Source: Methanospirillum hungatei
GTDB taxonomy: Archaea; Halobacteriota; Methanomicrobia; Methanomicrobiales; Methanospirillaceae
DNA length: 64,000 nucleotides
Assembly (NCBI RefSeq): GCF_019263745.1
Contig: NZ_CP077107.1
Span: forward strand, 1,364,001-1,428,000
Direction of reading: 5' to 3'
The stretch's first letter is position 1, and each line of letters begins with the position of its first letter. The notes beneath the pieces were generated by a model that saw only the letters and a program-made list of their open reading frames with translations, had not been told where the DNA came from and made no database searches. The translations under genes were made by a program, and so were the position numbers. Positions 1-64,000 of this stretch are shown here, one piece after another.

Positions 1-1205
1 GCTGTTACGCACTTTTTAAAGGGTAGCTGCTTCTAAGCTCACCTCCCAGTTGTCTTTGACCCAGGACTACTTTCAGTGTTTACACTGAGCCTGCACTGAG
101 GGACATTAACCACGGTCTGGGTTGTCTCCCTTACGCATTACAAGCTTACCCCGTAATGCGGACTTCCGGCCGTCTCAGATGACAGGGAATTTGGAGTTTG
201 ACAGGAGAGTGAGGACTTTCGCCCCCAGCTTCCCCAATCAGTGCTCTACCTCACTGTCTATCTCAGGCCAGGTCATGCTACGGCATGTTTCGAGAGGAAC
301 CAGCTGATGCCCGGCTCGATTAATCTTTCACTCCTATACGCAGGTCACGCGAATGATTTGCATATCAAAACCGCTTGCGGTCCTCCACGCACCTTTCGGC
401 ACGCTTCAACCTGCCCACGCATAGATCGCCGGGCTTCGGGTCTTATCCTGCTGACTTCACGCACTGGTAGTACGTCGTCCCTGACCTTGCGGCTGCGGAC
501 TTGTTGGTTTCCCTTTGGCTTCTTTCATAGAAATTAACCGTCGCCAACAGAATAAACTCTCTGGCCCGTTCTTCAAAACGTACGATATGACACCGGCAAC
601 AAAACCCGTACTACCGTCTTGCAACGAGTTCCTTCGCTTTGAAGATCCTTTCGTGCCATATCACGCGATAACCTGTCAGTTTCAGGCACTTTTCAACACC
701 TTTCCAGGGTTGCTTTTCAGCTTTCGCTCACGCTACTACTACGCTATCGGTTTCGGGGAGTATTTAGTTTTGGAGGTTGATGACCCCCACATTCACGCGG
801 GAATTCCGACCCACGTTACTCAGGATACCGCTCAAGCATACATTCATACACATACGGGACTGTCACCCTCTCTGGTACACCGTTCCAGGCAACTTCAGTT
901 CTGAATGCATGTCTTTTGCTGCGGTCCATACACCACATCTCCCGAAGGATTCGGTTTGAACTCTGTCGTGTTCGATCGCCTCTACTAACGACATCCCGGT
1001 TGGTTTCTTCTCCTGCCCCTACTAAGATGTTTCAATTCGGGGCGTTCCCTTTCCGATGACGGAATGATGCAGAACGCATCTGGATGTCCTATTCGGGGAT
1101 CTCCGGTTCAATGGCTCCTTGCGCCTACCCGGAGCTTATCGCAGCTTGGCACGCCCTTCGTCGGCACCCGAACCGAGCCATCCACTGACAGGCGTAAGAA
1201 CGTCT
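1..1205 (-). rRNA. 23S ribosomal RNA, 5' part (runs off the window)
   Basis: The minus strand reads as the 5' third of an archaeal large-subunit rRNA. Near its beginning is the conserved block around 1140-1185 (GGATGGCTCGG followed by GGGTGCCGACGAAGG), typical of the 23S 5' domain. The exact 5' end is estimated from this block and could be off by about 15 bases. The gene lies downstream of 16S and tRNA-Ala in one operon and its 3' part is outside the window. All open frames across it are spurious. Confidence 0.95.
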
Positions 1206-1360
1206 TTGTAGTTTCTTCAAACCCATGTAACGTCCAGAAACGCCTAGTGATCTCTTTCTGCGTCTCCTTTACACAGCGTATCATTGCCCCGGTTTCACGG
1301 GGTCTCAAGCCCTTCCCCGGATCTGTCGCCAGACCGGGTGCATCTAAAATCTAACACCAG

Positions 1361-1433
1361 TGGACCCGTGGGGATTTGAACCCCAGGCCTCGGCGTTGCA
1401 AACGCCGCGCTCTTCCAACTGAGCTACGAGCCC
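1361..1433 (-). tRNA. tRNA-Ala(TGC) in the 16S-23S spacer
   Basis: The minus strand folds into a 73-nt cloverleaf: acceptor stem GGGCTCG/CGGGTCC, D arm GCTC..GAGC, anticodon stem CGGCG/CGCCG around loop TTTGCAA (anticodon TGC), T arm TGGGG-TTCAAAT-CCCCA, discriminator A. The CCA end is not encoded. A tRNA-Ala in the 16S-23S spacer is the usual arrangement in euryarchaeal rRNA operons. Confidence 0.97.
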
Positions 1434-1468
1434 TCTGATTCCATTCCGGAACACTGGCAACTCTATGG

Positions 1469-1483
1469 TCTGTCTGCATCTGC
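1469..1483 (-). other. 16S processing stem, 3' arm
   Basis: As RNA this spacer segment reads GCAGATGCAGACAGA and pairs with the leader segment at 3006-3020 (14 of 15 positions, one A-C mismatch). The two arms enclose 16S, as expected of the archaeal precursor stem whose bulge-helix-bulge is cut by the splicing endonuclease. Confidence 0.75.
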
Positions 1484-1501
1484 TACTACTTTCATTTCGT
1501 T

Positions 1502-2967
<1,466 letters not shown>

Positions 2968-3005
2968 TTCCAAATTTCTCGCACACTGTATCACTTAAAG
3001 TATTG

Positions 3006-3020
3006 GCAGATGTAGACAGA
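3006..3020 (-). other. 16S processing stem, 5' arm in the rRNA leader
   Basis: The leader RNA here reads TCTGTCTACATCTGC and is complementary to the spacer arm at 1469-1483. It lies about 40 nt upstream of the mature 16S 5' end. Pairing continues weakly further out (ACTGG in the leader, CCAGT in the spacer), as expected for a long processing stem with bulges. Confidence 0.75.
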
Positions 3021-3120
3021 TATCCACATTACCAGTATTCCTATGTCAGAACCGATACTGCACTTCAATGCATTCGTCGGCTCTCCATTAAAACGGCCTC
3101 TTACGTTGCTCCCTGAAGGT

Positions 3121-3132
3121 TATATACTTTTG
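3121..3132 (-). promoter_or_regulatory. rRNA operon promoter (TATA box)
   Basis: The minus strand reads CAAAAGTATATA followed by ACC, a strong archaeal box A. A start site about 25 nt downstream (near 3095) would give a leader of roughly 130 nt before 16S, long enough for the processing arm at 3006-3020. Two further minus-strand TATA-like sites lie upstream at about 3219-3228 and 3261-3270 and may be tandem promoters. The stretch 3133-3399 otherwise holds no gene that I can support. Confidence 0.65.
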
Positions 3133-3361
3133 TATTTACCTTCCGAAGCAAACATTCCCCGGCCGCCGGCTCCTGATGTTTCAGGAAGCGTGTGGGATAC
3201 AATAGTTGATCGAAGTCACATATATAGATATCCTGAATCTGAAGGAAAATTTCGGCCACCATATAATATTCAGTCTGCCTCTGGTTCATCACCCGATATT
3301 TTCTAATTCAATTTTTTAACGATATTTTTTCAAAATTATACATCTGAAACAGGAACTGGTT

Positions 3362-3377
3362 AGATCTCTGGAGATCT
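3362..3377. repeat. 16-bp palindrome downstream of scpA
   Basis: AGATCTC-TG-GAGATCT is a perfect inverted repeat with a 2-nt centre, 23 nt beyond the scpA stop. It could form a 3' hairpin of the smc-scpA mRNA or be a protein site. No oligo-T run follows on the scpA coding strand, so a terminator role is uncertain. Confidence 0.4.
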
Positions 3378-3399
3378 CTATTGTCTCTATAGCGCAGTT

Positions 3400-4140
3400 T
3401 CAGTTCGTACTGATACTCTGATATTCATGATTCACCGCATAGAGTCCCGGCAAGGGAGAAATATACACCTCGCCAAAAAATGTCTCCTGAATGATCTCGA
3501 GATATCCTTCATGCATAAGGAATAACAAGGGAATAAAGACATGAACCGGAGGCCATGAAAGCCGATTCGCCATATCTGATAAGGTGACTGTGCCCCCGGA
3601 AGTAGCGCAATCGGCAAAGCAGGACAGAACCTGCATAGCACTTTCCTGGTAGGCTTCTTCATGAGCGATTGACACGACTTCTTCGGTATAAACTAGTCCG
3701 TCAAAACTCCAGACCTCACGTTGGCGCCGTCGCTCTTCTTTTTCAGCATTTCGAAGAAGATTTATCAGATCATACAGAGTAATTGGTTGTTTCCGCATGT
3801 TTTTGCGTTCCAAACGACGCTTGATCTCATGCTCAAGCAAAGATACAGGATCATGAAAAGGCAATCCCGGATTGTGGGGATCAGAATCATCGTCAGTTAA
3901 ACCACAATATTCGTCTTCTTCATCTGAAACACAGGAAGTTTCTTTGAGATAATCTGATTTGATTCGAAGAAGTGTAGCAGCATATAAGAGAGTTCGCGCT
4001 GAAAGACGAAGATCAAGCATTTCCTGTTTCTCCATTTCAGCAAAAAACCGGTCGGTTACTTCAATGATATTAATATTCCAGGGATCTATCTCACCCTGCT
4101 CTGCCATTTTTACCAAGATCTCAACAGGATCATGAGTCAT
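3400..4140 (-). CDS. scpA: Segregation and condensation protein A (ScpA)
   Basis: A 246-residue kleisin of the ScpA family, the partner that bridges the SMC head domains in the condensin complex that compacts and segregates the chromosome. The N-terminus has the family pattern (PVEILVKMAEQGEIDPWNINI, then helices with RLSARTLLYAATLLRIKSDYL); an acidic linker lies around residues 75-90 and a winged-helix-like C-terminus follows. Its start overlaps the end of smc by 11 nt, so translation is probably coupled and the complex stoichiometry set by the operon. No scpB gene is seen in the window. Confidence 0.93.
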   Translation of the reverse strand: MTHDPVEILVKMAEQGEIDPWNINIIEVTDRFFAEMEKQEMLDLRLSARTLLYAATLLRIKSDYLKETSCVSDEEDEYCGLTDDDSDPHNPGLPFHDPVSLLEHEIKRRLERKNMRKQPITLYDLINLLRNAEKEERRRQREVWSFDGLVYTEEVVSIAHEEAYQESAMQVLSCFADCATSGGTVTLSDMANRLSWPPVHVFIPLLFLMHEGYLEIIQETFFGEVYISPLPGLYAVNHEYQSISTN

Positions 4141-7100
4141 CCATACTCACTCCCGTAACTAGACTTGTTTTATCCGGCCGGATAGTAACTCCCAGAATCC
4201 TATCAGCTGCATCTATCATAGGCTTCCGAAGAGAAATATTAATAAACTGAGATTTATTCGATAATTCACGAATCATATCTGCAATTCTCACAACATTTGA
4301 CCCATCCAGATTCATATCCACCTCATCAAATGCATAGAATGGTGCCGGAATGTACTTTTGAATTGAAAAAATGAAAGCAAGAGTAGTAAGAGATTTTTCT
4401 CCTCCGGAAAGAGCAGTAAGATGATGTACTTTTTTATCCCTGGGCTGGACTGCAAATGAAAGCCCTCCAGTAAATGGATCTTCCGGATTTTCCAGTTTTA
4501 ACTCACCTGTGCCCATCGTCAGACGTGAAAAAATGTCCCTGAAATTTGTATCAATCGTGGTAAATGCTTCATGAAAGGCTTCATACTTTTTCTTTGAAAA
4601 GAATTCTATTCGGTCTTTGATATCTGATAATTCACGTTCTAATATTTCCACACGAGACATACGGTCCGTTACAACGGCATAGACCTGATCATACTCTTCA
4701 ATTGCCCGCATATTCACATCGCCCAGTTTCTCAATTGAGATTGTTGTTTTTTGTACCCTGATTTCTATCTCATCTTCAGTCAAATCGGTAACACAATCAC
4801 CGGCTTGTTCTGCAAGTGATGAAATCTCTTGAGCAAGAATCTGGGATTTTTCTTCCATGCTTTCTATCTTCAACAGGACACGGTCTTTTTTACTGATAAA
4901 TTCACGAACCTCTAGATCAAAATCATCAGATTTTTTAGAAAGAACGCCCCGTTCTGCTCTCAGATCTTCAATTTCCTGAGAAAATTCAGCAACGGTGGAT
5001 TCGGCTTCGGAAATTACCTTCTCTTTTATAATAATTTCTTCCTGACATTCCCGAACCTCATCATCATACTGTTTGACTTTTTCACGAATGCGTTCCATTT
5101 GTTGCCGTTCTTCTTCAACAGTTTTTTGTGCGAAAGAAAGTTCCATCCGGATTTCGCTTATTTCCTGTTCCTTGTTATGCAGGCGCCTTTGTATCTCTGT
5201 CTTCTGCCGTTCTGCTTCTTCACGTTGCTCATATAAAAGAGGGATGCCAGTATCAGATAAGCGGTCTGCGATCTCATTTATTGAAATCTGAATTCGGGTG
5301 ATACTCTGGTTCTTTTCCTCAATAGCCTTCTCAATCACTGCAAGGTCATTGGTCCCTCCATGAACCACTCCAGGAGTTGCATCGCGTTGTACCTGAAGTG
5401 ATTCTTTTTCTGATAGTAAAGAGGATTTTGCAGCTTCTGCAGACTCCAACTGACCTTTGGCCCGTACAACAGCGGCTTCCAGTTCAAGTCTTCGCTTCTG
5501 CACTTCATCCCGCTCGACAGTCTGTTGTTTAAGCGACTCGGATATCATCTCCTCTTCAGCAGTCAGATGAGATAACTGTAAGGTCAGGTGTTTTAACTCA
5601 TCCACAGAGGTTGAGCCAAATCCCCCAGTGTCCTTTTTAATACTCCCTCCAGTCATCGATCCAGATGGCTCAATCAATGAACCATCCAAAGTAACCATCC
5701 GTGATGACCCAATACGCCTGCGAGCATGTTCAAGAGTATCAAGTATCAGTGTGGAACCAAAAACAACACGAAATGCACTATCAAACCGTGGATCATAATC
5801 AAGAAGGTCAAGTGCAAATCCAATAACATCTGATCCAGGAGGGAGGGGTGGAAGCGGTTTTGGTCTTATTTTATTGAGAGGAAGAAATGTCACACGGCCG
5901 AGTTTATGATCCTGCAGATACCGGATAGCATCAGCGGCGATTTGATCGGTTTCTACAACAACAAAATGGATTTTTCCTCCAGCAGCAACATTCAATGCTG
6001 TTGAATATTCTGGTTTACATGTTCCCAGATCTCCAATTGTTCCAAAAACACCATCCATTCCCAGAACTGCTTCCATCGCACGGCTGTACCGGCCCTGAGC
6101 CTGTTGTTGAGCTTCCTTCCTGCCAATCTCAACTTTAAGATCCCGAATCTGTCGTATCAAACGCTCATGTTCTTCCCTTTGAGAATAGAGGGCTGTATCA
6201 AGATTTGCCATTTTCTTGTCATGCTCTTTTTTCTCTTCGGTAAGGCGGGCAAGAGCTATAGTAAGGCCGGCAATATCCTCATCCTTCTCTTTTAGATCTT
6301 TATCCAGCGAATATATCCGGGAAGTCAGACGGTCCTCTTCAGCACTTCGCATTCGGGAGCGTTCGATAAGCAGGTTTTGCTCCTGAAGCAACTCACCACG
6401 TTCTTCTTTGAGGCGGTTTATCTCAAATCTCAAAGAATCGAGACGAGATTCTTCCTCTTCAAGACCTTTTGTCTCTTGCGCAATTGAAGAAGAGATCCTA
6501 TCAAACTCATTCTGAACCGCTGTAGCTGTCATCGAAAGGTTTGTCCGATCTATCATCAGACTACGCATCTCATTATCACGGGCCTGAACTCGCTCTTCCT
6601 GTCTTTTTACCCCAGTAAATATGTCGGATAGCCTCTTGTTTGCTTCTTCCTTTTCTCGTAAAGCCCGATCAATAGTCCGATGGAGACTATCAATTGAAGC
6701 TTTTGCTTCAGCAATCCGGGAGACCAGAGCCATATAATCACTGCCTGTTTTTGCAGCGATTTTCTGATCAATTGCTGCAATTTCTTCCCGGATGAAATCA
6801 CGTTCATGCGATTTCCACGAAATATCTCCATCTATCTGAATAACCTGATCCTTTTCTTCAGTAATACCCATCAAAAGAGCATCCTGATCTTTCTTCAGGG
6901 CGGAGAGACGAGCAGCAGATCGGCACCTCGTCAGATTTTTAAGCTCATCATGGAGTGTTCGAAATAACACCGCTTGTTCTTTCTGTTTTTCCAGTTGAGT
7001 GAGACGTATACTCAGTTCCTCAATATGAACGGACTCTTCAGCCATCCGTTCACGAACCTGGGATAACTCTTGCAAGGCAAGTTCCTTTTTTGCATCAAAC

Positions 7101-7573
7101 TCTGCAACTCCTGCAATCTCATCGATGATCTTTCTCCGTTCTGAGTCACTCATCTCGATGATCCGGTTGATATCCCCCTGCATGACGACATTATACCCAT
7201 GAGGGACAATTCCATGGCCAGCTAAAAATTCTAACAGTTCACCCTGCCTGCAGGGTCGACCATTCAGATACAGGTAATTGTAATAGGTATTCTCGGTTCG
7301 TTTAATCCTGCGTCTGATAACAGTCCCGTCAGAAAAAGTAATCTCAACTTCTGCAGTATTCCGATCATTATTCAGATTGATAAGATCAGTCAGTCGCTCG
7401 GCACGCAGATGACGGGATGAAGAAAGTGCAAGGGCAAATAGAATACAATCAATAATATTGCTTTTTCCAGATCCATTTGGTCCTGAAATTACAGTAAATC
7501 CTGGTAAAAATGGGATTTTTGTTTTTCTCCCAAAAGATTTGAAATTATCAATTTCAAGCTGTGTGATATGCAA
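4130..7573 (-). CDS. smc: Chromosome segregation ATPase SMC
   Basis: About 1147 residues with the full SMC plan: N-terminal Walker A GPNGSGKS at residues 31-38, a long coiled coil, a hinge near residues 500-650, a second coiled coil, and a C-terminal head with signature LSGGEKS and Walker B FYAFDEVDMNLD. It is the ATPase of archaeal condensin. I choose the TTG start at 7573: it gives the conserved beginning (x-HITQLEIDNFKSFG) and has GGTG at 7581-7584 about 7 nt upstream; the frame opens further up at a TTG at 7591 but that adds six non-conserved residues. It lies between a coiled-coil protein gene and scpA. Confidence 0.96.
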   Translation of the reverse strand: MHITQLEIDNFKSFGRKTKIPFLPGFTVISGPNGSGKSNIIDCILFALALSSSRHLRAERLTDLINLNNDRNTAEVEITFSDGTVIRRRIKRTENTYYNYLYLNGRPCRQGELLEFLAGHGIVPHGYNVVMQGDINRIIEMSDSERRKIIDEIAGVAEFDAKKELALQELSQVRERMAEESVHIEELSIRLTQLEKQKEQAVLFRTLHDELKNLTRCRSAARLSALKKDQDALLMGITEEKDQVIQIDGDISWKSHERDFIREEIAAIDQKIAAKTGSDYMALVSRIAEAKASIDSLHRTIDRALREKEEANKRLSDIFTGVKRQEERVQARDNEMRSLMIDRTNLSMTATAVQNEFDRISSSIAQETKGLEEEESRLDSLRFEINRLKEERGELLQEQNLLIERSRMRSAEEDRLTSRIYSLDKDLKEKDEDIAGLTIALARLTEEKKEHDKKMANLDTALYSQREEHERLIRQIRDLKVEIGRKEAQQQAQGRYSRAMEAVLGMDGVFGTIGDLGTCKPEYSTALNVAAGGKIHFVVVETDQIAADAIRYLQDHKLGRVTFLPLNKIRPKPLPPLPPGSDVIGFALDLLDYDPRFDSAFRVVFGSTLILDTLEHARRRIGSSRMVTLDGSLIEPSGSMTGGSIKKDTGGFGSTSVDELKHLTLQLSHLTAEEEMISESLKQQTVERDEVQKRRLELEAAVVRAKGQLESAEAAKSSLLSEKESLQVQRDATPGVVHGGTNDLAVIEKAIEEKNQSITRIQISINEIADRLSDTGIPLLYEQREEAERQKTEIQRRLHNKEQEISEIRMELSFAQKTVEEERQQMERIREKVKQYDDEVRECQEEIIIKEKVISEAESTVAEFSQEIEDLRAERGVLSKKSDDFDLEVREFISKKDRVLLKIESMEEKSQILAQEISSLAEQAGDCVTDLTEDEIEIRVQKTTISIEKLGDVNMRAIEEYDQVYAVVTDRMSRVEILERELSDIKDRIEFFSKKKYEAFHEAFTTIDTNFRDIFSRLTMGTGELKLENPEDPFTGGLSFAVQPRDKKVHHLTALSGGEKSLTTLAFIFSIQKYIPAPFYAFDEVDMNLDGSNVVRIADMIRELSNKSQFINISLRKPMIDAADRILGVTIRPDKTSLVTGVSMDDS

Positions 7574-7613
7574 ATCCTTACACCAGAGCAAGGAAGGGTA
7601 TTTTATTCAAATA

Positions 7614-8057
7614 TTACGAGTCTTCAGTTGGCTCTTTGTCTTCAGCAATAATGAGATCACTCTGTCCACTCCGTTGATGCTGGTCTTTGTACCGGCTTCT
7701 GGCATCACGGGCTGACGCTATGATTATATCCTCACCCATATCTTTCTCTGGCTGAAGTGTTCCATCCGGCTGCATCTTCAGGGTAATTTTGTCACGAGGC
7801 GGTGTAACGGGAGGTTTTGCCAAATCCTTATCAGCTTCTGCAGATTCACGCTCAACTTTTCCCCGTGATATCGGTGGTGCTACTGCCTGGATGACCGGTG
7901 GTGGACGCTGTTCCTTTTTCAATTTCATAACAACAGCCTTCATATCCAGCATTTCGTCAGTCAGACCTTTGATGAGGGCTTCTAGATCAACAATTTTCCG
8001 CTCTAGCTGACGGACCCGCTCATCAAGATTATTCGTCCCAAACCCTTCTTCACTCAT
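7614..8057 (-). CDS. Coiled-coil protein upstream of smc, function unknown
   Basis: A 147-residue acidic protein. Residues 10-50 form a heptad-like coiled coil (LDERVRQLERKIVDLEALI...); the middle is proline-rich (PPPVIQAVAPP, KPPVTPPRD) and the end is charged and probably disordered. No enzyme motif is visible. It ends 40 nt before smc in the same direction, so it is probably the first gene of the smc-scpA operon and may act with condensin; that is inference from position only. A TTAAAT about 28 nt before the ATG suggests a leaderless transcript. Confidence 0.75.
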   Translation of the reverse strand: MSEEGFGTNNLDERVRQLERKIVDLEALIKGLTDEMLDMKAVVMKLKKEQRPPPVIQAVAPPISRGKVERESAEADKDLAKPPVTPPRDKITLKMQPDGTLQPEKDMGEDIIIASARDARSRYKDQHQRSGQSDLIIAEDKEPTEDS

Positions 8058-8230
8058 GAATAACAGCCCTGATTTAACCCGATTAGAGTATCTGTGATAG
8101 TGTTAGATACCAATACATATATATTTCCCTTCTCATTTCTTCAGATTATGCGAATAAGACACCAGCGTGGGGACGATAATGACGGGATTTACAAAACCAT
8201 ATTACCCTTTTATGCCAGATGTGTATGCAC
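8058..8230. promoter_or_regulatory. Divergent promoter region between the smc and glyA operons
   Basis: This AT-rich 170-bp gap separates two divergent operons. Facing glyA are TATA-like sites at about 8113-8125 (CATATATATTTCC) and 8192-8203 (AAAACCATATTA). The second lies 25-35 nt before the candidate glyA start codons, which have no Shine-Dalgarno sequence, so glyA may be leaderless. Confidence 0.45.
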
Positions 8231-9475
8231 ATGTCCTATCTGGAAACGACTGATCCAGAAATCGCAGCGATCATCGATAAAGAAACCAATCGTCAGATAA
8301 ACGGTCTTGAACTGATAGCTTCAGAAAACGTCGTAAGTAGGGCGGTCCTTGAAGCTTCTGGTTCGATCATGACTAACAAATACGCTGAAGGGTATCCTGG
8401 CAAGCGATACTATGGCGGATGTGAGTTCCATGATATGGCAGAAAATCTGGCACGTGACAGAGTATGTTCACTGTTTGGTGCAGAACATGCAAATGTTCAG
8501 CCACACTCCGGCAGCCAGGCTAATATGGCCGTTTACTTTGCGGTTTTAAAACCAGGTGACAAAATCCTCTCCATGAATCTCTCTCAGGGGGGTCATCTCT
8601 CCCATGGCTCTCCGGTTAATTTTTCAGGGATAATCTATGAGTCACATCAGTATGGTGTGGATTTGAAGACAGAACGGATGGATTATGGCAGTATTGCTGA
8701 AATGGCAAAAAAAATACAGCCAAAAATCATTGTCTGTGGTGCAAGCGCTTATCCGAGAGAGATAGATTTTAAAGCATTTGCAGATATTTCAGAAGATGTT
8801 GGTGCATACTGCGTTGCAGATATCGCTCATATTGCAGGTCTTTGTGCAACAGGCATACACCCAAGCCCGGTTGGGCATACAACCTTCACCACATCAACCA
8901 CGCATAAGACCCTCCGTGGCCCTCGTGGAGGATTCATCCTCTGTGACAAGGAATTTGCCGCACCCATTGACAAAGCAGTATTTCCGGGAATGCAGGGTGG
9001 CCCACTTATGCACATTATTTCAGCAAAAGCGGTCTGTTTTAAGGAAGCATCAACCAAAGAGTTTGTAAAATACTCAGAACAGGTTGTAAAAAATTCCCGG
9101 ATTCTTGCCGAAACGCTTGCTGCGCATAATGTCAGACTGGTTTCAGGAGGAACTGATAACCATCTTTGTCTACTGGATCTGACAAACTTTGGCATTACCG
9201 GACTTGAAGCTGAGCAGGCACTTGGAAATGCAGGGATAACAGTCAATAAAAATACAATTCCAAATGAAACGAAAAGTCCTTTTGTTACCAGTGGTCTTCG
9301 TGTCGGAACTCCTGCAGTTACCAGCCGCGGTATGAAAGAGAGTGAAATGAAACAGATTGGTGAGTGGATTGCTGCAGTCATCCGTGACAGTAAAAACACA
9401 AGCCTTCAGGAAAGCATCAGGGAAGAGGTAAAATCCCTTGCCAGCCAATATCCTCTTTACCCTGATCTGACATGA
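8231..9475 (+). CDS. glyA: Serine hydroxymethyltransferase
   Basis: A 414-residue fold-type I PLP enzyme interconverting serine and glycine while moving a one-carbon unit to a pterin carrier. Visible family marks are LIASENVVS near the start, [13 protein letters not shown], and the PLP lysine in [15 protein letters not shown]. The carrier in methanogens may be tetrahydrosarcinapterin/methanopterin or tetrahydrofolate; the folD and dihydropteroate-synthase-like neighbours favour some folate use. Three in-frame ATGs lie at 8219, 8225 and 8231; I take the last because [11 protein letters not shown] fits the usual GlyA beginning. Its stop overlaps the folD start (ATGA). Confidence 0.95.
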
Positions 9476-10311
9476 TATTAGATGGTAAAGGACTTGCAGC
9501 ACGAAGACTGGAGTTGCTGAAAGAAGATATAATTGAGGGTGGCCTTACCCCCACTCTTGCTACAGTACTGGTTGGTGATGATCCTGCATCTCATATGTAT
9601 GTCAGGATGAAACACCGTGCCTGTGAGCAGGTGGGCATTTCTTCTGTGAATATTTCCCTTCCAGAAGATACCACAACAAATACTATGCTTGACCGAATCC
9701 ATCAGTTGAATGAAGATTCTGATATTGACGGGATTCTTGTTCAGCTTCCTCTGCCTGCATCCATAGACACACAAGCAGTGCTTTCAGCAATTCGGCCTGA
9801 AAAAGATGTTGATGGATTTCACCCACTCAATATGGGAAGGCTAGTAACCGGTCTTGAAGGACCACGGCCCTGCACACCAAAGGGCATCATGACCCTGTTA
9901 CAGGAATATCATATCCCCATTGCTGGCAAACGGGCGGTTGTTGTAGGAAGAAGTGTCGATGTCGGAAGACCGATTGCACTCCTTCTTCTTCATGCACATG
10001 CCACCGTTACAATCTGTCATAGCAAAACAGAAGATCTCCCCTCAATAACAAAACAAGCAGATATTCTGGTTAGTGCTGCAGGGAAAGCGGGAATTATCAC
10101 AAGAGATATGGTAAAGCCTGGTGTAACAGTCATTGATGTGGGGACTAATCAGGTGAATGGAAAACTCTGTGGTGACGTTGCATTTTCAGAGGTTGAACCT
10201 GTCGCTGGAGCCATAACACCGGTTCCTGGTGGTGTTGGTCCGATGACCATCGCTTCACTCATGGAGAACACCGTCAATAGTGCAAGGAACCGATGCGGTC
10301 CTTTTATGTAA
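9472..10311 (+). CDS. folD: Bifunctional methylenetetrahydrofolate dehydrogenase/cyclohydrolase FolD
   Basis: A 279-residue FolD homolog of normal length. Visible are the catalytic-lysine region ([14 protein letters not shown]), the motifs ILVQLPLP and PCTPKG, the dinucleotide site [12 protein letters not shown], and the C-terminal [10 protein letters not shown]. It oxidises methylene-H4folate to formyl-H4folate through methenyl-H4folate, probably supplying purine synthesis. The presence of FolD in an H4MPT-using methanogen suggests a separate folate pool, as shown for Methanosarcina barkeri. It is joined to glyA by ATGA and overlaps the next gene by 19 nt. Confidence 0.95.
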
Positions 10312-11102
10312 AGGATATTCACATCGGCAGGCAAAGACCTGTTCTGATGGGTGTCCTGAACATCAGCCCTGAATCTTTTTATCCAGGATCATTTGTACCA
10401 ATATCCGCCGTGCATGAAGCTGCGGATAAAATGACTGCAGCCGGCGCAGAAATCCTTGATATTGGTGCACGGAGCACTGCTCCAAACAGTCAACCAATAT
10501 CGGTTTCTGAAGAAGTAGAAAGAATTCGGGAATGTCTTCGCCAACTAAACGGTGAGGATTATGTGGTGAGCATTGACACCATGTACCCAGAGGTATTAAA
10601 TGCTGCTCTTCATTTTGATGTAAGTCTTGCAAATGATATATCCGGACTTATGAATCCTGAATTAGGTCATGTTATCGCAGACGCAGGAATACCAGCGGTG
10701 ATAATGGCGACGCGGAAAAGCCCGGGAGATGCAACATCAATACAGGAAACACATGAAGCTATCAGGTTGATTCTTTCTCGAGCTTCTTCGCTTGGCATAG
10801 AAGACATCATTTTAGATCCTGGAATTGGGAAATGGGTACCTACACGTACAGCAGAAGATGATTGGGAATTGTGCAAGAAATTTGAAACAATTCAACAATA
10901 CGGGCATCCAATTCTGGCTGCAGTATCAAGAAAATCATTTATTGGAGAAGCAACAGGTCAATCCCCAACTGGAAGACTGGCTGGAACCCTTGCAATAACA
11001 TCTCTATTAATAGAAAAGGGAGCTGCAGTTATTCGTGCTCATGACATCCCAGAAACAATGGATTTAATAAAAACAGTTATGCATATGAGAGATACTGCAT
11101 GA
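10293..11102 (+). CDS. Dihydropteroate synthase-like pterin-binding protein
   Basis: A 269-residue TIM-barrel protein of the dihydropteroate synthase family. It keeps altered forms of the family blocks: [11 protein letters not shown] (bacterial MGVINVTPDSF), DIGARSTAP (DIGGESTRPG), [17 protein letters not shown] and SRKSFIGE. The last contains the Ser-Arg-Lys that contacts the pterin. Bacterial homologs join a dihydropterin to p-aminobenzoate; methanopterin synthesis uses a different enzyme, so this copy could make folate or do a related pterin reaction. The folD neighbour and ATGA overlap with cofE place it in a one-carbon/cofactor operon. Confidence 0.85.
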
Positions 11103-11875
11103 ATCATTTTCAGATTTTTGGCCTTCGTACAAATCTTATAAAACCAGGAGATACACTTCTGGACCATATTTTTACCGCATTGCAAAACCAGAATCTATTT
11201 TTTAAAGAGCATGACATCCTTATTCTGGCAGAATCTGCAGTTGCGACAGCGCAGGGACGAGTCACCCCCTTGTCAGGTATTATACCATCTGACCATGCAA
11301 GAAAAATTGCAAAACAGTATGATATTGATCCTGCCCTTGCTGAGATTGTCATCAGTGAATCTGATGTTATTGTTGGCGGAATCCCTGGTTTTTTATTATC
11401 AATAAAATCAGGACATCTTCTTCCCAATGCTGGTGTAGACGGATCAAATGCCCCGGAAGGTTATGTTACCCTCCTGCCTTCTGATCCTGATGCACTGGCC
11501 CGAAACCTACGGATGACGATCCTTGAAAAAACAGGATTCCATATTGCTGTACTTATTGTCGACAGTCGTACTCATCCGATGCGATATGGATCAGGTGGTG
11601 TAGCGATAGCATGTTCAGGTATTCCTGCTGTGATTGATGAACGTGGAAAGCATGACCTCTTTGGAAGAGAACTGAAGGTAACCAGAAGAGCGATTGCAGA
11701 TAACCTTGCTTCAGCAGCTGAATTAATCATGGGTGAATCAAATGAACAGATTCCAGCGGCTTTAGTTCGGGGATTTGATATTGAATTTGGAGATTATGAA
11801 GGAATAGAATTAATCTCTCCAGATGAGTGTCTCTTCATCGGAAGCCTAAAAAAAGCCTATGTTAATCCTCCCTAA
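11099..11875 (+). CDS. cofE: Coenzyme F420-0:L-glutamate ligase
   Basis: A 258-residue CofE-family protein. It adds glutamate to F420-0 using GTP, forming the gamma-glutamyl tail of the deazaflavin cofactor F420 needed throughout methanogenesis. Marks include the acidic NAGVDGSNAPEG loop, IVDSRTHPMRYGSGG, and a C-terminus with RELKVTRRAIADNLASAAELIMGE. It is the last gene of the glyA operon, overlapping the preceding gene by ATGA. Its 3' end overlaps by 14 nt the end of the convergent membrane-peptide gene. Confidence 0.93.
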   Translation: MNHFQIFGLRTNLIKPGDTLLDHIFTALQNQNLFFKEHDILILAESAVATAQGRVTPLSGIIPSDHARKIAKQYDIDPALAEIVISESDVIVGGIPGFLLSIKSGHLLPNAGVDGSNAPEGYVTLLPSDPDALARNLRMTILEKTGFHIAVLIVDSRTHPMRYGSGGVAIACSGIPAVIDERGKHDLFGRELKVTRRAIADNLASAAELIMGESNEQIPAALVRGFDIEFGDYEGIELISPDECLFIGSLKKAYVNPP

Positions 11876-12056
11876 CGCTCTTTTTTAGTTCATACAGGAG
11901 GATGGTAATTCCGGTAAGAATAACAATTACCGGCCAGAAGGGGAATGTGAAATGCCAAAACCCAAGATCATTTCCTAGCCAGACGATACCCCAGCTGAGA
12001 ATGAATAGGCCTATGACAATAACACCAATACTGACATTACGAAAATAATTCATCAT
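11862..12056 (-). CDS. Small two-helix membrane protein (LiaF/DUF5668-like)
   Basis: A 64-residue protein starting MMNYFRN, with two hydrophobic segments: IGVIVIGLFILSWGIVWL and PFWPVIVILTGITILLY, separated by a short turn with tryptophans, then a basic tail. The pattern resembles the short LiaF N-terminal/DUF5668 membrane domain; the role is unknown. The open frame extends upstream to 12155, but that part is not membrane-like and overlaps the zinc-ribbon gene, so I start at the double ATG. It lies 40 nt after the zinc-ribbon gene, probably in one transcript. Confidence 0.65.
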   Translation of the reverse strand: MMNYFRNVSIGVIVIGLFILSWGIVWLGNDLGFWHFTFPFWPVIVILTGITILLYELKKSVRED

Positions 12057-12096
12057 AGAACATGCTTCCATGAGATAAATCAATGAGCGGTACAGA

Positions 12097-12237
12097 TTAC
12101 AACCCGAAGGGCATATCCCAGGTATGATTACATGCATTACATTTACACTTTGCAATCATACTTCCAGATTCTGTGGTCACGAGATCATCAAAATCTGTAT
12201 CTTTCGAGTTACATTTAGGGCAGATTATATCTCCCAT
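12097..12237 (-). CDS. 46-residue zinc-ribbon protein
   Basis: Reading the minus strand from the ATG at 12237 gives a 46-residue protein with CPKC near residues 6-9 and CKCNAC near residues 31-36, a spacing typical of a zinc ribbon, and an HTW ending often seen in ribbons of transcription and RNA-polymerase-associated proteins. A clear ribosome site GGTGATG lies about 8 nt upstream of the ATG, which supports translation. Function is unknown; it may bind nucleic acid or protein. It is followed 40 nt later by the small membrane protein. Confidence 0.7.
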   Translation of the reverse strand: MGDIICPKCNSKDTDFDDLVTTESGSMIAKCKCNACNHTWDMPFGL

Positions 12238-12392
12238 GGTATCAGCATCACCCGGGGAAGGGTCTTGTATACACTTCTTATTCTGGATCTATTTTAATCC
12301 GGTGACTCTCAAAAAATGTCTCTTCTTTACATATTTTGAACTTTATCTAAAATATGAACCAAATATATGAGAAACTTCTTTCATATAGAAGA

Positions 12393-12427
12393 TTAAATAT
12401 AAATCCGGTTATGTTTTTCATAGGGGG
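12393..12427 (+). promoter_or_regulatory. Promoter and ribosome site of the secreted subtilase gene
   Basis: TTAAATATAAAT at 12393-12404 is a good archaeal TATA box 29 nt before the start codon, and a GGGGG run at 12423-12427 sits 5 nt before it. The leader would be only a few nucleotides, so the G run may or may not act as a ribosome site. Confidence 0.55.
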
Positions 12428-12432
12428 TTTCT

Positions 12433-14304
12433 ATGATTTCACGAAGTAACATTTCTATTGTCACTCTTTTAGTTTTCGTGACAGTAATTATCTGTGCTCT
12501 CACACAGACAGGAACTGCAATTCCAGACACTGGAATTCTGACCGTTCCATCAGCATTAAGCCCGGTTCAATCAACAGCTGTTGCTCCTGTCTCTTCAGGA
12601 TCTACAATACAGTCTTCTGCCATTCCTATATCGGAAACACCGATAGCTGTCTCTGCAGAATATGCGCCGGATCGTCTCATTGTCAGGTACAATCCAGATA
12701 AACCACGGGCTCAAACCGGCATGATGTCTATCGAGTCTGTCACCAATGCCCAGGCAGGAACATCAGTTCTCGCAGATTTGTCTGATGCCGGAGTTCCAGG
12801 TATGCAGGTTGTGCAAGTCACCAGTAATACATTAGATGCTGCAATGGAAGCGTATAAAGCAAGCCCTGATGTGCTCTATGTTGAACCTGATTACAAAATA
12901 TCATTAAGTCCTGTCGAAAAGAATGGAAAAGTTGTCGACGCAGGGGCTTTAAGTATTGAAAGTGCTATTTACCCAAATGATCCTGGATATAAATATCTCT
13001 GGGGAATGCACAATACCGGGCAGGCCCCATTTTATGGGACTTCTGATGCAGACATTGATGCTCCTGATGCCTGGGGTATTACGACTGGTTCGCCCCATGT
13101 TGTTGTTGCGGTTGTAGATACCGGAGTTGATTATACGCATCCTGATCTTTCTTCGAATATCTGGCAGAACACGGGTGAAATTGTCAATGGAATGGATGAT
13201 GATGGGAATGGATACATTGACGACATTCGTGGCTGGAACTTCGCCTCAAAGAATAACAATCCTATGGATGACAACGGACATGGAACACATTGTGCGGGTA
13301 CCATTGCGGCTGTTGGAAATAATGGAATCGGTGTCGCAGGAACAGCATGGAATGTCAAGATAATGCCACTGAAATTCCTAAATGCGCAGGGGTCAGGATA
13401 TGTGTCTGATGCAATATCTGCAATATTGTATGCAAACCGTAAAGGGGCAGCAGTTATTTCTAATTCATGGAGTGGAAGTGGATACACCCAGTCATTGAAA
13501 GATGCAATTGATGCATCAAATGCAGTTGTTGTTTGTGCAGCAGGTAATAGTGGAAAGAACGCAGATGCAAGTCCCCAATATCCGGCTGCATTCTCAAGCA
13601 GTAATATCCTCTCTGTTGCTGCCACAGATTATTATGACCGGCTGGCCTCTTTCTCGAATTATGGATCGAATTCTGTTGATCTGGCAGCCCCGGGTGTGAG
13701 CATCTATAGTACTGCCCGATCGGGAAGTTACCAATACTTAAGCGGCACATCGATGGCAACACCTCATGTTGCAGGAGTTGCAGCACTTATTAAATCACAA
13801 AATCCCTCCATGTCAGGAACCCAAATACGAAGTAAAATATTCAGTAGTGTTGACAGAGTCACGTCTCTCTCAGGAAAGGTGGCATCAGGTGGAAGACTCA
13901 ACGCAGCAAAAGCGCTCGGAGGAGCAGCACCGACTCCAACGCCAACAAAAACTCCTTACCCAACTGTAACGCCCACAAAGTCACCAACCCCTTCTCCGAC
14001 GTATAATCCGTATCCAACCGCTACTCCAACTGTGTCACCAACACCAAAACCTGGCTCCCAGTTAAATGCAGCATTTTATTCTGCACCAGTGTATGGAAAA
14101 GCACCATTACGAGTACAGTTTATTGACCAGTCATATGGAAATCCAAACAGATGGATATGGTCTTTTGGTGACGGAGGATTCTCCTATCAGAAAAATCCAT
14201 ATCACACGTATCTGAAAAAAGGAACATTTTCTGTGAGACTGACAACGAACAGAGGGGGAGTTTCCAGCACAGTTTATAAACAACGGTTAATTACCGTTAC
14301 GTAA
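12433..14304 (+). CDS. Secreted subtilisin-like serine protease with C-terminal PKD domain
   Basis: A 623-residue exported S8 protease. A signal peptide covers about residues 1-30. An inhibitor-I9-type propeptide follows (RLIVRYNPDKP ... VLYVEPDYKI, about 80-155). The catalytic domain keeps the triad: Asp in VAVVDTGVDYTHPD, His in NGHGTHCAGT, Ser in LSGTSMATPHVAG. A Thr/Pro-rich linker (about 500-540) leads to a PKD-type beta domain (VQFIDQSYG..WSFGDG). It probably degrades or matures proteins outside the membrane. The linker is likely glycosylated or rigid; that is inference. It is a single gene, ended by a two-way T/A run. Confidence 0.95.
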   Translation: MISRSNISIVTLLVFVTVIICALTQTGTAIPDTGILTVPSALSPVQSTAVAPVSSGSTIQSSAIPISETPIAVSAEYAPDRLIVRYNPDKPRAQTGMMSIESVTNAQAGTSVLADLSDAGVPGMQVVQVTSNTLDAAMEAYKASPDVLYVEPDYKISLSPVEKNGKVVDAGALSIESAIYPNDPGYKYLWGMHNTGQAPFYGTSDADIDAPDAWGITTGSPHVVVAVVDTGVDYTHPDLSSNIWQNTGEIVNGMDDDGNGYIDDIRGWNFASKNNNPMDDNGHGTHCAGTIAAVGNNGIGVAGTAWNVKIMPLKFLNAQGSGYVSDAISAILYANRKGAAVISNSWSGSGYTQSLKDAIDASNAVVVCAAGNSGKNADASPQYPAAFSSSNILSVAATDYYDRLASFSNYGSNSVDLAAPGVSIYSTARSGSYQYLSGTSMATPHVAGVAALIKSQNPSMSGTQIRSKIFSSVDRVTSLSGKVASGGRLNAAKALGGAAPTPTPTKTPYPTVTPTKSPTPSPTYNPYPTATPTVSPTPKPGSQLNAAFYSAPVYGKAPLRVQFIDQSYGNPNRWIWSFGDGGFSYQKNPYHTYLKKGTFSVRLTTNRGGVSSTVYKQRLITVT

Positions 14305-14305
14305 C

Positions 14306-14320
14306 TTTTTTTTTAAAAAA
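14306..14320. terminator. Bidirectional T/A-run terminator
   Basis: T9 followed by A6 lies between the stop codon of the subtilase (plus) and that of the RPA-associated gene (minus). Oligo-T on the coding strand is the usual archaeal termination signal, and here it serves both directions. Confidence 0.6.
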
Positions 14321-14896
14321 TCAGAGTTGGATAGAAGCAAGTGCTTCTTTGATTTTTGGCCGCCAGGAATCAGGCGAACGCTGGTATATTTCAGCAGCCT
14401 TTTGATGATCCTGGTCATCAGTGTTTTTTTCTATTCTGTCCAGTGTCAGCCTGGCTGTGTCAAGGATCCAACAATCTACGACTGATTTATCAACAGCAGT
14501 TATAGATTCAGCCCGGATCGACACCAGATTTCTCCCATCAGGAGCCTGAAAGACACCGGGTTTTCCGATAATGGCAACATATGATGGTGATTCTATGGTT
14601 GAGATCTGGTGTAATGCTTCTGGTTGATAACTTCCAGCACTGACAAAAAAAATGCCCGTCGGATCCATCACCCGAATCTGATAAAATACAGCCTCACCTT
14701 CCGATTTTTTCTTCTCGGTCAGGGTTCCGGTGATAAAAACTCTGTTGCATCGCTCACCAGTTGGAAGAAGGATATATGTAGGGCTTTTATCATCTGATCC
14801 TTCTCTGAAATGGTGATACGCGTCTCTCAGTTCTGCTGCAAATACCCTTTTTGCAGACTCACGTTCAAATCTTTTATTTGCTGAATTATCACTCAT
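14321..14896 (-). CDS. RPA-associated OB-fold protein
   Basis: About 191 residues with one OB-fold (GERCNRVFITGTLTEKK ... VFYQIRVMDPTGIFFVSAG) and a helical C-terminus. It matches the RPA-associated family (COG3390) that partners the archaeal single-strand-binding protein in replication and repair. I use the ATG at 14896 (MSDNSANKRF) because GGAGG lies about 9 nt upstream; the frame also opens at a GTG at 14914. The start overlaps the end of the large RPA gene, so the two subunits are likely made together. Confidence 0.85.
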   Translation of the reverse strand: MSDNSANKRFERESAKRVFAAELRDAYHHFREGSDDKSPTYILLPTGERCNRVFITGTLTEKKKSEGEAVFYQIRVMDPTGIFFVSAGSYQPEALHQISTIESPSYVAIIGKPGVFQAPDGRNLVSIRAESITAVDKSVVDCWILDTARLTLDRIEKNTDDQDHQKAAEIYQRSPDSWRPKIKEALASIQL

Positions 14897-16718
14897 CTGA
14901 TGAACCCTCCGCACGGTTTATCAATTCTGCTAATGTCCCGGAATCAAATGTCTGAAATTCACAATTATAGGCAAATAGCCGATTATCAAACGTTTTTCCC
15001 CGACATATAAGGTAACGACCCAGAATTTGCTCATTCACATGATAAAAAACGGTATCAAGCCCAAGCGGATTGTTCTCTGCCATCTCCTGCGCTGAAATGA
15101 GATTCAATCCGGTCAGCTCTTCCACACCTTCACGAGAAATAATTGTATCATAGGTCTTCTGTCCATCATCCAGCCATCCCTTAACCCGAAGATCATAGAA
15201 ATAATTTGGTTGTATTTCATGAATTGGACAATAATTTTGTCGTGATAAGACTCTCCCGCATCCTTCAACCGGACACCGTTTGATAAGCCCGGAGCCTGGA
15301 GAGAGATGAACAAATGCTCCCTTTATTTCTTCATTGGATGAGCGGACCTGAATTGTTGCAGATTCATCTGGTAGAAGCGTTGCACCATTCAAGGTGAGAG
15401 AAAGACGATTATTAAATTCATCTACCGAAGCGTAGTAGATGCCATAGACCATATCTGGTAACAGCCGCTGAGCACTATCATCCTTCCAGGTAACAAAACG
15501 CATGGTTCCAGACTCATCTCCAACAAGACCTGATTGTAATATCCTATCTGAAGTCGTCTCATATTCCTGGACGAGTTTAACCCGTAAACATACAATTCCA
15601 GGGCCTGCCTGACCAACCGGGATAATATTTGGTCTGATACTCCTATCATCTTCAAGAGCCTGAAAAGATCCCGGAGCGATTTGCAGACTGAGTGCACCAC
15701 GATATCGATCAACAACTGCTGAAGATATCTCATACCACCGGTTTTCCTCCAGTGGTATCGCATCCGGAGTATTGCGAATGACAAATTTTATAGCGCCTGT
15801 TTCATCTGCCAGAATACCGCGCTGAAGTATCTGCTCAATATTGGGATTCTCAACGGCGACAACCTTTGCTCCTACCGAAAAAACACCAGGGGTGATCTGC
15901 CCAATTGGTGTATTTTCCATTTTAGGGATATCATCACGGTTCAATGGAGTGATAGTGGTTCCAGAATGAATTTTTACATTTACCTGTCCGTTAAATTCAT
16001 CGGTTTCCACGAGATCAAGCCGATACCACTCACCCTTCTCCATCAGAGGGGCTTCAGCTGATGCCCAGACGGTAAACCGGGTAGTCCCACTTCCATCTGC
16101 AATAATTCCGGTTTGAGAAATCGACGGAGAACGTGGGGGAAAAAGAGCTGTGACTTCACCTTCTATCGAAATCCACCTGTTGGGGACCAACTGCCCAATT
16201 GGTATAATCTCCGGAGCAGGAGCATCTTCTCCTGATATTTCGGTTATGGTTGTACCTTTGTGAACCTTCAGACTCACTTGTCCGTTATATTCATCAGCTA
16301 CAGCAGATTCAAACCGGTACCACTTTTTTTGTTCGACAGCGGGTGCATTATCATTTGCCCAGATGACAAACCGGATCGACCCAGTACCATCTGCAATAAT
16401 GCCACTCTGTGCAATAGAGGGTGAACGGGACGGAAACAGAGTAACAACCTGTCCTTCGATTGTGACCCATTGTTCAGCCTGAATCTCTGCTACTGGAGTG
16501 AGCTCATTGTTATTTTTCTTCGTCGGTGTAGATGAGGGGAGTTCCATGCCAAACATCCTGGCATAATCGCTCATAATTGACCGTTCTGCCTCTGCGGGTG
16601 GCACAGAAAACTCGTCTACAAATCGGTAAATACGCTCCTCCAGTTTTGCCCGGTCGATTGGATGACCTGCTGCAGCAAATTTTTCGGAGATCCTGTCTGC
16701 GATTTCTTTTAGTTCCAT
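14889..16718 (-). CDS. Replication protein A-like single-stranded DNA-binding protein
   Basis: About 609 residues made of repeated OB-folds. Four successive units each carry a phrase such as WVTIEGQVV, WISIEGEVT, FSVGAKVV and VCLRVKLV, followed by GIIADGTGSIRFV-type strands; the first two are close duplicates. A C-terminal zinc finger (CPVEGCGRVLSRQNYCPIH) precedes a last OB-like region. It protects single-stranded DNA. I prefer the ATG at 16718 (MELKEIADR): GGAG is 5 nt upstream and the TATA-like TTTAATAT near 16754-16761 would start RNA just before it. The ATG at 16745 adds nine residues. Confidence 0.9.
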   Translation of the reverse strand: MELKEIADRISEKFAAAGHPIDRAKLEERIYRFVDEFSVPPAEAERSIMSDYARMFGMELPSSTPTKKNNNELTPVAEIQAEQWVTIEGQVVTLFPSRSPSIAQSGIIADGTGSIRFVIWANDNAPAVEQKKWYRFESAVADEYNGQVSLKVHKGTTITEISGEDAPAPEIIPIGQLVPNRWISIEGEVTALFPPRSPSISQTGIIADGSGTTRFTVWASAEAPLMEKGEWYRLDLVETDEFNGQVNVKIHSGTTITPLNRDDIPKMENTPIGQITPGVFSVGAKVVAVENPNIEQILQRGILADETGAIKFVIRNTPDAIPLEENRWYEISSAVVDRYRGALSLQIAPGSFQALEDDRSIRPNIIPVGQAGPGIVCLRVKLVQEYETTSDRILQSGLVGDESGTMRFVTWKDDSAQRLLPDMVYGIYYASVDEFNNRLSLTLNGATLLPDESATIQVRSSNEEIKGAFVHLSPGSGLIKRCPVEGCGRVLSRQNYCPIHEIQPNYFYDLRVKGWLDDGQKTYDTIISREGVEELTGLNLISAQEMAENNPLGLDTVFYHVNEQILGRYLICRGKTFDNRLFAYNCEFQTFDSGTLAELINRAEGSSDE

Positions 16719-16792
16719 TTCATCTCCAGGTAAAAGGTCCGCCATCAGGACATATTAAATCCTACTCCCGGAGGGTGAAAGTATTCAGGGTT

Positions 16793-16811
16793 TAAAAAAA
16801 TGTAAAAATAA
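16793..16811 (-). terminator. T-rich terminator after the cbiZ gene
   Basis: On the minus strand the bases just after the cbiZ stop read as T-rich tracts ending in a run of eight T, a typical archaeal terminator. It lies between cbiZ and the rpa promoter. Confidence 0.45.
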
Positions 16812-16812
16812 A

Positions 16813-17712
16813 TTATATTTTCAAGAAAAGAGCCTTTAATTCCTCAAGTGAGGCTTCAGGATTTCTCTTGAGATGACTGGTAACCCGGGGATCATGGTTT
16901 AACGTACACCTGGTGCAACTCCACACCGAAGCCTTTCCTGGTTTCTCAATCCAGTCTCCAAGGGTTGTGTCACCACATGGGTAGAGAGGACAATAGCAGA
17001 AATCACACCGCTGGCCTTCAAAATGACACGGATAATAAGGGCAGTTCTTTTTTTCCCATTCAATCCAATGTGAACCACCCATACTGGACTGGATAAAAAA
17101 CGAAGGCTTTTTTCGCTGAATAACTCCAGTCTGTCTCATAAGGGCCTGTTGAGTTCCAAAGAACACCGTCGCATGAATGCGCTGCCCAATCTCTGTTGCA
17201 CTTCCTGCATACCTGACATCTCCAGATCCTTCGGTCGCAATCGCCACTGCATCTGTAACGGTACCTGCAAAGGAGTGACCAATATTTCGGAGTGCTAATG
17301 ACTTTGCTTCAGTCACGGTAATCACAGCATCAACAAGACCCTGATCTGAAAAATTCTGGACCATTACTATAATATTTATTGTTCCCGCTGTGGGAGGAGA
17401 TTGGATTACATCCGAACCGACAGGATCCGGATGTGTGACACCTGCGGTAATAAAGACAGTGAGACTATCCCAGGAGAGAATACAAAGTGTATTCATCGAC
17501 ACTGCGGTGAGAAGACCTGCGGTAGATTTTTTTGACAGTCCAAGAGATAAAACCAGAGTTTCAAGTTCCCGATCGGGATCACCTGAAAAATTGTTTGAGA
17601 CCTGATGATTAATGAGTGTTGTACAGTCCCTGATTCCACCATCCAGACTGGAACTACATACGCGAAATTTCCCCCTGACAATCAGGGATGATGAGTTGAG
17701 GTAGTACCTCAT
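16813..17712 (-). CDS. cbiZ: Adenosylcobinamide amidohydrolase CbiZ with Cys-rich C-terminal domain
   Basis: A 299-residue fusion. Residues about 1-215 match CbiZ, which removes the aminopropanol tail from adenosylcobinamide to give adenosylcobyric acid for B12 salvage (VFITAGVTHPDPVG, TINIIVMVQNFSDQGLVDA, ALRNIGHSFAGTVTDAVAIAT). Residues about 220-299 hold a small cysteine-rich domain (NCPYYPCHFEGQRCDFCYCPLYPC ... SCTRC), which likely binds metal. The domain's role is unknown. The ATG at 17712 overlaps the stop of the upstream glycyl-radical-type gene, so both are co-translated. Confidence 0.88.
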   Translation of the reverse strand: MRYYLNSSSLIVRGKFRVCSSSLDGGIRDCTTLINHQVSNNFSGDPDRELETLVLSLGLSKKSTAGLLTAVSMNTLCILSWDSLTVFITAGVTHPDPVGSDVIQSPPTAGTINIIVMVQNFSDQGLVDAVITVTEAKSLALRNIGHSFAGTVTDAVAIATEGSGDVRYAGSATEIGQRIHATVFFGTQQALMRQTGVIQRKKPSFFIQSSMGGSHWIEWEKKNCPYYPCHFEGQRCDFCYCPLYPCGDTTLGDWIEKPGKASVWSCTRCTLNHDPRVTSHLKRNPEASLEELKALFLKI

Positions 17713-18071
17713 GTGACACTATATCGCTGACGATCTTTGAGTTCCTGCTGTTTTCCTGCATTCCACCCGGAGACATCCTGTAGATATCCGGTCACCCGGC
17801 TAATCTGGACAACATCATGACAGCCGCATTCCGGACAAACCGGTTCACCACAAAGTGGACAATATTCAATCGTTGCAGCAATTTCATGTGAACAGTCACA
17901 ATTGTCCAGCGGGCACATGATTTCCGGATTTACATCTCCACAAACAGGGCATGGACTCTCATCAACAATCAGGTGGCAGGTATGACATTTGTATTTACGT
18001 TCACTTACAGGGATCTCTTCCTTGCAGGAATACTTCTCTGCCAGTTCACGCTGCTCTATCGTCCAGTTCAT
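17709..18071 (-). CDS. Stand-alone NrdD-type glycyl-radical and zinc domain
   Basis: A 120-residue protein matching only the C-terminus of class III (anaerobic) ribonucleotide reductase. Two CxxC pairs (Cys71/74 and Cys79/82) correspond to the NrdD zinc site, and SRVTGYL at residues 91-97, with Gly95, followed by GWNAGKQQELKDR corresponds to the radical loop. The N-terminal part adds more CxxC pairs (29/32, 41/44) of its own. The catalytic barrel is absent. It could be a radical carrier, a subunit of a split reductase or a zinc protein that lost the radical. It is co-translated with cbiZ. Confidence 0.75.
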   Translation of the reverse strand: MNWTIEQRELAEKYSCKEEIPVSERKYKCHTCHLIVDESPCPVCGDVNPEIMCPLDNCDCSHEIAATIEYCPLCGEPVCPECGCHDVVQISRVTGYLQDVSGWNAGKQQELKDRQRYSVT

Positions 18072-18126
18072 AATCTTAATTCACCTTTTCATTCCTTAAC
18101 ACATTGGGTTGTTTAGTAATTTCAGA

Positions 18127-18762
18127 TCAGGTTCTGAAACGGGAATATTCCTCTGCTGCAGATCCCGGATCTTTTGCTTCGTAAATAGCGCGACCAACAA
18201 TAATCCCGTCAACAATAGAAGCAATTGCTGCAGGATCTCCTCCCTGGGCTCCTACTCCAGGTGAGAGGATCTTTTTTGTTCCGATCAGGGTGCGCAGAAG
18301 TGAGGTTCGTTCAGGTCTTGTTGCAGGTGCAATTATTCCATCAGCATTTGTCTCACAGACCAGACCTGCAATCCGCTCAGCAATTCCTCCATGGAAAAAA
18401 TCAACTGCTCCAGGATGACTCATCTCTGTTACCACATAGCATTCACCACCATGGTCATGGGCTGTTTCCACGCATGCAAGAACAGAATCCCTTCCCACAA
18501 ATCCATGGCATATGATGCCAGAAAATCCATGAGAAAAGACTTCTTCTGCAATAAGACGACTGGTATTAGGGATATCTGCAACTTTAAAATCAGCTATCAG
18601 CGGGAGACCTTCATCAGACAACTGGTTGGCTATTTCCAGACCAGCAGCCAGAACCAGGGGATATCCGATCTTAATAGCATCAATAAATGGAGCGGTCTTT
18701 TTTGCAATTGATAATGCATCTTTCCCTGTAGATACATCAAGTGCCAGAATGATGTCAGTCAT
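18127..18762 (-). CDS. pyrF: Orotidine 5'-phosphate decarboxylase
   Basis: A 211-residue TIM barrel of archaeal OMP-decarboxylase length. The catalytic array DFKVADIPNT (Lys and two Asp) is present, as are ILALDVSTG at the N-terminus and the phosphate-binding LSPGVGAQGGDP and GIIVGRAIY. It makes UMP in the last step of de novo pyrimidine synthesis. It starts 5 nt after the stop of dys, so the two are co-transcribed although their pathways differ. Confidence 0.95.
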   Translation of the reverse strand: MTDIILALDVSTGKDALSIAKKTAPFIDAIKIGYPLVLAAGLEIANQLSDEGLPLIADFKVADIPNTSRLIAEEVFSHGFSGIICHGFVGRDSVLACVETAHDHGGECYVVTEMSHPGAVDFFHGGIAERIAGLVCETNADGIIAPATRPERTSLLRTLIGTKKILSPGVGAQGGDPAAIASIVDGIIVGRAIYEAKDPGSAAEEYSRFRT

Positions 18763-18767
18763 AATAG

Positions 18768-19685
18768 TTACTCCAAAACTGCGGATATAATCAAAGGAAA
18801 TGTAATTGTTGCATCTCCATACACCGTCACCGTCTTTGCATCTTCATCGACCTTCCCCCATGACCGTGCTTCATCAAGTGTTGCGCCTGAAAGCCCTCCA
18901 AGGTCCGGGCGATCGCCGGTTAGTTGAACCGCATATGTAAACCCTTTCGGTGTCATAAGCATGCTTTGCAGGATATAATTCTTCGGAACCCCTCCTCCGA
19001 CAAGAAATGCTCCAGCTTTTTTCGTAGCAAAGCATATGTCCATAATTTTATTCATATCGCCAAAAGCATCGATGATAACCTTATGAGTCTGCCGATATAA
19101 CCAGAACTGCAGACCGATCATGGAATCCTGAACTGCTGGACAAAATACAGGGATTTTTTTCCGTGCAGCCGTTGCAAGAATTCCACTAGGCAGATGAGAA
19201 CCGATATAAGCAAGTAATTCTGAAATTGAAAGAACAGTTCCATCAGGTATTTTTGACAGAACATCCTGCATGAACTCCTCAAATTTTATAAATGACTCAT
19301 TTGGGAGATATACATCATAAATTCTGTTGATCTCATCATGGCGAAGCTCAACATCATTACACTTCTCGGTCCCACGGAAATGATGGCATCCGATAGCTTC
19401 GATAACATCATGAGTCAGGTTTGCCCCGGTAGAAACCAGTACATCAATATGCCCTGATTCCATCAAATCCGAAACAATACCCCCCATGCCAGCAGGGACC
19501 ATTGCCCCTGCGAGCCCAAAGAAACGAGTAACATCAGCGTCCTTGTACATCGTACCGGTGATCTGAACCGCACGTGAGAGAGCGCCACCATTATACGCTC
19601 CCGCTTGTTCCATTGCCTGAATGAGAGATTTAACTGTCATATCAGACGTTAGATGGACCTGTCGAACCGGCACATCACATTCCAT
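18768..19685 (-). CDS. dys: Deoxyhypusine synthase
   Basis: A 305-residue NAD-dependent enzyme that transfers the aminobutyl group of spermidine to a lysine of initiation factor aIF5A. The family blocks are visible: NAD site LVSTGANLTHDVIEA, RIYDVYLPNE, VGGGVPKNYILQ, and the active-site lysine in SGATLDEARSWGKV. Found in archaea and eukaryotes, it supports the archaeal assignment. It is directly upstream of pyrF. Confidence 0.95.
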   Translation of the reverse strand: MECDVPVRQVHLTSDMTVKSLIQAMEQAGAYNGGALSRAVQITGTMYKDADVTRFFGLAGAMVPAGMGGIVSDLMESGHIDVLVSTGANLTHDVIEAIGCHHFRGTEKCNDVELRHDEINRIYDVYLPNESFIKFEEFMQDVLSKIPDGTVLSISELLAYIGSHLPSGILATAARKKIPVFCPAVQDSMIGLQFWLYRQTHKVIIDAFGDMNKIMDICFATKKAGAFLVGGGVPKNYILQSMLMTPKGFTYAVQLTGDRPDLGGLSGATLDEARSWGKVDEDAKTVTVYGDATITFPLIISAVLE

Positions 19686-19777
19686 GTCTTATAGATAGGC
19701 ACTCTCATGCCAAGTACCTGACGTGTAAAAAAGTGGATGGAAAAACCTATCCATAATGTTTGAACAATACAATTTTC

Positions 19778-21073
19778 TCAAATTTGCTGCCCATTTAACA
19801 ATAACTGACTGCGATGAGCAGGGAGATACGAAGGATCAGGCGGAACAAATCCTCGTCTCATCGGGCGAGAAAGATGCCGCCTCGCTCCAGGAGGAACCTC
19901 ATACCAACCTGGTGTGATTGTCCGTGATTCAAATGTTATCTCCGGTATTTTTTCCCTGGCCCCACAACGTTTACATTTAAACCCTTTTTTATAACCGGCG
20001 CTGGTCATGCGTTTTCCACATTCCGGACAAAGAGGAGGGGTTTCTTTTGAGTATGGCTCTGCAGAAAAGACGTAGATCTTTTCCAGGTTGAGGGTTTCTT
20101 TTAGATAACTTCCGGCAACCAGTAATTCATCGCCTGGCCGTAATGACCGTACTATGTCTCTGAATTTTTTGGTTGGCTCAAACGCCATACAGGATATCAC
20201 AACTTCACGAGTCTTGAAATCAAAAGAGACATGCCCTCCCACGCCAGTTTTCGGTTTTGTGCACACAAATCCTCTCATGAGATATGATATGCCATTTTGA
20301 GGGAGGCCTGAATCATAAAATACGAGATGGGCATCAGTTCCCTGATTTGTCATCCATATCTGATACATACCGGGTTTTTCAGATTGAATCGCCGAATATG
20401 CGTGATCAACCGAATATGGTGAATCGCCCCTGATTCCAAACAAAACCGGATCCGGAGTATGCGGGATACAGACCGGACTATTCAAATCAGAATCCCAGGT
20501 GTCCCAGGTGTGAGGAGATGTAATATCTTCAGAGAGACGAAGACTATCTGCATCAACTTCTCTTGGTAGCGAGAACCGTCCTGGTTCTCTATATGCAAGC
20601 AGTTCCCAGGTGTGATCAGGAAATTCACTACAGACAGCAGCGGCGGCTCCGATAAGACCACGTCCAAGTTTATATCCCTGGTAGTGGAGAACATGCGAAG
20701 GAAGGAATGAACGTGCTTCATCGATGGTGCAAATTCCGCTGACAGCTTTCCAGTAAAAATCAGATGGCGGCTTCTTCAAAGAGACTACAATTCCAGGATG
20801 AGTATTTTCACAGGATAATGATGCATGTTTTAAAACAATACTGCATGTAAGATCAAACGTATAATCTGGATCACCGATTACGGACAGAGAAATCGCTGCG
20901 TTTCCGCGAGTTTTGTATGGTATGGTAGGATTTAACCTTACCAACCGGGTACTGATTATTCTCATACCCTTCGCTTTGATAATGGTAGCCAGAAGAGCAC
21001 CAAGCCAGGTAGTACACATACCATCCGGAGCATCGGTATCATCCAGACCGATATAAAAATGAATATTTGTCAT
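19778..21073 (-). CDS. tiaS: tRNA(Ile2) 2-agmatinylcytidine synthetase
   Basis: A 431-residue archaeal TiaS. It attaches agmatine to C34 of the CAT-anticodon tRNA-Ile so that it reads AUA. The start carries the kinase-like IGLDDTDAPDGMCTTWL motif and RTRGNAAISLSV-type sequence follows. An OB-like domain and a C-terminal zinc ribbon (CPECGKRM ... CKRCGAREK) bind the tRNA. It is divergent from the HTH gene at 21204. Confidence 0.94.
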   Translation of the reverse strand: MTNIHFYIGLDDTDAPDGMCTTWLGALLATIIKAKGMRIISTRLVRLNPTIPYKTRGNAAISLSVIGDPDYTFDLTCSIVLKHASLSCENTHPGIVVSLKKPPSDFYWKAVSGICTIDEARSFLPSHVLHYQGYKLGRGLIGAAAAVCSEFPDHTWELLAYREPGRFSLPREVDADSLRLSEDITSPHTWDTWDSDLNSPVCIPHTPDPVLFGIRGDSPYSVDHAYSAIQSEKPGMYQIWMTNQGTDAHLVFYDSGLPQNGISYLMRGFVCTKPKTGVGGHVSFDFKTREVVISCMAFEPTKKFRDIVRSLRPGDELLVAGSYLKETLNLEKIYVFSAEPYSKETPPLCPECGKRMTSAGYKKGFKCKRCGAREKIPEITFESRTITPGWYEVPPGARRHLSRPMRRGFVPPDPSYLPAHRSQLLLNGQQI

Positions 21074-21174
21074 ATTTTTTCATCTGCTCCCCATATTGAG
21101 TGATTCTACAAGATTAGGCCCATATGGATTTTTGGTCTAATAACCACCTGCGCACCACATTCCTTATGTACAGG

Positions 21175-21185
21175 AATTATACAAG
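21175..21185 (+). promoter_or_regulatory. Promoter of the HTH regulator gene (leaderless)
   Basis: GAATTATACAAG-type TATA sequence centred about 24 nt before the ATG at 21204. No Shine-Dalgarno sequence precedes the ATG, so the transcript is probably leaderless. Confidence 0.5.
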
Positions 21186-21203
21186 TACCAAATACGGTAG
21201 TAC

Positions 21204-22124
21204 ATGTCCCAGGATCGTCTGCTTCGTAATGTCATCAGTGTGATGATCATGGCAGGATATGAAGTATCCGAAGTTTTCGCAATGAGACCTAAGAGTTTTG
21301 ACATCATTGCCGGAAATGGTGAACGGATTGTTGTCCTGAAGGTGATTTCTCATATTGATAGCATCAGTGAAGAAAATGCACGGGACCTGGACAGGATTGC
21401 CCGCAATCTCAGTGGAACACCGCTGATTGTTGGTGAGAGAGCCAGGGATGCTGAGCTGGAACGAGGTGCGGTTTATGTCAGGTATGGAATTTTTGCGATA
21501 AACTACCCAACCTTGCATGACTATTTTGTAGAAGATTCACCACCTCTCATTTATGCATCACCAGGAGGTCTCTATGTGAATATCAGCGGTGAACGCCTTC
21601 GTGAACTTCGTGAACATTCTAACCTTTCATTAGGAGATCTTGGTCAGATACTAGGTGTTTCCAGGCGAACTGTTGCGAAATACGAATCAGGAATGGGGAC
21701 TACCATTGAAATTGCTCTCAGAATTGAAGAGACGTTTGATTCAGGAGTAGTAGAGCCTATTGATCTGATTCAATCCAAATCGCAGTTCAAAGAACATAAT
21801 AATCTCACAACCCCAGAGGAAATGCCGATTCAGGCTGCAATTGAGGAGATGGGGATGCATGTCCAACCCATGCATCATGCTCCTTTCCAGGCTCTCGTAA
21901 GATATGATTCTCACACAATATTGACAGGATATGGATCATCTCAGAAGGTAGCCAGAAGGGCAGGAATCATAGGCAACATTTCCCAGGTGACGCGAACTCA
22001 TGCCATGTGTGTAATGACCGATGATCACAGGCAGCGCAGAATAGGGCGTACTCTGATGATTGGAGAAGATTCCCTCCTTTCTCTTGATGAACCTGACGAC
22101 CTCATCAACTTGATTCTAAACTGA
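21204..22124 (+). CDS. Archaeal HTH-type transcriptional regulator (COG1395 family)
   Basis: A 306-residue regulator. Residues about 1-110 form an alpha/beta domain of unknown role (KVISHIDSISEENARDLDRIA); an XRE-type helix-turn-helix follows (ERLRELREHSNLSLGDLGQIL, then GVSRRTVAKYESG, about 128-170); a C-terminal domain comes next. Members of this family are found across archaea, often annotated only as putative regulators. It lies 53 nt upstream of the thermosome gene in the same direction and might regulate it, but that gene has its own TATA box. Confidence 0.85.
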   Translation: MSQDRLLRNVISVMIMAGYEVSEVFAMRPKSFDIIAGNGERIVVLKVISHIDSISEENARDLDRIARNLSGTPLIVGERARDAELERGAVYVRYGIFAINYPTLHDYFVEDSPPLIYASPGGLYVNISGERLRELREHSNLSLGDLGQILGVSRRTVAKYESGMGTTIEIALRIEETFDSGVVEPIDLIQSKSQFKEHNNLTTPEEMPIQAAIEEMGMHVQPMHHAPFQALVRYDSHTILTGYGSSQKVARRAGIIGNISQVTRTHAMCVMTDDHRQRRIGRTLMIGEDSLLSLDEPDDLINLILN

Positions 22125-22127
22125 TAT

Positions 22128-22172
22128 TTTTATATAGAACCACTAAACAACCTTATCCTACAACGTGGTGAT
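22128..22172 (+). promoter_or_regulatory. Promoter and ribosome site of the thermosome gene
   Basis: TTTTATATAG at about 22128-22137 is a strong TATA box just after the regulator gene stop. GGTGAT at 22167-22172 complements the 16S 3' end and lies 5 nt before the ATG at 22178. Confidence 0.7.
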
Positions 22173-22177
22173 ATTTT

Positions 22178-23833
22178 ATGGCTACACAACTTGGAGGACA
22201 GCCAATTCTTATTCTTAAAGAAGGAAGCTCCCGTACTCGCGGGCGCGATGCACAGGGCATGAACATCGCCGCAGCAAAGGCCGTTGCAAATGCAGTCCGG
22301 ACTACACTCGGACCAAAAGGCATGGACAAGATGCTGGTCGATACCATCGGTGATGTTGTCATTACCAACGATGGTGTAACCATCCTGAAAGAGATGGATA
22401 TCGAACACCCGGCTGCAAAGATGATGGTTGAAGTCGCAAAGACCCAGGATGATGAGGTCGGCGATGGAACTACCACTGCAGTAGTTATTGCAGGAGAACT
22501 CCTGAAACGCTCTGAAGAACTCCTCGAACAGGATGTTCACCCAACGGTTATCGCACATGGATACCGGATGGCAGCAGAGAAGGCACAGGACCTGCTCAAG
22601 ACCATTGCAATCGATGTCAAGGCAAAAGATACCAAGATACTTAAGAAAATTGCAGAAACTGCGATGACAGGAAAGGGCGCAGAGGCAGCAAAGGAAAAAC
22701 TCTGTGATCTTGTAGTCAAAGCAGTCACCATGGTTGCAGAGACTGATGGAACGGTTGACACTGAAAATATCAAGATTGAAAAGAAAGTCGGTGGTTCAAT
22801 CGAAGATTCCGAGATCATTCTCGGCATGGTCATTGATAAGGAACGTGTTCACCCGGGCATGCCTGAAAAAGTCACCAAGGCTAAAATCATGCTCCTCAAC
22901 GCCGCTATCGAGTTCAAGAAAACCGAAGTGGACGCTGAGATCAATATCACCAGCCCGGACCAGCTCCAGGCATTCCTTGATGAAGAAGAGCGGATGATTA
23001 AGGCCATCGTTGACAAAGTTGTCAAGAGTGGAGCAAAAGTCGTCTTCTGTCAGAAGGGTATTGATGACATAGCACAGCACTACCTTTCAAAGGCAGGAAT
23101 TCTTGCGGTTCGCCGTGTTAAGAAATCAGACATGGAAAAACTCAACCGTGCAACCGGTGCATCCATCATCTCCAGCATCGATGCAATCCAGGGATCCGAA
23201 CTTGGATTCGCAGGCTTAGTTGAGGAACGCAAAATCTCCGGCGAAGAGATGATCTTTGTTGAAGAATGCAAGAACCCGAAGGCTGTCTCTATCATCGTTC
23301 GTGGTGGAACTGAACATGTCGTTGCAGAACTTGACCGTGCCTTTGAAGATGCAATCCGCGTAGTCGGTGTTGTCCTCGAAGACAAGAAGTGTGTAGCTGG
23401 TGGCGGTGCTCCGGAGACTGAACTCTCATTACGTCTTCGCGAGTATGCAGCAAGTGTCGGTGGCCGTGCACAACTCGCTATCGAAGCATTTGCAGCAGCA
23501 CTCGAAATTATCCCCCGGACCCTTGCAGAGAATGCAGGTCTTGACCCAATCGACATGCTTGTTGAACTTCGTGCAGCACATGAGAAGGGTCAGAAGACTG
23601 TTGGTCTGAATGTCTTTGAAGCAAAGCCGGCAGACATGTACAAAGAAGGCGTTGTTGAGCCTCTCCGTGTCAAGACCCAGGCAATTGCAAGTGCAGCAGA
23701 AGCAGCAGTTATGATCCTGCGGATCGATGACATCATCGCATCAGCAAAATCAGCAGCACCTGACATGCCACCAGGCGGAATGGGAGGCATGGGCGGTATG
23801 GGTGGAATGGGCGACATGGGCATGGGTATGTAA
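22178..23833 (+). CDS. Thermosome subunit (group II chaperonin)
   Basis: A 551-residue type II chaperonin subunit that builds the two-ring ATP-driven folding chamber of the archaeal cytosol. Visible are [13 protein letters not shown], the ATP motif [23 protein letters not shown](T) near residue 405, and a flexible Gly-Met-rich tail (GGMGGMGG repeats). Length and sequence are normal. Codon choice is strongly biased and the ribosome site is strong, as expected for an abundant protein. Confidence 0.97.
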
Positions 23834-23862
23834 GTACCCCCATACCAAACACTCATCTAAAA

Positions 23863-24369
23863 TTATTCAAGAAGGGATGACGATGTTTCTGTTGTCCCGG
23901 TTAAAATTTTTTTCACATCAACCCAGATAATAAGTCGTTTGTCTGATTCACGGTTTTCTGATCCATCTGTTTTAATTCCCTCGTCTTCACCCAGTTTTAT
24001 GATCCCCTGAACATATTCGGTAAGATGCTCATCAACCCCACGAATATTCGTGTCAATATTAATCTCATCAACAGTCAGAACACTGTGAACCTCATCAACA
24101 ATTACTCCGACACTGGTATTTTCAAAAGCATCAGGAACCAGAACCATAATCTTTTGTTCATTTCGTTCCTTTGCAGGTGAAATTCCAAGAAGATGATGCA
24201 AATTTATTATTGTAGTTATTTCACCACGTAGGTTGAGAAGACCAGTTACATGAGAAGGTGCCCGCGGGATTGGTGTAATCGGTAGCATCTCTACAATTTC
24301 ACGGGCAATCCCAATATCCATGGCATAAGATTCTCCCCCTAAGTCAAACTCGAGAATTTCAACTACCAT
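23863..24369 (-). CDS. cheW: Chemotaxis coupling protein CheW
   Basis: A 168-residue CheW-type adaptor linking receptors to the CheA kinase. Its two beta-barrel halves are recognisable from FDLGGESYAMDIGIAREIVEML, VTGLLNLRGEITTIINLHHLLG and VGVIVDEVHSVLTVDEINI. The gene is divergent from a cytoplasmic receptor gene at 24960, a likely partner. A TATA-like GAATATATC about 15-22 nt before the ATG suggests a leaderless or near-leaderless transcript. Confidence 0.93.
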   Translation of the reverse strand: MVVEILEFDLGGESYAMDIGIAREIVEMLPITPIPRAPSHVTGLLNLRGEITTIINLHHLLGISPAKERNEQKIMVLVPDAFENTSVGVIVDEVHSVLTVDEINIDTNIRGVDEHLTEYVQGIIKLGEDEGIKTDGSENRESDKRLIIWVDVKKILTGTTETSSSLLE

Positions 24370-24959
24370 ACCTGATGAGTGATATATTCTTTACAGGTTT
24401 CAATCTTTGGAATGACAAATACAAAAGAAGTGTTCGTTGAAAATAATCAGGGAATGTGGAAAGCAGGAGAATAACACCTGCCTATGTGTGCTGATTATAA
24501 CCCCCCGGATATCTCATGCCTGATATGTTCACACAAATCCCTGACAATAGTTCAATATTTGAAGACCAATATATAAATTTTCGGTAATATTTTTCAAAAA
24601 TCTTTTAATGAATGAAATGAACGGGATACATGAGAATTTTTTATAACTGCGAGAAAAGTGTATTCTAGATTTTATTTTTCATTTAGAATTATATATAAAA
24701 AGAAAACCCAGATTTTCTTATAATGAATGAAATATACTACATAAAATATTAGAACATGAGAATACACGAATTGACTCATTTTTTTCAGATTGCGGAGTAA
24801 TTCCGCGCAGATATTCATCACTATATTGCCCCTTCATGGTTACCTGCGGCAATGGAGCAACCATTTTCAGGAAAAATCAAGAAGGAATCATTTTCAACTT
24901 TACAGAGAAAGCATTACTATCTGAACGTTAGCAGGGGCATTTTTAAACAGGGAAGTAGT
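24370..24959. promoter_or_regulatory. Intergenic region between cheW and the chemoreceptor
   Basis: About 590 bp of AT-rich sequence. Besides the cheW promoter near 24381-24391, a strong plus-strand TATA box (ATTATATATAAAAAG) lies at 24689-24703, predicting a receptor leader of over 200 nt. A small hairpin GCGGA-GTAAT-TCCGC lies at 24792-24806 in that leader. I see no gene; an ATG at 24852 extends the receptor frame by 36 residues of low-quality sequence. Confidence 0.45.
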
Positions 24960-27257
24960 ATGGCTGGAAATCCAATTAAAGTATTATTTGTTGAGGATAA
25001 TGAAGATCACGCCTTTCTTGTTATCCATGAGTTGAAAAAGGGTGGGTATGATCCGCTTCTGAAACGAGTTGAAACCCTGGAGGATGTACGCTCATCACTA
25101 GACTCTGAAAAATGGGATGTAATTCTTTGTGACTACAGTCTGCCTGGATTCAACGGTGTTGATGTAATCGAAGAATACCGAAAACGTGATCTTGACTACC
25201 CGTTTATCATTGTTTCCGGAGAAATTGGAGAAGATACTGCAGTTACCCTGATGAAACGAGGCGCTCACGACTATGTTTTCAAAGGGAATCTGTCACCTCT
25301 CCTTCCTGTTATCGAACGAGAGATCCGAGAAGCGGAAAACAGGAAAAAGCGTCGTGAAATTGAAGAATTACAGCGAGCTGAAGCGATAAAATTCAGGGCG
25401 ATGATTGATTCTTCGTATGATGCCATCACACTTTTTGACGATGATATCCTGATAGAATGTAATGCGACTACTCCTCAAATCTTCAAAGTCCCAAATTCGG
25501 ACACGATAATAGGAAAATCTATCTACTCCCTGGTTCCTGATAAACAAGCAGATGGCACATTATCGAGAGATTTTTTTAGCAAAATTATTACATCTGCCAA
25601 ACAGGGTATGGCCCAGGACGTTGAGTGCATCATAAACCGCTTTGATGGCTCGACCTTTGATGTTGAACTCACCCTGACAATTCTCAATCTTCCTGAAGGG
25701 CCACGTATCCAGGCCACATTCCGTGACATTAGCGAGCGGAAGAAAGCAGAGCGTTCAATGCACGAGCAAATGGAGACCATAAAAGAGCTTCAGCAGCAGG
25801 AGATGACAATGATTAATCAAAACCCGCTGCCACTCCTTCTTATGGATCTGAAATTAAAAATCCAAAAAGTAAATGCTTCATTTTTGGAGATGAGCGGGTA
25901 TTCTGAACAGCAACTACTTTCAATGCGGGCGAATGATTTTAAGGTTTTAGAAAAATCCGGATCAGGTCTTCGTGATGCCCTTACGACGAAAAAAGCGGTA
26001 ACCGGTCAACTCATCGTAGAATTCCCGACAGGTGTCCACCATATTGAACAAGATATTATTCCGCTTCTGGATAAGCATCACGAAGTGGTCAGTGTCATGT
26101 CCACATATAAAGACAAAACAGAGGAGATACGAAAAGAGAAGGAGATCCAGCGGATGATGAAAGAAGCTGAAGAACATGCGAATCTGCTGGATATTGCTGC
26201 ACAAGATATTGGAGAAGCCTTTGCCCTGGTTTCGAACGGTGATATGACAACAGAGATACTGAAACGGGAAAACGATCCGCTCCTGCTTGTCAAAGATAAT
26301 GCAAATAAAACCATCGCAGAACTTCGAAAAGCACTTCAAAAAGTAAGCAGAGTCTCAACCAGCGTCTCGGAAAATATGGGAGAGATAAGTAAAGGTTCTT
26401 CAGATATTGCCCAGGCTACACAGGCAGTTGCAAAAAATACCATGCAGTCATCAGAAATTGGAAAAAATCTGATAGAACACATGGAAGATATAACAAATCA
26501 AATTTCCACTCTGTCTGCTTCCAATGAAGAGATTACCAGCACAAGCCAGGAAGTATTGCGCCATGCACGGGATGTTGCAACACGAGGTGGACAGGCGCAG
26601 ACACTTGGCAATGAGGCAAATGATAAAATGGGCCTGGTAATGAAGATTGCCCAGGAAAGCGTTGAGGATATTGACGAACTAAACTCACAAATCAGGGAGA
26701 TCAATAAAATCGTCAAGATGATCAATGACATAGCCGGTCAGATCAACCTGCTTGCCCTGAATGCAGCTATTGAAGCAGCCCGTGCTGGTGATGCTGGAAG
26801 AGGGTTTGCTGTTGTTGCAGGAGAAGTCAAGAACCTAGCTGCTGATGCCCGGAAGGCTACAGATCATATTGCAGATGTAATTACTGCAATTCAGCGGAGT
26901 AGTGAAAAAACCTCAACTGCAATACGATCATCCCATTCTGAGATCGCAATCGGTGTGGAAAGTGTAAACAAGACCATTGAATCCTTAAATATCATGGTCA
27001 GTGGTGCTTCAGAGGTTACCCGGGATATGGGCGAGATTGTTCGGGCGATAGAAGATCAAGCAAACATTGCTACATCAATTGTCAACACAGCCCGTGATGG
27101 AATAAACCTGACACAGGATAACCTCACTCAGATAGAAGAGTTGTCAGCCCTGGCAGAATCTGTTAGTGCATCAGTCCAGGAGATCAATAGTGCAATTGTG
27201 GAAGTAGAGGAACTCTCCGGAGAACTTCGAACACAGATACAGGCATTTAAAATATAA
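24960..27257 (+). CDS. Soluble chemoreceptor with receiver, two PAS and MCP signalling domains
   Basis: About 765 residues from the ATG at 24960 ([17 protein letters not shown]). A response-regulator receiver comes first (acidic pair in VEDNED, phosphoacceptor Asp in ILCDYSLPG, Lys in FKGN), then two PAS domains (about 135-260 and 275-395), a HAMP-like helical segment, and a methyl-accepting signalling domain with the canonical tip [19 protein letters not shown] and [13 protein letters not shown]. No membrane segment is visible, so it senses inside the cell. Having a receiver in front suggests input from a histidine kinase. CheW is encoded divergently next door. Confidence 0.92.
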
Positions 27258-27258
27258 A

Positions 27259-28194
27259 TTAAAAGAAATTTTGAGTGGCATAATAATATTCTCCATCAAA
27301 TGCCACCCCTATTCCTATTTTTTCATGGGCAGGAAGGAGTAATGCTTCCTTATGAGGAGGACTGTCCATAAAGGATTCAACTGCTACTCTGGCAATTTCA
27401 TGAGGATCATCGTTTAATATCTCCCCAAATCCATAGACATTCTTCTCCACGGGAATTTTTACAATGTTTTCCCCAATGCCAAAAAATGATGAGCCGTCAG
27501 ACAGAATCCGGGATTGATCATAATGATGTCGTTCTGCCCGGTCTACTGGGTCTTCTCCATCTGGATTGGTATGATCAAAAAAATCCCTCTTCGCCATGTC
27601 CTGACTGTGCTCCACAGCAATGATGTCAAGATCTGAATCCCGGGTTAATGCCCCAAGACTTCTCAATGCCCGTTCCTCATTTGAAAAATCAAGGATAATA
27701 TCTGCGATCTGCTCGTTTAACCACTCCTGAGGCCGGGTATAGGTACCCTCGATGACAACCGTACCACCGGTGATAGCGTCATTTTCAGGATTCGGATCAG
27801 GAGTCAGTGAAAAACCTGCTCCAAATACTGCACCTGCTGTATATGAACCAGGAGGAATTGTATCAGGCAGTGTACCTAAAAACTCCCGATGAGCGGTCTC
27901 TCCAGGCCGCAGAAATGAAAATTGCACTGAGCCGACTTCATAATCTGCCGGTGTAATCTCATCATCCAAAGAAAGATACAGGATTACTTTTCGGCTCATC
28001 GAGATCATGTGACCATAGTTTACAGCAGTAATTCTTCCGAAAAAGGGTGCTTCTGGTGCAGACGATGGTTGGACATCAAGAGAGACCAGCCCGAGATCAG
28101 CAGATGTTTCCTCACCAGTTGCACAAAATGGAATGATAAGTAACAGGAAAAGACAAACAAAATTTATACACTTTTTTCTATTGATTCTCATCAT
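27259..28194 (-). CDS. Secreted CAP-domain (SCP/PR1-like) protein
   Basis: About 311 residues from MMRINRKKC. A signal peptide is followed by a CARDB-like beta domain (SLDVQPSSAPEAPFFGRITAVN, PGETAHREFLGTLP, about 35-145) and a C-terminal CAP domain (LNEQIADIILDFSNEERALRSLGAL, VEHSQDMAKRDFFDHTNPDG, IGENI, HKEALLLPAHEKIGIGVA). CAP proteins are extracellular; substrate and role here are unknown. The frame opens 13 codons further up but the basic-hydrophobic signal begins at the double ATG. Confidence 0.88.
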   Translation of the reverse strand: MMRINRKKCINFVCLFLLLIIPFCATGEETSADLGLVSLDVQPSSAPEAPFFGRITAVNYGHMISMSRKVILYLSLDDEITPADYEVGSVQFSFLRPGETAHREFLGTLPDTIPPGSYTAGAVFGAGFSLTPDPNPENDAITGGTVVIEGTYTRPQEWLNEQIADIILDFSNEERALRSLGALTRDSDLDIIAVEHSQDMAKRDFFDHTNPDGEDPVDRAERHHYDQSRILSDGSSFFGIGENIVKIPVEKNVYGFGEILNDDPHEIARVAVESFMDSPPHKEALLLPAHEKIGIGVAFDGEYYYATQNFF

Positions 28195-28260
28195 TTTTCT
28201 GAACCAAAAATTGTTGCAGAATAAAACTCTCATCTGAAAAATGTTAGTGTTTCTGGTAAT

Positions 28261-28725
28261 TCAAAACCGGAACCACCGCATCATCACAATCGCATCTTCT
28301 GTATCTGCATAATATCCACAAATCTGAAACACCGGTTCATATCCAAGTTTTGTATAAAACTGAATTGCGCCGGTATTCGAAACTCTGACTTCCAATTGCA
28401 TGGCAGTAGCTTTCTGAACCATAACAGCCTGCTCTGCCCGTTTGACCAATGCAGTACCTATCCCTGAATTTCTCTTATCCGGTGCTACAGCCAGACTACA
28501 GATATGCCCGTACCTTTCTTCACCGGTATTCTCAACACCACAGATGATATACCCTTTAATAGTCCCAAGGGATTCTGCGATAAATACTGTATCAGCAAAG
28601 GTCGCGATGGCCTCTTCAAGCGTTTCACGCGCCCAGGGATCCGGGAAAGAACTTCGTTCAATCCACTGTACACCCATAATATCCACCGGAGTCATTTTTC
28701 TGATCCGGAGACTTCCTTCCTGCAT
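28261..28725 (-). CDS. rimI: N-terminal acetyltransferase RimI-like
   Basis: A 154-residue GNAT acetyltransferase of the RimI/archaeal Ard1 family, which acetylates protein N-termini. Motif A is seen in ICSLAVAPDKRNSGIGTALV (acetyl-CoA loop RNSGIG), with LEVRVSNTGAIQFYTKLGYEP typical of RimI. The ATG at 28725 is preferred to the TTG one codon earlier. It is divergent from the DUF1015 gene. Confidence 0.9.
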   Translation of the reverse strand: MQEGSLRIRKMTPVDIMGVQWIERSSFPDPWARETLEEAIATFADTVFIAESLGTIKGYIICGVENTGEERYGHICSLAVAPDKRNSGIGTALVKRAEQAVMVQKATAMQLEVRVSNTGAIQFYTKLGYEPVFQICGYYADTEDAIVMMRWFRF

Positions 28726-28799
28726 CAAAGCCTGTACTGATCTGTCAGTGTTATCATATAGAAACAGGGGAATATAGGTAAGAACACCTGGTGCCTGAC

Positions 28800-30059
28800 A
28801 TGGTTCATGTATATCCTTTTAGAGCAGTAAGACCTGCCCCAGGAAAGGCAGAAGAGATTGCTGCAGTCCCTTATGATGTGGTTAGTGCTGAAGAAGCACG
28901 TGAGATCATCTCAAACCATCCGTTCAGTTTCCTCCGGATAAGCCGGGCTGACGCACTGGTTCCAGACATTGATCCCTACAGCACTGAAGTCTATGAACTT
29001 TCCCGCAATATTTTTGATGAATATCGGGAAAAAGGCCTTTTTATCCAGGACGAAAAGCCTGCAATGTATGTGTACCGGGTATACGACGCAGATAAAACCT
29101 ATACCGGTATTGCATGTTGTGCTGATACAAGGGAATATGAAAGCGGGGAGATCCGGCGTCATGAACTCACCCGGTATGATAAGGAAGAAGATCGGACCAG
29201 GCATATTGACACCATGAATGCCAATACCGGTCCGGTTGTTCTTCTCCACGGAGCTCATGCAGAGATAAAAAATATTTTGAAAAAAGTAGTTGAGGGGAAC
29301 TCGCCGGATATGGTAACCTCTGCAGCCAATGGCAGCAGACATGAGATCTTTTCAATAACCGATTCAGAAATTCTTGAACGACTCTCTGAAATATTTGTCT
29401 CTATTCCAGCACTCTATATCGCTGATGGTCATCACCGGTGCAAGTCTGCGGTAAATATTGTTGAGAAAAGAAAAAAAGATGGAGCGAAAGTCCCTGAAGA
29501 GACGCATCATGTCCTGGGTGTAATATTTGCCGAGGATGAAGTCAAGGTACATGGGTATAGCAGACTCCTCACTGACCTCTCCCCCTTAACTCCGGAGAGT
29601 TTCTTAAAAAAGATTTCAGATATCGCACATATCACACCATATGGGGAGGCTGACAGGTCATCCTTTGCTTTAAAACCAAAAATAGGTGGAAAAGAAGATC
29701 ACGTTTTTCATTTATACATCAAAGGAACCTGGTATGAATGTGTTATCCCCCATAATCCTAAGATAACAGATATCAGAGGTCTTGACGTGAGTGTTCTTCA
29801 GGAACAGATTCTGATCCCCTTCTTAGGAATCACAGATCCTCGAGGTGACCCCAGACTCCAATACCTGGGAGGTGCCCGTCCGATTCGCGATCTGATGACA
29901 AAGGTTGACAGCGGAGAGTTTGCTGCAGCACTAGCAATGCAGCCAGTGGATGTAAGAACGGTATTTTCTATTGCAGATGCAGGTGGAATTATGCCACCAA
30001 AATCAACATGGTTTGAACCAAAACTCCTAAGCGGACTACTGGTTCATCTGCTTGAATAA
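28800..30059 (+). CDS. DUF1015 family protein
   Basis: About 419 residues of the DUF1015 family (YPFRAVRP near the start, AVPYDVV, NPFSFLRISRAD-type sequence, YIADGHHRCKSA, and DPRGDPRLQYLGG near the end). The conserved DGHHR block resembles a catalytic or phosphate site, but no function is established to my knowledge. I choose ATG 28800 because GGTG at 28790-28793 lies just upstream and a TATA-like TCATATAG lies near 28754-28764; a GTG at 28791 is the alternative. Confidence 0.85.
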   Translation: MVHVYPFRAVRPAPGKAEEIAAVPYDVVSAEEAREIISNHPFSFLRISRADALVPDIDPYSTEVYELSRNIFDEYREKGLFIQDEKPAMYVYRVYDADKTYTGIACCADTREYESGEIRRHELTRYDKEEDRTRHIDTMNANTGPVVLLHGAHAEIKNILKKVVEGNSPDMVTSAANGSRHEIFSITDSEILERLSEIFVSIPALYIADGHHRCKSAVNIVEKRKKDGAKVPEETHHVLGVIFAEDEVKVHGYSRLLTDLSPLTPESFLKKISDIAHITPYGEADRSSFALKPKIGGKEDHVFHLYIKGTWYECVIPHNPKITDIRGLDVSVLQEQILIPFLGITDPRGDPRLQYLGGARPIRDLMTKVDSGEFAAALAMQPVDVRTVFSIADAGGIMPPKSTWFEPKLLSGLLVHLLE

Positions 30060-30074
30060 AAAAAATCTATTTTT
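30058..30074. terminator. Convergent terminator
   Basis: A8 followed by T5 between the DUF1015 stop (plus) and the secreted-protein stop (minus) gives oligo-T on each coding strand, likely ending both transcripts. Confidence 0.5.
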
Positions 30075-31035
30075 AGAGTTCCGCTGCCCTGATGGTATAG
30101 GCAGTTGGGGGAACCGGGATCGTGACATTCAGGTCATCCGGTGACGTGACATCAGTTGCCGAAGCAATAAATCCATCATATTCTGAAGGCTTTATTCCTG
30201 CAATTATCATATCCTGACCGGTATATGATCTTGCAGTCAGATGATAATTCCCACTCCCCCGCTTTCCATAGATTTTTACATAGTAGAGTTTTTGCTCATC
30301 CGGTTGTGATAACCCAACATATGCATTACTTCCAAGGCCGATATCTGCTGCAACTGCAACACATGGTTTATACTTCGGATTACACCCCTCATACACATAT
30401 ACATCAAAGTCCGGACCACAGTTCTTGGTTACAAACAGATCAACATCTGCTTTGCTCTGCATCAATGGGGCATTATTGTCACATGGGCCGGATAGTATCC
30501 ACTCAACATATGAACGATTTCCCGAAAGACGGTATGCAAATGTTTTAGATTCGCCGGCATTTAAAAATCCATTCTGAACATTATCCCGATACACCGTTGC
30601 AGGAACACAGTCAGCCGGATTAAAACACGGCCCTCCATAACATGTCGTTGTAATTGGACATTCCTTATCAACCAGAAGTGAATATTCGGCAAATGCTCTC
30701 TGGTTCTCCACAACAATAAACCACTCACCTGACTCCAGGTGCATGGTCTGTGAACTGGATGGTTTGAGAGAACTGACATCCGCATATCTGGTTACATGAA
30801 TTGATGAAGGAACCCAGGTACTTGATGCCTTCTTTGCATACAGGGATAACTGACTATCAGGATCACCATTCAGCAGAATCGTTGCAGTACAGGGAACCTG
30901 CACAGTATACATCTTATTCTGCCCGGCATACAGGGCATTCGCAAAAGACTCTGTTGAGGCACCCATAACCAGGCAAGGCATAGAGATCAAGGCAAGTGCT
31001 AAAAGAATAATGAACCATTTTTTTTGATATTCCAT
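30073..31035 (-). CDS. Secreted cysteine-containing protein, paralog 3 (PPC-like domains)
   Basis: About 320 residues. I start at MEYQKKWFIILLALALIS (31035), a signal peptide ending near GAS. Two beta-rich repeats follow, resembling pre-peptidase C-terminal (PPC) domains: FANALYAGQNKMYTVQVP and FLNAGESKTFAYRLSG open each, and FDVYVYEGCNPKYKPC and YYVKIYGKRGSGNYHLTA close the second. Cysteines are frequent in the centre (ECPITTTCYGGPC). It is related to the two upstream genes but more diverged and lacks their Pro-rich linker. Function unknown; probably at the cell surface. Confidence 0.75.
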   Translation of the reverse strand: MEYQKKWFIILLALALISMPCLVMGASTESFANALYAGQNKMYTVQVPCTATILLNGDPDSQLSLYAKKASSTWVPSSIHVTRYADVSSLKPSSSQTMHLESGEWFIVVENQRAFAEYSLLVDKECPITTTCYGGPCFNPADCVPATVYRDNVQNGFLNAGESKTFAYRLSGNRSYVEWILSGPCDNNAPLMQSKADVDLFVTKNCGPDFDVYVYEGCNPKYKPCVAVAADIGLGSNAYVGLSQPDEQKLYYVKIYGKRGSGNYHLTARSYTGQDMIIAGIKPSEYDGFIASATDVTSPDDLNVTIPVPPTAYTIRAAEL

Positions 31036-31118
31036 ATCTGACCCATCCAGCTCTTCCTGTGTGATCTCGAGCATGATGGTAATGAATCTTACCAATTGTA
31101 AGCAGGGTAAAAAAGAGG

Positions 31119-32105
31119 TTATTGAGATGAAACTGAAACAAATTCAGCCGTTGGTGCTGCAATAGAGGAACTTACAGCCGTATCTGCTCCAGATCCTGAG
31201 CCTGCACTTGAATAGTCTACTGAAGCAGTAGAAGCATACACTGGTGCAGAGGCAACAATAATTGGCGTATCTCCATAGCACTTGTAACTGTTCATCCGCA
31301 GATTATACGTCCCGCTTCCACTGCGTGCATATACCATCACATAATAGGTAGAGCCACGCTGCGGATTGGAAATCGAAACATATGCATTCGGTCCATTCGC
31401 ATAGTAATTTGTATTGCAGTAAGAATACTGCGGGTTGCAATCTTTGAAGACATACAGATCAAAGTTTGGACTAAACCAACTGCCGCTGAATACCTGACTT
31501 CCCATCGAGGAGACAATGATTGGGGTATTTCCGCCTGAACCGGTCAATGTCCACTCAATCTGTGATCTTCCATCGGTTGGTATAAAGTATCCATAGACTG
31601 CTGCCTGGCCTGAGTATAGGAACCCTGATCTATCTACTGTCTTATACGGACTACATGGACCTGGTGTCGGAGGCAGAGGTGTTGGAACCGGTCCAGGTGG
31701 GAAGCAATTGCTATCTGCAGTCACATATGCCATTCCACTTCCTGATCGAGCATACACTACAACACACCAAAGACCCTGATCAAGATACAGAGTAGCACTT
31801 CCACCATTTCCACTTGAGTACGCGTACTTGTCATAATGACTCATAATATAGTCATTCGACGGACAGGTCCCAGGTGAACCATAATTTTTCATTGCATAGA
31901 GATCAAAAGCTGCTCCATAGGGTGACTGGACGGTTATCTGTGTTCCACAATATCCATACACCCCGATTTCATGCATTGCTGCAGAACCCTGCCACAGACG
32001 GTATGACTTGGGAAAGTCTGCCGTGTATCCACTAGCCGATGAGATTACCAGTACACAGGTAATGAGTAGTAAAAGGGTTATTCCACGAATCCACATTTTT
32101 CGCAT
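31119..32105 (-). CDS. Secreted cysteine-containing protein, paralog 2 (PPC-like domains)
   Basis: A 328-residue exported protein with signal peptide (residues about 1-26), first PPC-like domain (LWQGSAAMHEIGVYGYCG ... WCVVVYARSGSG), Pro-rich linker (PGPVPTPLPPTPGP) and a second domain (GFLYSGQAAVYGYFIPTDGRSQIEW ... YYVMVYARSGSGTYNLRMNSYKC). It has eight cysteines at positions matching paralog 1. The Ser/Thr-rich C-terminus has no visible anchor. Its second domain is nearly identical in places to paralog 1, pointing to recent duplication. Confidence 0.78.
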   Translation of the reverse strand: MRKMWIRGITLLLLITCVLVISSASGYTADFPKSYRLWQGSAAMHEIGVYGYCGTQITVQSPYGAAFDLYAMKNYGSPGTCPSNDYIMSHYDKYAYSSGNGGSATLYLDQGLWCVVVYARSGSGMAYVTADSNCFPPGPVPTPLPPTPGPCSPYKTVDRSGFLYSGQAAVYGYFIPTDGRSQIEWTLTGSGGNTPIIVSSMGSQVFSGSWFSPNFDLYVFKDCNPQYSYCNTNYYANGPNAYVSISNPQRGSTYYVMVYARSGSGTYNLRMNSYKCYGDTPIIVASAPVYASTASVDYSSAGSGSGADTAVSSSIAAPTAEFVSVSSQ

Positions 32106-32205
32106 ATGTATACACTCCCCAAGGCCGATGCCTTGTTCTGTTTGATACTATCTACGAGATATGATTAAAGCTTTTCAGGCCGTCGTTCCGAATTTTTTCC
32201 GGAAC

Positions 32206-32213
32206 AAAAAAAA
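32206..32213 (-). terminator. T8 terminator flanked by TTCCGGAA repeats
   Basis: On the minus strand, after paralog 1, TTCCGGAA occurs on both sides of a T8 run, forming a hairpin-able inverted repeat with oligo-T, a good candidate for termination of paralog 1. Confidence 0.45.
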
Positions 32214-32240
32214 GGTTTTCCGGAAATTAATACATCCCAA

Positions 32241-33197
32241 TCATTCTGCAATGACAATTTCTGCAGTTGGGGCTGATACTTCTGAACCTGATCCGGTATC
32301 ATCAGATGCAGTTGATACTGATTCCATTCCGGTGGAGGCCACGATGATTGGAGTGCTGCCACTACACTTGTAGCTGTTCATCTTCAGGTTGTAGGTACCA
32401 CTGCCGCTGCGGGCATAGACCATCACATAGTAGGTTGAACCACTGGATGGTGGAGCTACTGAAACATAGGCGTTCGGGCCATAGGAGTAGTACCGGGTGT
32501 TGCAGTATGAGTTCCGTGGATTGCAGTCTTTAAAGACATACAGGTCAAAGGTGCTGCTTCCATAAGAACTACTTTCAACAGACTGACCAGCAGAAGCGAC
32601 GATGATTGGTGTGCTTCCACCAGAACTGGTTGAACTCATTGACCACTCAATTTTCGATCTTCCATCAGTCGGGATGTAATATCCATACACTGCTGCCTGG
32701 CCCTGGTTTAAGAATCCCTGACGGGTATCAGATTTATAGACGCCACAGGGAGTCGGGTAGGGTGTGGGGTAGGGAGTTGGATATGGAGTCGGATATGGAC
32801 AGTTAGAGGTCACCCGGAGCGAATATGAACCGCTTCCTGAGTATCCGTATACGACCAGACACCAGGTTCCTGCTTCAAGAGTCATTGATGCAGTTCCGCT
32901 ATATCCGTACGCAACCTTGTCATAGTTGTACAGGATTGAGTTTGGTGACGGACAGGAGGCTGACCCCCATTTCTTCTTTGCATACAGATCAAACCGTGCT
33001 CCATAACTCGAGGTGACTGTTGCTGTTCCCGGACAGTTCAAAGTAACCTCATACACCTGGGAGGTCTGTCCCTGCCAGAGTGATGCCTGTTGTTCACTGA
33101 GTACACTAACTTCTTCAGCTGAGGCCGGTAATGCCACCAGAGCACATACGATGAGCATCAGACATGTGATGCTAATTTTCCAGAAGGTTCTCATCAT
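32241..33197 (-). CDS. Secreted cysteine-containing protein, paralog 1 (PPC-like domains)
   Basis: About 318 residues from MMRTFWKISITC, with a signal peptide ending near ASA. Layout is as in paralog 2: domain one (LWQGQTSQVYEVTLNCPG ... WCLVVYGYSGSG), a PYPT-repeat linker, and domain two (GFLNQGQAAVYGYYIPTDGRSKIEW ... FDLYVFKDCNPRNSYCNTRYY ... YYVMVYARSGSG). Eight cysteines align with paralog 2, suggesting conserved disulfides. No anchor is visible. Role unknown; a cell-envelope or sheath role is possible but unproven. Confidence 0.78.
   Translation of the reverse strand: MMRTFWKISITCLMLIVCALVALPASAEEVSVLSEQQASLWQGQTSQVYEVTLNCPGTATVTSSYGARFDLYAKKKWGSASCPSPNSILYNYDKVAYGYSGTASMTLEAGTWCLVVYGYSGSGSYSLRVTSNCPYPTPYPTPYPTPYPTPCGVYKSDTRQGFLNQGQAAVYGYYIPTDGRSKIEWSMSSTSSGGSTPIIVASAGQSVESSSYGSSTFDLYVFKDCNPRNSYCNTRYYSYGPNAYVSVAPPSSGSTYYVMVYARSGSGTYNLKMNSYKCSGSTPIIVASTGMESVSTASDDTGSGSEVSAPTAEIVIAE
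32754..32805. repeat. 12-bp tandem repeat encoding a PYPT linker
   Basis: Four imperfect copies of a 12-bp unit encode the Pro-Tyr-Pro-Thr repeat between the two domains of paralog 1. The unit count may vary between strains. Confidence 0.8.
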
Positions 33198-33372
33198 TCC
33201 ACTCCTCAAGGCGTATTGCCTTGTGATGAAACATACTCTCATATGTGACCTTATAAGGCTTGTTGTCAGGAAATATCCAGAGTACAGTGTTTTTTACAAA
33301 AAGGAAAATGCCCTATGAATGCCTCTGTTACCGGCGCCGGGGACATCAATTCTGATAATCGGAAAAATGAGG

Positions 33373-34125
33373 TTACCGGGGGATGACATGCTCACCGGTG
33401 TATAGTGAGACCACGCCACCGATTACTATCACTGCGGGGGGCCTGACCTTTCGTTCCTGCGCACGTTCTGCTATTGTTTCAAGGGTTCCAATCGTTTCAC
33501 GCTGATCAGGCCGAAGCCCGCGCTCAATCACGGCAACCGGTGTTGCAGCGTCCATCCCGTGATCCACGAGAAATTTCGCTATCTTCCCGAGGTTTTTGAC
33601 ACCCATCAGGATGACGATGGTGCCTCGTGACTTTGCAAGCCAGTCCCAGTCAATAGCTGATTCTTTCTTTGTGGGATCCTCATTACCGGTCAGGATGGTT
33701 ACCTGTGATGCAAATTTCCGGTGAGTTACCGGTATTCCAACCGATGCAGGAACAGCGATGGCACTGGTCACACCAGGGACAACCTCCACTGATATATTAT
33801 GCGCCCTTAATGTCTCCAGTTCCTCACCCCCCCGTCCGAACAGGAACGGATCTCCTCCTTTTAATCTGACAACACTCCGGCCCTGCTCTGCATAGGAGAC
33901 CATAAGCTGTTCTATCTCATCCTGCTCGCGGGTGTGATGATCCCCGTACTTTCCGACATCTACTTTCTCAGCATGGGCCGGAAGGCTAGCCAGAATCTCA
34001 TCACCAGGGAGCTGGTCATAGAGGATGACCTCAGCCAGATCCAGAACTTCCCGTGCCCGTTTTGTCATGAGGCTCAGTCCACCCGGACCTGATCCTACCA
34101 GATATACCGTACCTTTCTTATCCAT
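33373..34125 (-). CDS. cobA: Uroporphyrinogen-III C-methyltransferase
   Basis: A 250-residue SUMT that methylates uroporphyrinogen III twice with SAM to give precorrin-2, the branch point to sirohydrochlorin, corrinoids and F430. Family blocks are VYLVGSGPGGLSLMT, VVRLKGGDPFLFGRGGEE, VVPGVTSAIAVPASVGIPVTHR and the C-terminal PPAVIVIGGVV. It is the last gene of the operon and its start overlaps the hemC end by 8 nt. No hemD follows. Confidence 0.95.
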   Translation of the reverse strand: MDKKGTVYLVGSGPGGLSLMTKRAREVLDLAEVILYDQLPGDEILASLPAHAEKVDVGKYGDHHTREQDEIEQLMVSYAEQGRSVVRLKGGDPFLFGRGGEELETLRAHNISVEVVPGVTSAIAVPASVGIPVTHRKFASQVTILTGNEDPTKKESAIDWDWLAKSRGTIVILMGVKNLGKIAKFLVDHGMDAATPVAVIERGLRPDQRETIGTLETIAERAQERKVRPPAVIVIGGVVSLYTGEHVIPR

Positions 34126-35005
34126 GTGTAATTCCCAGCCGCTCGTATGCTTCGCTTATCAGATCTCCTGCCTTCTCCCTGACTTCCATACCGAACCGGC
34201 CTGCATCGTCAATATCTGATACCATTCGTTCAAGCCTGAAGTGGCGGTCACCTTCAAGAGAGAGAACTTCTGCAATCATCATCCGGTCCTTGCAATAGAT
34301 CCCAAGCGGGGTGAAGCATCCGCCCCCAATCATCTCCATAACCCGCCGTTCAAGCATGGTATCCATCCTGGTCCCATAGTCATCGATTTGGGATACTATA
34401 CCAGTAATATCCGGGTCTGTCCGTGATACCACCGCAATGGTCCCCTGGTTTGGGGAGGGAACGTGCACATGAGGATCCAATTGAAACCCGTCCAGCGTCA
34501 TGGACAGTCGTTCAAGACCAGCCTTTGCAAGCATGATGGCATCATACTCACCTATCTGCAGTTTGGAGAGCCGTGTGTTCACATTCCCCCGGAGTGGTCT
34601 GATATCAGCCCAGGGCAGATTGCGACGACACTGGGCGGTCCGCCGGGTGCTGGATGTGCCAAGTGTTGTGATTTCATCCAGCTTCAGGTCAGTGACGATA
34701 TAGTCACACGGCGAATCACGGGCAAGAATGGCAGACGTAACCAGACCTGATGGCCGCTCTGCAGGGATGTCCTTCATCGAGTGAACGGCAAGATCAATCT
34801 TATTCTGCTCCAGTGCATCGTCAAGTGCCCGGACAAATACTCCCTGCCCGCCGATCTCATGAAGGGGGACTCCTGTCTGTTCATCCCCTGCAGTGGAGAT
34901 GAATACCATCTCCGTCTCAACCCCGAGTTCCTCAAGCAGGGTGCAGACCTTTACTGCCTGGGCTTTGGCAAGTTGTGATGCCCTGGTTCCTACGCGGAGA
35001 GGCAT
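34118..35005 (-). CDS. hemC: Hydroxymethylbilane synthase (porphobilinogen deaminase)
   Basis: A 295-residue HemC, joining four porphobilinogens into hydroxymethylbilane. The cofactor-binding cysteine lies in GGGCFTPLG; the substrate-contact stretch includes [14 protein letters not shown] and [15 protein letters not shown]. It overlaps hemL upstream by 16 nt and cobA downstream, so the genes are probably co-translated. Confidence 0.95.
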
Positions 35006-36249
35006 GATGCATACGCTGAAGAGAGGTATTCAACATCCGAATCAGAATGAGCAGCCGACAAAAAGTTCGTCTCAAACTGTGACGGGGGTAAAAAGATCCC
35101 CTTTTCCAGCATCTTCTCCCAGAATGCCCGGAATTTTATCGTGTCTGATTCTTTTGCCTGGGCATAATTTTCAGGAGGCGATGAGCGGAAGAAGAACTTG
35201 AACATGGATCCGAGTTTCACAAATGAGCCCGCTTTCCCCTGGCATGACTCCCCGATCACGGTAGTCGCCTTATCAAGATGGGTATACATCTCCTTTCGTG
35301 CATGAATCTCCCGGAGTGCTGCAACACCCGCTGCAAGACTGAGCGGGTTTCCGGAGAAAGTTCCAGCTTGATACACCGGTCCGGCAGGTGCGATACGTTC
35401 CATGATCTTTCTCTTCCCGCCAAATGCTGATAGGGGGAGTCCTCCGCCTATTATCTTACCCAGAGTAGTGATGTCCGGCGTTACCCCGAAGAGTTTCTGT
35501 GCTCCACCAATACCCACCCGGTATCCGGTAATGACCTCGTCAAAGATGAGCAGGATATCATGTTCAGCAGTTATCTTCCGAACCTCCTGCAGGTATCCGG
35601 GCTTTGGAAGGACCGGGCCGATGTTTCCCATCACCGGTTCCAGGATCATCGCAGCGATTTCATCACCGCATTTTTCCACCAGAGAGACGAGTGACTCGGT
35701 GTCATTGTATGGAACCTGCCTCGTGTGCCGCACGATATCTGACAAAACTCCTGCAGAATCAGGCTGACCAAGGGTTGTACATCCTGACCCTGCCTGGACA
35801 AGGACTCCGTCATGAGCTCCGTGAAATCCGCCTTCTGTCTTGATGATTTCACTCTTTCCGGTATATCCCCGTGCAAGCCGGATTGCTGCCATGGTCGCTT
35901 CAGAACCGGTGGTGACAAACCTGACCATCTCAATGGACGGATGGTCAGCAATAAGGATCTGCGCCAGATCTATCTCTGCCGGAGTCGGGGTGCCATACAG
36001 CCAGCCGTCACTCAGGGCAGAAGAGATTGCAACTCCAACCGGTTTACAGGCATGACCCAGAATCAGAGGTCCGTATGCCCCACAGCAATCGATCAGTTCA
36101 ATCCCGTCTGCAGTATATATCCGGGAGCCAACTCCCCGTACTGTGTAAAAGGGGTGTGGCTGTATTGCCCGGACCGGACTTGAAACACCACCAGGCATCA
36201 GCTCCCTGGCAGTGGTATAATATTCCCTGCTCTTTTCACAATTATTCAT
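34990..36249 (-). CDS. hemL: Glutamate-1-semialdehyde 2,1-aminomutase
   Basis: About 419 residues of the PLP class III aminotransferase family, converting glutamate semialdehyde to 5-aminolevulinate. The PLP lysine is in [11 protein letters not shown], with [11 protein letters not shown] and [18 protein letters not shown] upstream. I start at ATG 36249 ([11 protein letters not shown]): GGTGG lies about 6 nt upstream; the frame opens nine codons earlier. The start overlaps the hemB stop by 8 nt. Confidence 0.95.
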
Positions 36250-37219
36250 CAAGCCACCTGCATATATCTTCAGCAAAATAGGTTATGATAAGGTCTGCAC
36301 CCGCCCGTTTAAGCGAGACCAGACTTTCCATAACGACCCGCCGTTCATCAAGCCAGCCCTTCTCTGCTGCAGCCCGGATCATGGAATACTCTCCTGATAC
36401 CTGATATGCTGCAACCGGAAGGCCGAGTTGTTTAATGTCAGTAATAATATCCCCAAACCACCCTGCCGGTTTGACCATCAAAATGTCTGCACCTTCTGCT
36501 GCATCCTGTTCAGATTCCCGATATGCTTCCCGGCGGTTTGAGACCGGAGCCTGGTACCCGGTCCGATCCCCGAATGAAAACCCAGAACCCGCCGCTTCAC
36601 GGAACGGACCATAGAGGGCGGAGGCAAATTTCGAGGAGTATGACATGATGAGGACTTCCTGATGCCCATAATCATCAAGGGCTTCCCGGATGGCAGCAAC
36701 CATGCCGTCCAGCATACAGGAGGGAGCGACAATATCTGCACCTGCTTCTGCCTGCGAGACAGCAATCCGCTGCATCATCTCAAGCGATGCATCATTCAGA
36801 AGGTTTGGCCCGTCACAACACTCGCCCACATATCCACAGTGCCCGTGATCGGTATATTCACAGGCACACAGGTCAGTGATAATGACCATATCAGGACATG
36901 CCTGTTTCATTGCCCGGGTCACCTGCTGGATAACCCCATCCGGTGCATATGCTCCTGAGGCTTCTGCATCCTTGACGGACGGGATACCAAACAGGAGAAC
37001 GGCACGGATACCGGCTCTCTTCAGCCGTATTACAACATCCCCGGCCATAGAGACCGGCCAGCGGTTTTGTCCGGGCATTGCCTGAATCGGAACCGGCCCT
37101 GCTATGTTCTCATCAAAAAAGAGCGGTGCAATCAGGTCATCTTTCCCAATATGGGTCTCTGCAAGCAGCGGGATAATCTTCCGTCTGCGAAGTCTTCTCA
37201 ATCGTACGTGCGGGAACAT
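36242..37219 (-). CDS. hemB: 5-Aminolevulinate dehydratase (porphobilinogen synthase)
   Basis: A 325-residue HemB condensing two aminolevulinates into porphobilinogen. The metal-binding cysteine cluster [14 protein letters not shown] marks the zinc-type enzyme; the Schiff-base lysines lie in [16 protein letters not shown] and [16 protein letters not shown] just upstream is a good ribosome site. Its start overlaps hemA by 22 nt. Confidence 0.95.
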
Positions 37220-38472
37220 AACATCTCTCCTCTGGTAATAGCACCAACCAGGTCCTCTGCAATCTTCATCTCTCCCCGTTCAGCACAGGTCCGGATAGTG
37301 AGGGTGACATCGGTGAGCAGTTTCCTGGTCAGCACCCGTGTCAGATCATCGGTCACATCACGAAGCCGGTCATCACACCCTGACAACCTGCTGAGAGCTC
37401 TATCCCGCTCCCTGATGCGAATCTGCTCAGCCCAGCTGTGCAATGTTGCCAGGAGCTCATCTGCTGCCTTCCGGTTAAAGAGCCGGGTAAACTGAACCAG
37501 CTCCTGGTCAAGAAACTCCCGGACCTTCTCAGCCGCTTCTTTTCTGAACTGTGCGGTATCGTCATTGACTTTCCGGAGATCATCTATCGTGTACAGACAG
37601 ACTCCAGGGATTTTCCCGACATCCTCCTCAACATCCCGTGGCTGGGCAATGTCTACAATCAGGAGCGGACGGCGGGAATTATCAAGCGGCCATGACCGTC
37701 CCTTCAGTGCTTCCATCACCTCATCAACTTTGATAACCGGATGAGGAGCAGCGGTGCAACAGATGATGACATCAGACATCGTCAGATACCGGTAGAGATC
37801 TCCCATCAGAACTGCCGTCCCGTGAACCTTCTCAGCAAGTCGCTGGGCCCGGTCAAATGTCCGGTTCGCAACATAAATTGCAGATAACTGTTTCGCAGCA
37901 AGTGCCTGGGTGACGAGAACCCCCATCTCTCCGGTCCCCAGGACAAGGATGTGCCGGCCTGCAAGCGAACCCAGGAGTTCATCAGCCAACAGAACCGCTG
38001 CAGACCCGATCGATACTGCACCCCGGTTAATCCCACTCATTCTCCGGGCCTCGGACCCGGCATGGATTGCCTTGTTAATACAGAGGGTGATCAGAGGGTC
38101 AGCAACCGACATCGATTCAGACTGGCTCAGGGATTTTCTGAGCTGTCCCAGGATCTGGTCCTCACCGATGACCATCGAGTCAAGACCGGCTGCGAGATCG
38201 AGAAGATGGGATAAGGCATCTCCATCCTCCCACATTTGCCACCCGGCCCTTCCTTCACTCTCGAGAAATGTGCCAAGGAGATCTGCACTCCCGTGCACCA
38301 TGATCTCTATCCGGTTACAGGTCTGCAGCAGGATGACTCCTTTAAACCACTCCCCTGCACGAATTAGGAATGCCTCTTCATCAGGAAACCGGACCGATTC
38401 CATGTCTGCAACCGATGCAGAATGATGAGATATTCCTGCTATGGTGAACGGAGAAAAGAGCGCATGAGTCAT
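37198..38472 (-). CDS. hemA: Glutamyl-tRNA reductase
   Basis: A 424-residue C5-pathway enzyme reducing glutamyl-tRNA to glutamate semialdehyde. The catalytic cysteine is in VILLQTCNRIEIM, with GLDSMVIGEDQILGQ and the NADP domain GRHILVLGTGEMGVLV; a C-terminal helical dimerisation domain follows. Its ATG overlaps the stop of the preceding gene (ATGA). First committed step of tetrapyrrole synthesis, so a likely control point. Confidence 0.95.
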   Translation of the reverse strand: MTHALFSPFTIAGISHHSASVADMESVRFPDEEAFLIRAGEWFKGVILLQTCNRIEIMVHGSADLLGTFLESEGRAGWQMWEDGDALSHLLDLAAGLDSMVIGEDQILGQLRKSLSQSESMSVADPLITLCINKAIHAGSEARRMSGINRGAVSIGSAAVLLADELLGSLAGRHILVLGTGEMGVLVTQALAAKQLSAIYVANRTFDRAQRLAEKVHGTAVLMGDLYRYLTMSDVIICCTAAPHPVIKVDEVMEALKGRSWPLDNSRRPLLIVDIAQPRDVEEDVGKIPGVCLYTIDDLRKVNDDTAQFRKEAAEKVREFLDQELVQFTRLFNRKAADELLATLHSWAEQIRIRERDRALSRLSGCDDRLRDVTDDLTRVLTRKLLTDVTLTIRTCAERGEMKIAEDLVGAITRGEMLCSRTYD

Positions 38473-39089
38473 ATAGCAAATCTCCTCTGTACATATTCCT
38501 GGGCTGCATTCATTCCATTTGTAAGGGATTTTCTTGTTTCAGGGTCACGGAGAGCAGCATACAGGACAGTATCATATGAATCGGTACCGGTCCGATCCCC
38601 CCGGTACGTGTCCCGGATCCATTCGCCCAGGAGAATGAGATCATCAAGATCAGGAAACGTATTCTCGATCTCTTCACGGATCAGCCGGGATACTGCCGGG
38701 ACCGAACCAGAGGTGCTGACCGCGATGACATACCGGTTCCCAGATATCTTTGCCGGAAGGACGACATCACTTTGTTTCCCCGCCGCTACATTGCACCAGA
38801 TATGTTCACGGGTGCAGGCGCTTTCAATCAGTTCGTTTAATTCAGGATCTGATGTGGCAGCGATGACCAGTGATACATTGTGAATCATATTTCGCAGGGT
38901 TTCAAGGTCTCTGGTCAGATTGCAGACCTCCGTTCTGACCGGGATTTCCTGAAACTCCGGGTGAAAAGAACGACTGTATACGACGACGTCTGCTTCATGT
39001 GCGAAGTATCGTGCCTTTCTGGCTCCGACTACCCCTCCCCCGAAAATGATTACTTTCTTTCCGGTAAAGTCAATCATCAGGGGAATCAT
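38469..39089 (-). CDS. Precorrin-2 dehydrogenase (siroheme synthase N-terminal type)
   Basis: A 206-residue NAD-binding protein like the N-terminal part of CysG/Met8 (MIDFTGKKVIIFGGGVVGARKARYF, VNVAAGKQSDVVLPA-type NVAAGKQSD, VSTSGSVPAVSRLIREEIE). It oxidises precorrin-2 to sirohydrochlorin, directly after the cobA step, and may also chelate metal. It is the first gene of the operon. A TATA-like GATATTTTC lies about 35 nt before the start. Confidence 0.88.
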   Translation of the reverse strand: MIPLMIDFTGKKVIIFGGGVVGARKARYFAHEADVVVYSRSFHPEFQEIPVRTEVCNLTRDLETLRNMIHNVSLVIAATSDPELNELIESACTREHIWCNVAAGKQSDVVLPAKISGNRYVIAVSTSGSVPAVSRLIREEIENTFPDLDDLILLGEWIRDTYRGDRTGTDSYDTVLYAALRDPETRKSLTNGMNAAQEYVQRRFAI

Positions 39090-39215
39090 TCGTATGAGTT
39101 TTGTAGGTAGAAAATATCAATCTGTCCAATTATTCCTGACATTGTTCATACGAACCGGAGCCAGAGCGATTTCGGCAGATTTATTTACTCACAGAGCTGA
39201 CGATGTAGAGCAACT

Positions 39216-39287
39216 GCGTTGATAGTGTAGTGGTTATCACTAGGCGTTGCCAACGCCTAAACCCGGGTTCGAGTCCCGGTCAGCGCA
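39216..39287 (+). tRNA. tRNA-Gly(GCC)
   Basis: A 72-nt cloverleaf: acceptor GCGTTGA/TCAGCGC (one G-T pair), anticodon stem AGGCG/CGCCT around TTGCCAA (anticodon GCC), T arm with CCGGG-TTCGAGT-CCCGG, discriminator A. CCA is not encoded. It marks the left edge of the accessory region. Its 3' end was not found repeated elsewhere in the window. Confidence 0.97.
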
Positions 39288-39438
39288 CTCATTTCGTATA
39301 CTGTCCCCTTTTTTGCACGTTTGTTTCGGTGTTGTTTTTTTATAGAAGGCGTTTTTTCGTAATTAAGGCTTGTTTTCAGGATATTTTTTTATTGATACGA
39401 GTTTTGGGTATTTGAGAAAGGTATACTATAGACTCTCT

Positions 39439-39528
39439 TTAGGCTTGTACCTGGGTGCCCCTAGCCTCGGGTTTATAAATGATAACGATTTTTTTTGTCT
39501 TTGGGTCGTCGAATTTCCGGAGCTGCAT
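39439..39528 (-). CDS. Possible 29-residue peptide or gene remnant
   Basis: From ATG 39528 a 29-residue basic peptide (MQLRKFDDPKTKKIVIIY...) follows a strong ribosome-site-like GGGAGGGG 6 nt upstream. The same frame stays open for about 45 codons further upstream, so it could be the 3' end of a decayed gene. No family recognised. Confidence 0.25.
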   Translation of the reverse strand: MQLRKFDDPKTKKIVIIYKPEARGTQVQA

Positions 39529-39695
39529 AGAAACCCCTCCCTTCACGAGGTGGGCGGAAGTGATTCCGGACAGGGGGTTTATAGGGGAGAAGGTAGGGTT
39601 TAGATAGCGAGGGAGTATGAGGGAGCAAGATTTCTGAGTTTTCGGAGGGATTTAAGAGGTTTTGATGTCGGGGTTGCTAGGGGGGGTGTGAGGGA

Positions 39696-39708
39696 GCCGC
39701 GAAGCGGC
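39696..39708. repeat. GC hairpin in the gene-poor stretch
   Basis: GCCGC-GAA-GCGGC, a perfect 5-bp stem with a three-base loop in G-rich surroundings. It might be a dispersed repeat element; other copies cannot be judged here. Confidence 0.4.
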
Positions 39709-40334
39709 GACCGAGTTGGATGGGGGAAAAGTGGAGAGCCAGGGTTCTGTTGGAGATAATTGGTTGAGGAGAATGAAGGGACCGGACCATATTTTTTTCC
39801 GTGACAAACGCAGGTTCCGGGATCAGCGATTTAATCTCAACAGGCTCCTTGAAGGTCTCCACCGGTTTCTGCCTGAACTGGTACAATAAGACATCGTTTC
39901 CCATCTGGAAAGGTGCGGTGAAATTTACTTTTTTCAGCCGATACGAGTAACCGAACAAGCAACCGAACAAGTAATCCGAGTGATTCACTACCCTATTGAT
40001 ACGCCCTTGAGCGTGAGAAAGAAGAAAATGGTGGTGAGACTGAATCACCGTCCAGCGGTCATGTACAATATCCTGAAACCAGGCATGGGATCCGGGCTCA
40101 CCCTACCAGGAGTAGAGATCTGTATTCCTGAATATGTTCATGGGAATTCATCAGTATCCATGTTTTTTAATTATCAACGAATGTATAACAACAATGATAG
40201 GTTTCCACAATGTACGGGACTCATAGACCTTAGGAGATATATCCATCCTGATTTTCTCACACGGGACGATGATAAGATAGTGCAGTCAGTAACTGCATAA
40301 TTACATCCAGCCGGATCCGTTCTTATCACCCGTG

Positions 40335-40760
40335 TCATTTCCGGATATACTGACCACCAACTGGAACAAATCGTTCAGGTTTTTCTATATTCGAATATTG
40401 TTTGATATCCTTTAATACAAGGGCCATCCAGGGTTTCTTTTTCACATTTCCTTTCCGACGTCTTGTACTTTTCCAATGATCTTGATATTCCAAATATTGA
40501 TTTACTTCATCAGATGACAGAAATATCTTATTTCCGAATCTTGTGAAAAAGTTTAGGGGATTTTCATCAAAAGCGATTTCGGCGATAACCCCTTCACCAA
40601 CAAACCCTGTATCTTCTCGTGATTGATAAAAAACCAGTTTCATACCCGGTTGAATTTCTTTGAAGCAGGTTGCGGGTTTAATGAATACTGTTTTTCCCTT
40701 AAAAAACCGCCCCATATAGGACTTCGGTATCGGAAAAGTAACACCAATAATTTCCGTCAT
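40335..40760 (-). CDS. DUF365-like PUA/ASCH-fold protein
   Basis: A 141-residue protein resembling the archaeal DUF365 family, a PUA/ASCH-like small beta barrel (IPKSYMGRFFKGKTVFIKPAT, GMKLVFYQSREDTGFVGEGVI, MALVLKDIKQY). PUA-like folds usually bind RNA or modified bases. It overlaps the EVE gene upstream (ATGA) and is last in the BREX operon, so it may read nucleic-acid modifications for defence. That role is inference. Confidence 0.65.
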   Translation of the reverse strand: MTEIIGVTFPIPKSYMGRFFKGKTVFIKPATCFKEIQPGMKLVFYQSREDTGFVGEGVIAEIAFDENPLNFFTRFGNKIFLSSDEVNQYLEYQDHWKSTRRRKGNVKKKPWMALVLKDIKQYSNIEKPERFVPVGGQYIRK

Positions 40761-41200
40761 TTCTTTTTCCCTGATGTAATTATCTTATCATAATCACTTT
40801 TCGGTATTTCACGCATTGCAACACGAAGATGCCCGGACCACTTTGTCTTATTGGTGATAAAATCAAGCGAATCAATGAGAGGTTTGAAATCAATCGGGGG
40901 AGTATATACAGATATTCGTTTTAATCTGAATCGGTAAGGAAAAAGTTCTTCACCCATATGGGAAGGTATTGAAAATATTGCATTTGATTCTTCAAACTTC
41001 GCTTCTACTTCATATGCTCCGGATATTGCAGGAGGAAGAATCATAACGCCTTCGTGTTCCTGCCTGACATACATAAGAATTTTATCTCCAAGAGATACCC
41101 GCTCATGTAGATTTTTATTCCTTTTCGGAATACCCCAGATTAGTTTTTTATCTGTAATCTCGGAATTCATTCTGTTTGAAGAAGCCACCAAATATTTCAT
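40757..41200 (-). CDS. EVE/PUA-like domain protein
   Basis: A 147-residue protein with the EVE-type plan: MKYLVASS at the N-terminus, IWGIPKRNKN, VSLGDKILMYVRQ, ISGAYEVEAKFEE, and LDFITNKTKWSGHLRVAMREIP near the end. EVE domains are thought to bind modified bases and are frequent beside restriction-like systems. It starts 8 nt after brxL and is co-translated with the DUF365-like gene. Here it may sense modified phage DNA; inference from context. Confidence 0.7.
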   Translation of the reverse strand: MKYLVASSNRMNSEITDKKLIWGIPKRNKNLHERVSLGDKILMYVRQEHEGVMILPPAISGAYEVEAKFEESNAIFSIPSHMGEELFPYRFRLKRISVYTPPIDFKPLIDSLDFITNKTKWSGHLRVAMREIPKSDYDKIITSGKKK

Positions 41201-41208
41201 TCTTTATC

Positions 41209-43278
41209 CTATTCTGTTGCCAGAGCTTTAAATACTGCTTGCATAGGTTCTGAGTAAAAGGTGACTTGAACCTTATCCAGTAGTTCTGGAGGAATGTTAC
41301 CAAAATCAGCTGCATTCGTTGTTGGAATGAGAACCTGTTTTGCACCGGCATCCATTGCAACACGTATTCTATCCCCCAAATGCTCGACTCTGGTTAAAAC
41401 ACCATGAATCGTCATCTCGCCCAGGACAACCATCCCCCCTGCCAGGGGTTTGTTGACAATTGCTGACAACATTGAGGTAAAAAACGCCACTCCGAGATCT
41501 GGTGAATCGGTTCCATGTCCCGGACTCATGACCTGGATACTGAGATCATAACTATCAATGTCATGTTCAAGCCCAAGTTTTCGACTATTCACTTTCAGAT
41601 AATTATGAGCCATTTGTGCAGAATCCTTTATGGATTTTGAACTAATTCCTACCAGTTTTAATTTCCCAGACCCCGTGGTTCCTGCAACTTGTATCCGAAA
41701 GAGTGCGACTCTCCCCAGGCCATTGTCCCATCCAATTGTGAATATGTCTCCAGGAGAAAGAGGGGTTTCTGGAATCAATTTAGATACTCCCAGTTCCTTG
41801 CATTCCGCATAAAACTCTTCTCCTGTTTCTTTGTCGATATAGGAAAGATTGACTTTAGAAAATTCCAGAGGATTAATACGTTTCAGTTGTTCTCTCACTC
41901 TTCGTCGCATCTCAAGTCCAAAAGCCACATATTCAGCCATTTCTTCTTTTGAGCATTTTCCATCTGGATGAATGAGTTTCATCAGACCGGATATTGTTTT
42001 CTTTGCGGATTTTTCATCACGTTTACTTGCAGAACCAAATTTAAAGAATTCTTCATATTGGTAGGTATAATTTAATGGGCGGAGATTATTGTGAAAGATT
42101 TCAGCAAAATAATCGGCAACAAATCCTAAATGTGTGGTTAAATGATCCGGAATTAATTTTGGCATCTCCCAGCCGGGTAAATACCCATGCCACCGGTCAT
42201 GAAATGCCGTATCATTTCGTATTGTTTCAGGGAGAGGAGTAAAAAGATGAGTTGTACGGGCTATTGATTCCACGTCGCCATCGATATTACCATTGAAAAC
42301 AATGCCACCTTCAGCGGAAAGGGTTCCCTTATCATCTCCCCGTGAGAATGAACCCTGTTCCATATACCCCTTAAACATCTGCTTGTTAGATTCATCCTTA
42401 AAATGAGAGCCGGCTACTTCATCAAAAGCAACTACATCATTTTTTACTACAAGTCCGGGTTTGTCTTTTCGGTTCTTCCATCCGAAAAGATCAGCTACTG
42501 ATCCTTGTCCTCCGGAAAGGAGCATGACATAAGGGGATATTTCCCGATAAACAAAAGATTTCCCAGTCTCACGGGGACCTAGTTCGATAAGGTTGTAATT
42601 CTTCTCAACCATTGGTATGAGGCGGAGAAGAATCAGCATTTTCACACGCCAAGTAAAATCAGGGTGATTGGGTTCATACCCCATGGAACGAAGGATAATA
42701 TCAACCCATTCATCGCGAGTGAACTGCTTTCTCCCTTCAATCCAGTCTTCCAACCTGGCACTTGCGATCTGGATCGGTTGTATTCGTTTGATAACAAATG
42801 GCCGAGTTACTCCTCCATGAACTATCGTTTCATCGTAAATAAGTTCGATATTAGACCAGATACCTCCGGTTAATACCCGTTCATTGTCCATGACAATTTT
42901 TTCATCAATATGAACTTTCGATAGACCTGAAGTAGCAAGTTGTGCCCAATATTTTCCGCCGAGATCCTTCTCATCAAATGATACGGTGACAAGATCAATG
43001 ATTTTCATTGAGCCAGACTGACGAAGTCGTGATTTTATAAGTTCGGTCTGGTCTGCCCTGACTACTCGTTCATTGATTGTACTGTGAACCAGTTCCAATC
43101 CTTTCCGTATCTCTTCTTCATCTGTTGTTGAACAGTATTTTCCAAGAAGGTACTCAAGAACGTATACCGGGATGGTAAACCCGACTTTTAATTTATGGAC
43201 CAAATCTTTTCTGACTACACGACCAGGAAACGCTTCGATAAGTTTCTGATCCAAGGTATCGGGTAAATCACCAGTCAT
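41209..43278 (-). CDS. brxL: BREX protein BrxL, AAA+/Lon-like
   Basis: A 689-residue BrxL. The N-terminal region precedes an AAA+ domain with Walker A GPRETGKS (residues 234-241) and Walker-B-like VVAFDEVAG; the C-terminus resembles the Lon protease domain (VMSPGHGTDSPDLGVAFFTSML ... GGMVVLGEMTIHGVLTRVEHLGDRI ... GAKQVLIP). At the Lon catalytic Ser this copy has Asp-Leu (SPDLG, not PSAG), and no Lys is seen at the dyad site, so proteolysis is doubtful. BrxL is needed in type 1 BREX to block phage replication. It overlaps pglZ by 11 nt. Confidence 0.92.
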   Translation of the reverse strand: MTGDLPDTLDQKLIEAFPGRVVRKDLVHKLKVGFTIPVYVLEYLLGKYCSTTDEEEIRKGLELVHSTINERVVRADQTELIKSRLRQSGSMKIIDLVTVSFDEKDLGGKYWAQLATSGLSKVHIDEKIVMDNERVLTGGIWSNIELIYDETIVHGGVTRPFVIKRIQPIQIASARLEDWIEGRKQFTRDEWVDIILRSMGYEPNHPDFTWRVKMLILLRLIPMVEKNYNLIELGPRETGKSFVYREISPYVMLLSGGQGSVADLFGWKNRKDKPGLVVKNDVVAFDEVAGSHFKDESNKQMFKGYMEQGSFSRGDDKGTLSAEGGIVFNGNIDGDVESIARTTHLFTPLPETIRNDTAFHDRWHGYLPGWEMPKLIPDHLTTHLGFVADYFAEIFHNNLRPLNYTYQYEEFFKFGSASKRDEKSAKKTISGLMKLIHPDGKCSKEEMAEYVAFGLEMRRRVREQLKRINPLEFSKVNLSYIDKETGEEFYAECKELGVSKLIPETPLSPGDIFTIGWDNGLGRVALFRIQVAGTTGSGKLKLVGISSKSIKDSAQMAHNYLKVNSRKLGLEHDIDSYDLSIQVMSPGHGTDSPDLGVAFFTSMLSAIVNKPLAGGMVVLGEMTIHGVLTRVEHLGDRIRVAMDAGAKQVLIPTTNAADFGNIPPELLDKVQVTFYSEPMQAVFKALATE

Positions 43279-45751
43279 CGATATCCTGCCTCAATTCCAC
43301 TTGTTCCTCTGCCAATCGTTGTTCATTTTCGGCGTCTTCTACACATACCATAAGATATTCGCCGGAAAGAAGAGCTGGAGCACCTGGGACAAGTTCAAGT
43401 TGTATGGTCTGAACTCCTCCACCGGGATTAACAGATATTGGTTCTTTCTGTTTAAAGACCACTCTTCCCTCTTTATCTCTCACTTTTACCAGAACAGTTC
43501 GGCCAGAAAGGGATTCATCAGCTCCGAACAATCGTTTCTGCCCCCCATCTTCAATTTGAACCCGAGGTGTCAGGCTTGTAATAAACTGAACGGGTTTTAG
43601 AACGATGGTGATCTCAGTAGTTTTTTGAGGCCATTCTGCATAAATTACCGGGATAATGATCTCCTGAAGGGTGGCTCCACCGTGGAAAAATCCAAGCCCT
43701 CCATATGTTTTAAAGGCATTTGTACTCCATGGGACACGAACCGTCAGATCAGATCCAGAGGCAGGAAGGATGAGAGATTTTGTAGAACTCAAATTTCTGC
43801 CAACAACTGCTCGTCTTGATTGCCAAAGGATATTTCCGTTATTTTCAATAGTCTCGATATCATCTTCGCCAGGTTGCCAATGGAAGTATCCATGATCGGT
43901 GACAATTACAAAACGGTTCCATCCTTTTTCCCGTATCTTTTTTATTCCCTTTGTATATCGCCTGAGAAGGTTCTCTGCACCGGTTTGTTTCAATTCTCCA
44001 ATGGTTCCACTTGCATCGAGTTCTCCCCCCTCAACAACCATCATCGGATTGTTTTTATTTGGCTTTTTGATATCCCCACTTAAGACCTCATCCATTAACA
44101 TAAACTGTTTTACCCCAAGAGAACGGGAAAACCAGTCCCTCCAATTACCCGCAACGGTAAGATCTTTTAGGAAGTCGTTCGTTGTTACGGTAAAATTCCC
44201 TTTAGTTTCATCGAATGATACTTTCAATTGAGAGGAAGAAATAGGGAGTGAATGGGGTTTCCCGATCATGGTGATACTGGGAAGTGAAGCCCGGGCATAA
44301 TGGACCTGAGCACGTTGTCCCCCTTCACCCTGGTTAAGCATTGCGGCTAGTCTTACACCCAGATCATATCGTAGGGCATCAAGAAATATGAAAACCAAAG
44401 GACCTTTTTGGAGCTGAAGAAGATTATTTGCCTTTTCACCAGCGGTCTCGAGTGTTGAGATCCCATTACAGTCATGAGCGAGACGTTCTGAGAAGAGCGA
44501 GCCAATATGAGATACAATCTGGAGGTAAAGTCGCTTTAATCGATCCCTTATTTCATTGATATCATCGGAGAACTCTTCTTTTTCTTCAAATAGTAATTCA
44601 CCAGCTTCATCGATGGTATAACCAGACTGGGTATACCATTCAATGGCCTGCATAACAGAAGACCACGGATTGATGGCATTTCCAACCAATAGAGTCTGGG
44701 CTATAGAACTTAATTTTAACAGATGACTCCACCAAACAGTATGATCAACTGATGCACGGTTCCCAAAGAAAGAATCGGTATGAGATTGGTACCATTCTTT
44801 TCTTTTTGAAAGGATTTGTGCAAGATCCTGTATTGATTGAGTGGAAATTAGTGATGAGATCTCTCTGCGAAATAATTCACGTTCGATGTGATATGATGAC
44901 GATGGCTCAGCATTGTCAGGGATATCGGGTGCAATCGAACGGATGCTGGTAAGTCGTTCGGCTTCTAATACGATTCGTTCATATGTCTCAAAATATGGAA
45001 CGGTGTTTTTCCAGGTATCCAGTATATTTTTCAGGGTTTTTTCCCGAATCTTTCCTTCAGGAATTACCCGGTGGCTATCCCCAGGATTCTTTCCGGGGTA
45101 TTGTCGTGCGATCTCTGTACACAGGAGAGTTGCGACAACTTCACGTCTCCATTTTTTTTCATCTTCTAAGGTGGGTTCAGGCAGACCGAATTCGTGTACT
45201 AGTCGATTTGATAATAGGATGAATTCATCCTGTTTCAGATCAGATAAACGGGAGGTTGGACTCCCAATTATTTCCAGGACCCTGGCATCGGTAATAATAT
45301 TGTCCGATCCGCTTCTGGTCCATACATCTTTTGTCTCATCAAACCACTGAAGGGCGTAAGATTTGAGGGTTTCTCCCATCTTCTGCTCTTGGTCCCAGGG
45401 AATTTCTGCTCCAAATGAACGTAAAGCCTCGGCTAATCGTAATTGTTTTGTACAAGGTGCTTTGAGTGCTTCGATAGCAAACCAGGTCATTTCATTATCT
45501 TGGATAGGTAGTCGGATAATCCGGGGGCGATGAGGTTCCTGATTGAGGGTATATCGAATATTGAGTTCATGTATTTCCTCTCCGTCCCAATATTCTATAT
45601 TGCTATCAGACGAGAATTTTTTAAGGATATCTTTCCATTCTCCCTGGCTATCATACCAGAGAACCCAACCATGTTCGTCATTTAGGTACGGACAGATAAT
45701 TGAAGATAACCAGGAGTGAAATGTTTTGTTGTTATCTGAAGCCGATGTCAT
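43268..45751 (-). CDS. pglZ: BREX protein PglZ, alkaline phosphatase-like
   Basis: An 827-residue PglZ, the hallmark of all BREX types. The alkaline-phosphatase-like metal site is suggested by VFIFLDALRYDLGVRLA in the centre and RFVIVTDHGYFHWQPG further on. A C-terminal beta region follows (VRVPWSTNAFKTYGGLGFFHGGATLQEIIIPVIY). Its substrate in BREX is unknown. A TATA-like AAAATATG upstream near 45770 could give this gene its own promoter after the inserted block. Confidence 0.94.
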   Translation of the reverse strand: MTSASDNNKTFHSWLSSIICPYLNDEHGWVLWYDSQGEWKDILKKFSSDSNIEYWDGEEIHELNIRYTLNQEPHRPRIIRLPIQDNEMTWFAIEALKAPCTKQLRLAEALRSFGAEIPWDQEQKMGETLKSYALQWFDETKDVWTRSGSDNIITDARVLEIIGSPTSRLSDLKQDEFILLSNRLVHEFGLPEPTLEDEKKWRREVVATLLCTEIARQYPGKNPGDSHRVIPEGKIREKTLKNILDTWKNTVPYFETYERIVLEAERLTSIRSIAPDIPDNAEPSSSYHIERELFRREISSLISTQSIQDLAQILSKRKEWYQSHTDSFFGNRASVDHTVWWSHLLKLSSIAQTLLVGNAINPWSSVMQAIEWYTQSGYTIDEAGELLFEEKEEFSDDINEIRDRLKRLYLQIVSHIGSLFSERLAHDCNGISTLETAGEKANNLLQLQKGPLVFIFLDALRYDLGVRLAAMLNQGEGGQRAQVHYARASLPSITMIGKPHSLPISSSQLKVSFDETKGNFTVTTNDFLKDLTVAGNWRDWFSRSLGVKQFMLMDEVLSGDIKKPNKNNPMMVVEGGELDASGTIGELKQTGAENLLRRYTKGIKKIREKGWNRFVIVTDHGYFHWQPGEDDIETIENNGNILWQSRRAVVGRNLSSTKSLILPASGSDLTVRVPWSTNAFKTYGGLGFFHGGATLQEIIIPVIYAEWPQKTTEITIVLKPVQFITSLTPRVQIEDGGQKRLFGADESLSGRTVLVKVRDKEGRVVFKQKEPISVNPGGGVQTIQLELVPGAPALLSGEYLMVCVEDAENEQRLAEEQVELRQDIDDW

Positions 45752-45794
45752 ATGGCTAGCCCTATTAATGAATACATATTTTGTTCTTCATCCC

Positions 45795-46307
45795 TTACAT
45801 AGTATCCAAAATTGACTTTAGATTCGCATATGAATCTTTAGCCTCATCTATTGATTTTACACCTGCGATTACAATTTTCCCACTTGAAAAAATCAGAGCA
45901 GTCCCATGTTTCATCCGGTAGATAAGACCTGGGAATTGTTCAGGCTCGTATTCAACATTTTCCATCGATGCACTATTACACATGTGTGTAAGGTTAATTT
46001 TCTCTCCATAGTTCTCAAGAATGACAATATTTCTTATAATTGGTGATTCTGCTAAAGACGTATTGACATATGATGTAAGTAACGAAATGAATTCTTTCCA
46101 GGTTTCAATAAGTATATCGGGATTTTTCAGCCCAGTAAAGATGTATTTTCCAGATCTATACACTGTAGCCTTGCAGGAGGAGAGCAAGATATATCCCCCA
46201 TGATACTTTTCAGTATTATAAATATAGATAGAACCAAGGGACCGTAGCGTATCAAGGTCAACAGACTGGTGCAAATCTCCCGATGCCACGATGTTTGTGA
46301 TAATCAT
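45795..46307 (-). CDS. Divergent TATA-binding protein paralog in the BREX locus
   Basis: A 170-residue protein with the two-repeat plan of TBP. Repeat 2 is canonical: NVEYEPEQFPGLIYRMK, LIFSSGKIVIAGVKSIDEAK, with both intercalating phenylalanines in place (Phe125, Phe140). Repeat 1 keeps ITNIVASGDLHQSVDLDTL and SGKYIFTGLK but has Tyr35 and Tyr50 where Phe is usual (KYHGG, TVYRSGK). It lies 3 nt after the HEPN-like gene. Genomic TBPs are essential transcription factors elsewhere; this copy in a defence operon is unusual. It could direct a specific promoter or act as a phage decoy; role unknown. Confidence 0.85.
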   Translation of the reverse strand: MIITNIVASGDLHQSVDLDTLRSLGSIYIYNTEKYHGGYILLSSCKATVYRSGKYIFTGLKNPDILIETWKEFISLLTSYVNTSLAESPIIRNIVILENYGEKINLTHMCNSASMENVEYEPEQFPGLIYRMKHGTALIFSSGKIVIAGVKSIDEAKDSYANLKSILDTM

Positions 46308-46310
46308 AGC

Positions 46311-47030
46311 CTAATCTGAATCTTCGTTCGTGGTTATTGATGCAATTTTATCATAAGGAGAACCAAATTTTTCAATATAGTTCTCAAAATCTTTTGGCTT
46401 TATGTAAATTTTTGCCATTTCTTCAAATTTCATATATGCAATCCATGCACAAAATAATGCTTTTTTCTTATCAATTTCTGGTTTCACCATTGAAGCTAAT
46501 AAAGAATCACTTGATGCATCGACAAAATGGGGATTTACTTTTCCTTCTCTAATTTTTTTCATGATTAATTGAGTATTGTAAATTAAATCTTCAATGGTCT
46601 TCCCTGTTGAATATTTAAAGATAGGGATTGGATGATATCCAATAATCTCCTTAAGATTCAGATGAGTATAGGGATTGCGGAATTTCTTTGTAAAAAATCT
46701 TAAAAATGATATATCCTCTAAAAATAATAAATTATTGTTGAAAGCATATTGTATAGCACTTCCCATTGTACCGGTTTTCACTTCTCCAGTTTTCAAGAGA
46801 ATAATTATTTTCAAAGTTTTTTCAAGTAATTGTCCTATCAGAATTATTCCAGCATCAAAAAGAGAGAAACACAAACATCGATAAGATTCTTGGTATATAT
46901 TATAAAGATGGTCATCTAGAATAACATCTTTAGATATGGGAGTTGGTAAAAGATCATATATTTGATTAATACTCTCAACACCAATTGAAATTAAATCCTC
47001 TTTTCTTAATGAAAGTTCATTATCTCTCAT
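46311..47030 (-). CDS. HEPN-like protein in the BREX insert
   Basis: A 239-residue, mostly helical protein with no firm family match. SYRCLCFSLFDAGIILIGQLLEKTLKI resembles the helical core of DUF4145/HEPN proteins, and RNPYTHL gives an R-x4-H motif like the HEPN RNase active site. Surrounding base composition is very AT-rich. It is followed after 3 nt by the TBP paralog, so both are probably translated together. It could be an RNase toxin; uncertain. Confidence 0.55.
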   Translation of the reverse strand: MRDNELSLRKEDLISIGVESINQIYDLLPTPISKDVILDDHLYNIYQESYRCLCFSLFDAGIILIGQLLEKTLKIIILLKTGEVKTGTMGSAIQYAFNNNLLFLEDISFLRFFTKKFRNPYTHLNLKEIIGYHPIPIFKYSTGKTIEDLIYNTQLIMKKIREGKVNPHFVDASSDSLLASMVKPEIDKKKALFCAWIAYMKFEEMAKIYIKPKDFENYIEKFGSPYDKIASITTNEDSD

Positions 47031-47097
47031 TCAAGTTACCATAAAAGAGTACAATTTTGATGTGAGTAAACCTCAATATTTATTGATATTCGAAATA

Positions 47098-48537
47098 TCA
47101 TGAGATCTTCATCCCATATAACCTCTGATACTCAGAAATTGCAAATAAATCAGTCATTGAGGAGATATAATCACAGATTGTGCGTAAAAATAACGGATCA
47201 TATACTACTAGTTTTCTCATTTTTTCATCGTTAATATCAGATATGTATCGGATATTCATCTCCAAGCTTTTTTGTTTCAACAATAATTTACCAATAGATT
47301 CAATTTTACAATTAACTGAATAATAGAGAAGAACAGAATCTGGCAACTGTAGTGGATTTGAGAGGTAGGCTTTTAGCAGTTGCCTTATTACAAATCTCCC
47401 TTTCTCATTTTCACTTATCACAGAATAATCATTTACGATGTATCTCTCTTGAATATCCTTTAAAAATAGATATATTGGATTACTTTTCAAAATTGCATTT
47501 TCTGAACATATATCCATATCTATGGGATAAAAAGTTGTTTTATCTTGATAAATTGTATTTTGATTACGTATTTTGTAATAATCTTCCATCTTTTGTTGAA
47601 TTCTTTCGATTGAATGTAACACGATATTTCCAATCAATATACTGACAAACTCCTTACAATATTGGGGTTTTAATTTATGGGAGTTTTTATCAATCAGATT
47701 TTCAATTTGTGGATAATCTGATAGCAGTTTTGATAATTTTCCATTCTTTATTTGATCTTCAATTTGTTGGAGTATAATATCTTTACTTGCAAAATTAGCT
47801 TCTATTGCGTCTTCAACATCATGACTTACCTGAGCAATTTCATCAGCAAGACTAACTAATTGTCCTTCAATTGTAGATGCAAAAGAATTTTGCATATAAA
47901 AATCTTCATTATCTGATATCCCCTCGTATTCGACATTATATTTTGATTCTCGATATTTTAGTTTTGAATGTTTCAATATACCTTCTAATACAGGAATCGT
48001 TAAATTCAACCCAGAAAAACTAAAGTACCCTTTCTCTCTTTCTGAAAGTAAACGAACACTCTGATAGTTATGTTTAAAGCCAATATTTATTTGACCTATT
48101 GGATCAAGCTTTGATTTTACCCAGATATGTGCATCTTCTCCAGATAAAAAACCAGAAAGGGTTCTTTCTCCGATATGGCCGAAAGGAGTATGACCTACAT
48201 CATGCCCTAAAGCTATGGCTTCAGTAAGATCTTCATGAACACCTACTGCCCGAGCTAAAGATCGAGCAATCTGAGCAACCTCAAGTGTATGGGTAAGTCG
48301 TGTTCTTAAATGTTCATTCATCTCACCGGTAAAACTCACCTGGGTTTTATGCATCATCCGTCTAAACGAACGTGAATACAGGATTCTGTCTCTATCACGA
48401 TGAAATGAGTTCCGTGGCTCTTGCATCCGTAAGGATTCAGGCTCTTTCTTAGGTTCTACGTGAATACGCCGATTATACGGGTCTCCATCTTTTGCAGCTA
48501 ATGGATGCAATCTTTTTTGAGTTTGATTATTCTTCAT
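47098..48537 (-). CDS. dGTPase-like HD-domain triphosphohydrolase
   Basis: About 479 residues matching dGTP triphosphohydrolase. The HD motif is intact: His83 in [10 protein letters not shown], His112-Asp113 in [12 protein letters not shown], and an Asp in [10 protein letters not shown] further on; the N-terminal [26 protein letters not shown] block is typical. It splits dNTPs into nucleoside and triphosphate; some such enzymes starve phages of dGTP. Its place in the BREX insert favours a defence role. ATG 48537 is taken; a TTG lies five codons earlier. Confidence 0.88.
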
Positions 48538-48606
48538 TATCTTAACTTCCAAGATTCGAATTCATCTAAAATTAGGTTAGTTGATGATAAACATACGAAA
48601 ATGAAA

Positions 48607-51018
48607 TCACCGGATTCTTACTCTTACTGTGTTTTTTTCTCTTAATGATACGTACAACGGAATTTCCGCTTGGTGAGTTAATCGGACCACAATAGCATAG
48701 TCTTGTTTATATCTCGGATTTGTAATCCATTTATTATGAGCAGTTACAGCAACTATAAGGGGGTATAACGGATTAATATCAGGCTTTTTTTGAAATTTTC
48801 GTATCCCTTTCTGATGAATACTGCGTTTTCTAAGATTTGTCTTAGGGTATAATTCAATTTCATGTTTTTTTAATGCGTTTGTTTCATTATCTTCTTCATT
48901 TTCATCCTGATTTAAAAATGAGGCTGATTTTCTTAGATCATCTACAGAGATATTTTTGAATAACCTGAAAGAAAGCATGTTACCAAGATAATCGATGCGG
49001 TTTCTATTTGTAGGAGGATTATATACTAATGATACCGATATCGTTCTTTTTCCCTTCGTAGTGATGAATTCTGAAGGCAGAAATATTGTATAAAATTGCA
49101 CATGATCCAGTGAAATGGAATTGACTTTTTTTAGCACCACGGAATGGTCATCAGAAAGTAATGCTTTTTGAATTGATGGTTTTCCATATCCATAGATATG
49201 AAGAAGTTTTGATAATTCTTTGTCAGTATTGCTATCTTTATATTTCAAATATTGAGTTGGCAATTCATCTGGAAAATCAGCTGAAGAAAAGAGCAATGCC
49301 TTTTGTAGATTTGCCGAATAAGACGGGAATTTAGCGAACAATTGTGAGTAATAATGAGTGATATAGGGTGTTGAAAAACTGGTTCCAATATCTTTCCCTA
49401 AAAAATTCCCTTTTGTTATCCAATTAGGTTCGAGAACAAGAACTCCATCTTCTAAAGCATACTCACCTTCTTCATCTGGTATGGTTGAATAAATAATATC
49501 ACCACCCTGGTGAACAAACTCGGGTTTGATCATCTTACCATATCCAGGGCCGATGCTCGTAAAAGGAGAAGGATACCCCGCGTTGCTTTTAACCATAATT
49601 TTTTCAGGAGTTCCTTCATAAAAAGAATATTCCTGAGCAATGGAGCCCACAACCACAGCATAAGCTGAATTTGCAGGAGATCTGATGTTATAATCTTCGT
49701 ACTCACCTAATAGATAATCAGGATATCTTTCAGGATAATCGGTAGGATACGAATTCCCAGCTGAACATACGAATATACAATCAAATTTGTTGGATAATTC
49801 ATCGATAAGAGCAGACAAAGGGGAGAGATGATTATCATAAGTCATATCAAGATCAAGTGTTTCATCATAATTATCAGGATTATCAAGATTAAAGGAACAA
49901 TTAATTAATCTTATTTCTGGGTGTTTTTCAAGAATTTGAGTAATTAAATATTCAAGGCACTTTTCAAATATTGAGTTTTCTTCAATAGACACTTCATCAA
50001 GAGATCCATTTGTATCAGAGTATGGCAATTTCGCTGAAATTAATCTGCAAACTGGAGAGTAATTTTCTGACCGGTGAGATTCATAAAGATCACCATATAA
50101 TATGATCCCGGCAACTTCAGTTCCATGACCTGAAGAGTCTCCTGCCGTTTCTGTAATAATTGGAGGATCAACGGCTGTATTACATGTATATTCGTGATAT
50201 ATTGAATTTATCAATAGGGGATGACCTGAGCGAACCCCACTATCAATCATAAGAACAGAAGGGGAACCTTCTTTCAGTTGTTTTGGGACTGGTAAATTCT
50301 TGATTGAACAGGGAAGTGTATGTAAGGATAATAACGGTTTGTTTGGCCGATCGATTCTGCAAATCTCGTCCCATTGAAGAAGAGTTGAGAAAATTTCCTT
50401 ATTAATTCTTAACTTAACCAATGCAAAGGTTTCTGATATGAATTGATCTAAAAAATCCCCTCCCCTATCTAACACATAAATTTTAATCTTATCAATAATT
50501 TTATTTAAGTAGGCTCTCTCCAATCTCCATAATTCAATATCAATTATTTCATAACTATCTGTAAGTAAAGGATTTTTTTGTAATTTTTTCCCAATCTTTT
50601 TTTCAGGAGATATTTTTCGAATATTTCCTATTGCTCCAAATTCTTTGTACCTGTTTTCTTCCTGAGAATATGTTGCGCATTTTTTATAAAATTTTGAGAA
50701 TGAGATATCAGTTGTTGAAGTAATCCATGTACCTTTTTTTAGAGGATTCGGTGATATAACATTAATATCGATTCTCTTAAGAAAAGTGGTGAAAGACTGT
50801 TCATGTATCGATGATTGATTTACTATTAATTCAAAAAGATGAGGAAATCCTTCAATATGGTTTGGATCAGTATTAAAGTGAGTACGGACTGATTCAATAT
50901 CTCGATTTATTTGAGCAAAAAATTCATTTCTATTAATATGAGTTGAAATTATCCCAGGTCTTCCTTTTCGTCTTTTTGATAGCGGCCGATAGTGTACTAG
51001 ATCTAAATGTTCAGGCAT
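48607..51018 (-). CDS. Cytoplasmic subtilisin-like (S8) peptidase
   Basis: An 803-residue S8-family protein. The triad is visible: Asp259 in VLMIDSGVRSGHP, His298 in SSGHGTEVAGI, and Ser in GTSFSTPYI. There is no signal peptide, and about 250 residues precede the protease domain, so it acts inside the cell. The start overlaps the stop of the AAA ATPase gene by 8 nt, implying a functional pair in which the ATPase may gate the protease. Role in defence is inferred from location. Confidence 0.85.
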   Translation of the reverse strand: MPEHLDLVHYRPLSKRRKGRPGIISTHINRNEFFAQINRDIESVRTHFNTDPNHIEGFPHLFELIVNQSSIHEQSFTTFLKRIDINVISPNPLKKGTWITSTTDISFSKFYKKCATYSQEENRYKEFGAIGNIRKISPEKKIGKKLQKNPLLTDSYEIIDIELWRLERAYLNKIIDKIKIYVLDRGGDFLDQFISETFALVKLRINKEIFSTLLQWDEICRIDRPNKPLLSLHTLPCSIKNLPVPKQLKEGSPSVLMIDSGVRSGHPLLINSIYHEYTCNTAVDPPIITETAGDSSGHGTEVAGIILYGDLYESHRSENYSPVCRLISAKLPYSDTNGSLDEVSIEENSIFEKCLEYLITQILEKHPEIRLINCSFNLDNPDNYDETLDLDMTYDNHLSPLSALIDELSNKFDCIFVCSAGNSYPTDYPERYPDYLLGEYEDYNIRSPANSAYAVVVGSIAQEYSFYEGTPEKIMVKSNAGYPSPFTSIGPGYGKMIKPEFVHQGGDIIYSTIPDEEGEYALEDGVLVLEPNWITKGNFLGKDIGTSFSTPYITHYYSQLFAKFPSYSANLQKALLFSSADFPDELPTQYLKYKDSNTDKELSKLLHIYGYGKPSIQKALLSDDHSVVLKKVNSISLDHVQFYTIFLPSEFITTKGKRTISVSLVYNPPTNRNRIDYLGNMLSFRLFKNISVDDLRKSASFLNQDENEEDNETNALKKHEIELYPKTNLRKRSIHQKGIRKFQKKPDINPLYPLIVAVTAHNKWITNPRYKQDYAIVVRLTHQAEIPLYVSLREKNTVRVRIR

Positions 51019-51928
51019 AAGATCCCTTCAAGAAACCTTTTCTCTTGTTTTGTCGAGATATTGCATCTTTAATATCAGATAGTTCAATTGTGGTGCGATT
51101 ATTCAATATACATTCTTTTATCGCTGCGACGCAAACCTGTTCAATATCTGAACCTGAATAATACGAAGCGGATCTTGCAATCTTTTCAATATTTACTTCG
51201 TCAGAGAGGTGAACCATCTTAAGATATTTCTCAAAGATCCTTTCTCTATTTTTGACAGAAGGCAAGTCAAAAAAAATAATATCATCAAATCGTCGCCACA
51301 CTCCAACATCTAATAAATGGGCATGATTTGTTGCTGCGATAATAATTGAGTTGCCTTTGAAATGATCTAACATAAGCATGAAGTTATTTACTACACGTTT
51401 AATCTCACCATGTTCAGTTGGATCATCCCGTTTTTTACCAATAATATCGAATTCATCAAAAAGAACTACATATTGTCCAATACTTATAAAATCAAAGATA
51501 TGTTTTAAATTAGCCGACGTTTCACCAAGATATGAAGAGATTACCGATTCAAAATTTACCGTAACAAGAGGAAGGGAAAGTTTGAAGCTTAAAACCTCGG
51601 CTGATGATGTTTTCCCTGTCCCCGGTTGACCGGTAAATAATAGTTTTTGTTTTGGTTTCAATCCATATTTAGCGAGATTATCTGCAAATTTTCTTTCTGT
51701 GATGATCTGTTCAATTGAGTTCTGAGTATCTATTGCTAAAATTAAGCTCGACCAATCGGTTAGAGGGGAGTTAATATCTAATAAATCAAATCCACGTTCT
51801 GTATCTTTTGGAACTTGATGATTTTTATAATTCGAAGAGTAGTGATTCGAATTGGATTCTCGAATTAATTGTCCAAAATTATTATCGCTTAACGTTCTAT
51901 CAGATATATCGGGCTGTTTTTTCCTCAT
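51011..51928 (-). CDS. AAA ATPase paired with the subtilase
   Basis: A 305-residue AAA protein. Walker A GQPGTGKT at residues 100-107, Walker B VVLFDEFD, sensor-1 IIAATNH and the arginine-finger region DVGVWRRFDD are all present. It lies between pglX (76 bp gap) and the overlapping subtilase gene. Such ATPases often unfold or recognise substrates for a protease. The pair could be a stand-alone antiviral module added to BREX; inference. Confidence 0.85.
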   Translation of the reverse strand: MRKKQPDISDRTLSDNNFGQLIRESNSNHYSSNYKNHQVPKDTERGFDLLDINSPLTDWSSLILAIDTQNSIEQIITERKFADNLAKYGLKPKQKLLFTGQPGTGKTSSAEVLSFKLSLPLVTVNFESVISSYLGETSANLKHIFDFISIGQYVVLFDEFDIIGKKRDDPTEHGEIKRVVNNFMLMLDHFKGNSIIIAATNHAHLLDVGVWRRFDDIIFFDLPSVKNRERIFEKYLKMVHLSDEVNIEKIARSASYYSGSDIEQVCVAAIKECILNNRTTIELSDIKDAISRQNKRKGFLKGSYA

Positions 51929-52004
51929 ATTTCCCCTTCATTAATTACTCTATACCAGCTATTGTAACAATATGATAATTCATGCATCGAAATTCCATCC
52001 CCCA

Positions 52005-55000
52005 TCACCACCACCCACACTTCGGCAATTTCCCTTCCCGGCACCATCTCCGTTCATCAGCCCGCCATTCAGCCCGGTCTGCGATCGCTTTCTCCACATC
52101 CTTCTTTGCAATCACATCCGCAGCCAGTACCCCTGCCTTCTGGACCGGAGCAACATTCACTCTGACCCCGTCGTTGATATCCGGAACATACGCCTGTTCC
52201 TGGGCCAGGAATCCTGCAGCATCAGATGGGAATGGTTTAACGCCGTCGATAGAACACCAATTATCAAGGGATTCACCCCTTACAATCTCCTCAAGTTTTT
52301 TGCAGGCAAACCCCTGCTTTGCCAGCTCTTCCAGTTTCTTATCAAACGCTTTCAGTTCTCCAATGAGTTCTGAAAGTTCTCGAACCCGGCGGTCCTGGTC
52401 TTCACTCCGGTCTGATATCCCTTCAAGGTCCCGAAGCTGTGTCTCATACCGCTGCCTGAGCGTTCCCACATACTGACTCCGGATCTTCGGGATCGTGTCC
52501 TGGTTCATCGCTTGATAATAGACAAAACAGGCAAATGCTGGGGTTTTCTTCTTGGTGAAGGCTCCACTCTGCAGTTGCCAGGCAACCGGCCGTTTCTTGA
52601 ACTGCTTGGTATGGTGTTTGAAGAACGTGGTTGTCAGCCAGGCCTCCAGGGATGAGCCCATGACCTCGGTGAAGTATCGTTCCGCTTCCCGGAGATCCTC
52701 ACCTTCTGCGGTCAGACGTTCCCGAACCCGTTCAAGCAGGGTCGACTCTCCACATCCCCCGGTGATCGGGATGATACCATCATCGTCAGCCCAGGCCGGG
52801 ACCGGTTCACCCGCCTCGATCTGTTTCGGCCACCGGTGACCAAGCATCTGGAGGATCAGGACTGTGTACCGGTCGGCAAGGATCCGCTGTTCCTCGGGAA
52901 TACACCGCCAGCCTTCAGCAATACCTTCCTGAAGGAGCCAGTAAATAGAGATGGGGTGAATCTCCAGTTTCTGGGAGAGTTCTTCGAGAAAGGTTTCGGC
53001 AGGGATGGGGATCCGGGCACCAACAACGGTTTCTTCCTCATCGCCTCCGGCGGGTTCTTCGGGCTCGTCCTCCTTCGCTCCCGGTCCGGCTTCGTAGAGG
53101 GAGCGGAGGCGGGGTTTTATTGAGTCATTGAGGGAGATTCGGTGGTGGGTAATGAGATAATCAATAACTTCCTGGGGAAGTTTAGGGATATCATCTGGAA
53201 GAGAAGGGAGAGAATCGTAGTTGGTGATGAGAGGGAACCAGCCGGCAGGAGTTCCGGTTTCATAAATGATCAAATCCTGAGAACTTTCATCAATTTCAAA
53301 GGATTCAAAGGATAATTTTTCAATTATCCCTTCGACAATTATGATTATTAATTCATCAAGAATTGATTTTTCTCTAAAATTATAGGATTTTTCTAGTAAC
53401 TCTGTAGCACAATTTTTTCCCTTATAAAAAAGAGCTATTTCTACGCATCTACTTATTAAATTCTTAAAACTATTTAAAGATGGAATTGGCAAACGCTCAA
53501 TGTAACCCGATTCGAACCCCAGTTTTTGAGAAATAGCCCTAGCAAAAAATGTTGATAAATGTGAATTTAAAATCCCAATATAAAATAAACTATCCGAAAA
53601 ATCTTCATTAAAAAAGACACTATTGCTGCCATGCGAATAAATACAAGAATTTAACTTTCTAAATCCTAATCCGCTAACAACTTTTGTATATGTCCATCCT
53701 TCCTTAAAATAAGTACTTTCATTTTTTACAACCCAAGCATAGTCCCCTTTCAAATAGGTATATTTTTCGATAACAGAGTTTTTTATTCGGGAACCGTTGG
53801 AACCCCAATCCACTAGATAATTTTCTAATCCCGTCCATTTTTGAAATCTACCTGCTTTTACGAAAATTACCCATCTTAAGGTATTTTTGTAATTAATTTC
53901 ATGAATTAATCTAACAAATCGAGCATTGTTTGCTGATGCTAATCCTTGTCTGGATTGGGACAATGAAGACAGTTTTTGATTATGTATTAGTATCTCGATT
54001 AAAGGATATTCTAAATAGTATACTAGAGGAGAATTTTCTATTCTTGTGAAAATTAGTTGGTTAATTTTTTTTATGTCACTAACATTTTTATTAATCAATC
54101 CTTTTTGTTTATCTGCTGCATTACAACAACCAGTTAATCGATAAGTAAGGATTTCGTGCTTTTCATGTGGAGTCTGGTTTGATAGGATGAATAATACAGT
54201 ACTAACAACTTCCCCACCAATTTCTTCAAAAGCATGTGGCCCAAGATGAGCTAATAATTCAATTGAACTTTCTCTCAATAATCCTTTGAAGTTATAATTT
54301 GATACATCTTTGCCTTTTTCTTCAAATCTTGCTCTAAAATTTGAAAATGTCCCAAGAAACATCCACGACTGTTGGGTGACCATCGCTACCTTACCACCCT
54401 TCTTATTAAGCCCAAGATTTCGAAGAATAAAAGCTGCATAAAGATCGCGTTTCCCTTCCGAATAATGTCTCTCGACATACTTCTTGAGCATCGACCCCAT
54501 GTTTCCCGAGCCCATATACGGGGGATTCGCAGCCACCACATCGTACCGTCTTGACAGGAGATCTACGATCTGCATCCCCTGCACGGCAGCCTGCGAGAAG
54601 AAACGCTCAGTCGGGTTCGCCCGTTCTGCTTCCGCAGAAAACTGCTCCCGAATCCGGTCCATCACCCCGGCCTGCCATTCCTCGTACTCCCCGGTGCTCT
54701 TCGGAGCCATCAGCATGGTCTGTCCGGATAATTCCCCGCCAAAGGTTGCCTGACCACCGAGGCCCTTCCGGATAACCTCTAACTCTTTCTTTACCGGCTC
54801 TTCGATCTGCACCAGGCTTCCCAGTTCATCAACATGGGCCAGGCCATCAAAGATTGCTTCAAGAGCCTTTGAAAGTGGTTTATCTTCAGGATGTTTGGCT
54901 AAAAATTCAGCAAGGTGATCCTTTTCCTTCGGAAGCCGGATGTTTGTCGCAACCAGGTTCTTCGGTGTCCCGGTAAATTCAAAGACCTGGGTAGCCGCTT

Positions 55001-56111
55001 TCATCCAGAGGGCTGCACGGGCAATCTGAACGGCCCGTTCATCGATATCAATCCCGAAGAGATTATGGGAGAGGATTCCTTTGCATATCTTATCCGGTTC
55101 CGTCACCTTCCCTTCTGCCTCGTACATCTGGTATAAGATATCAAACGCTTCGATGAGGAAATGCCCGGATCCACATGCAGGATCGAGAAACGTTATTGAT
55201 GCAACATTCTTCTGCTTCACCGGAGCACGGTCAGCGTCCTTCACATAGTATTCCCAGGAGGAACAAAGATTAGACTCCGGGTGCATCTGCATCCAGATCG
55301 CTCCCAGGCTGTTCTGCACCAGGAACTTGACCATGTACGGTTCGGTATAAAGCTGGGTGGCCGGGATGATCTCGGCTGCACCCTCGATCTTCTTCCCCTT
55401 CTTTGTCCGGAGTTGTTCAAAGACCCGGTCCTTCTCTTCTCCATTCCAGTATTGGTATGCCCATCCAAGGGCATCAGGAGCGGAGAAGACGGAATCGTCA
55501 GCGATTATCTTTCCGCTCACCGCCTGGGTTCCGGAGAGGAGAGCGATGCATTCTTTCAGAGCCGCTACAGATGGCCGGAGAGCAACACCCGGAGCCTGGG
55601 GGTCGAAAATGCCAGGCAGGGTTTTTGCATGTTCTGAAAACGCCGCATCCAACATGGCAAACAGTCCGCCATCCTGACCGGTACAGAGTTGGGGGGATTT
55701 CTCTGCAATCCGTTTAAGTGCCAGGGATCGACCACCATACGAATCCTTGGTGATGATCACCTCGTCGATGAGCCCTCGTGATTCCATGCACCGGAGGATG
55801 AGAAGACGGTTCGCCCAGCTGTACGCGGTCTCCCGCACGAATTCTTCCACCGCTACTTTGCGATCGATGCCAGCCTCGTCACGAAGGGCAAGATAGGCAT
55901 CTATTACGGTCCGGGCGTTTTTATCTTCGGGTGACAGATGAGTTAGCTGCTCAGCAGGTAGGGGATCTCGGTCCCACCAGATTCCAAGTGAGTTGAGTCG
56001 CTGCTCCAGATCTCCGGCATGCCAGACATCATCAGTGTCATAATATCCTTCAAGGATATGGCGAAGATTCAGACAGAGCGGGCGGAGGATCTTCTTCTGC
56101 TCCGGATCCAT
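52005..56111 (-). CDS. pglX: BREX protein PglX, adenine-specific DNA methyltransferase
   Basis: A 1368-residue BREX-1 methyltransferase that marks host DNA. SAM-binding motif I is ITFLDPACGSGHFLIEAFD, motif IV VVAANPPYMGSGNM. The N-terminal LCLNLRHILEGYYDTDDVW-type start and C-terminal helical region are as in the family. The centre (about 53270-54380) is far more AT-rich than the ends: for example 12 GC of 60 at 53341-53400 versus 33 of 60 at 55261-55320. It probably contains the target-recognition domain. Ribosome site GGAGG precedes the ATG. Confidence 0.94.
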   Translation of the reverse strand: MDPEQKKILRPLCLNLRHILEGYYDTDDVWHAGDLEQRLNSLGIWWDRDPLPAEQLTHLSPEDKNARTVIDAYLALRDEAGIDRKVAVEEFVRETAYSWANRLLILRCMESRGLIDEVIITKDSYGGRSLALKRIAEKSPQLCTGQDGGLFAMLDAAFSEHAKTLPGIFDPQAPGVALRPSVAALKECIALLSGTQAVSGKIIADDSVFSAPDALGWAYQYWNGEEKDRVFEQLRTKKGKKIEGAAEIIPATQLYTEPYMVKFLVQNSLGAIWMQMHPESNLCSSWEYYVKDADRAPVKQKNVASITFLDPACGSGHFLIEAFDILYQMYEAEGKVTEPDKICKGILSHNLFGIDIDERAVQIARAALWMKAATQVFEFTGTPKNLVATNIRLPKEKDHLAEFLAKHPEDKPLSKALEAIFDGLAHVDELGSLVQIEEPVKKELEVIRKGLGGQATFGGELSGQTMLMAPKSTGEYEEWQAGVMDRIREQFSAEAERANPTERFFSQAAVQGMQIVDLLSRRYDVVAANPPYMGSGNMGSMLKKYVERHYSEGKRDLYAAFILRNLGLNKKGGKVAMVTQQSWMFLGTFSNFRARFEEKGKDVSNYNFKGLLRESSIELLAHLGPHAFEEIGGEVVSTVLFILSNQTPHEKHEILTYRLTGCCNAADKQKGLINKNVSDIKKINQLIFTRIENSPLVYYLEYPLIEILIHNQKLSSLSQSRQGLASANNARFVRLIHEINYKNTLRWVIFVKAGRFQKWTGLENYLVDWGSNGSRIKNSVIEKYTYLKGDYAWVVKNESTYFKEGWTYTKVVSGLGFRKLNSCIYSHGSNSVFFNEDFSDSLFYIGILNSHLSTFFARAISQKLGFESGYIERLPIPSLNSFKNLISRCVEIALFYKGKNCATELLEKSYNFREKSILDELIIIIVEGIIEKLSFESFEIDESSQDLIIYETGTPAGWFPLITNYDSLPSLPDDIPKLPQEVIDYLITHHRISLNDSIKPRLRSLYEAGPGAKEDEPEEPAGGDEEETVVGARIPIPAETFLEELSQKLEIHPISIYWLLQEGIAEGWRCIPEEQRILADRYTVLILQMLGHRWPKQIEAGEPVPAWADDDGIIPITGGCGESTLLERVRERLTAEGEDLREAERYFTEVMGSSLEAWLTTTFFKHHTKQFKKRPVAWQLQSGAFTKKKTPAFACFVYYQAMNQDTIPKIRSQYVGTLRQRYETQLRDLEGISDRSEDQDRRVRELSELIGELKAFDKKLEELAKQGFACKKLEEIVRGESLDNWCSIDGVKPFPSDAAGFLAQEQAYVPDINDGVRVNVAPVQKAGVLAADVIAKKDVEKAIADRAEWRADERRWCREGKLPKCGWW

Positions 56112-56288
56112 TAGAAAGGCCTCCTTATTGAGAGAATAAATGTATTGGAGATAAGATCAGAATTTATTCGAAACCTCTGGAGTGACACGAAACCCCGCAC
56201 CATAATATAATACCATTGGTTGAGAACCCAGATGAGGATACCGAAAGAAATCTGTTTATCTGAGGAAGAGTTTGATAAAGATTCAGAG

Positions 56289-56300
56289 CATATAACATCC
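56289..56300 (+). promoter_or_regulatory. TATA box of the toxin-antitoxin pair
   Basis: CATATAACATCC about 25 nt before the ATG at 56317, with no ribosome site, suggests a leaderless transcript. The minus-strand pglX promoter must lie in the same ~200-bp gap. Confidence 0.45.
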
Positions 56301-56316
56301 ATTACACGTGATTATC

Positions 56317-56781
56317 ATGACGGAAGATGATACCATTGACACTGGTAACAATATCCATAACCGGTCTACCCGTCATAATATTAGTGAAAAAGAAATAATT
56401 GAACGATTTATTAGGCAATCCATATATATACCAACCAATGATTCTTCTGAACCCATTCCAGAGCGTGATATGGCATCACTCATAGAGAAGTTCTTTCCAG
56501 AACTTGAAAAACCAGAAACTATAGAATTTAAAAAAATGGCTGAAGAACAAAAAAATCTTATAATTGACATAATAAAACAGGAGAGCGGAGATAAAACAAT
56601 CCCCCAGATTTGTAAGATTCTTGATTCAAAGGGGATTAATCATACGGTTGCACGAAATGTCCTTCTCGAACTTTATCATTCAAATAAAATACTCCTTGAC
56701 CGCGATGAATGTATCTGCTGGACATATAATCCTGTCCTCGCCGGATTCTATAGAAGCCGCCCCGAACTTCAGATTCGATGA
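56317..56781 (+). CDS. Putative antitoxin with winged-helix-like C-terminus
   Basis: About 154 residues, from MTEDDTIDTG. A polar N-terminus leads to a helical region resembling a winged helix-turn-helix (IIKQESGDKTIPQICKILD, INHTVARNVLLELYHSNKILLD). Its stop overlaps the start of the RelE-like toxin (ATGA), the usual antitoxin-first order. DNA binding and neutralisation are inferred; no family is certain. Confidence 0.55.
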   Translation: MTEDDTIDTGNNIHNRSTRHNISEKEIIERFIRQSIYIPTNDSSEPIPERDMASLIEKFFPELEKPETIEFKKMAEEQKNLIIDIIKQESGDKTIPQICKILDSKGINHTVARNVLLELYHSNKILLDRDECICWTYNPVLAGFYRSRPELQIR

Positions 56782-57113
56782 AACAGCCATCTGAAATCTT
56801 TTTTGCCGATGAAAAGACCGCAAAAAGATTTCATCAGCTGAAGGAAGGAACACATGAGGAGAAGTTCCTTTATAACCTCATTAGTAAAAAAATTGATGAA
56901 TTAAGTCAGGATGCGATTGCTGGAAAACAAATAAAGAAAGCTTGTATACCAAAACATTACCGATTGTTCGATAACCTGTGGAAAATTGATCTCAATGACA
57001 GGTGGAGATTAATCTATGCGATACTCACTGATGACCAAGGGAGAATCTCTCTGATTATTGATTGGTTGGACCATAAAGAATATGAGAAACTTCTGAATTA
57101 TCATGTTAAATAA
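56778..57113 (+). CDS. RelE/ParE-like toxin
   Basis: A 111-residue protein of the archaeal RelE-like group. The core pattern is IPKHYRLFDNLWKIDLNDRWRLIYAI, followed by a beta strand and IDWLDHKEYEKLL. RelE relatives cut mRNA on the ribosome; ParE relatives poison gyrase; which applies cannot be decided. It is read on the strand opposite to the BREX genes, between brxC and pglX. Confidence 0.78.
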   Translation: MKQPSEIFFADEKTAKRFHQLKEGTHEEKFLYNLISKKIDELSQDAIAGKQIKKACIPKHYRLFDNLWKIDLNDRWRLIYAILTDDQGRISLIIDWLDHKEYEKLLNYHVK

Positions 57114-57174
57114 CAATATTGTGGAATATTTATCTAAAAAAAAGAACGCATTGGTATCGAACTAGGTATCTGAC

Positions 57175-57324
57175 TCATTCGCACGATTGGGATTTCGAAA
57201 GGCGAATCGCTTCTCTGATGAGTTCACGGCCTTTATTGGTTATTGTAGGATTATCCATGTAGGTATAGAACTTTTTCGCATCTTCCCCTTCCAGGACAAG
57301 TCCGATTTCTATTGGTTTTGCCAT
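57175..57324 (-). CDS. 49-residue conserved-looking small protein
   Basis: From ATG 57324 a 49-residue protein (MAKPIEIGLVLEGEDAKKFY...TNKGRELIREAIRL) follows a strong ribosome site GGAGGTGA 6 nt upstream, so it is very likely translated. It is acidic with helical heptads. Size and composition recall small archaeal antitoxins, but no toxin follows on this strand; it ends convergent with the RelE-like gene. It shares the direction of brxC. Confidence 0.6.
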   Translation of the reverse strand: MAKPIEIGLVLEGEDAKKFYTYMDNPTITNKGRELIREAIRLSKSQSCE

Positions 57325-57418
57325 AATTACTCACCTCCTGTGAGATATAATAGGGACTGTTAGAAGAAATAATTGATCTGACTGGAAACAGAGAAAATTC
57401 TGCTCTTGCTAATTGGTA

Positions 57419-60400
57419 TTATTCCAATTCAACCTCAAACTCCTGTTTCAGAAGGTCCTTTACCTTCTTGTCCAGGGAATCACGTACCTGATCCCAGTCA
57501 CCTGTTGAAACAATCCGTTTCTTTTGAATGAAATCAGCGACCTTAATCTTTTCGAGTTTTGTTTCTCGCACTCCAGGAAAGGGATCAGGATGACGTCTTT
57601 TATACTCATCTTCCAGTTTATTAATAATCCCTAGTTGAAGACCAGATATCCTCCCGGCCAGGACTGCCAGAGTTACAGGATGTGTCTCCGCATCAATCAT
57701 CTGTGAGCATTTCCCAAGGTCAGTAAGCAACCCTTCTACAAATTCTTCTTCAATTTGAAGACCTTTTGCCTTGTCAATGACCACAGAACGTATCTCAAAA
57801 GCAGCATCCCTCGCTTTTTCCTTCCAATCTACAATCAGTTCACGAAGGGCAAGATCTGCCTTGTTTTTACCATCGATAAGACCAGACCAGACAGTAGGAT
57901 CAACTACTTTCCTGGCTTGAGTCGCTTCTTTATACCGTGAAACAAACTCATCAATCTCCGGTTTTTCAGTTGCATAATGTAATATTCCCTCAAGCGTTTG
58001 TACAAATTCTTTCAAATCGACAAAGGTTGCTCCATGCTTGGTATGAAATGTAGCATATTCATGAACTGCCTTATATCCCTGGGAAAGAAGATCCTGGTTC
58101 TTTACAATCTCAATCACACGTTGACTGGGAATTGTAATCGAAAAAACATCATCAAAAGCGATAAGCCCTTCAGAAAAAGTCGTGGGTATGGGAAGGCCTG
58201 AACCTGATGCCCAAATTTTTACTGGTTTTGCAAGAGAGGTTACACTCTGATATATCTCATCAAAAGCAGCATAAATTGCAGGAGCGGTCTCATCAATATT
58301 CTTCTTTTTGGTTAATTGAATCAGGAATTTTCGAGCGGTAGTAACATCAGCAGTATCAACCTCTCCGGCAGGTGCAATACTTGAAGAATCAAATTTTGTT
58401 TTAATACGGAGAGCTTCAAGTAATTCTGGATCATCCAGATTTCTAAAGGGTCGGTTTCCAATACTAATTTCTATACGACCTTCTCTAACAAGAGCTGCAA
58501 CAGCCACTCTGATTGCATTCGAGTCCCATCCATAGGGAGGTTCTTCAAACTGTTTCATCAGGGCTTTTCCAGTTACTTTCCGTCCTTGCATATACTCTGA
58601 ACGAAGATACCCTGAAACCTCACTTAATAAAGCTGCGTGTTCATTCAGGGTTGAAGAGCCGATATCATAGACATTCAGATCTCGGACATCAGCATTTGAT
58701 GCTCCTTTTCCTGAAACTACATCACGAATAGCCTTTTGGTCATCTTTCACCCGAACTGCAACACGATCATACTGAGTATAAATGCTCTTCAGTTGATCTC
58801 CACATAAAGAACGGAGAGCATCCCCAGGTTTCATCCCTGTTTTTTGTGGAATCGGAATTTTTGCTCCACGAAATATCAGAGTGCCTCCGGCAAGACCTGT
58901 TGCAAGATCATCCATAACTGCACGACGAAGTTTTTTGAGGTCATTTTCTTCACGTTCCCGAGCGAGCTTTCGTGCCTCCTCAGATTTTGAGGAATCACCT
59001 CTCCAATTCTCTGCAACAGTCTTCATAGCAAGATATCTGGTAAGATTCTGCTCCAGCTCCTGAACACGTCCTGAAACAACAAAAAGAGTATTCTGCGATG
59101 TCAAACTGTTTTGGACAATAGAATCTTCCTTTTGTGCCACTCTTCCATATGGTGTAATCAGATCAAGAGTTACACTTCCACTCGTACCGGTAACCGGGGT
59201 ATGATCAATGATAAGGGTAAACGGAAATCTGTTACCCAGATACTCAAGAGTTGCGATTCCAAGCCATTCGACATATGGTTCCTTCCCATCACCTTTCACG
59301 AAATATTTAGTCAGACCCTTTTCCTTATCAGTCGGGTCCATGGTCATAAGAGATGCAACTTCCTCTTCAAAAGAACGCTTTTCTCCGGTAAGATATTCAT
59401 ATTCATCTCCGGATTTTGCAACGAGTTTTGCATCTTGAAGAACTGCCAGTTCTTGTTCTACTCTGGCTTCTATTTGTGGAAGATCTTCTTCAATATCTGA
59501 AGCGAGTAGGCGGGATATATTTCCTAAAGAGCGGGGTATATAGGGAAGCTCTCGAACAAGGTAAAGAACTTCAGCAACCTGCCTGGTAAGTTCAGAACCT
59601 CCGGTTTTGGATACAATCCTCATGATATCAGATTTCACATCAGGACTGATCTCCGACCCCTCTAGATTATAATAAAATTCATCAAATGAAACCATGGGTC
59701 TGACTTCAGAATGAAGGTAAGGCCTTCTTCCGGCTTTCAATATCCCATGTACAATGCCAAGGAGGGTTCTTGTCGAACCACTCATCTGTTCTCCATGACC
59801 ACCCTTCGAACGAATGGACTTTACAATTTCAGGGATGAGGTGAATCTGATAGGGAAAAAAGGGATAATATTTAATAAATGAGGTATCTGTGCAATCAGGA
59901 AGTTTTTGATTTGTATTCGCAAGTTCGCCAATACTCCTGAGACCTCCTCCACGTCTTGAATATACATCAGCAAGTAATTTCTCTCCACCATGATTCTTTT
60001 TTAGAAGTCGTTCTTCAAGAACCAACTCGATGTTCTCTGTCGTGAGAGTGGGTTTTATCCAGAATCTTCCTGCAATTTTTTTCATCTCGGTGTCAAGTGC
60101 TCGAGCTTCAGCATAGATAGCACCCATATCTCCATGGGTTGTTACTATCGCCATAATCTTCCCCTGACCCTTAATCGCTAATTCTTCAATAAATGCCTGA
60201 ACTGCAGATAATCTTCCTTTGTTAGCTTCTATCCATTGTCCCGTTTCATCAAGTACCCAGAGAAGCCGTTGTGGTTGCCCTGGATGTTGTAGCTCTTTAC
60301 GTTTGAGATATGCAAGACATTCCTGAACTAAAAAGGCGACATTAACCAGTTCTTCGCGTTCAGCTCGTTGAAGAGATTCTTTTAAAGAATCGGCGTTTGG

Positions 60401-61063
60401 AAAATTCTCCGGAAGCAGGGTACAAGCAGCCTCATAAAAATATTTGAGGAAGAAGGTAGGATTCTTCCTGATATCTTCCCATTTTTTTCCGGATAAGGTT
60501 TCTACTAATTGGTGGAGGTCATCCAGTTTTCCTGAACGGTCAACTTCAGCCTCAATTACTCTTGCATAAGTTAGATTTGTACAATATCCCCGCGACCAAT
60601 AAAACTGCGAAAGAAGAAGATGGGCCAGATCATGCTTTTTTGCATCCTGTATGGTATTCAGGTTGAATGCAAGGACTTCAGTATCACACTGATTCATGAG
60701 CTTTAAACTGCGGATTATTGAATCACGGTAGTTTGATCCTGTTGTAATCCTGCTCTCAAATCGCTCACACGCTGTCACACCCTTGATTATCTGATTCTCA
60801 GAAAGTAAGCCCATTATTTTTGCAAGATGAGACTTTCCAGATCCAAAGTATCCAGATATCCAAACACCCACTTCTGTGGTGTCTTTTCTGAATGAATCGG
60901 TATAATGATCGAGAAATTCATCTAATATTTTCTCGATAAGAGGAGTTACAACATAACTACCAATCTCTGCAGCAAGTTTGGTTTCATCTCCCTTTTCTGC
61001 AACCTTAATTACAGCTTCAATTTTATCCGATATTGGAATTTCAAAAATTTCCTCGATTTTCAT
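57419..61063 (-). CDS. brxC: BREX protein BrxC, large P-loop ATPase
   Basis: A 1214-residue BrxC, the ATPase of type 1 BREX. The N-terminus MKIEEIFEIPISDKIEAVIKV matches the family; Walker A is GYFGSGKSHLAK near residue 75; the rest is a mix of helical and alpha/beta regions. It is required with BrxB, PglX and PglZ for methylation and defence. It follows brxB by 11 nt. Confidence 0.94.
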   Translation of the reverse strand: MKIEEIFEIPISDKIEAVIKVAEKGDETKLAAEIGSYVVTPLIEKILDEFLDHYTDSFRKDTTEVGVWISGYFGSGKSHLAKIMGLLSENQIIKGVTACERFESRITTGSNYRDSIIRSLKLMNQCDTEVLAFNLNTIQDAKKHDLAHLLLSQFYWSRGYCTNLTYARVIEAEVDRSGKLDDLHQLVETLSGKKWEDIRKNPTFFLKYFYEAACTLLPENFPNADSLKESLQRAEREELVNVAFLVQECLAYLKRKELQHPGQPQRLLWVLDETGQWIEANKGRLSAVQAFIEELAIKGQGKIMAIVTTHGDMGAIYAEARALDTEMKKIAGRFWIKPTLTTENIELVLEERLLKKNHGGEKLLADVYSRRGGGLRSIGELANTNQKLPDCTDTSFIKYYPFFPYQIHLIPEIVKSIRSKGGHGEQMSGSTRTLLGIVHGILKAGRRPYLHSEVRPMVSFDEFYYNLEGSEISPDVKSDIMRIVSKTGGSELTRQVAEVLYLVRELPYIPRSLGNISRLLASDIEEDLPQIEARVEQELAVLQDAKLVAKSGDEYEYLTGEKRSFEEEVASLMTMDPTDKEKGLTKYFVKGDGKEPYVEWLGIATLEYLGNRFPFTLIIDHTPVTGTSGSVTLDLITPYGRVAQKEDSIVQNSLTSQNTLFVVSGRVQELEQNLTRYLAMKTVAENWRGDSSKSEEARKLAREREENDLKKLRRAVMDDLATGLAGGTLIFRGAKIPIPQKTGMKPGDALRSLCGDQLKSIYTQYDRVAVRVKDDQKAIRDVVSGKGASNADVRDLNVYDIGSSTLNEHAALLSEVSGYLRSEYMQGRKVTGKALMKQFEEPPYGWDSNAIRVAVAALVREGRIEISIGNRPFRNLDDPELLEALRIKTKFDSSSIAPAGEVDTADVTTARKFLIQLTKKKNIDETAPAIYAAFDEIYQSVTSLAKPVKIWASGSGLPIPTTFSEGLIAFDDVFSITIPSQRVIEIVKNQDLLSQGYKAVHEYATFHTKHGATFVDLKEFVQTLEGILHYATEKPEIDEFVSRYKEATQARKVVDPTVWSGLIDGKNKADLALRELIVDWKEKARDAAFEIRSVVIDKAKGLQIEEEFVEGLLTDLGKCSQMIDAETHPVTLAVLAGRISGLQLGIINKLEDEYKRRHPDPFPGVRETKLEKIKVADFIQKKRIVSTGDWDQVRDSLDKKVKDLLKQEFEVELE

Positions 61064-61074
61064 AAGTACCCCCC

Positions 61075-61647
61075 CTACAATAAATCTCCCCGATACATAA
61101 GCTCATCAATTCGATTTAAAAATCGATAATTGCGAGGACCAGTCACCATTCCTGGAATAGGAACAATAATGGGACAATTAAGTTTTGCCTGCTCATCATT
61201 CCACAAACTTTGCATGAGCATAAATGGCCCGGCAGCAGGGAAAAGAGCGGTAATCCCATCAATAATTATTACAGGTTTTCCTTCTGAAGAAACAGAGGAT
61301 GCGTTTCTCACAGCACTCTTAATCTCTTCTATCCACATTCTGCCAAGATCTGTTTTTGCATTCTCTGAGTTGTCAGGATCCGATAATTCCGTGATAATCG
61401 TCTCAATCCCTAAATCAGAAATAACATTTTGGGTAATCTCAACGATATCTACGAATCTGCCTTCAATATCTGGAGCCAATGCTTCGATTTGGATTTGCAA
61501 TTCTTTTTGAAAAGCTCGATCAACTTCAGGGGGATAAACTATAGCAAGAAACGGCACTCCAGTTTTATGCCCAATAAAATCATATCGAGTTTTAATTCTT
61601 TCTATTGCTTCTTCTATTTTCCATTTCCAATCTATTGTCGTTTCTAT
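61075..61647 (-). CDS. brxB: BREX protein BrxB with no usual start codon
   Basis: A DUF1788/BrxB protein. From the GTG at 61557 the frame gives 160 residues (PFLAIVYPPEVDRAF ... GRFVDIVEITQNVI ... PVIIIDGITALFPAAGPFMLMQSL). In the same frame about 30 more helical residues (IDWKWKIEEAIERIKTRYDF) lie upstream, which would bring it near the ~190 residues usual for BrxB. No ATG, GTG or TTG occurs there; only ATA (61647, overlapping the brxA stop, or 61635) or ACG could serve. The upper limit is therefore tentative. Confidence 0.8.
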   Translation of the reverse strand: METTIDWKWKIEEAIERIKTRYDFIGHKTGVPFLAIVYPPEVDRAFQKELQIQIEALAPDIEGRFVDIVEITQNVISDLGIETIITELSDPDNSENAKTDLGRMWIEEIKSAVRNASSVSSEGKPVIIIDGITALFPAAGPFMLMQSLWNDEQAKLNCPIIVPIPGMVTGPRNYRFLNRIDELMYRGDLL

Positions 61648-62438
61648 CCCTCCAACCAGGATTTGGGTGTTATTAATATCGAAGTTGTACCAGTCCGTTC
61701 AAATTGAATCGTTCCTTGTTGAGAAAGGAGATGAAGTTGATGTGAAACATCTTCAGGTGTCATTAAAAACATCCGCCAGGTAGGGTTATTGATTATTGTA
61801 TCTCCTCCATATCCTTCTTGAATTAAAATACGAAGAAGATGTGAAACTACCTGAAGAGATACAATAGGTTTTACTAGACTTTTTTTTACTTTTCCCTCGA
61901 AAAGACCGAAGTCTCGAAGAGAAGTTAATATCATTTGAGCCAGTAAATTTAAACTATTTTCAGTTAGTCTTTCAATCCGAGTATGCCCAACTCCAAAATG
62001 TTGAATGGCTACCATAAGATCTGCTTTTGATATTTGAAGGTCCTGATTTTCCCACCTGTTCCAAATATAATCTTGAATCAGCCGTGATGTTAATGAGTCT
62101 CGTAAAATATAATGTATCTGTAACATTTGGAGGAAATCAGAATCCCTTTCTCCTAGCTTAGCTGCAGAACAAATATCTGCTATTACCCACTCAGGTCTGC
62201 TTAAATAACGATATTGAATTACTTCCCAGAATCTTTCACGGGTTGTTCTGGCCTTTTGAGGAAACAATATCCCATCGGATGCTTTTTGTCGAACCTCTTT
62301 AATAGAAAGTCCTTCATATAATGCTGAAAAAACTAGCCAGTTTTCATGAATTAACGCACCTATCTGGTGTCGTGCACAATGAGGTGTTTCATCACGATAT
62401 GGTGATGAGAGTAAATTGTTAGTAATGTTTCGCTCCAA
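61644..62438 (-). CDS. brxA: BREX protein BrxA
   Basis: A 264-residue DUF1819/BrxA protein, mostly helical with an HTH-like fold in known structures, which binds DNA. It starts at a TTG at 62438 (MERNITNNLL), the first start in the frame; an AT-rich TATA-like AATATTTT lies about 20 nt upstream. First gene of the BREX operon; brxB overlaps its stop. Role in defence is known only as part of the system. Confidence 0.88.
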   Translation of the reverse strand: MERNITNNLLSSPYRDETPHCARHQIGALIHENWLVFSALYEGLSIKEVRQKASDGILFPQKARTTRERFWEVIQYRYLSRPEWVIADICSAAKLGERDSDFLQMLQIHYILRDSLTSRLIQDYIWNRWENQDLQISKADLMVAIQHFGVGHTRIERLTENSLNLLAQMILTSLRDFGLFEGKVKKSLVKPIVSLQVVSHLLRILIQEGYGGDTIINNPTWRMFLMTPEDVSHQLHLLSQQGTIQFERTGTTSILITPKSWLEG

Positions 62439-62549
62439 GGTCTTTATTTCTAAAAATATTCTATTATTGCCCTATAAGTTTTGTTATTTGGTAGTTACCT
62501 TTTGAAAATCTAATGGGTTTTGTTAATACTACCTGCAAATTCATTTTAT

Positions 62550-62828
62550 TTATGATGAACTATTAAATAAATCATTACATGCAATCCAGATTGGGAAAAA
62601 ATTATCATGTACTCCCATATCCATCCGGAACATCCTTAAAATCCCCCAAGGAGAGGGGTCAAGAATAGTAATCCTGAAGCTGCTTACCTTGTCAGCTATC
62701 ATTACATCAATGTTCAGTTCGAGATAACTCCGGATCCGTTCACTCCGATCCATATTGTCAGCTAACTGCGGTAAAGCTGTCACACCCGCTGTAACCTCAG
62801 CTGTCAGGTCTGACCAGATGATGTTCAT
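62550..62828 (-). CDS. Possible small protein or remnant sharing an N-terminus with a broken HTH gene
   Basis: From ATG 62828, 92 residues beginning MNIIWSDLTAEVTAGVTALP and running to DRSERIRSYLELNI. The first 37 residues match the copy at 63987, while the rest (VMIADKVSSFRITILDPSPW...) is unrelated to that copy. No domain is recognised. Intact but uncertain; it could be a truncated regulator fused to other sequence. Confidence 0.35.
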   Translation of the reverse strand: MNIIWSDLTAEVTAGVTALPQLADNMDRSERIRSYLELNIDVMIADKVSSFRITILDPSPWGILRMFRMDMGVHDNFFPIWIACNDLFNSSS

Positions 62829-62835
62829 GAGCACT
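62725..62835. repeat. Direct repeat copy A flanking hicAB
   Basis: About 110 bp, roughly 88 percent identical by eye to 63884-63993, including an almost exact 35-bp core. Both copies are in the same orientation and bracket the HicA-HicB genes. Confidence 0.8.
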
Positions 62836-63199
62836 TCAACGGAAATGCAGAGCAAAATGGGTGAGACTCTCATGGGAAGCCTGATACAAAAACCCACCCG
62901 GAGAGTGAGCGATATTAAACCAAGGTAGCGATCCCGGTAAAGGTGATGAGGACTCCCCACCCGAACGCCGAGGATGACCCCTGGACTTATTTCCCGGAGG
63001 ACCAGAGGGCCCGAAGATGAGGAGGGTATCAATACAGATCGGCCAGCACCAGACAAGAAGAGGATTAAATCGGCGAGGGCTGCTGATGAATGGAGATTTG
63101 AAAAGGAGAAGACGAAGGAACAGAGGGCGACGACGAGAGTGAGAACTCCGGCTCTTGCCGGGATGAGTGATCAAATTAGATAGGAAAAAAGTGTATGGA

Positions 63200-63430
63200 T
63201 TAGGCTTCAATTTGAGGTACTTGAATTCTTCCGATAATGAGATCATTTTCAACGGGGACTGGTTCGTGTTCTTCCATGAGACCTTCGATGTGGAGCTCGA
63301 TTGCCTCCTTGACGTTTATCATTGCTTCCTCTATTGATTCCCCTTGTGAGAAACATCCTGGCAATGTTGGGACTTCAACCCAATATCCTCCTTCTTCAGC
63401 TGGATGAATAATAATGGTATATTCAGTCAT
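63200..63430 (-). CDS. hicB: HicB-like antitoxin
   Basis: About 76 residues from MTEYTIIIHPAEEGG, with the partial RNase-H fold of HicB (GYWVEVPTLPGCFSQGESIEEAMINVKEAIELHI). The short form lacks the C-terminal DNA-binding domain of longer HicB proteins. It neutralises the HicA toxin just upstream; the genes abut with hicA first. Confidence 0.9.
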   Translation of the reverse strand: MTEYTIIIHPAEEGGYWVEVPTLPGCFSQGESIEEAMINVKEAIELHIEGLMEEHEPVPVENDLIIGRIQVPQIEA

Positions 63431-63431
63431 T

Positions 63432-63656
63432 TCAATCCTCAAGGTAATGTAAATATTCTTCTTCAGTTAGTCCGGCTTTACGGATTGATGCCTTTAGCAA
63501 TCCGGTTTTTATTTCACCAGATATTGGTATAGTTATTAGTTGTCCATTGGGCATTTTAATGTTAATGTGATCCCCTTTGCCCTTTCTGGGTATTCCACCC
63601 GCTTTATAGAAGCCTTTAATTGCTTCTTGGCCTTTCAAACCTTTTAGGTTCTTCAT
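63432..63656 (-). CDS. hicA: HicA-like mRNA interferase toxin
   Basis: A 74-residue HicA with double-stranded-RNA-binding-like fold; the catalytic His is in KGKGDHINIKMPNG, followed by LITIPISGEIKTGLLKASIRKAGL. It cuts mRNA when not bound by HicB. GGAG 5 nt before the ATG is a ribosome site. Confidence 0.9.
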   Translation of the reverse strand: MKNLKGLKGQEAIKGFYKAGGIPRKGKGDHINIKMPNGQLITIPISGEIKTGLLKASIRKAGLTEEEYLHYLED

Positions 63657-63665
63657 CTTACTCCT

Positions 63666-63682
63666 ATATTGTGGCGCAATAT
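63666..63682. promoter_or_regulatory. Inverted repeat upstream of hicA
   Basis: ATATTG-TGGCG-CAATAT lies 9 nt before the hicA start, in the promoter position, and could be an operator for autoregulation. HicB here has no obvious DNA-binding domain, so the reader would be another protein. Confidence 0.4.
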
Positions 63683-63770
63683 GTGTTTGATTTTCAAAGT
63701 AGTACTCAAACTGTTATGATTAGTGCGATTATTGCTCGGATATTATTTTCGCCGAATCTGATTATCGTTA

Positions 63771-63987
63771 TCACTCCTCCCCCTGTAACACCCTCATTTT
63801 ACTCAGGTGTCGTGAAGCTGTTTGCCTTGTTACCCCAATATTGCGGGCTATGTCAGCAGCCGCTCTCCGGATGCAGTTCTATTTAACTCCTGATCCGTTC
63901 ACTTCGATCCTCCTTGTCACTGAGCTGCGGTAAAGCTGTCACACCCGCTGTAACCTCAGCTCTCAGGTCTGACCGGATGATGTTCAT
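63771..63987 (-). pseudogene. Broken HTH regulator gene
   Basis: The frame starts at ATG 63987 (MNIIRSDLRAEVTAG...), stops at TAA 63883 after DRSERIRS, and the HTH part AADIARNIGVTRQTASRHLSKM lies in another frame ending at 63771. A stop and frameshift separate them. Joined, the parts give a roughly 70-residue regulator. The N-terminal part is copy B of the direct repeat. Confidence 0.6.
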
Positions 63988-63993
63988 CAGTAC
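63884..63993. repeat. Direct repeat copy B flanking hicAB
   Basis: Partner of copy A (62725-62835), in the same orientation. It codes for the N-terminus of the broken HTH gene and may extend past the window end. Confidence 0.8.
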
Positions 63994-64000
63994 TCCCATA

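Follow-up and report, generated by a model that had tools for sequence, protein, structure and literature searches.

The TATA-binding protein (TBP) paralog encoded within a BREX operon of Methanospirillum hungatei is a member of a real and recurrent lineage of defence-linked archaeal TBPs. We put it at roughly an even chance that this is a dedicated TBP lineage, present in methanogens, haloarchaea and some of their viruses and tied to DNA-methylation-based immunity, in which a general transcription factor has become a component of BREX and restriction systems or their master switch. The window analysed is a stretch of 64,000 nt (NZ_CP077107.1, positions 1,364,001–1,428,000; assembly GCF_019263745.1) from a 3.39 Mb, single-contig genome, which carries two mcrA genes and is thus that of a methanogen. 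An initial annotation of the window had proposed a divergent TBP paralog tied to anti-phage loci. That part stands, as the paralog is real and its relatives share the association; the accompanying idea of a layout without known parallel does not. The operon lies on the minus strand and contains, in order:

61644–62438, minus strand: brxA (Pfam BrxA, E 3e-12)
61075–61557, minus strand: brxB, a weak match (Pfam BrxB, E 0.004; PADLOC, E 1.5e-4)
57419–61063, minus strand: brxC (NCBIfam NF033441, BREX_BrxC, 622 bits)
52005–56111, minus strand: pglX, N6-adenine methyltransferase of BREX-1 (NCBIfam NF033452, BREX_1_MTaseX, 650 bits)
51011–51928, minus strand: IetA, AAA ATPase of the IetAS defence pair (PADLOC IetA, E 9e-86)
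48607–51018, minus strand: IetS, S8 protease of the IetAS defence pair (PADLOC IetS, E 2e-81)
47098–48552, minus strand: dGTPase-like HD phosphohydrolase, an accessory defence gene (PADLOC dGTPase, E 3e-73)
46311–47030, minus strand: HEPN-like gene, an incidental neighbour (R-x4-H motif RNPYTH by eye; no Pfam or NCBIfam match)
45795–46307, minus strand: TBP paralog of the defence-linked (TbpC-like) clade (Pfam, AlphaFold2 and Foldseek, tree, residue table)
43268–45751, minus strand: pglZ, divergent, of BREX-1 type (PADLOC PglZ, E 1e-33; below the NCBIfam cut-off)
41209–43278, minus strand: brxL, Lon-like protease (Pfam BrxL_ATPase, PADLOC BrxL, NCBIfam)
40757–41200, minus strand: EVE-domain gene, the usual TBP partner in methanogens (Pfam EVE, E 3e-13; cassette in relatives)
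40335–40760, minus strand: DUF365 gene, also a usual TBP partner in methanogens (Pfam DUF365, E 8e-33; co-occurrence P 3e-9)

The whole core of BREX type 1 (brxA, brxB, brxC, pglX, pglZ and brxL) is therefore present in a single operon. BrxC, PglX (BREX-1) and BrxL pass their NCBIfam cut-offs and BrxA its Pfam cut-off; PglZ, which falls below the NCBIfam cut-off, and BrxB are divergent. These matches, with those to PADLOC, agree with the original placement of the TBP inside a BREX operon. Where the locus departs from BREX type 1 is in the addition of IetAS, the dGTPase, the HEPN-like gene and the TBP between pglX and pglZ, and of EVE and DUF365 genes after brxL. GC content is 28–34% in the block from IetA to the HEPN-like gene, 37% in the TBP gene and 37–48% in the BREX core, compared to 51% in the flanking heme-gene region, and this unevenness indicates that the island is a mosaic. 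Two small ORFs lie on the opposite strand between brxC and pglX (56308–57113, plus strand), the second with a weak ParE-like match (E 0.005), and perhaps represent a toxin-antitoxin insertion.

Between the TBP gene and the HEPN-like gene there are 3 nt, and between it and pglZ on the other side 43 nt; the initial annotation described the same neighbours. However, homologues of the HEPN-like gene occur in just six of the 232 genomes of the order (five besides the host) and are not beside TBPs; apart from the window itself, the only one to share a genome with a TBP of this kind sits ~15 kb away from it. The HEPN-like neighbour is incidental, and a HEPN-TBP toxin-antitoxin or other functional pair was rejected given the rarity of the homologues and their distance from TBPs.

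The TBP ORF encodes 170 amino acids and its coordinates match 45795–46307 of the minus strand exactly. The Pfam TBP model (PF00352) matches the protein in two stretches (119.5 bits, E 5e-35), the better one at residues 89–168, and in a whole-genome search each repeat separately exceeded the Pfam cut-off (79.3 bits for repeat 2, 43 bits for repeat 1). The canonical sequences YEPEQFPG and IFSSGK are present in repeat 2, together with both Phe residues and the TFB-contacting stirrup EPEQ, whereas repeat 1 has YHG and VYRSGK and thus Tyr at both Phe positions, so that one of the two intercalating Phe pairs is kept and the other replaced by Tyr/Tyr. The roles of EPEQ and of the intercalating residues are established from TBP-TFB structures. 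The AlphaFold2 model (pLDDT 89.4, pTM 0.81) predicts the saddle fold, and all 44 Foldseek matches in the PDB at E ≤ 0.001 were TBPs or TBP fusions or complexes (TM normalised to the query 0.78–0.92). By homology and predicted fold the protein is a member of the TBP family, but an altered one. The initial reading of two recognisable repeats, a near-canonical second one with its Phe pair and a first one with Tyr/Tyr, was accurate, and the saddle was obtained when its proposed structure prediction was run. The accompanying count of other TBPs found two further, canonical genes in the host genome, which thus has three TBPs and a single TFB gene; the window protein is not the only TBP of the organism.

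Searched against the order, the window protein finds 14 sister sequences with E values between 1e-48 and 1e-41, after which there is a drop to canonical TBPs at ~1e-27. Apart from two partial copies, a profile of this subfamily separates it from other proteins (257–315 bits versus 142 bits or less). In total 17 copies occur in 16 of the 232 genomes; two of these copies are clearly incomplete and a third (G051/L063) has lost its start. A further candidate relative with 52% identity over one segment (L013) has a canonical repeat 1, clusters with canonical TBPs and was rejected. The methanogen genes lie near a variety of defence systems, including BREX (L052, L054, L058, L060), type I restriction-modification (R-M; L051, L057, L062), a type III methylase (L053), a type IIG enzyme with a PLD-SNF2 helicase (L050), HKD-Snf2 (L059) and HEC-01 (L056, L060, L061). 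With its relatives so regularly found at anti-phage loci, the window TBP is not a chance insertion. The TBPs of the type IIG/SNF2 locus L050 and the BREX locus L052 are 96.5% identical.

In most methanogen loci the TBP closes a cassette, EVE - (PDC-S18) - DUF365 - TBP, and in six of them the EVE-DUF365-TBP cassette is divergent from the defence operon. DUF365 is present in 13 of the 16 TBP-bearing genomes compared to 38 of all 232 (hypergeometric P 3e-9, an indicative value since the species are not fully independent). The PDC-S18 protein defined by PADLOC (304 aa; DUF5655 with a weak NucS_C match) often joins the cassette as a fourth member (L053, L054, L057, L062, L116). Treating DUF365 and EVE as one fold found no support from hhalign, and a DUF365 model built from a single sequence was too poor to be informative. 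No relative of the methanogen subfamily was found among the IMG/VR viral contigs searched.

The haloarchaeal TBPs that score best against the methanogen profile also have the YHG/YRSGK form of repeat 1. In a maximum-likelihood tree they group with the methanogen subfamily and are split from canonical TBPs with support of 100/100, a split also recovered without the two longest branches. The resulting clade, methanogen and haloarchaeal, numbers at least 34 TBPs. An AU test rejected the idea that the methanogen subfamily arose from the canonical TBPs of methanogens (p 0.015), with long branches remaining a caveat. Although the haloarchaeal neighbourhoods were not selected by context, all 12 of those examined adjoin N6-methylase systems. 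Counting defence homologues above 60 bits by BLAST against a fixed reference set, with own-locus proteins excluded, 23 of 26 clade loci scored positive versus 0 of 21 canonical TBP loci; nine of the latter gave only a 44–48-bit helicase match. Canonical TBP genes of the order (L119–L122, L125, L133–L136) have a large helicase-like gene adjacent, at 44–48 bits to an SNF2 reference.

Gene order is partly conserved across archaeal classes. On a plasmid of Haloarcula halophila the order is brxC - (one gene) - pglX - TBP - pglZ - brxL, so that TBP-pglZ-brxL is common to the window and to a different class of archaea. The initial annotation knew of no described system with this layout and suggested a search of other archaeal BREX loci; that search uncovered the Haloarcula case, other relatives lie beside systems of types I, IIG and III, and the layout is no longer without parallel. 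In BREX-5 plasmids of Halanaeroarchaeum, Halococcus and Halorarius the TBP adjoins pglX or pglZ, but it is absent from nine of the 12 BREX-5 plasmid loci inspected and is therefore optional there. Several haloarchaeal plasmids carry a conserved hypothetical gene of ~178 aa immediately 5' of BREX-5 pglZ (e.g. L153 9463–9999, L156 9465–10001, L157 9468–9998), which was considered as a TBP and rejected, as it is not one.

Elsewhere in haloarchaea (pHLAC01, Halolamina, Halorientalis and others) the order is methylase - helicase - TBP with genes overlapping or abutting, including 4-nt overlaps through the three genes in pHLAC01, Halobacterium NRC-1 pNRC100 and further plasmids. The TBP that ends this operon on pNRC100 is 83% identical to that of pHLAC01 and falls within the TbpC-type family NF001593, and we infer that its locus is the published tbpC locus. 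Many haloarchaeal members are plasmid-borne, and two haloviruses (the L162/L163 set) carry a TBP, HRTV-9 beside a type IIG enzyme and HJTV-2 beside an N4-methylase/Eco29kI pair. The HRTV-9 protein has the repeat-1 Tyr signature, while repeat 1 of HJTV-2 is more degenerate. Some haloarchaeal restriction islands contain tandem or divergent TBP pairs (L105 9928–11590, L106 9087–10311), in which the second copies are very divergent.

The alteration of repeat 1 is a property of the clade. The second repeat-1 Phe position is Tyr in 34/34 clade members and Phe in 30/30 canonical TBPs, and the first is Tyr in 27/34 of the clade. In repeat 2 each Phe is kept in 33/34 and the TFB-contacting EPEQ likewise in 33/34; identity to the canonical consensus is 26–30% for clade repeat 1 and 51–52% for repeat 2. 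Between methanogen members dN/dS is 0.10–0.25, indicating functional genes under purifying selection.

TBPs of this general type have been described before. Becker et al. 2014 (PMC4230888) reports TbpC-like TBPs that have lost the N-terminal Phe pairs, suggests either non-function or a very specialised role, and notes that tbpC is dispensable in NRC-1, with no transcript detected in laboratory conditions. Like the window TBP these have lost the repeat-1 Phe pair and kept that of repeat 2, and they fall on the same side of the tree; unlike here, that paper treats them as transcription-factor paralogs. Its TBP section makes no link to defence and does not mention the methanogen subfamily, the shortened hairpins of that subfamily or the EVE/DUF365 cassette. 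The best NCBIfam model for the window protein is NF001593, at 145 bits against a cut-off of 181 (255 bits for the pNRC100 protein), and its group is best called a sister subfamily of the TbpC-like TBPs. TBPs also occur in prokaryotic defence operons as part of the TOTE (TPR-OB-TBP-Effector) and TALON conflict systems, but in those systems, as described in PMC12458937, the partners are TPR-CSD/OB proteins together with nucleases of the RNase H or NERD kind, with TALON found in Bacillati, and neither the TPR-OB/CSD protein nor the effector appears among the Pfam, PADLOC and NCBIfam matches of the window operon genes. Openly licensed papers searched gave no account of a TBP linked to BREX, PglX, restriction-modification or EVE. 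What is newly seen is the association of this sister subfamily with defence. That association provides the orphan TbpC with a concrete genomic setting, namely anti-virus defence, in two classes of archaea as well as in viruses, and makes its function directly testable in model haloarchaea.

How such a TBP would act is a more tentative matter, and the three functions put forward in the initial annotation (dedicated transcription of the defence genes, promoter recognition of phage DNA, decoy control) stand as candidates. Our best guess, which we hold with somewhat less than even confidence, is that the clade TBP would be TFB-competent, have an altered promoter preference and regulate the linked defence genes, acting as an accessory factor of DNA-modification systems (BREX and type I, IIG and III R-M). 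An intact stirrup favours a role at the level of transcription, and together with an intact repeat 2 it suggests that the protein would still recruit host TFB; the altered repeat 1 may then change how the downstream half of the TATA box is kinked, and pre-initiation complexes would therefore form at certain promoters only, i.e. on different or fewer promoters than those served by canonical TBPs. By analogy with bacterial C-proteins and RptR (PMC12255303), it could set the level or timing of linked defence genes in trans, and its position as the last gene of R-M operons, or divergent from them, fits a trans-acting regulator. The analogy is a proposed functional one: the C-proteins and RptR are small DNA-binding regulators genetically tied to R-M islands, but they are dedicated regulators, whereas the window TBP is a paralog of a general transcription factor. 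The near-identity of the TBPs beside IIG/SNF2 and BREX systems points to a generic target (promoters, TFB) in place of contact with one enzyme. Regulation would be in keeping with the 100/100 split, the invariant Tyr, dN/dS, the 23/26 versus 0/21 linkage, the operon overlaps, the divergent cassettes, the presence of one TFB with three TBPs in the host, and the RptR precedent; against it are the lack of a TBP-specific motif (see below), the nine of 12 BREX-5 loci that do without the gene, and the report that tbpC is dispensable and gave no detected transcript in laboratory conditions. If this role in transcription is correct, basal transcription machinery has been recruited into immunity, which hints at how restriction operons, potentially toxic to their own host, are kept in check in archaea, which have no sigma factors.

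A lost repeat-1 pair combined with an intact TFB stirrup would also suit a dominant-negative effector, one that accumulates in infection, binds TFB via the stirrup without a productive TATA complex, and shuts off transcription by sequestering TFB or occupying viral and host promoters. TFS4, another paralog of a basal factor, is an RNA polymerase inhibitor (PMC5715097), and swapping of the cassette between unrelated systems is consistent with such an effector. We consider this unlikely, however, as in haloarchaea the TBP is translationally coupled to R-M genes, no constant antitoxin-like partner is present, and carriage by two haloviruses is a poor fit to an abortive toxin. Operon overlaps with methylase and helicase genes raise the prospect of a DNA-recognition or bending subunit, the saddle marking or bending A/T-rich or modified DNA for the methylase or helicase, with EVE and DUF365 as further readers; EVE proteins do read modified bases (PMC7641849), and TOTE and TALON offer other TBPs in conflict systems. 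Such a subunit has no need of an invariant TFB-binding stirrup, would have to serve IIG/SNF2 and BREX systems with nearly the same protein, and is missing from most loci of the same systems, which work without it, and we regard it as improbable.

Plasmid and viral carriage suggests instead that the TBP could be a general transcription factor of mobile elements, aiding expression of plasmid, island or virus genes in new hosts, for which defence genes are simply common cargo. To this we assign a similarly low probability, since an N6-methylase or BREX neighbour is found in essentially every locus, often with a 4-nt overlap and on methanogen chromosomes too, while canonical TBPs do not have such neighbours. 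Finally, non-functional decay of a TBP duplicate, an option discussed for TbpC in PMC4230888, might explain the lost Phe pair, the undetected tbpC transcript and a few partial copies (G008, G155, L063), but it is largely refuted by the data on selection and context: low dN/dS, the conserved Tyr, repeat 2 and stirrup, a fold predicted with high confidence and the recurrent neighbourhood leave it very little probability.

No TBP-specific promoter motif was found in the TBP-bearing operons searched. The divergent intergenic regions of the methanogen cassettes share no common k-mer longer than 10 nt, and a scan of upstream k-mers was uninformative. Haloarchaeal methylase-helicase operons do have a 20-nt element, AGTCTAAGTAAAGACTATAT, an inverted repeat running into a TATA-like stretch (L137 1486–1505, L139, L164, L165, L175–L179), just upstream of the 63-aa gene that heads them; four plasmid operons share it without a single change, and others carry it almost unchanged. 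Genome-wide matches with up to two mismatches number seven, compared to nine for the reversed pattern. As the element accompanies the 63-aa gene also in operons without a TBP, it is probably not a TBP element, and is probably the operator of the 63-aa protein, which appears AbrB-like by eye.
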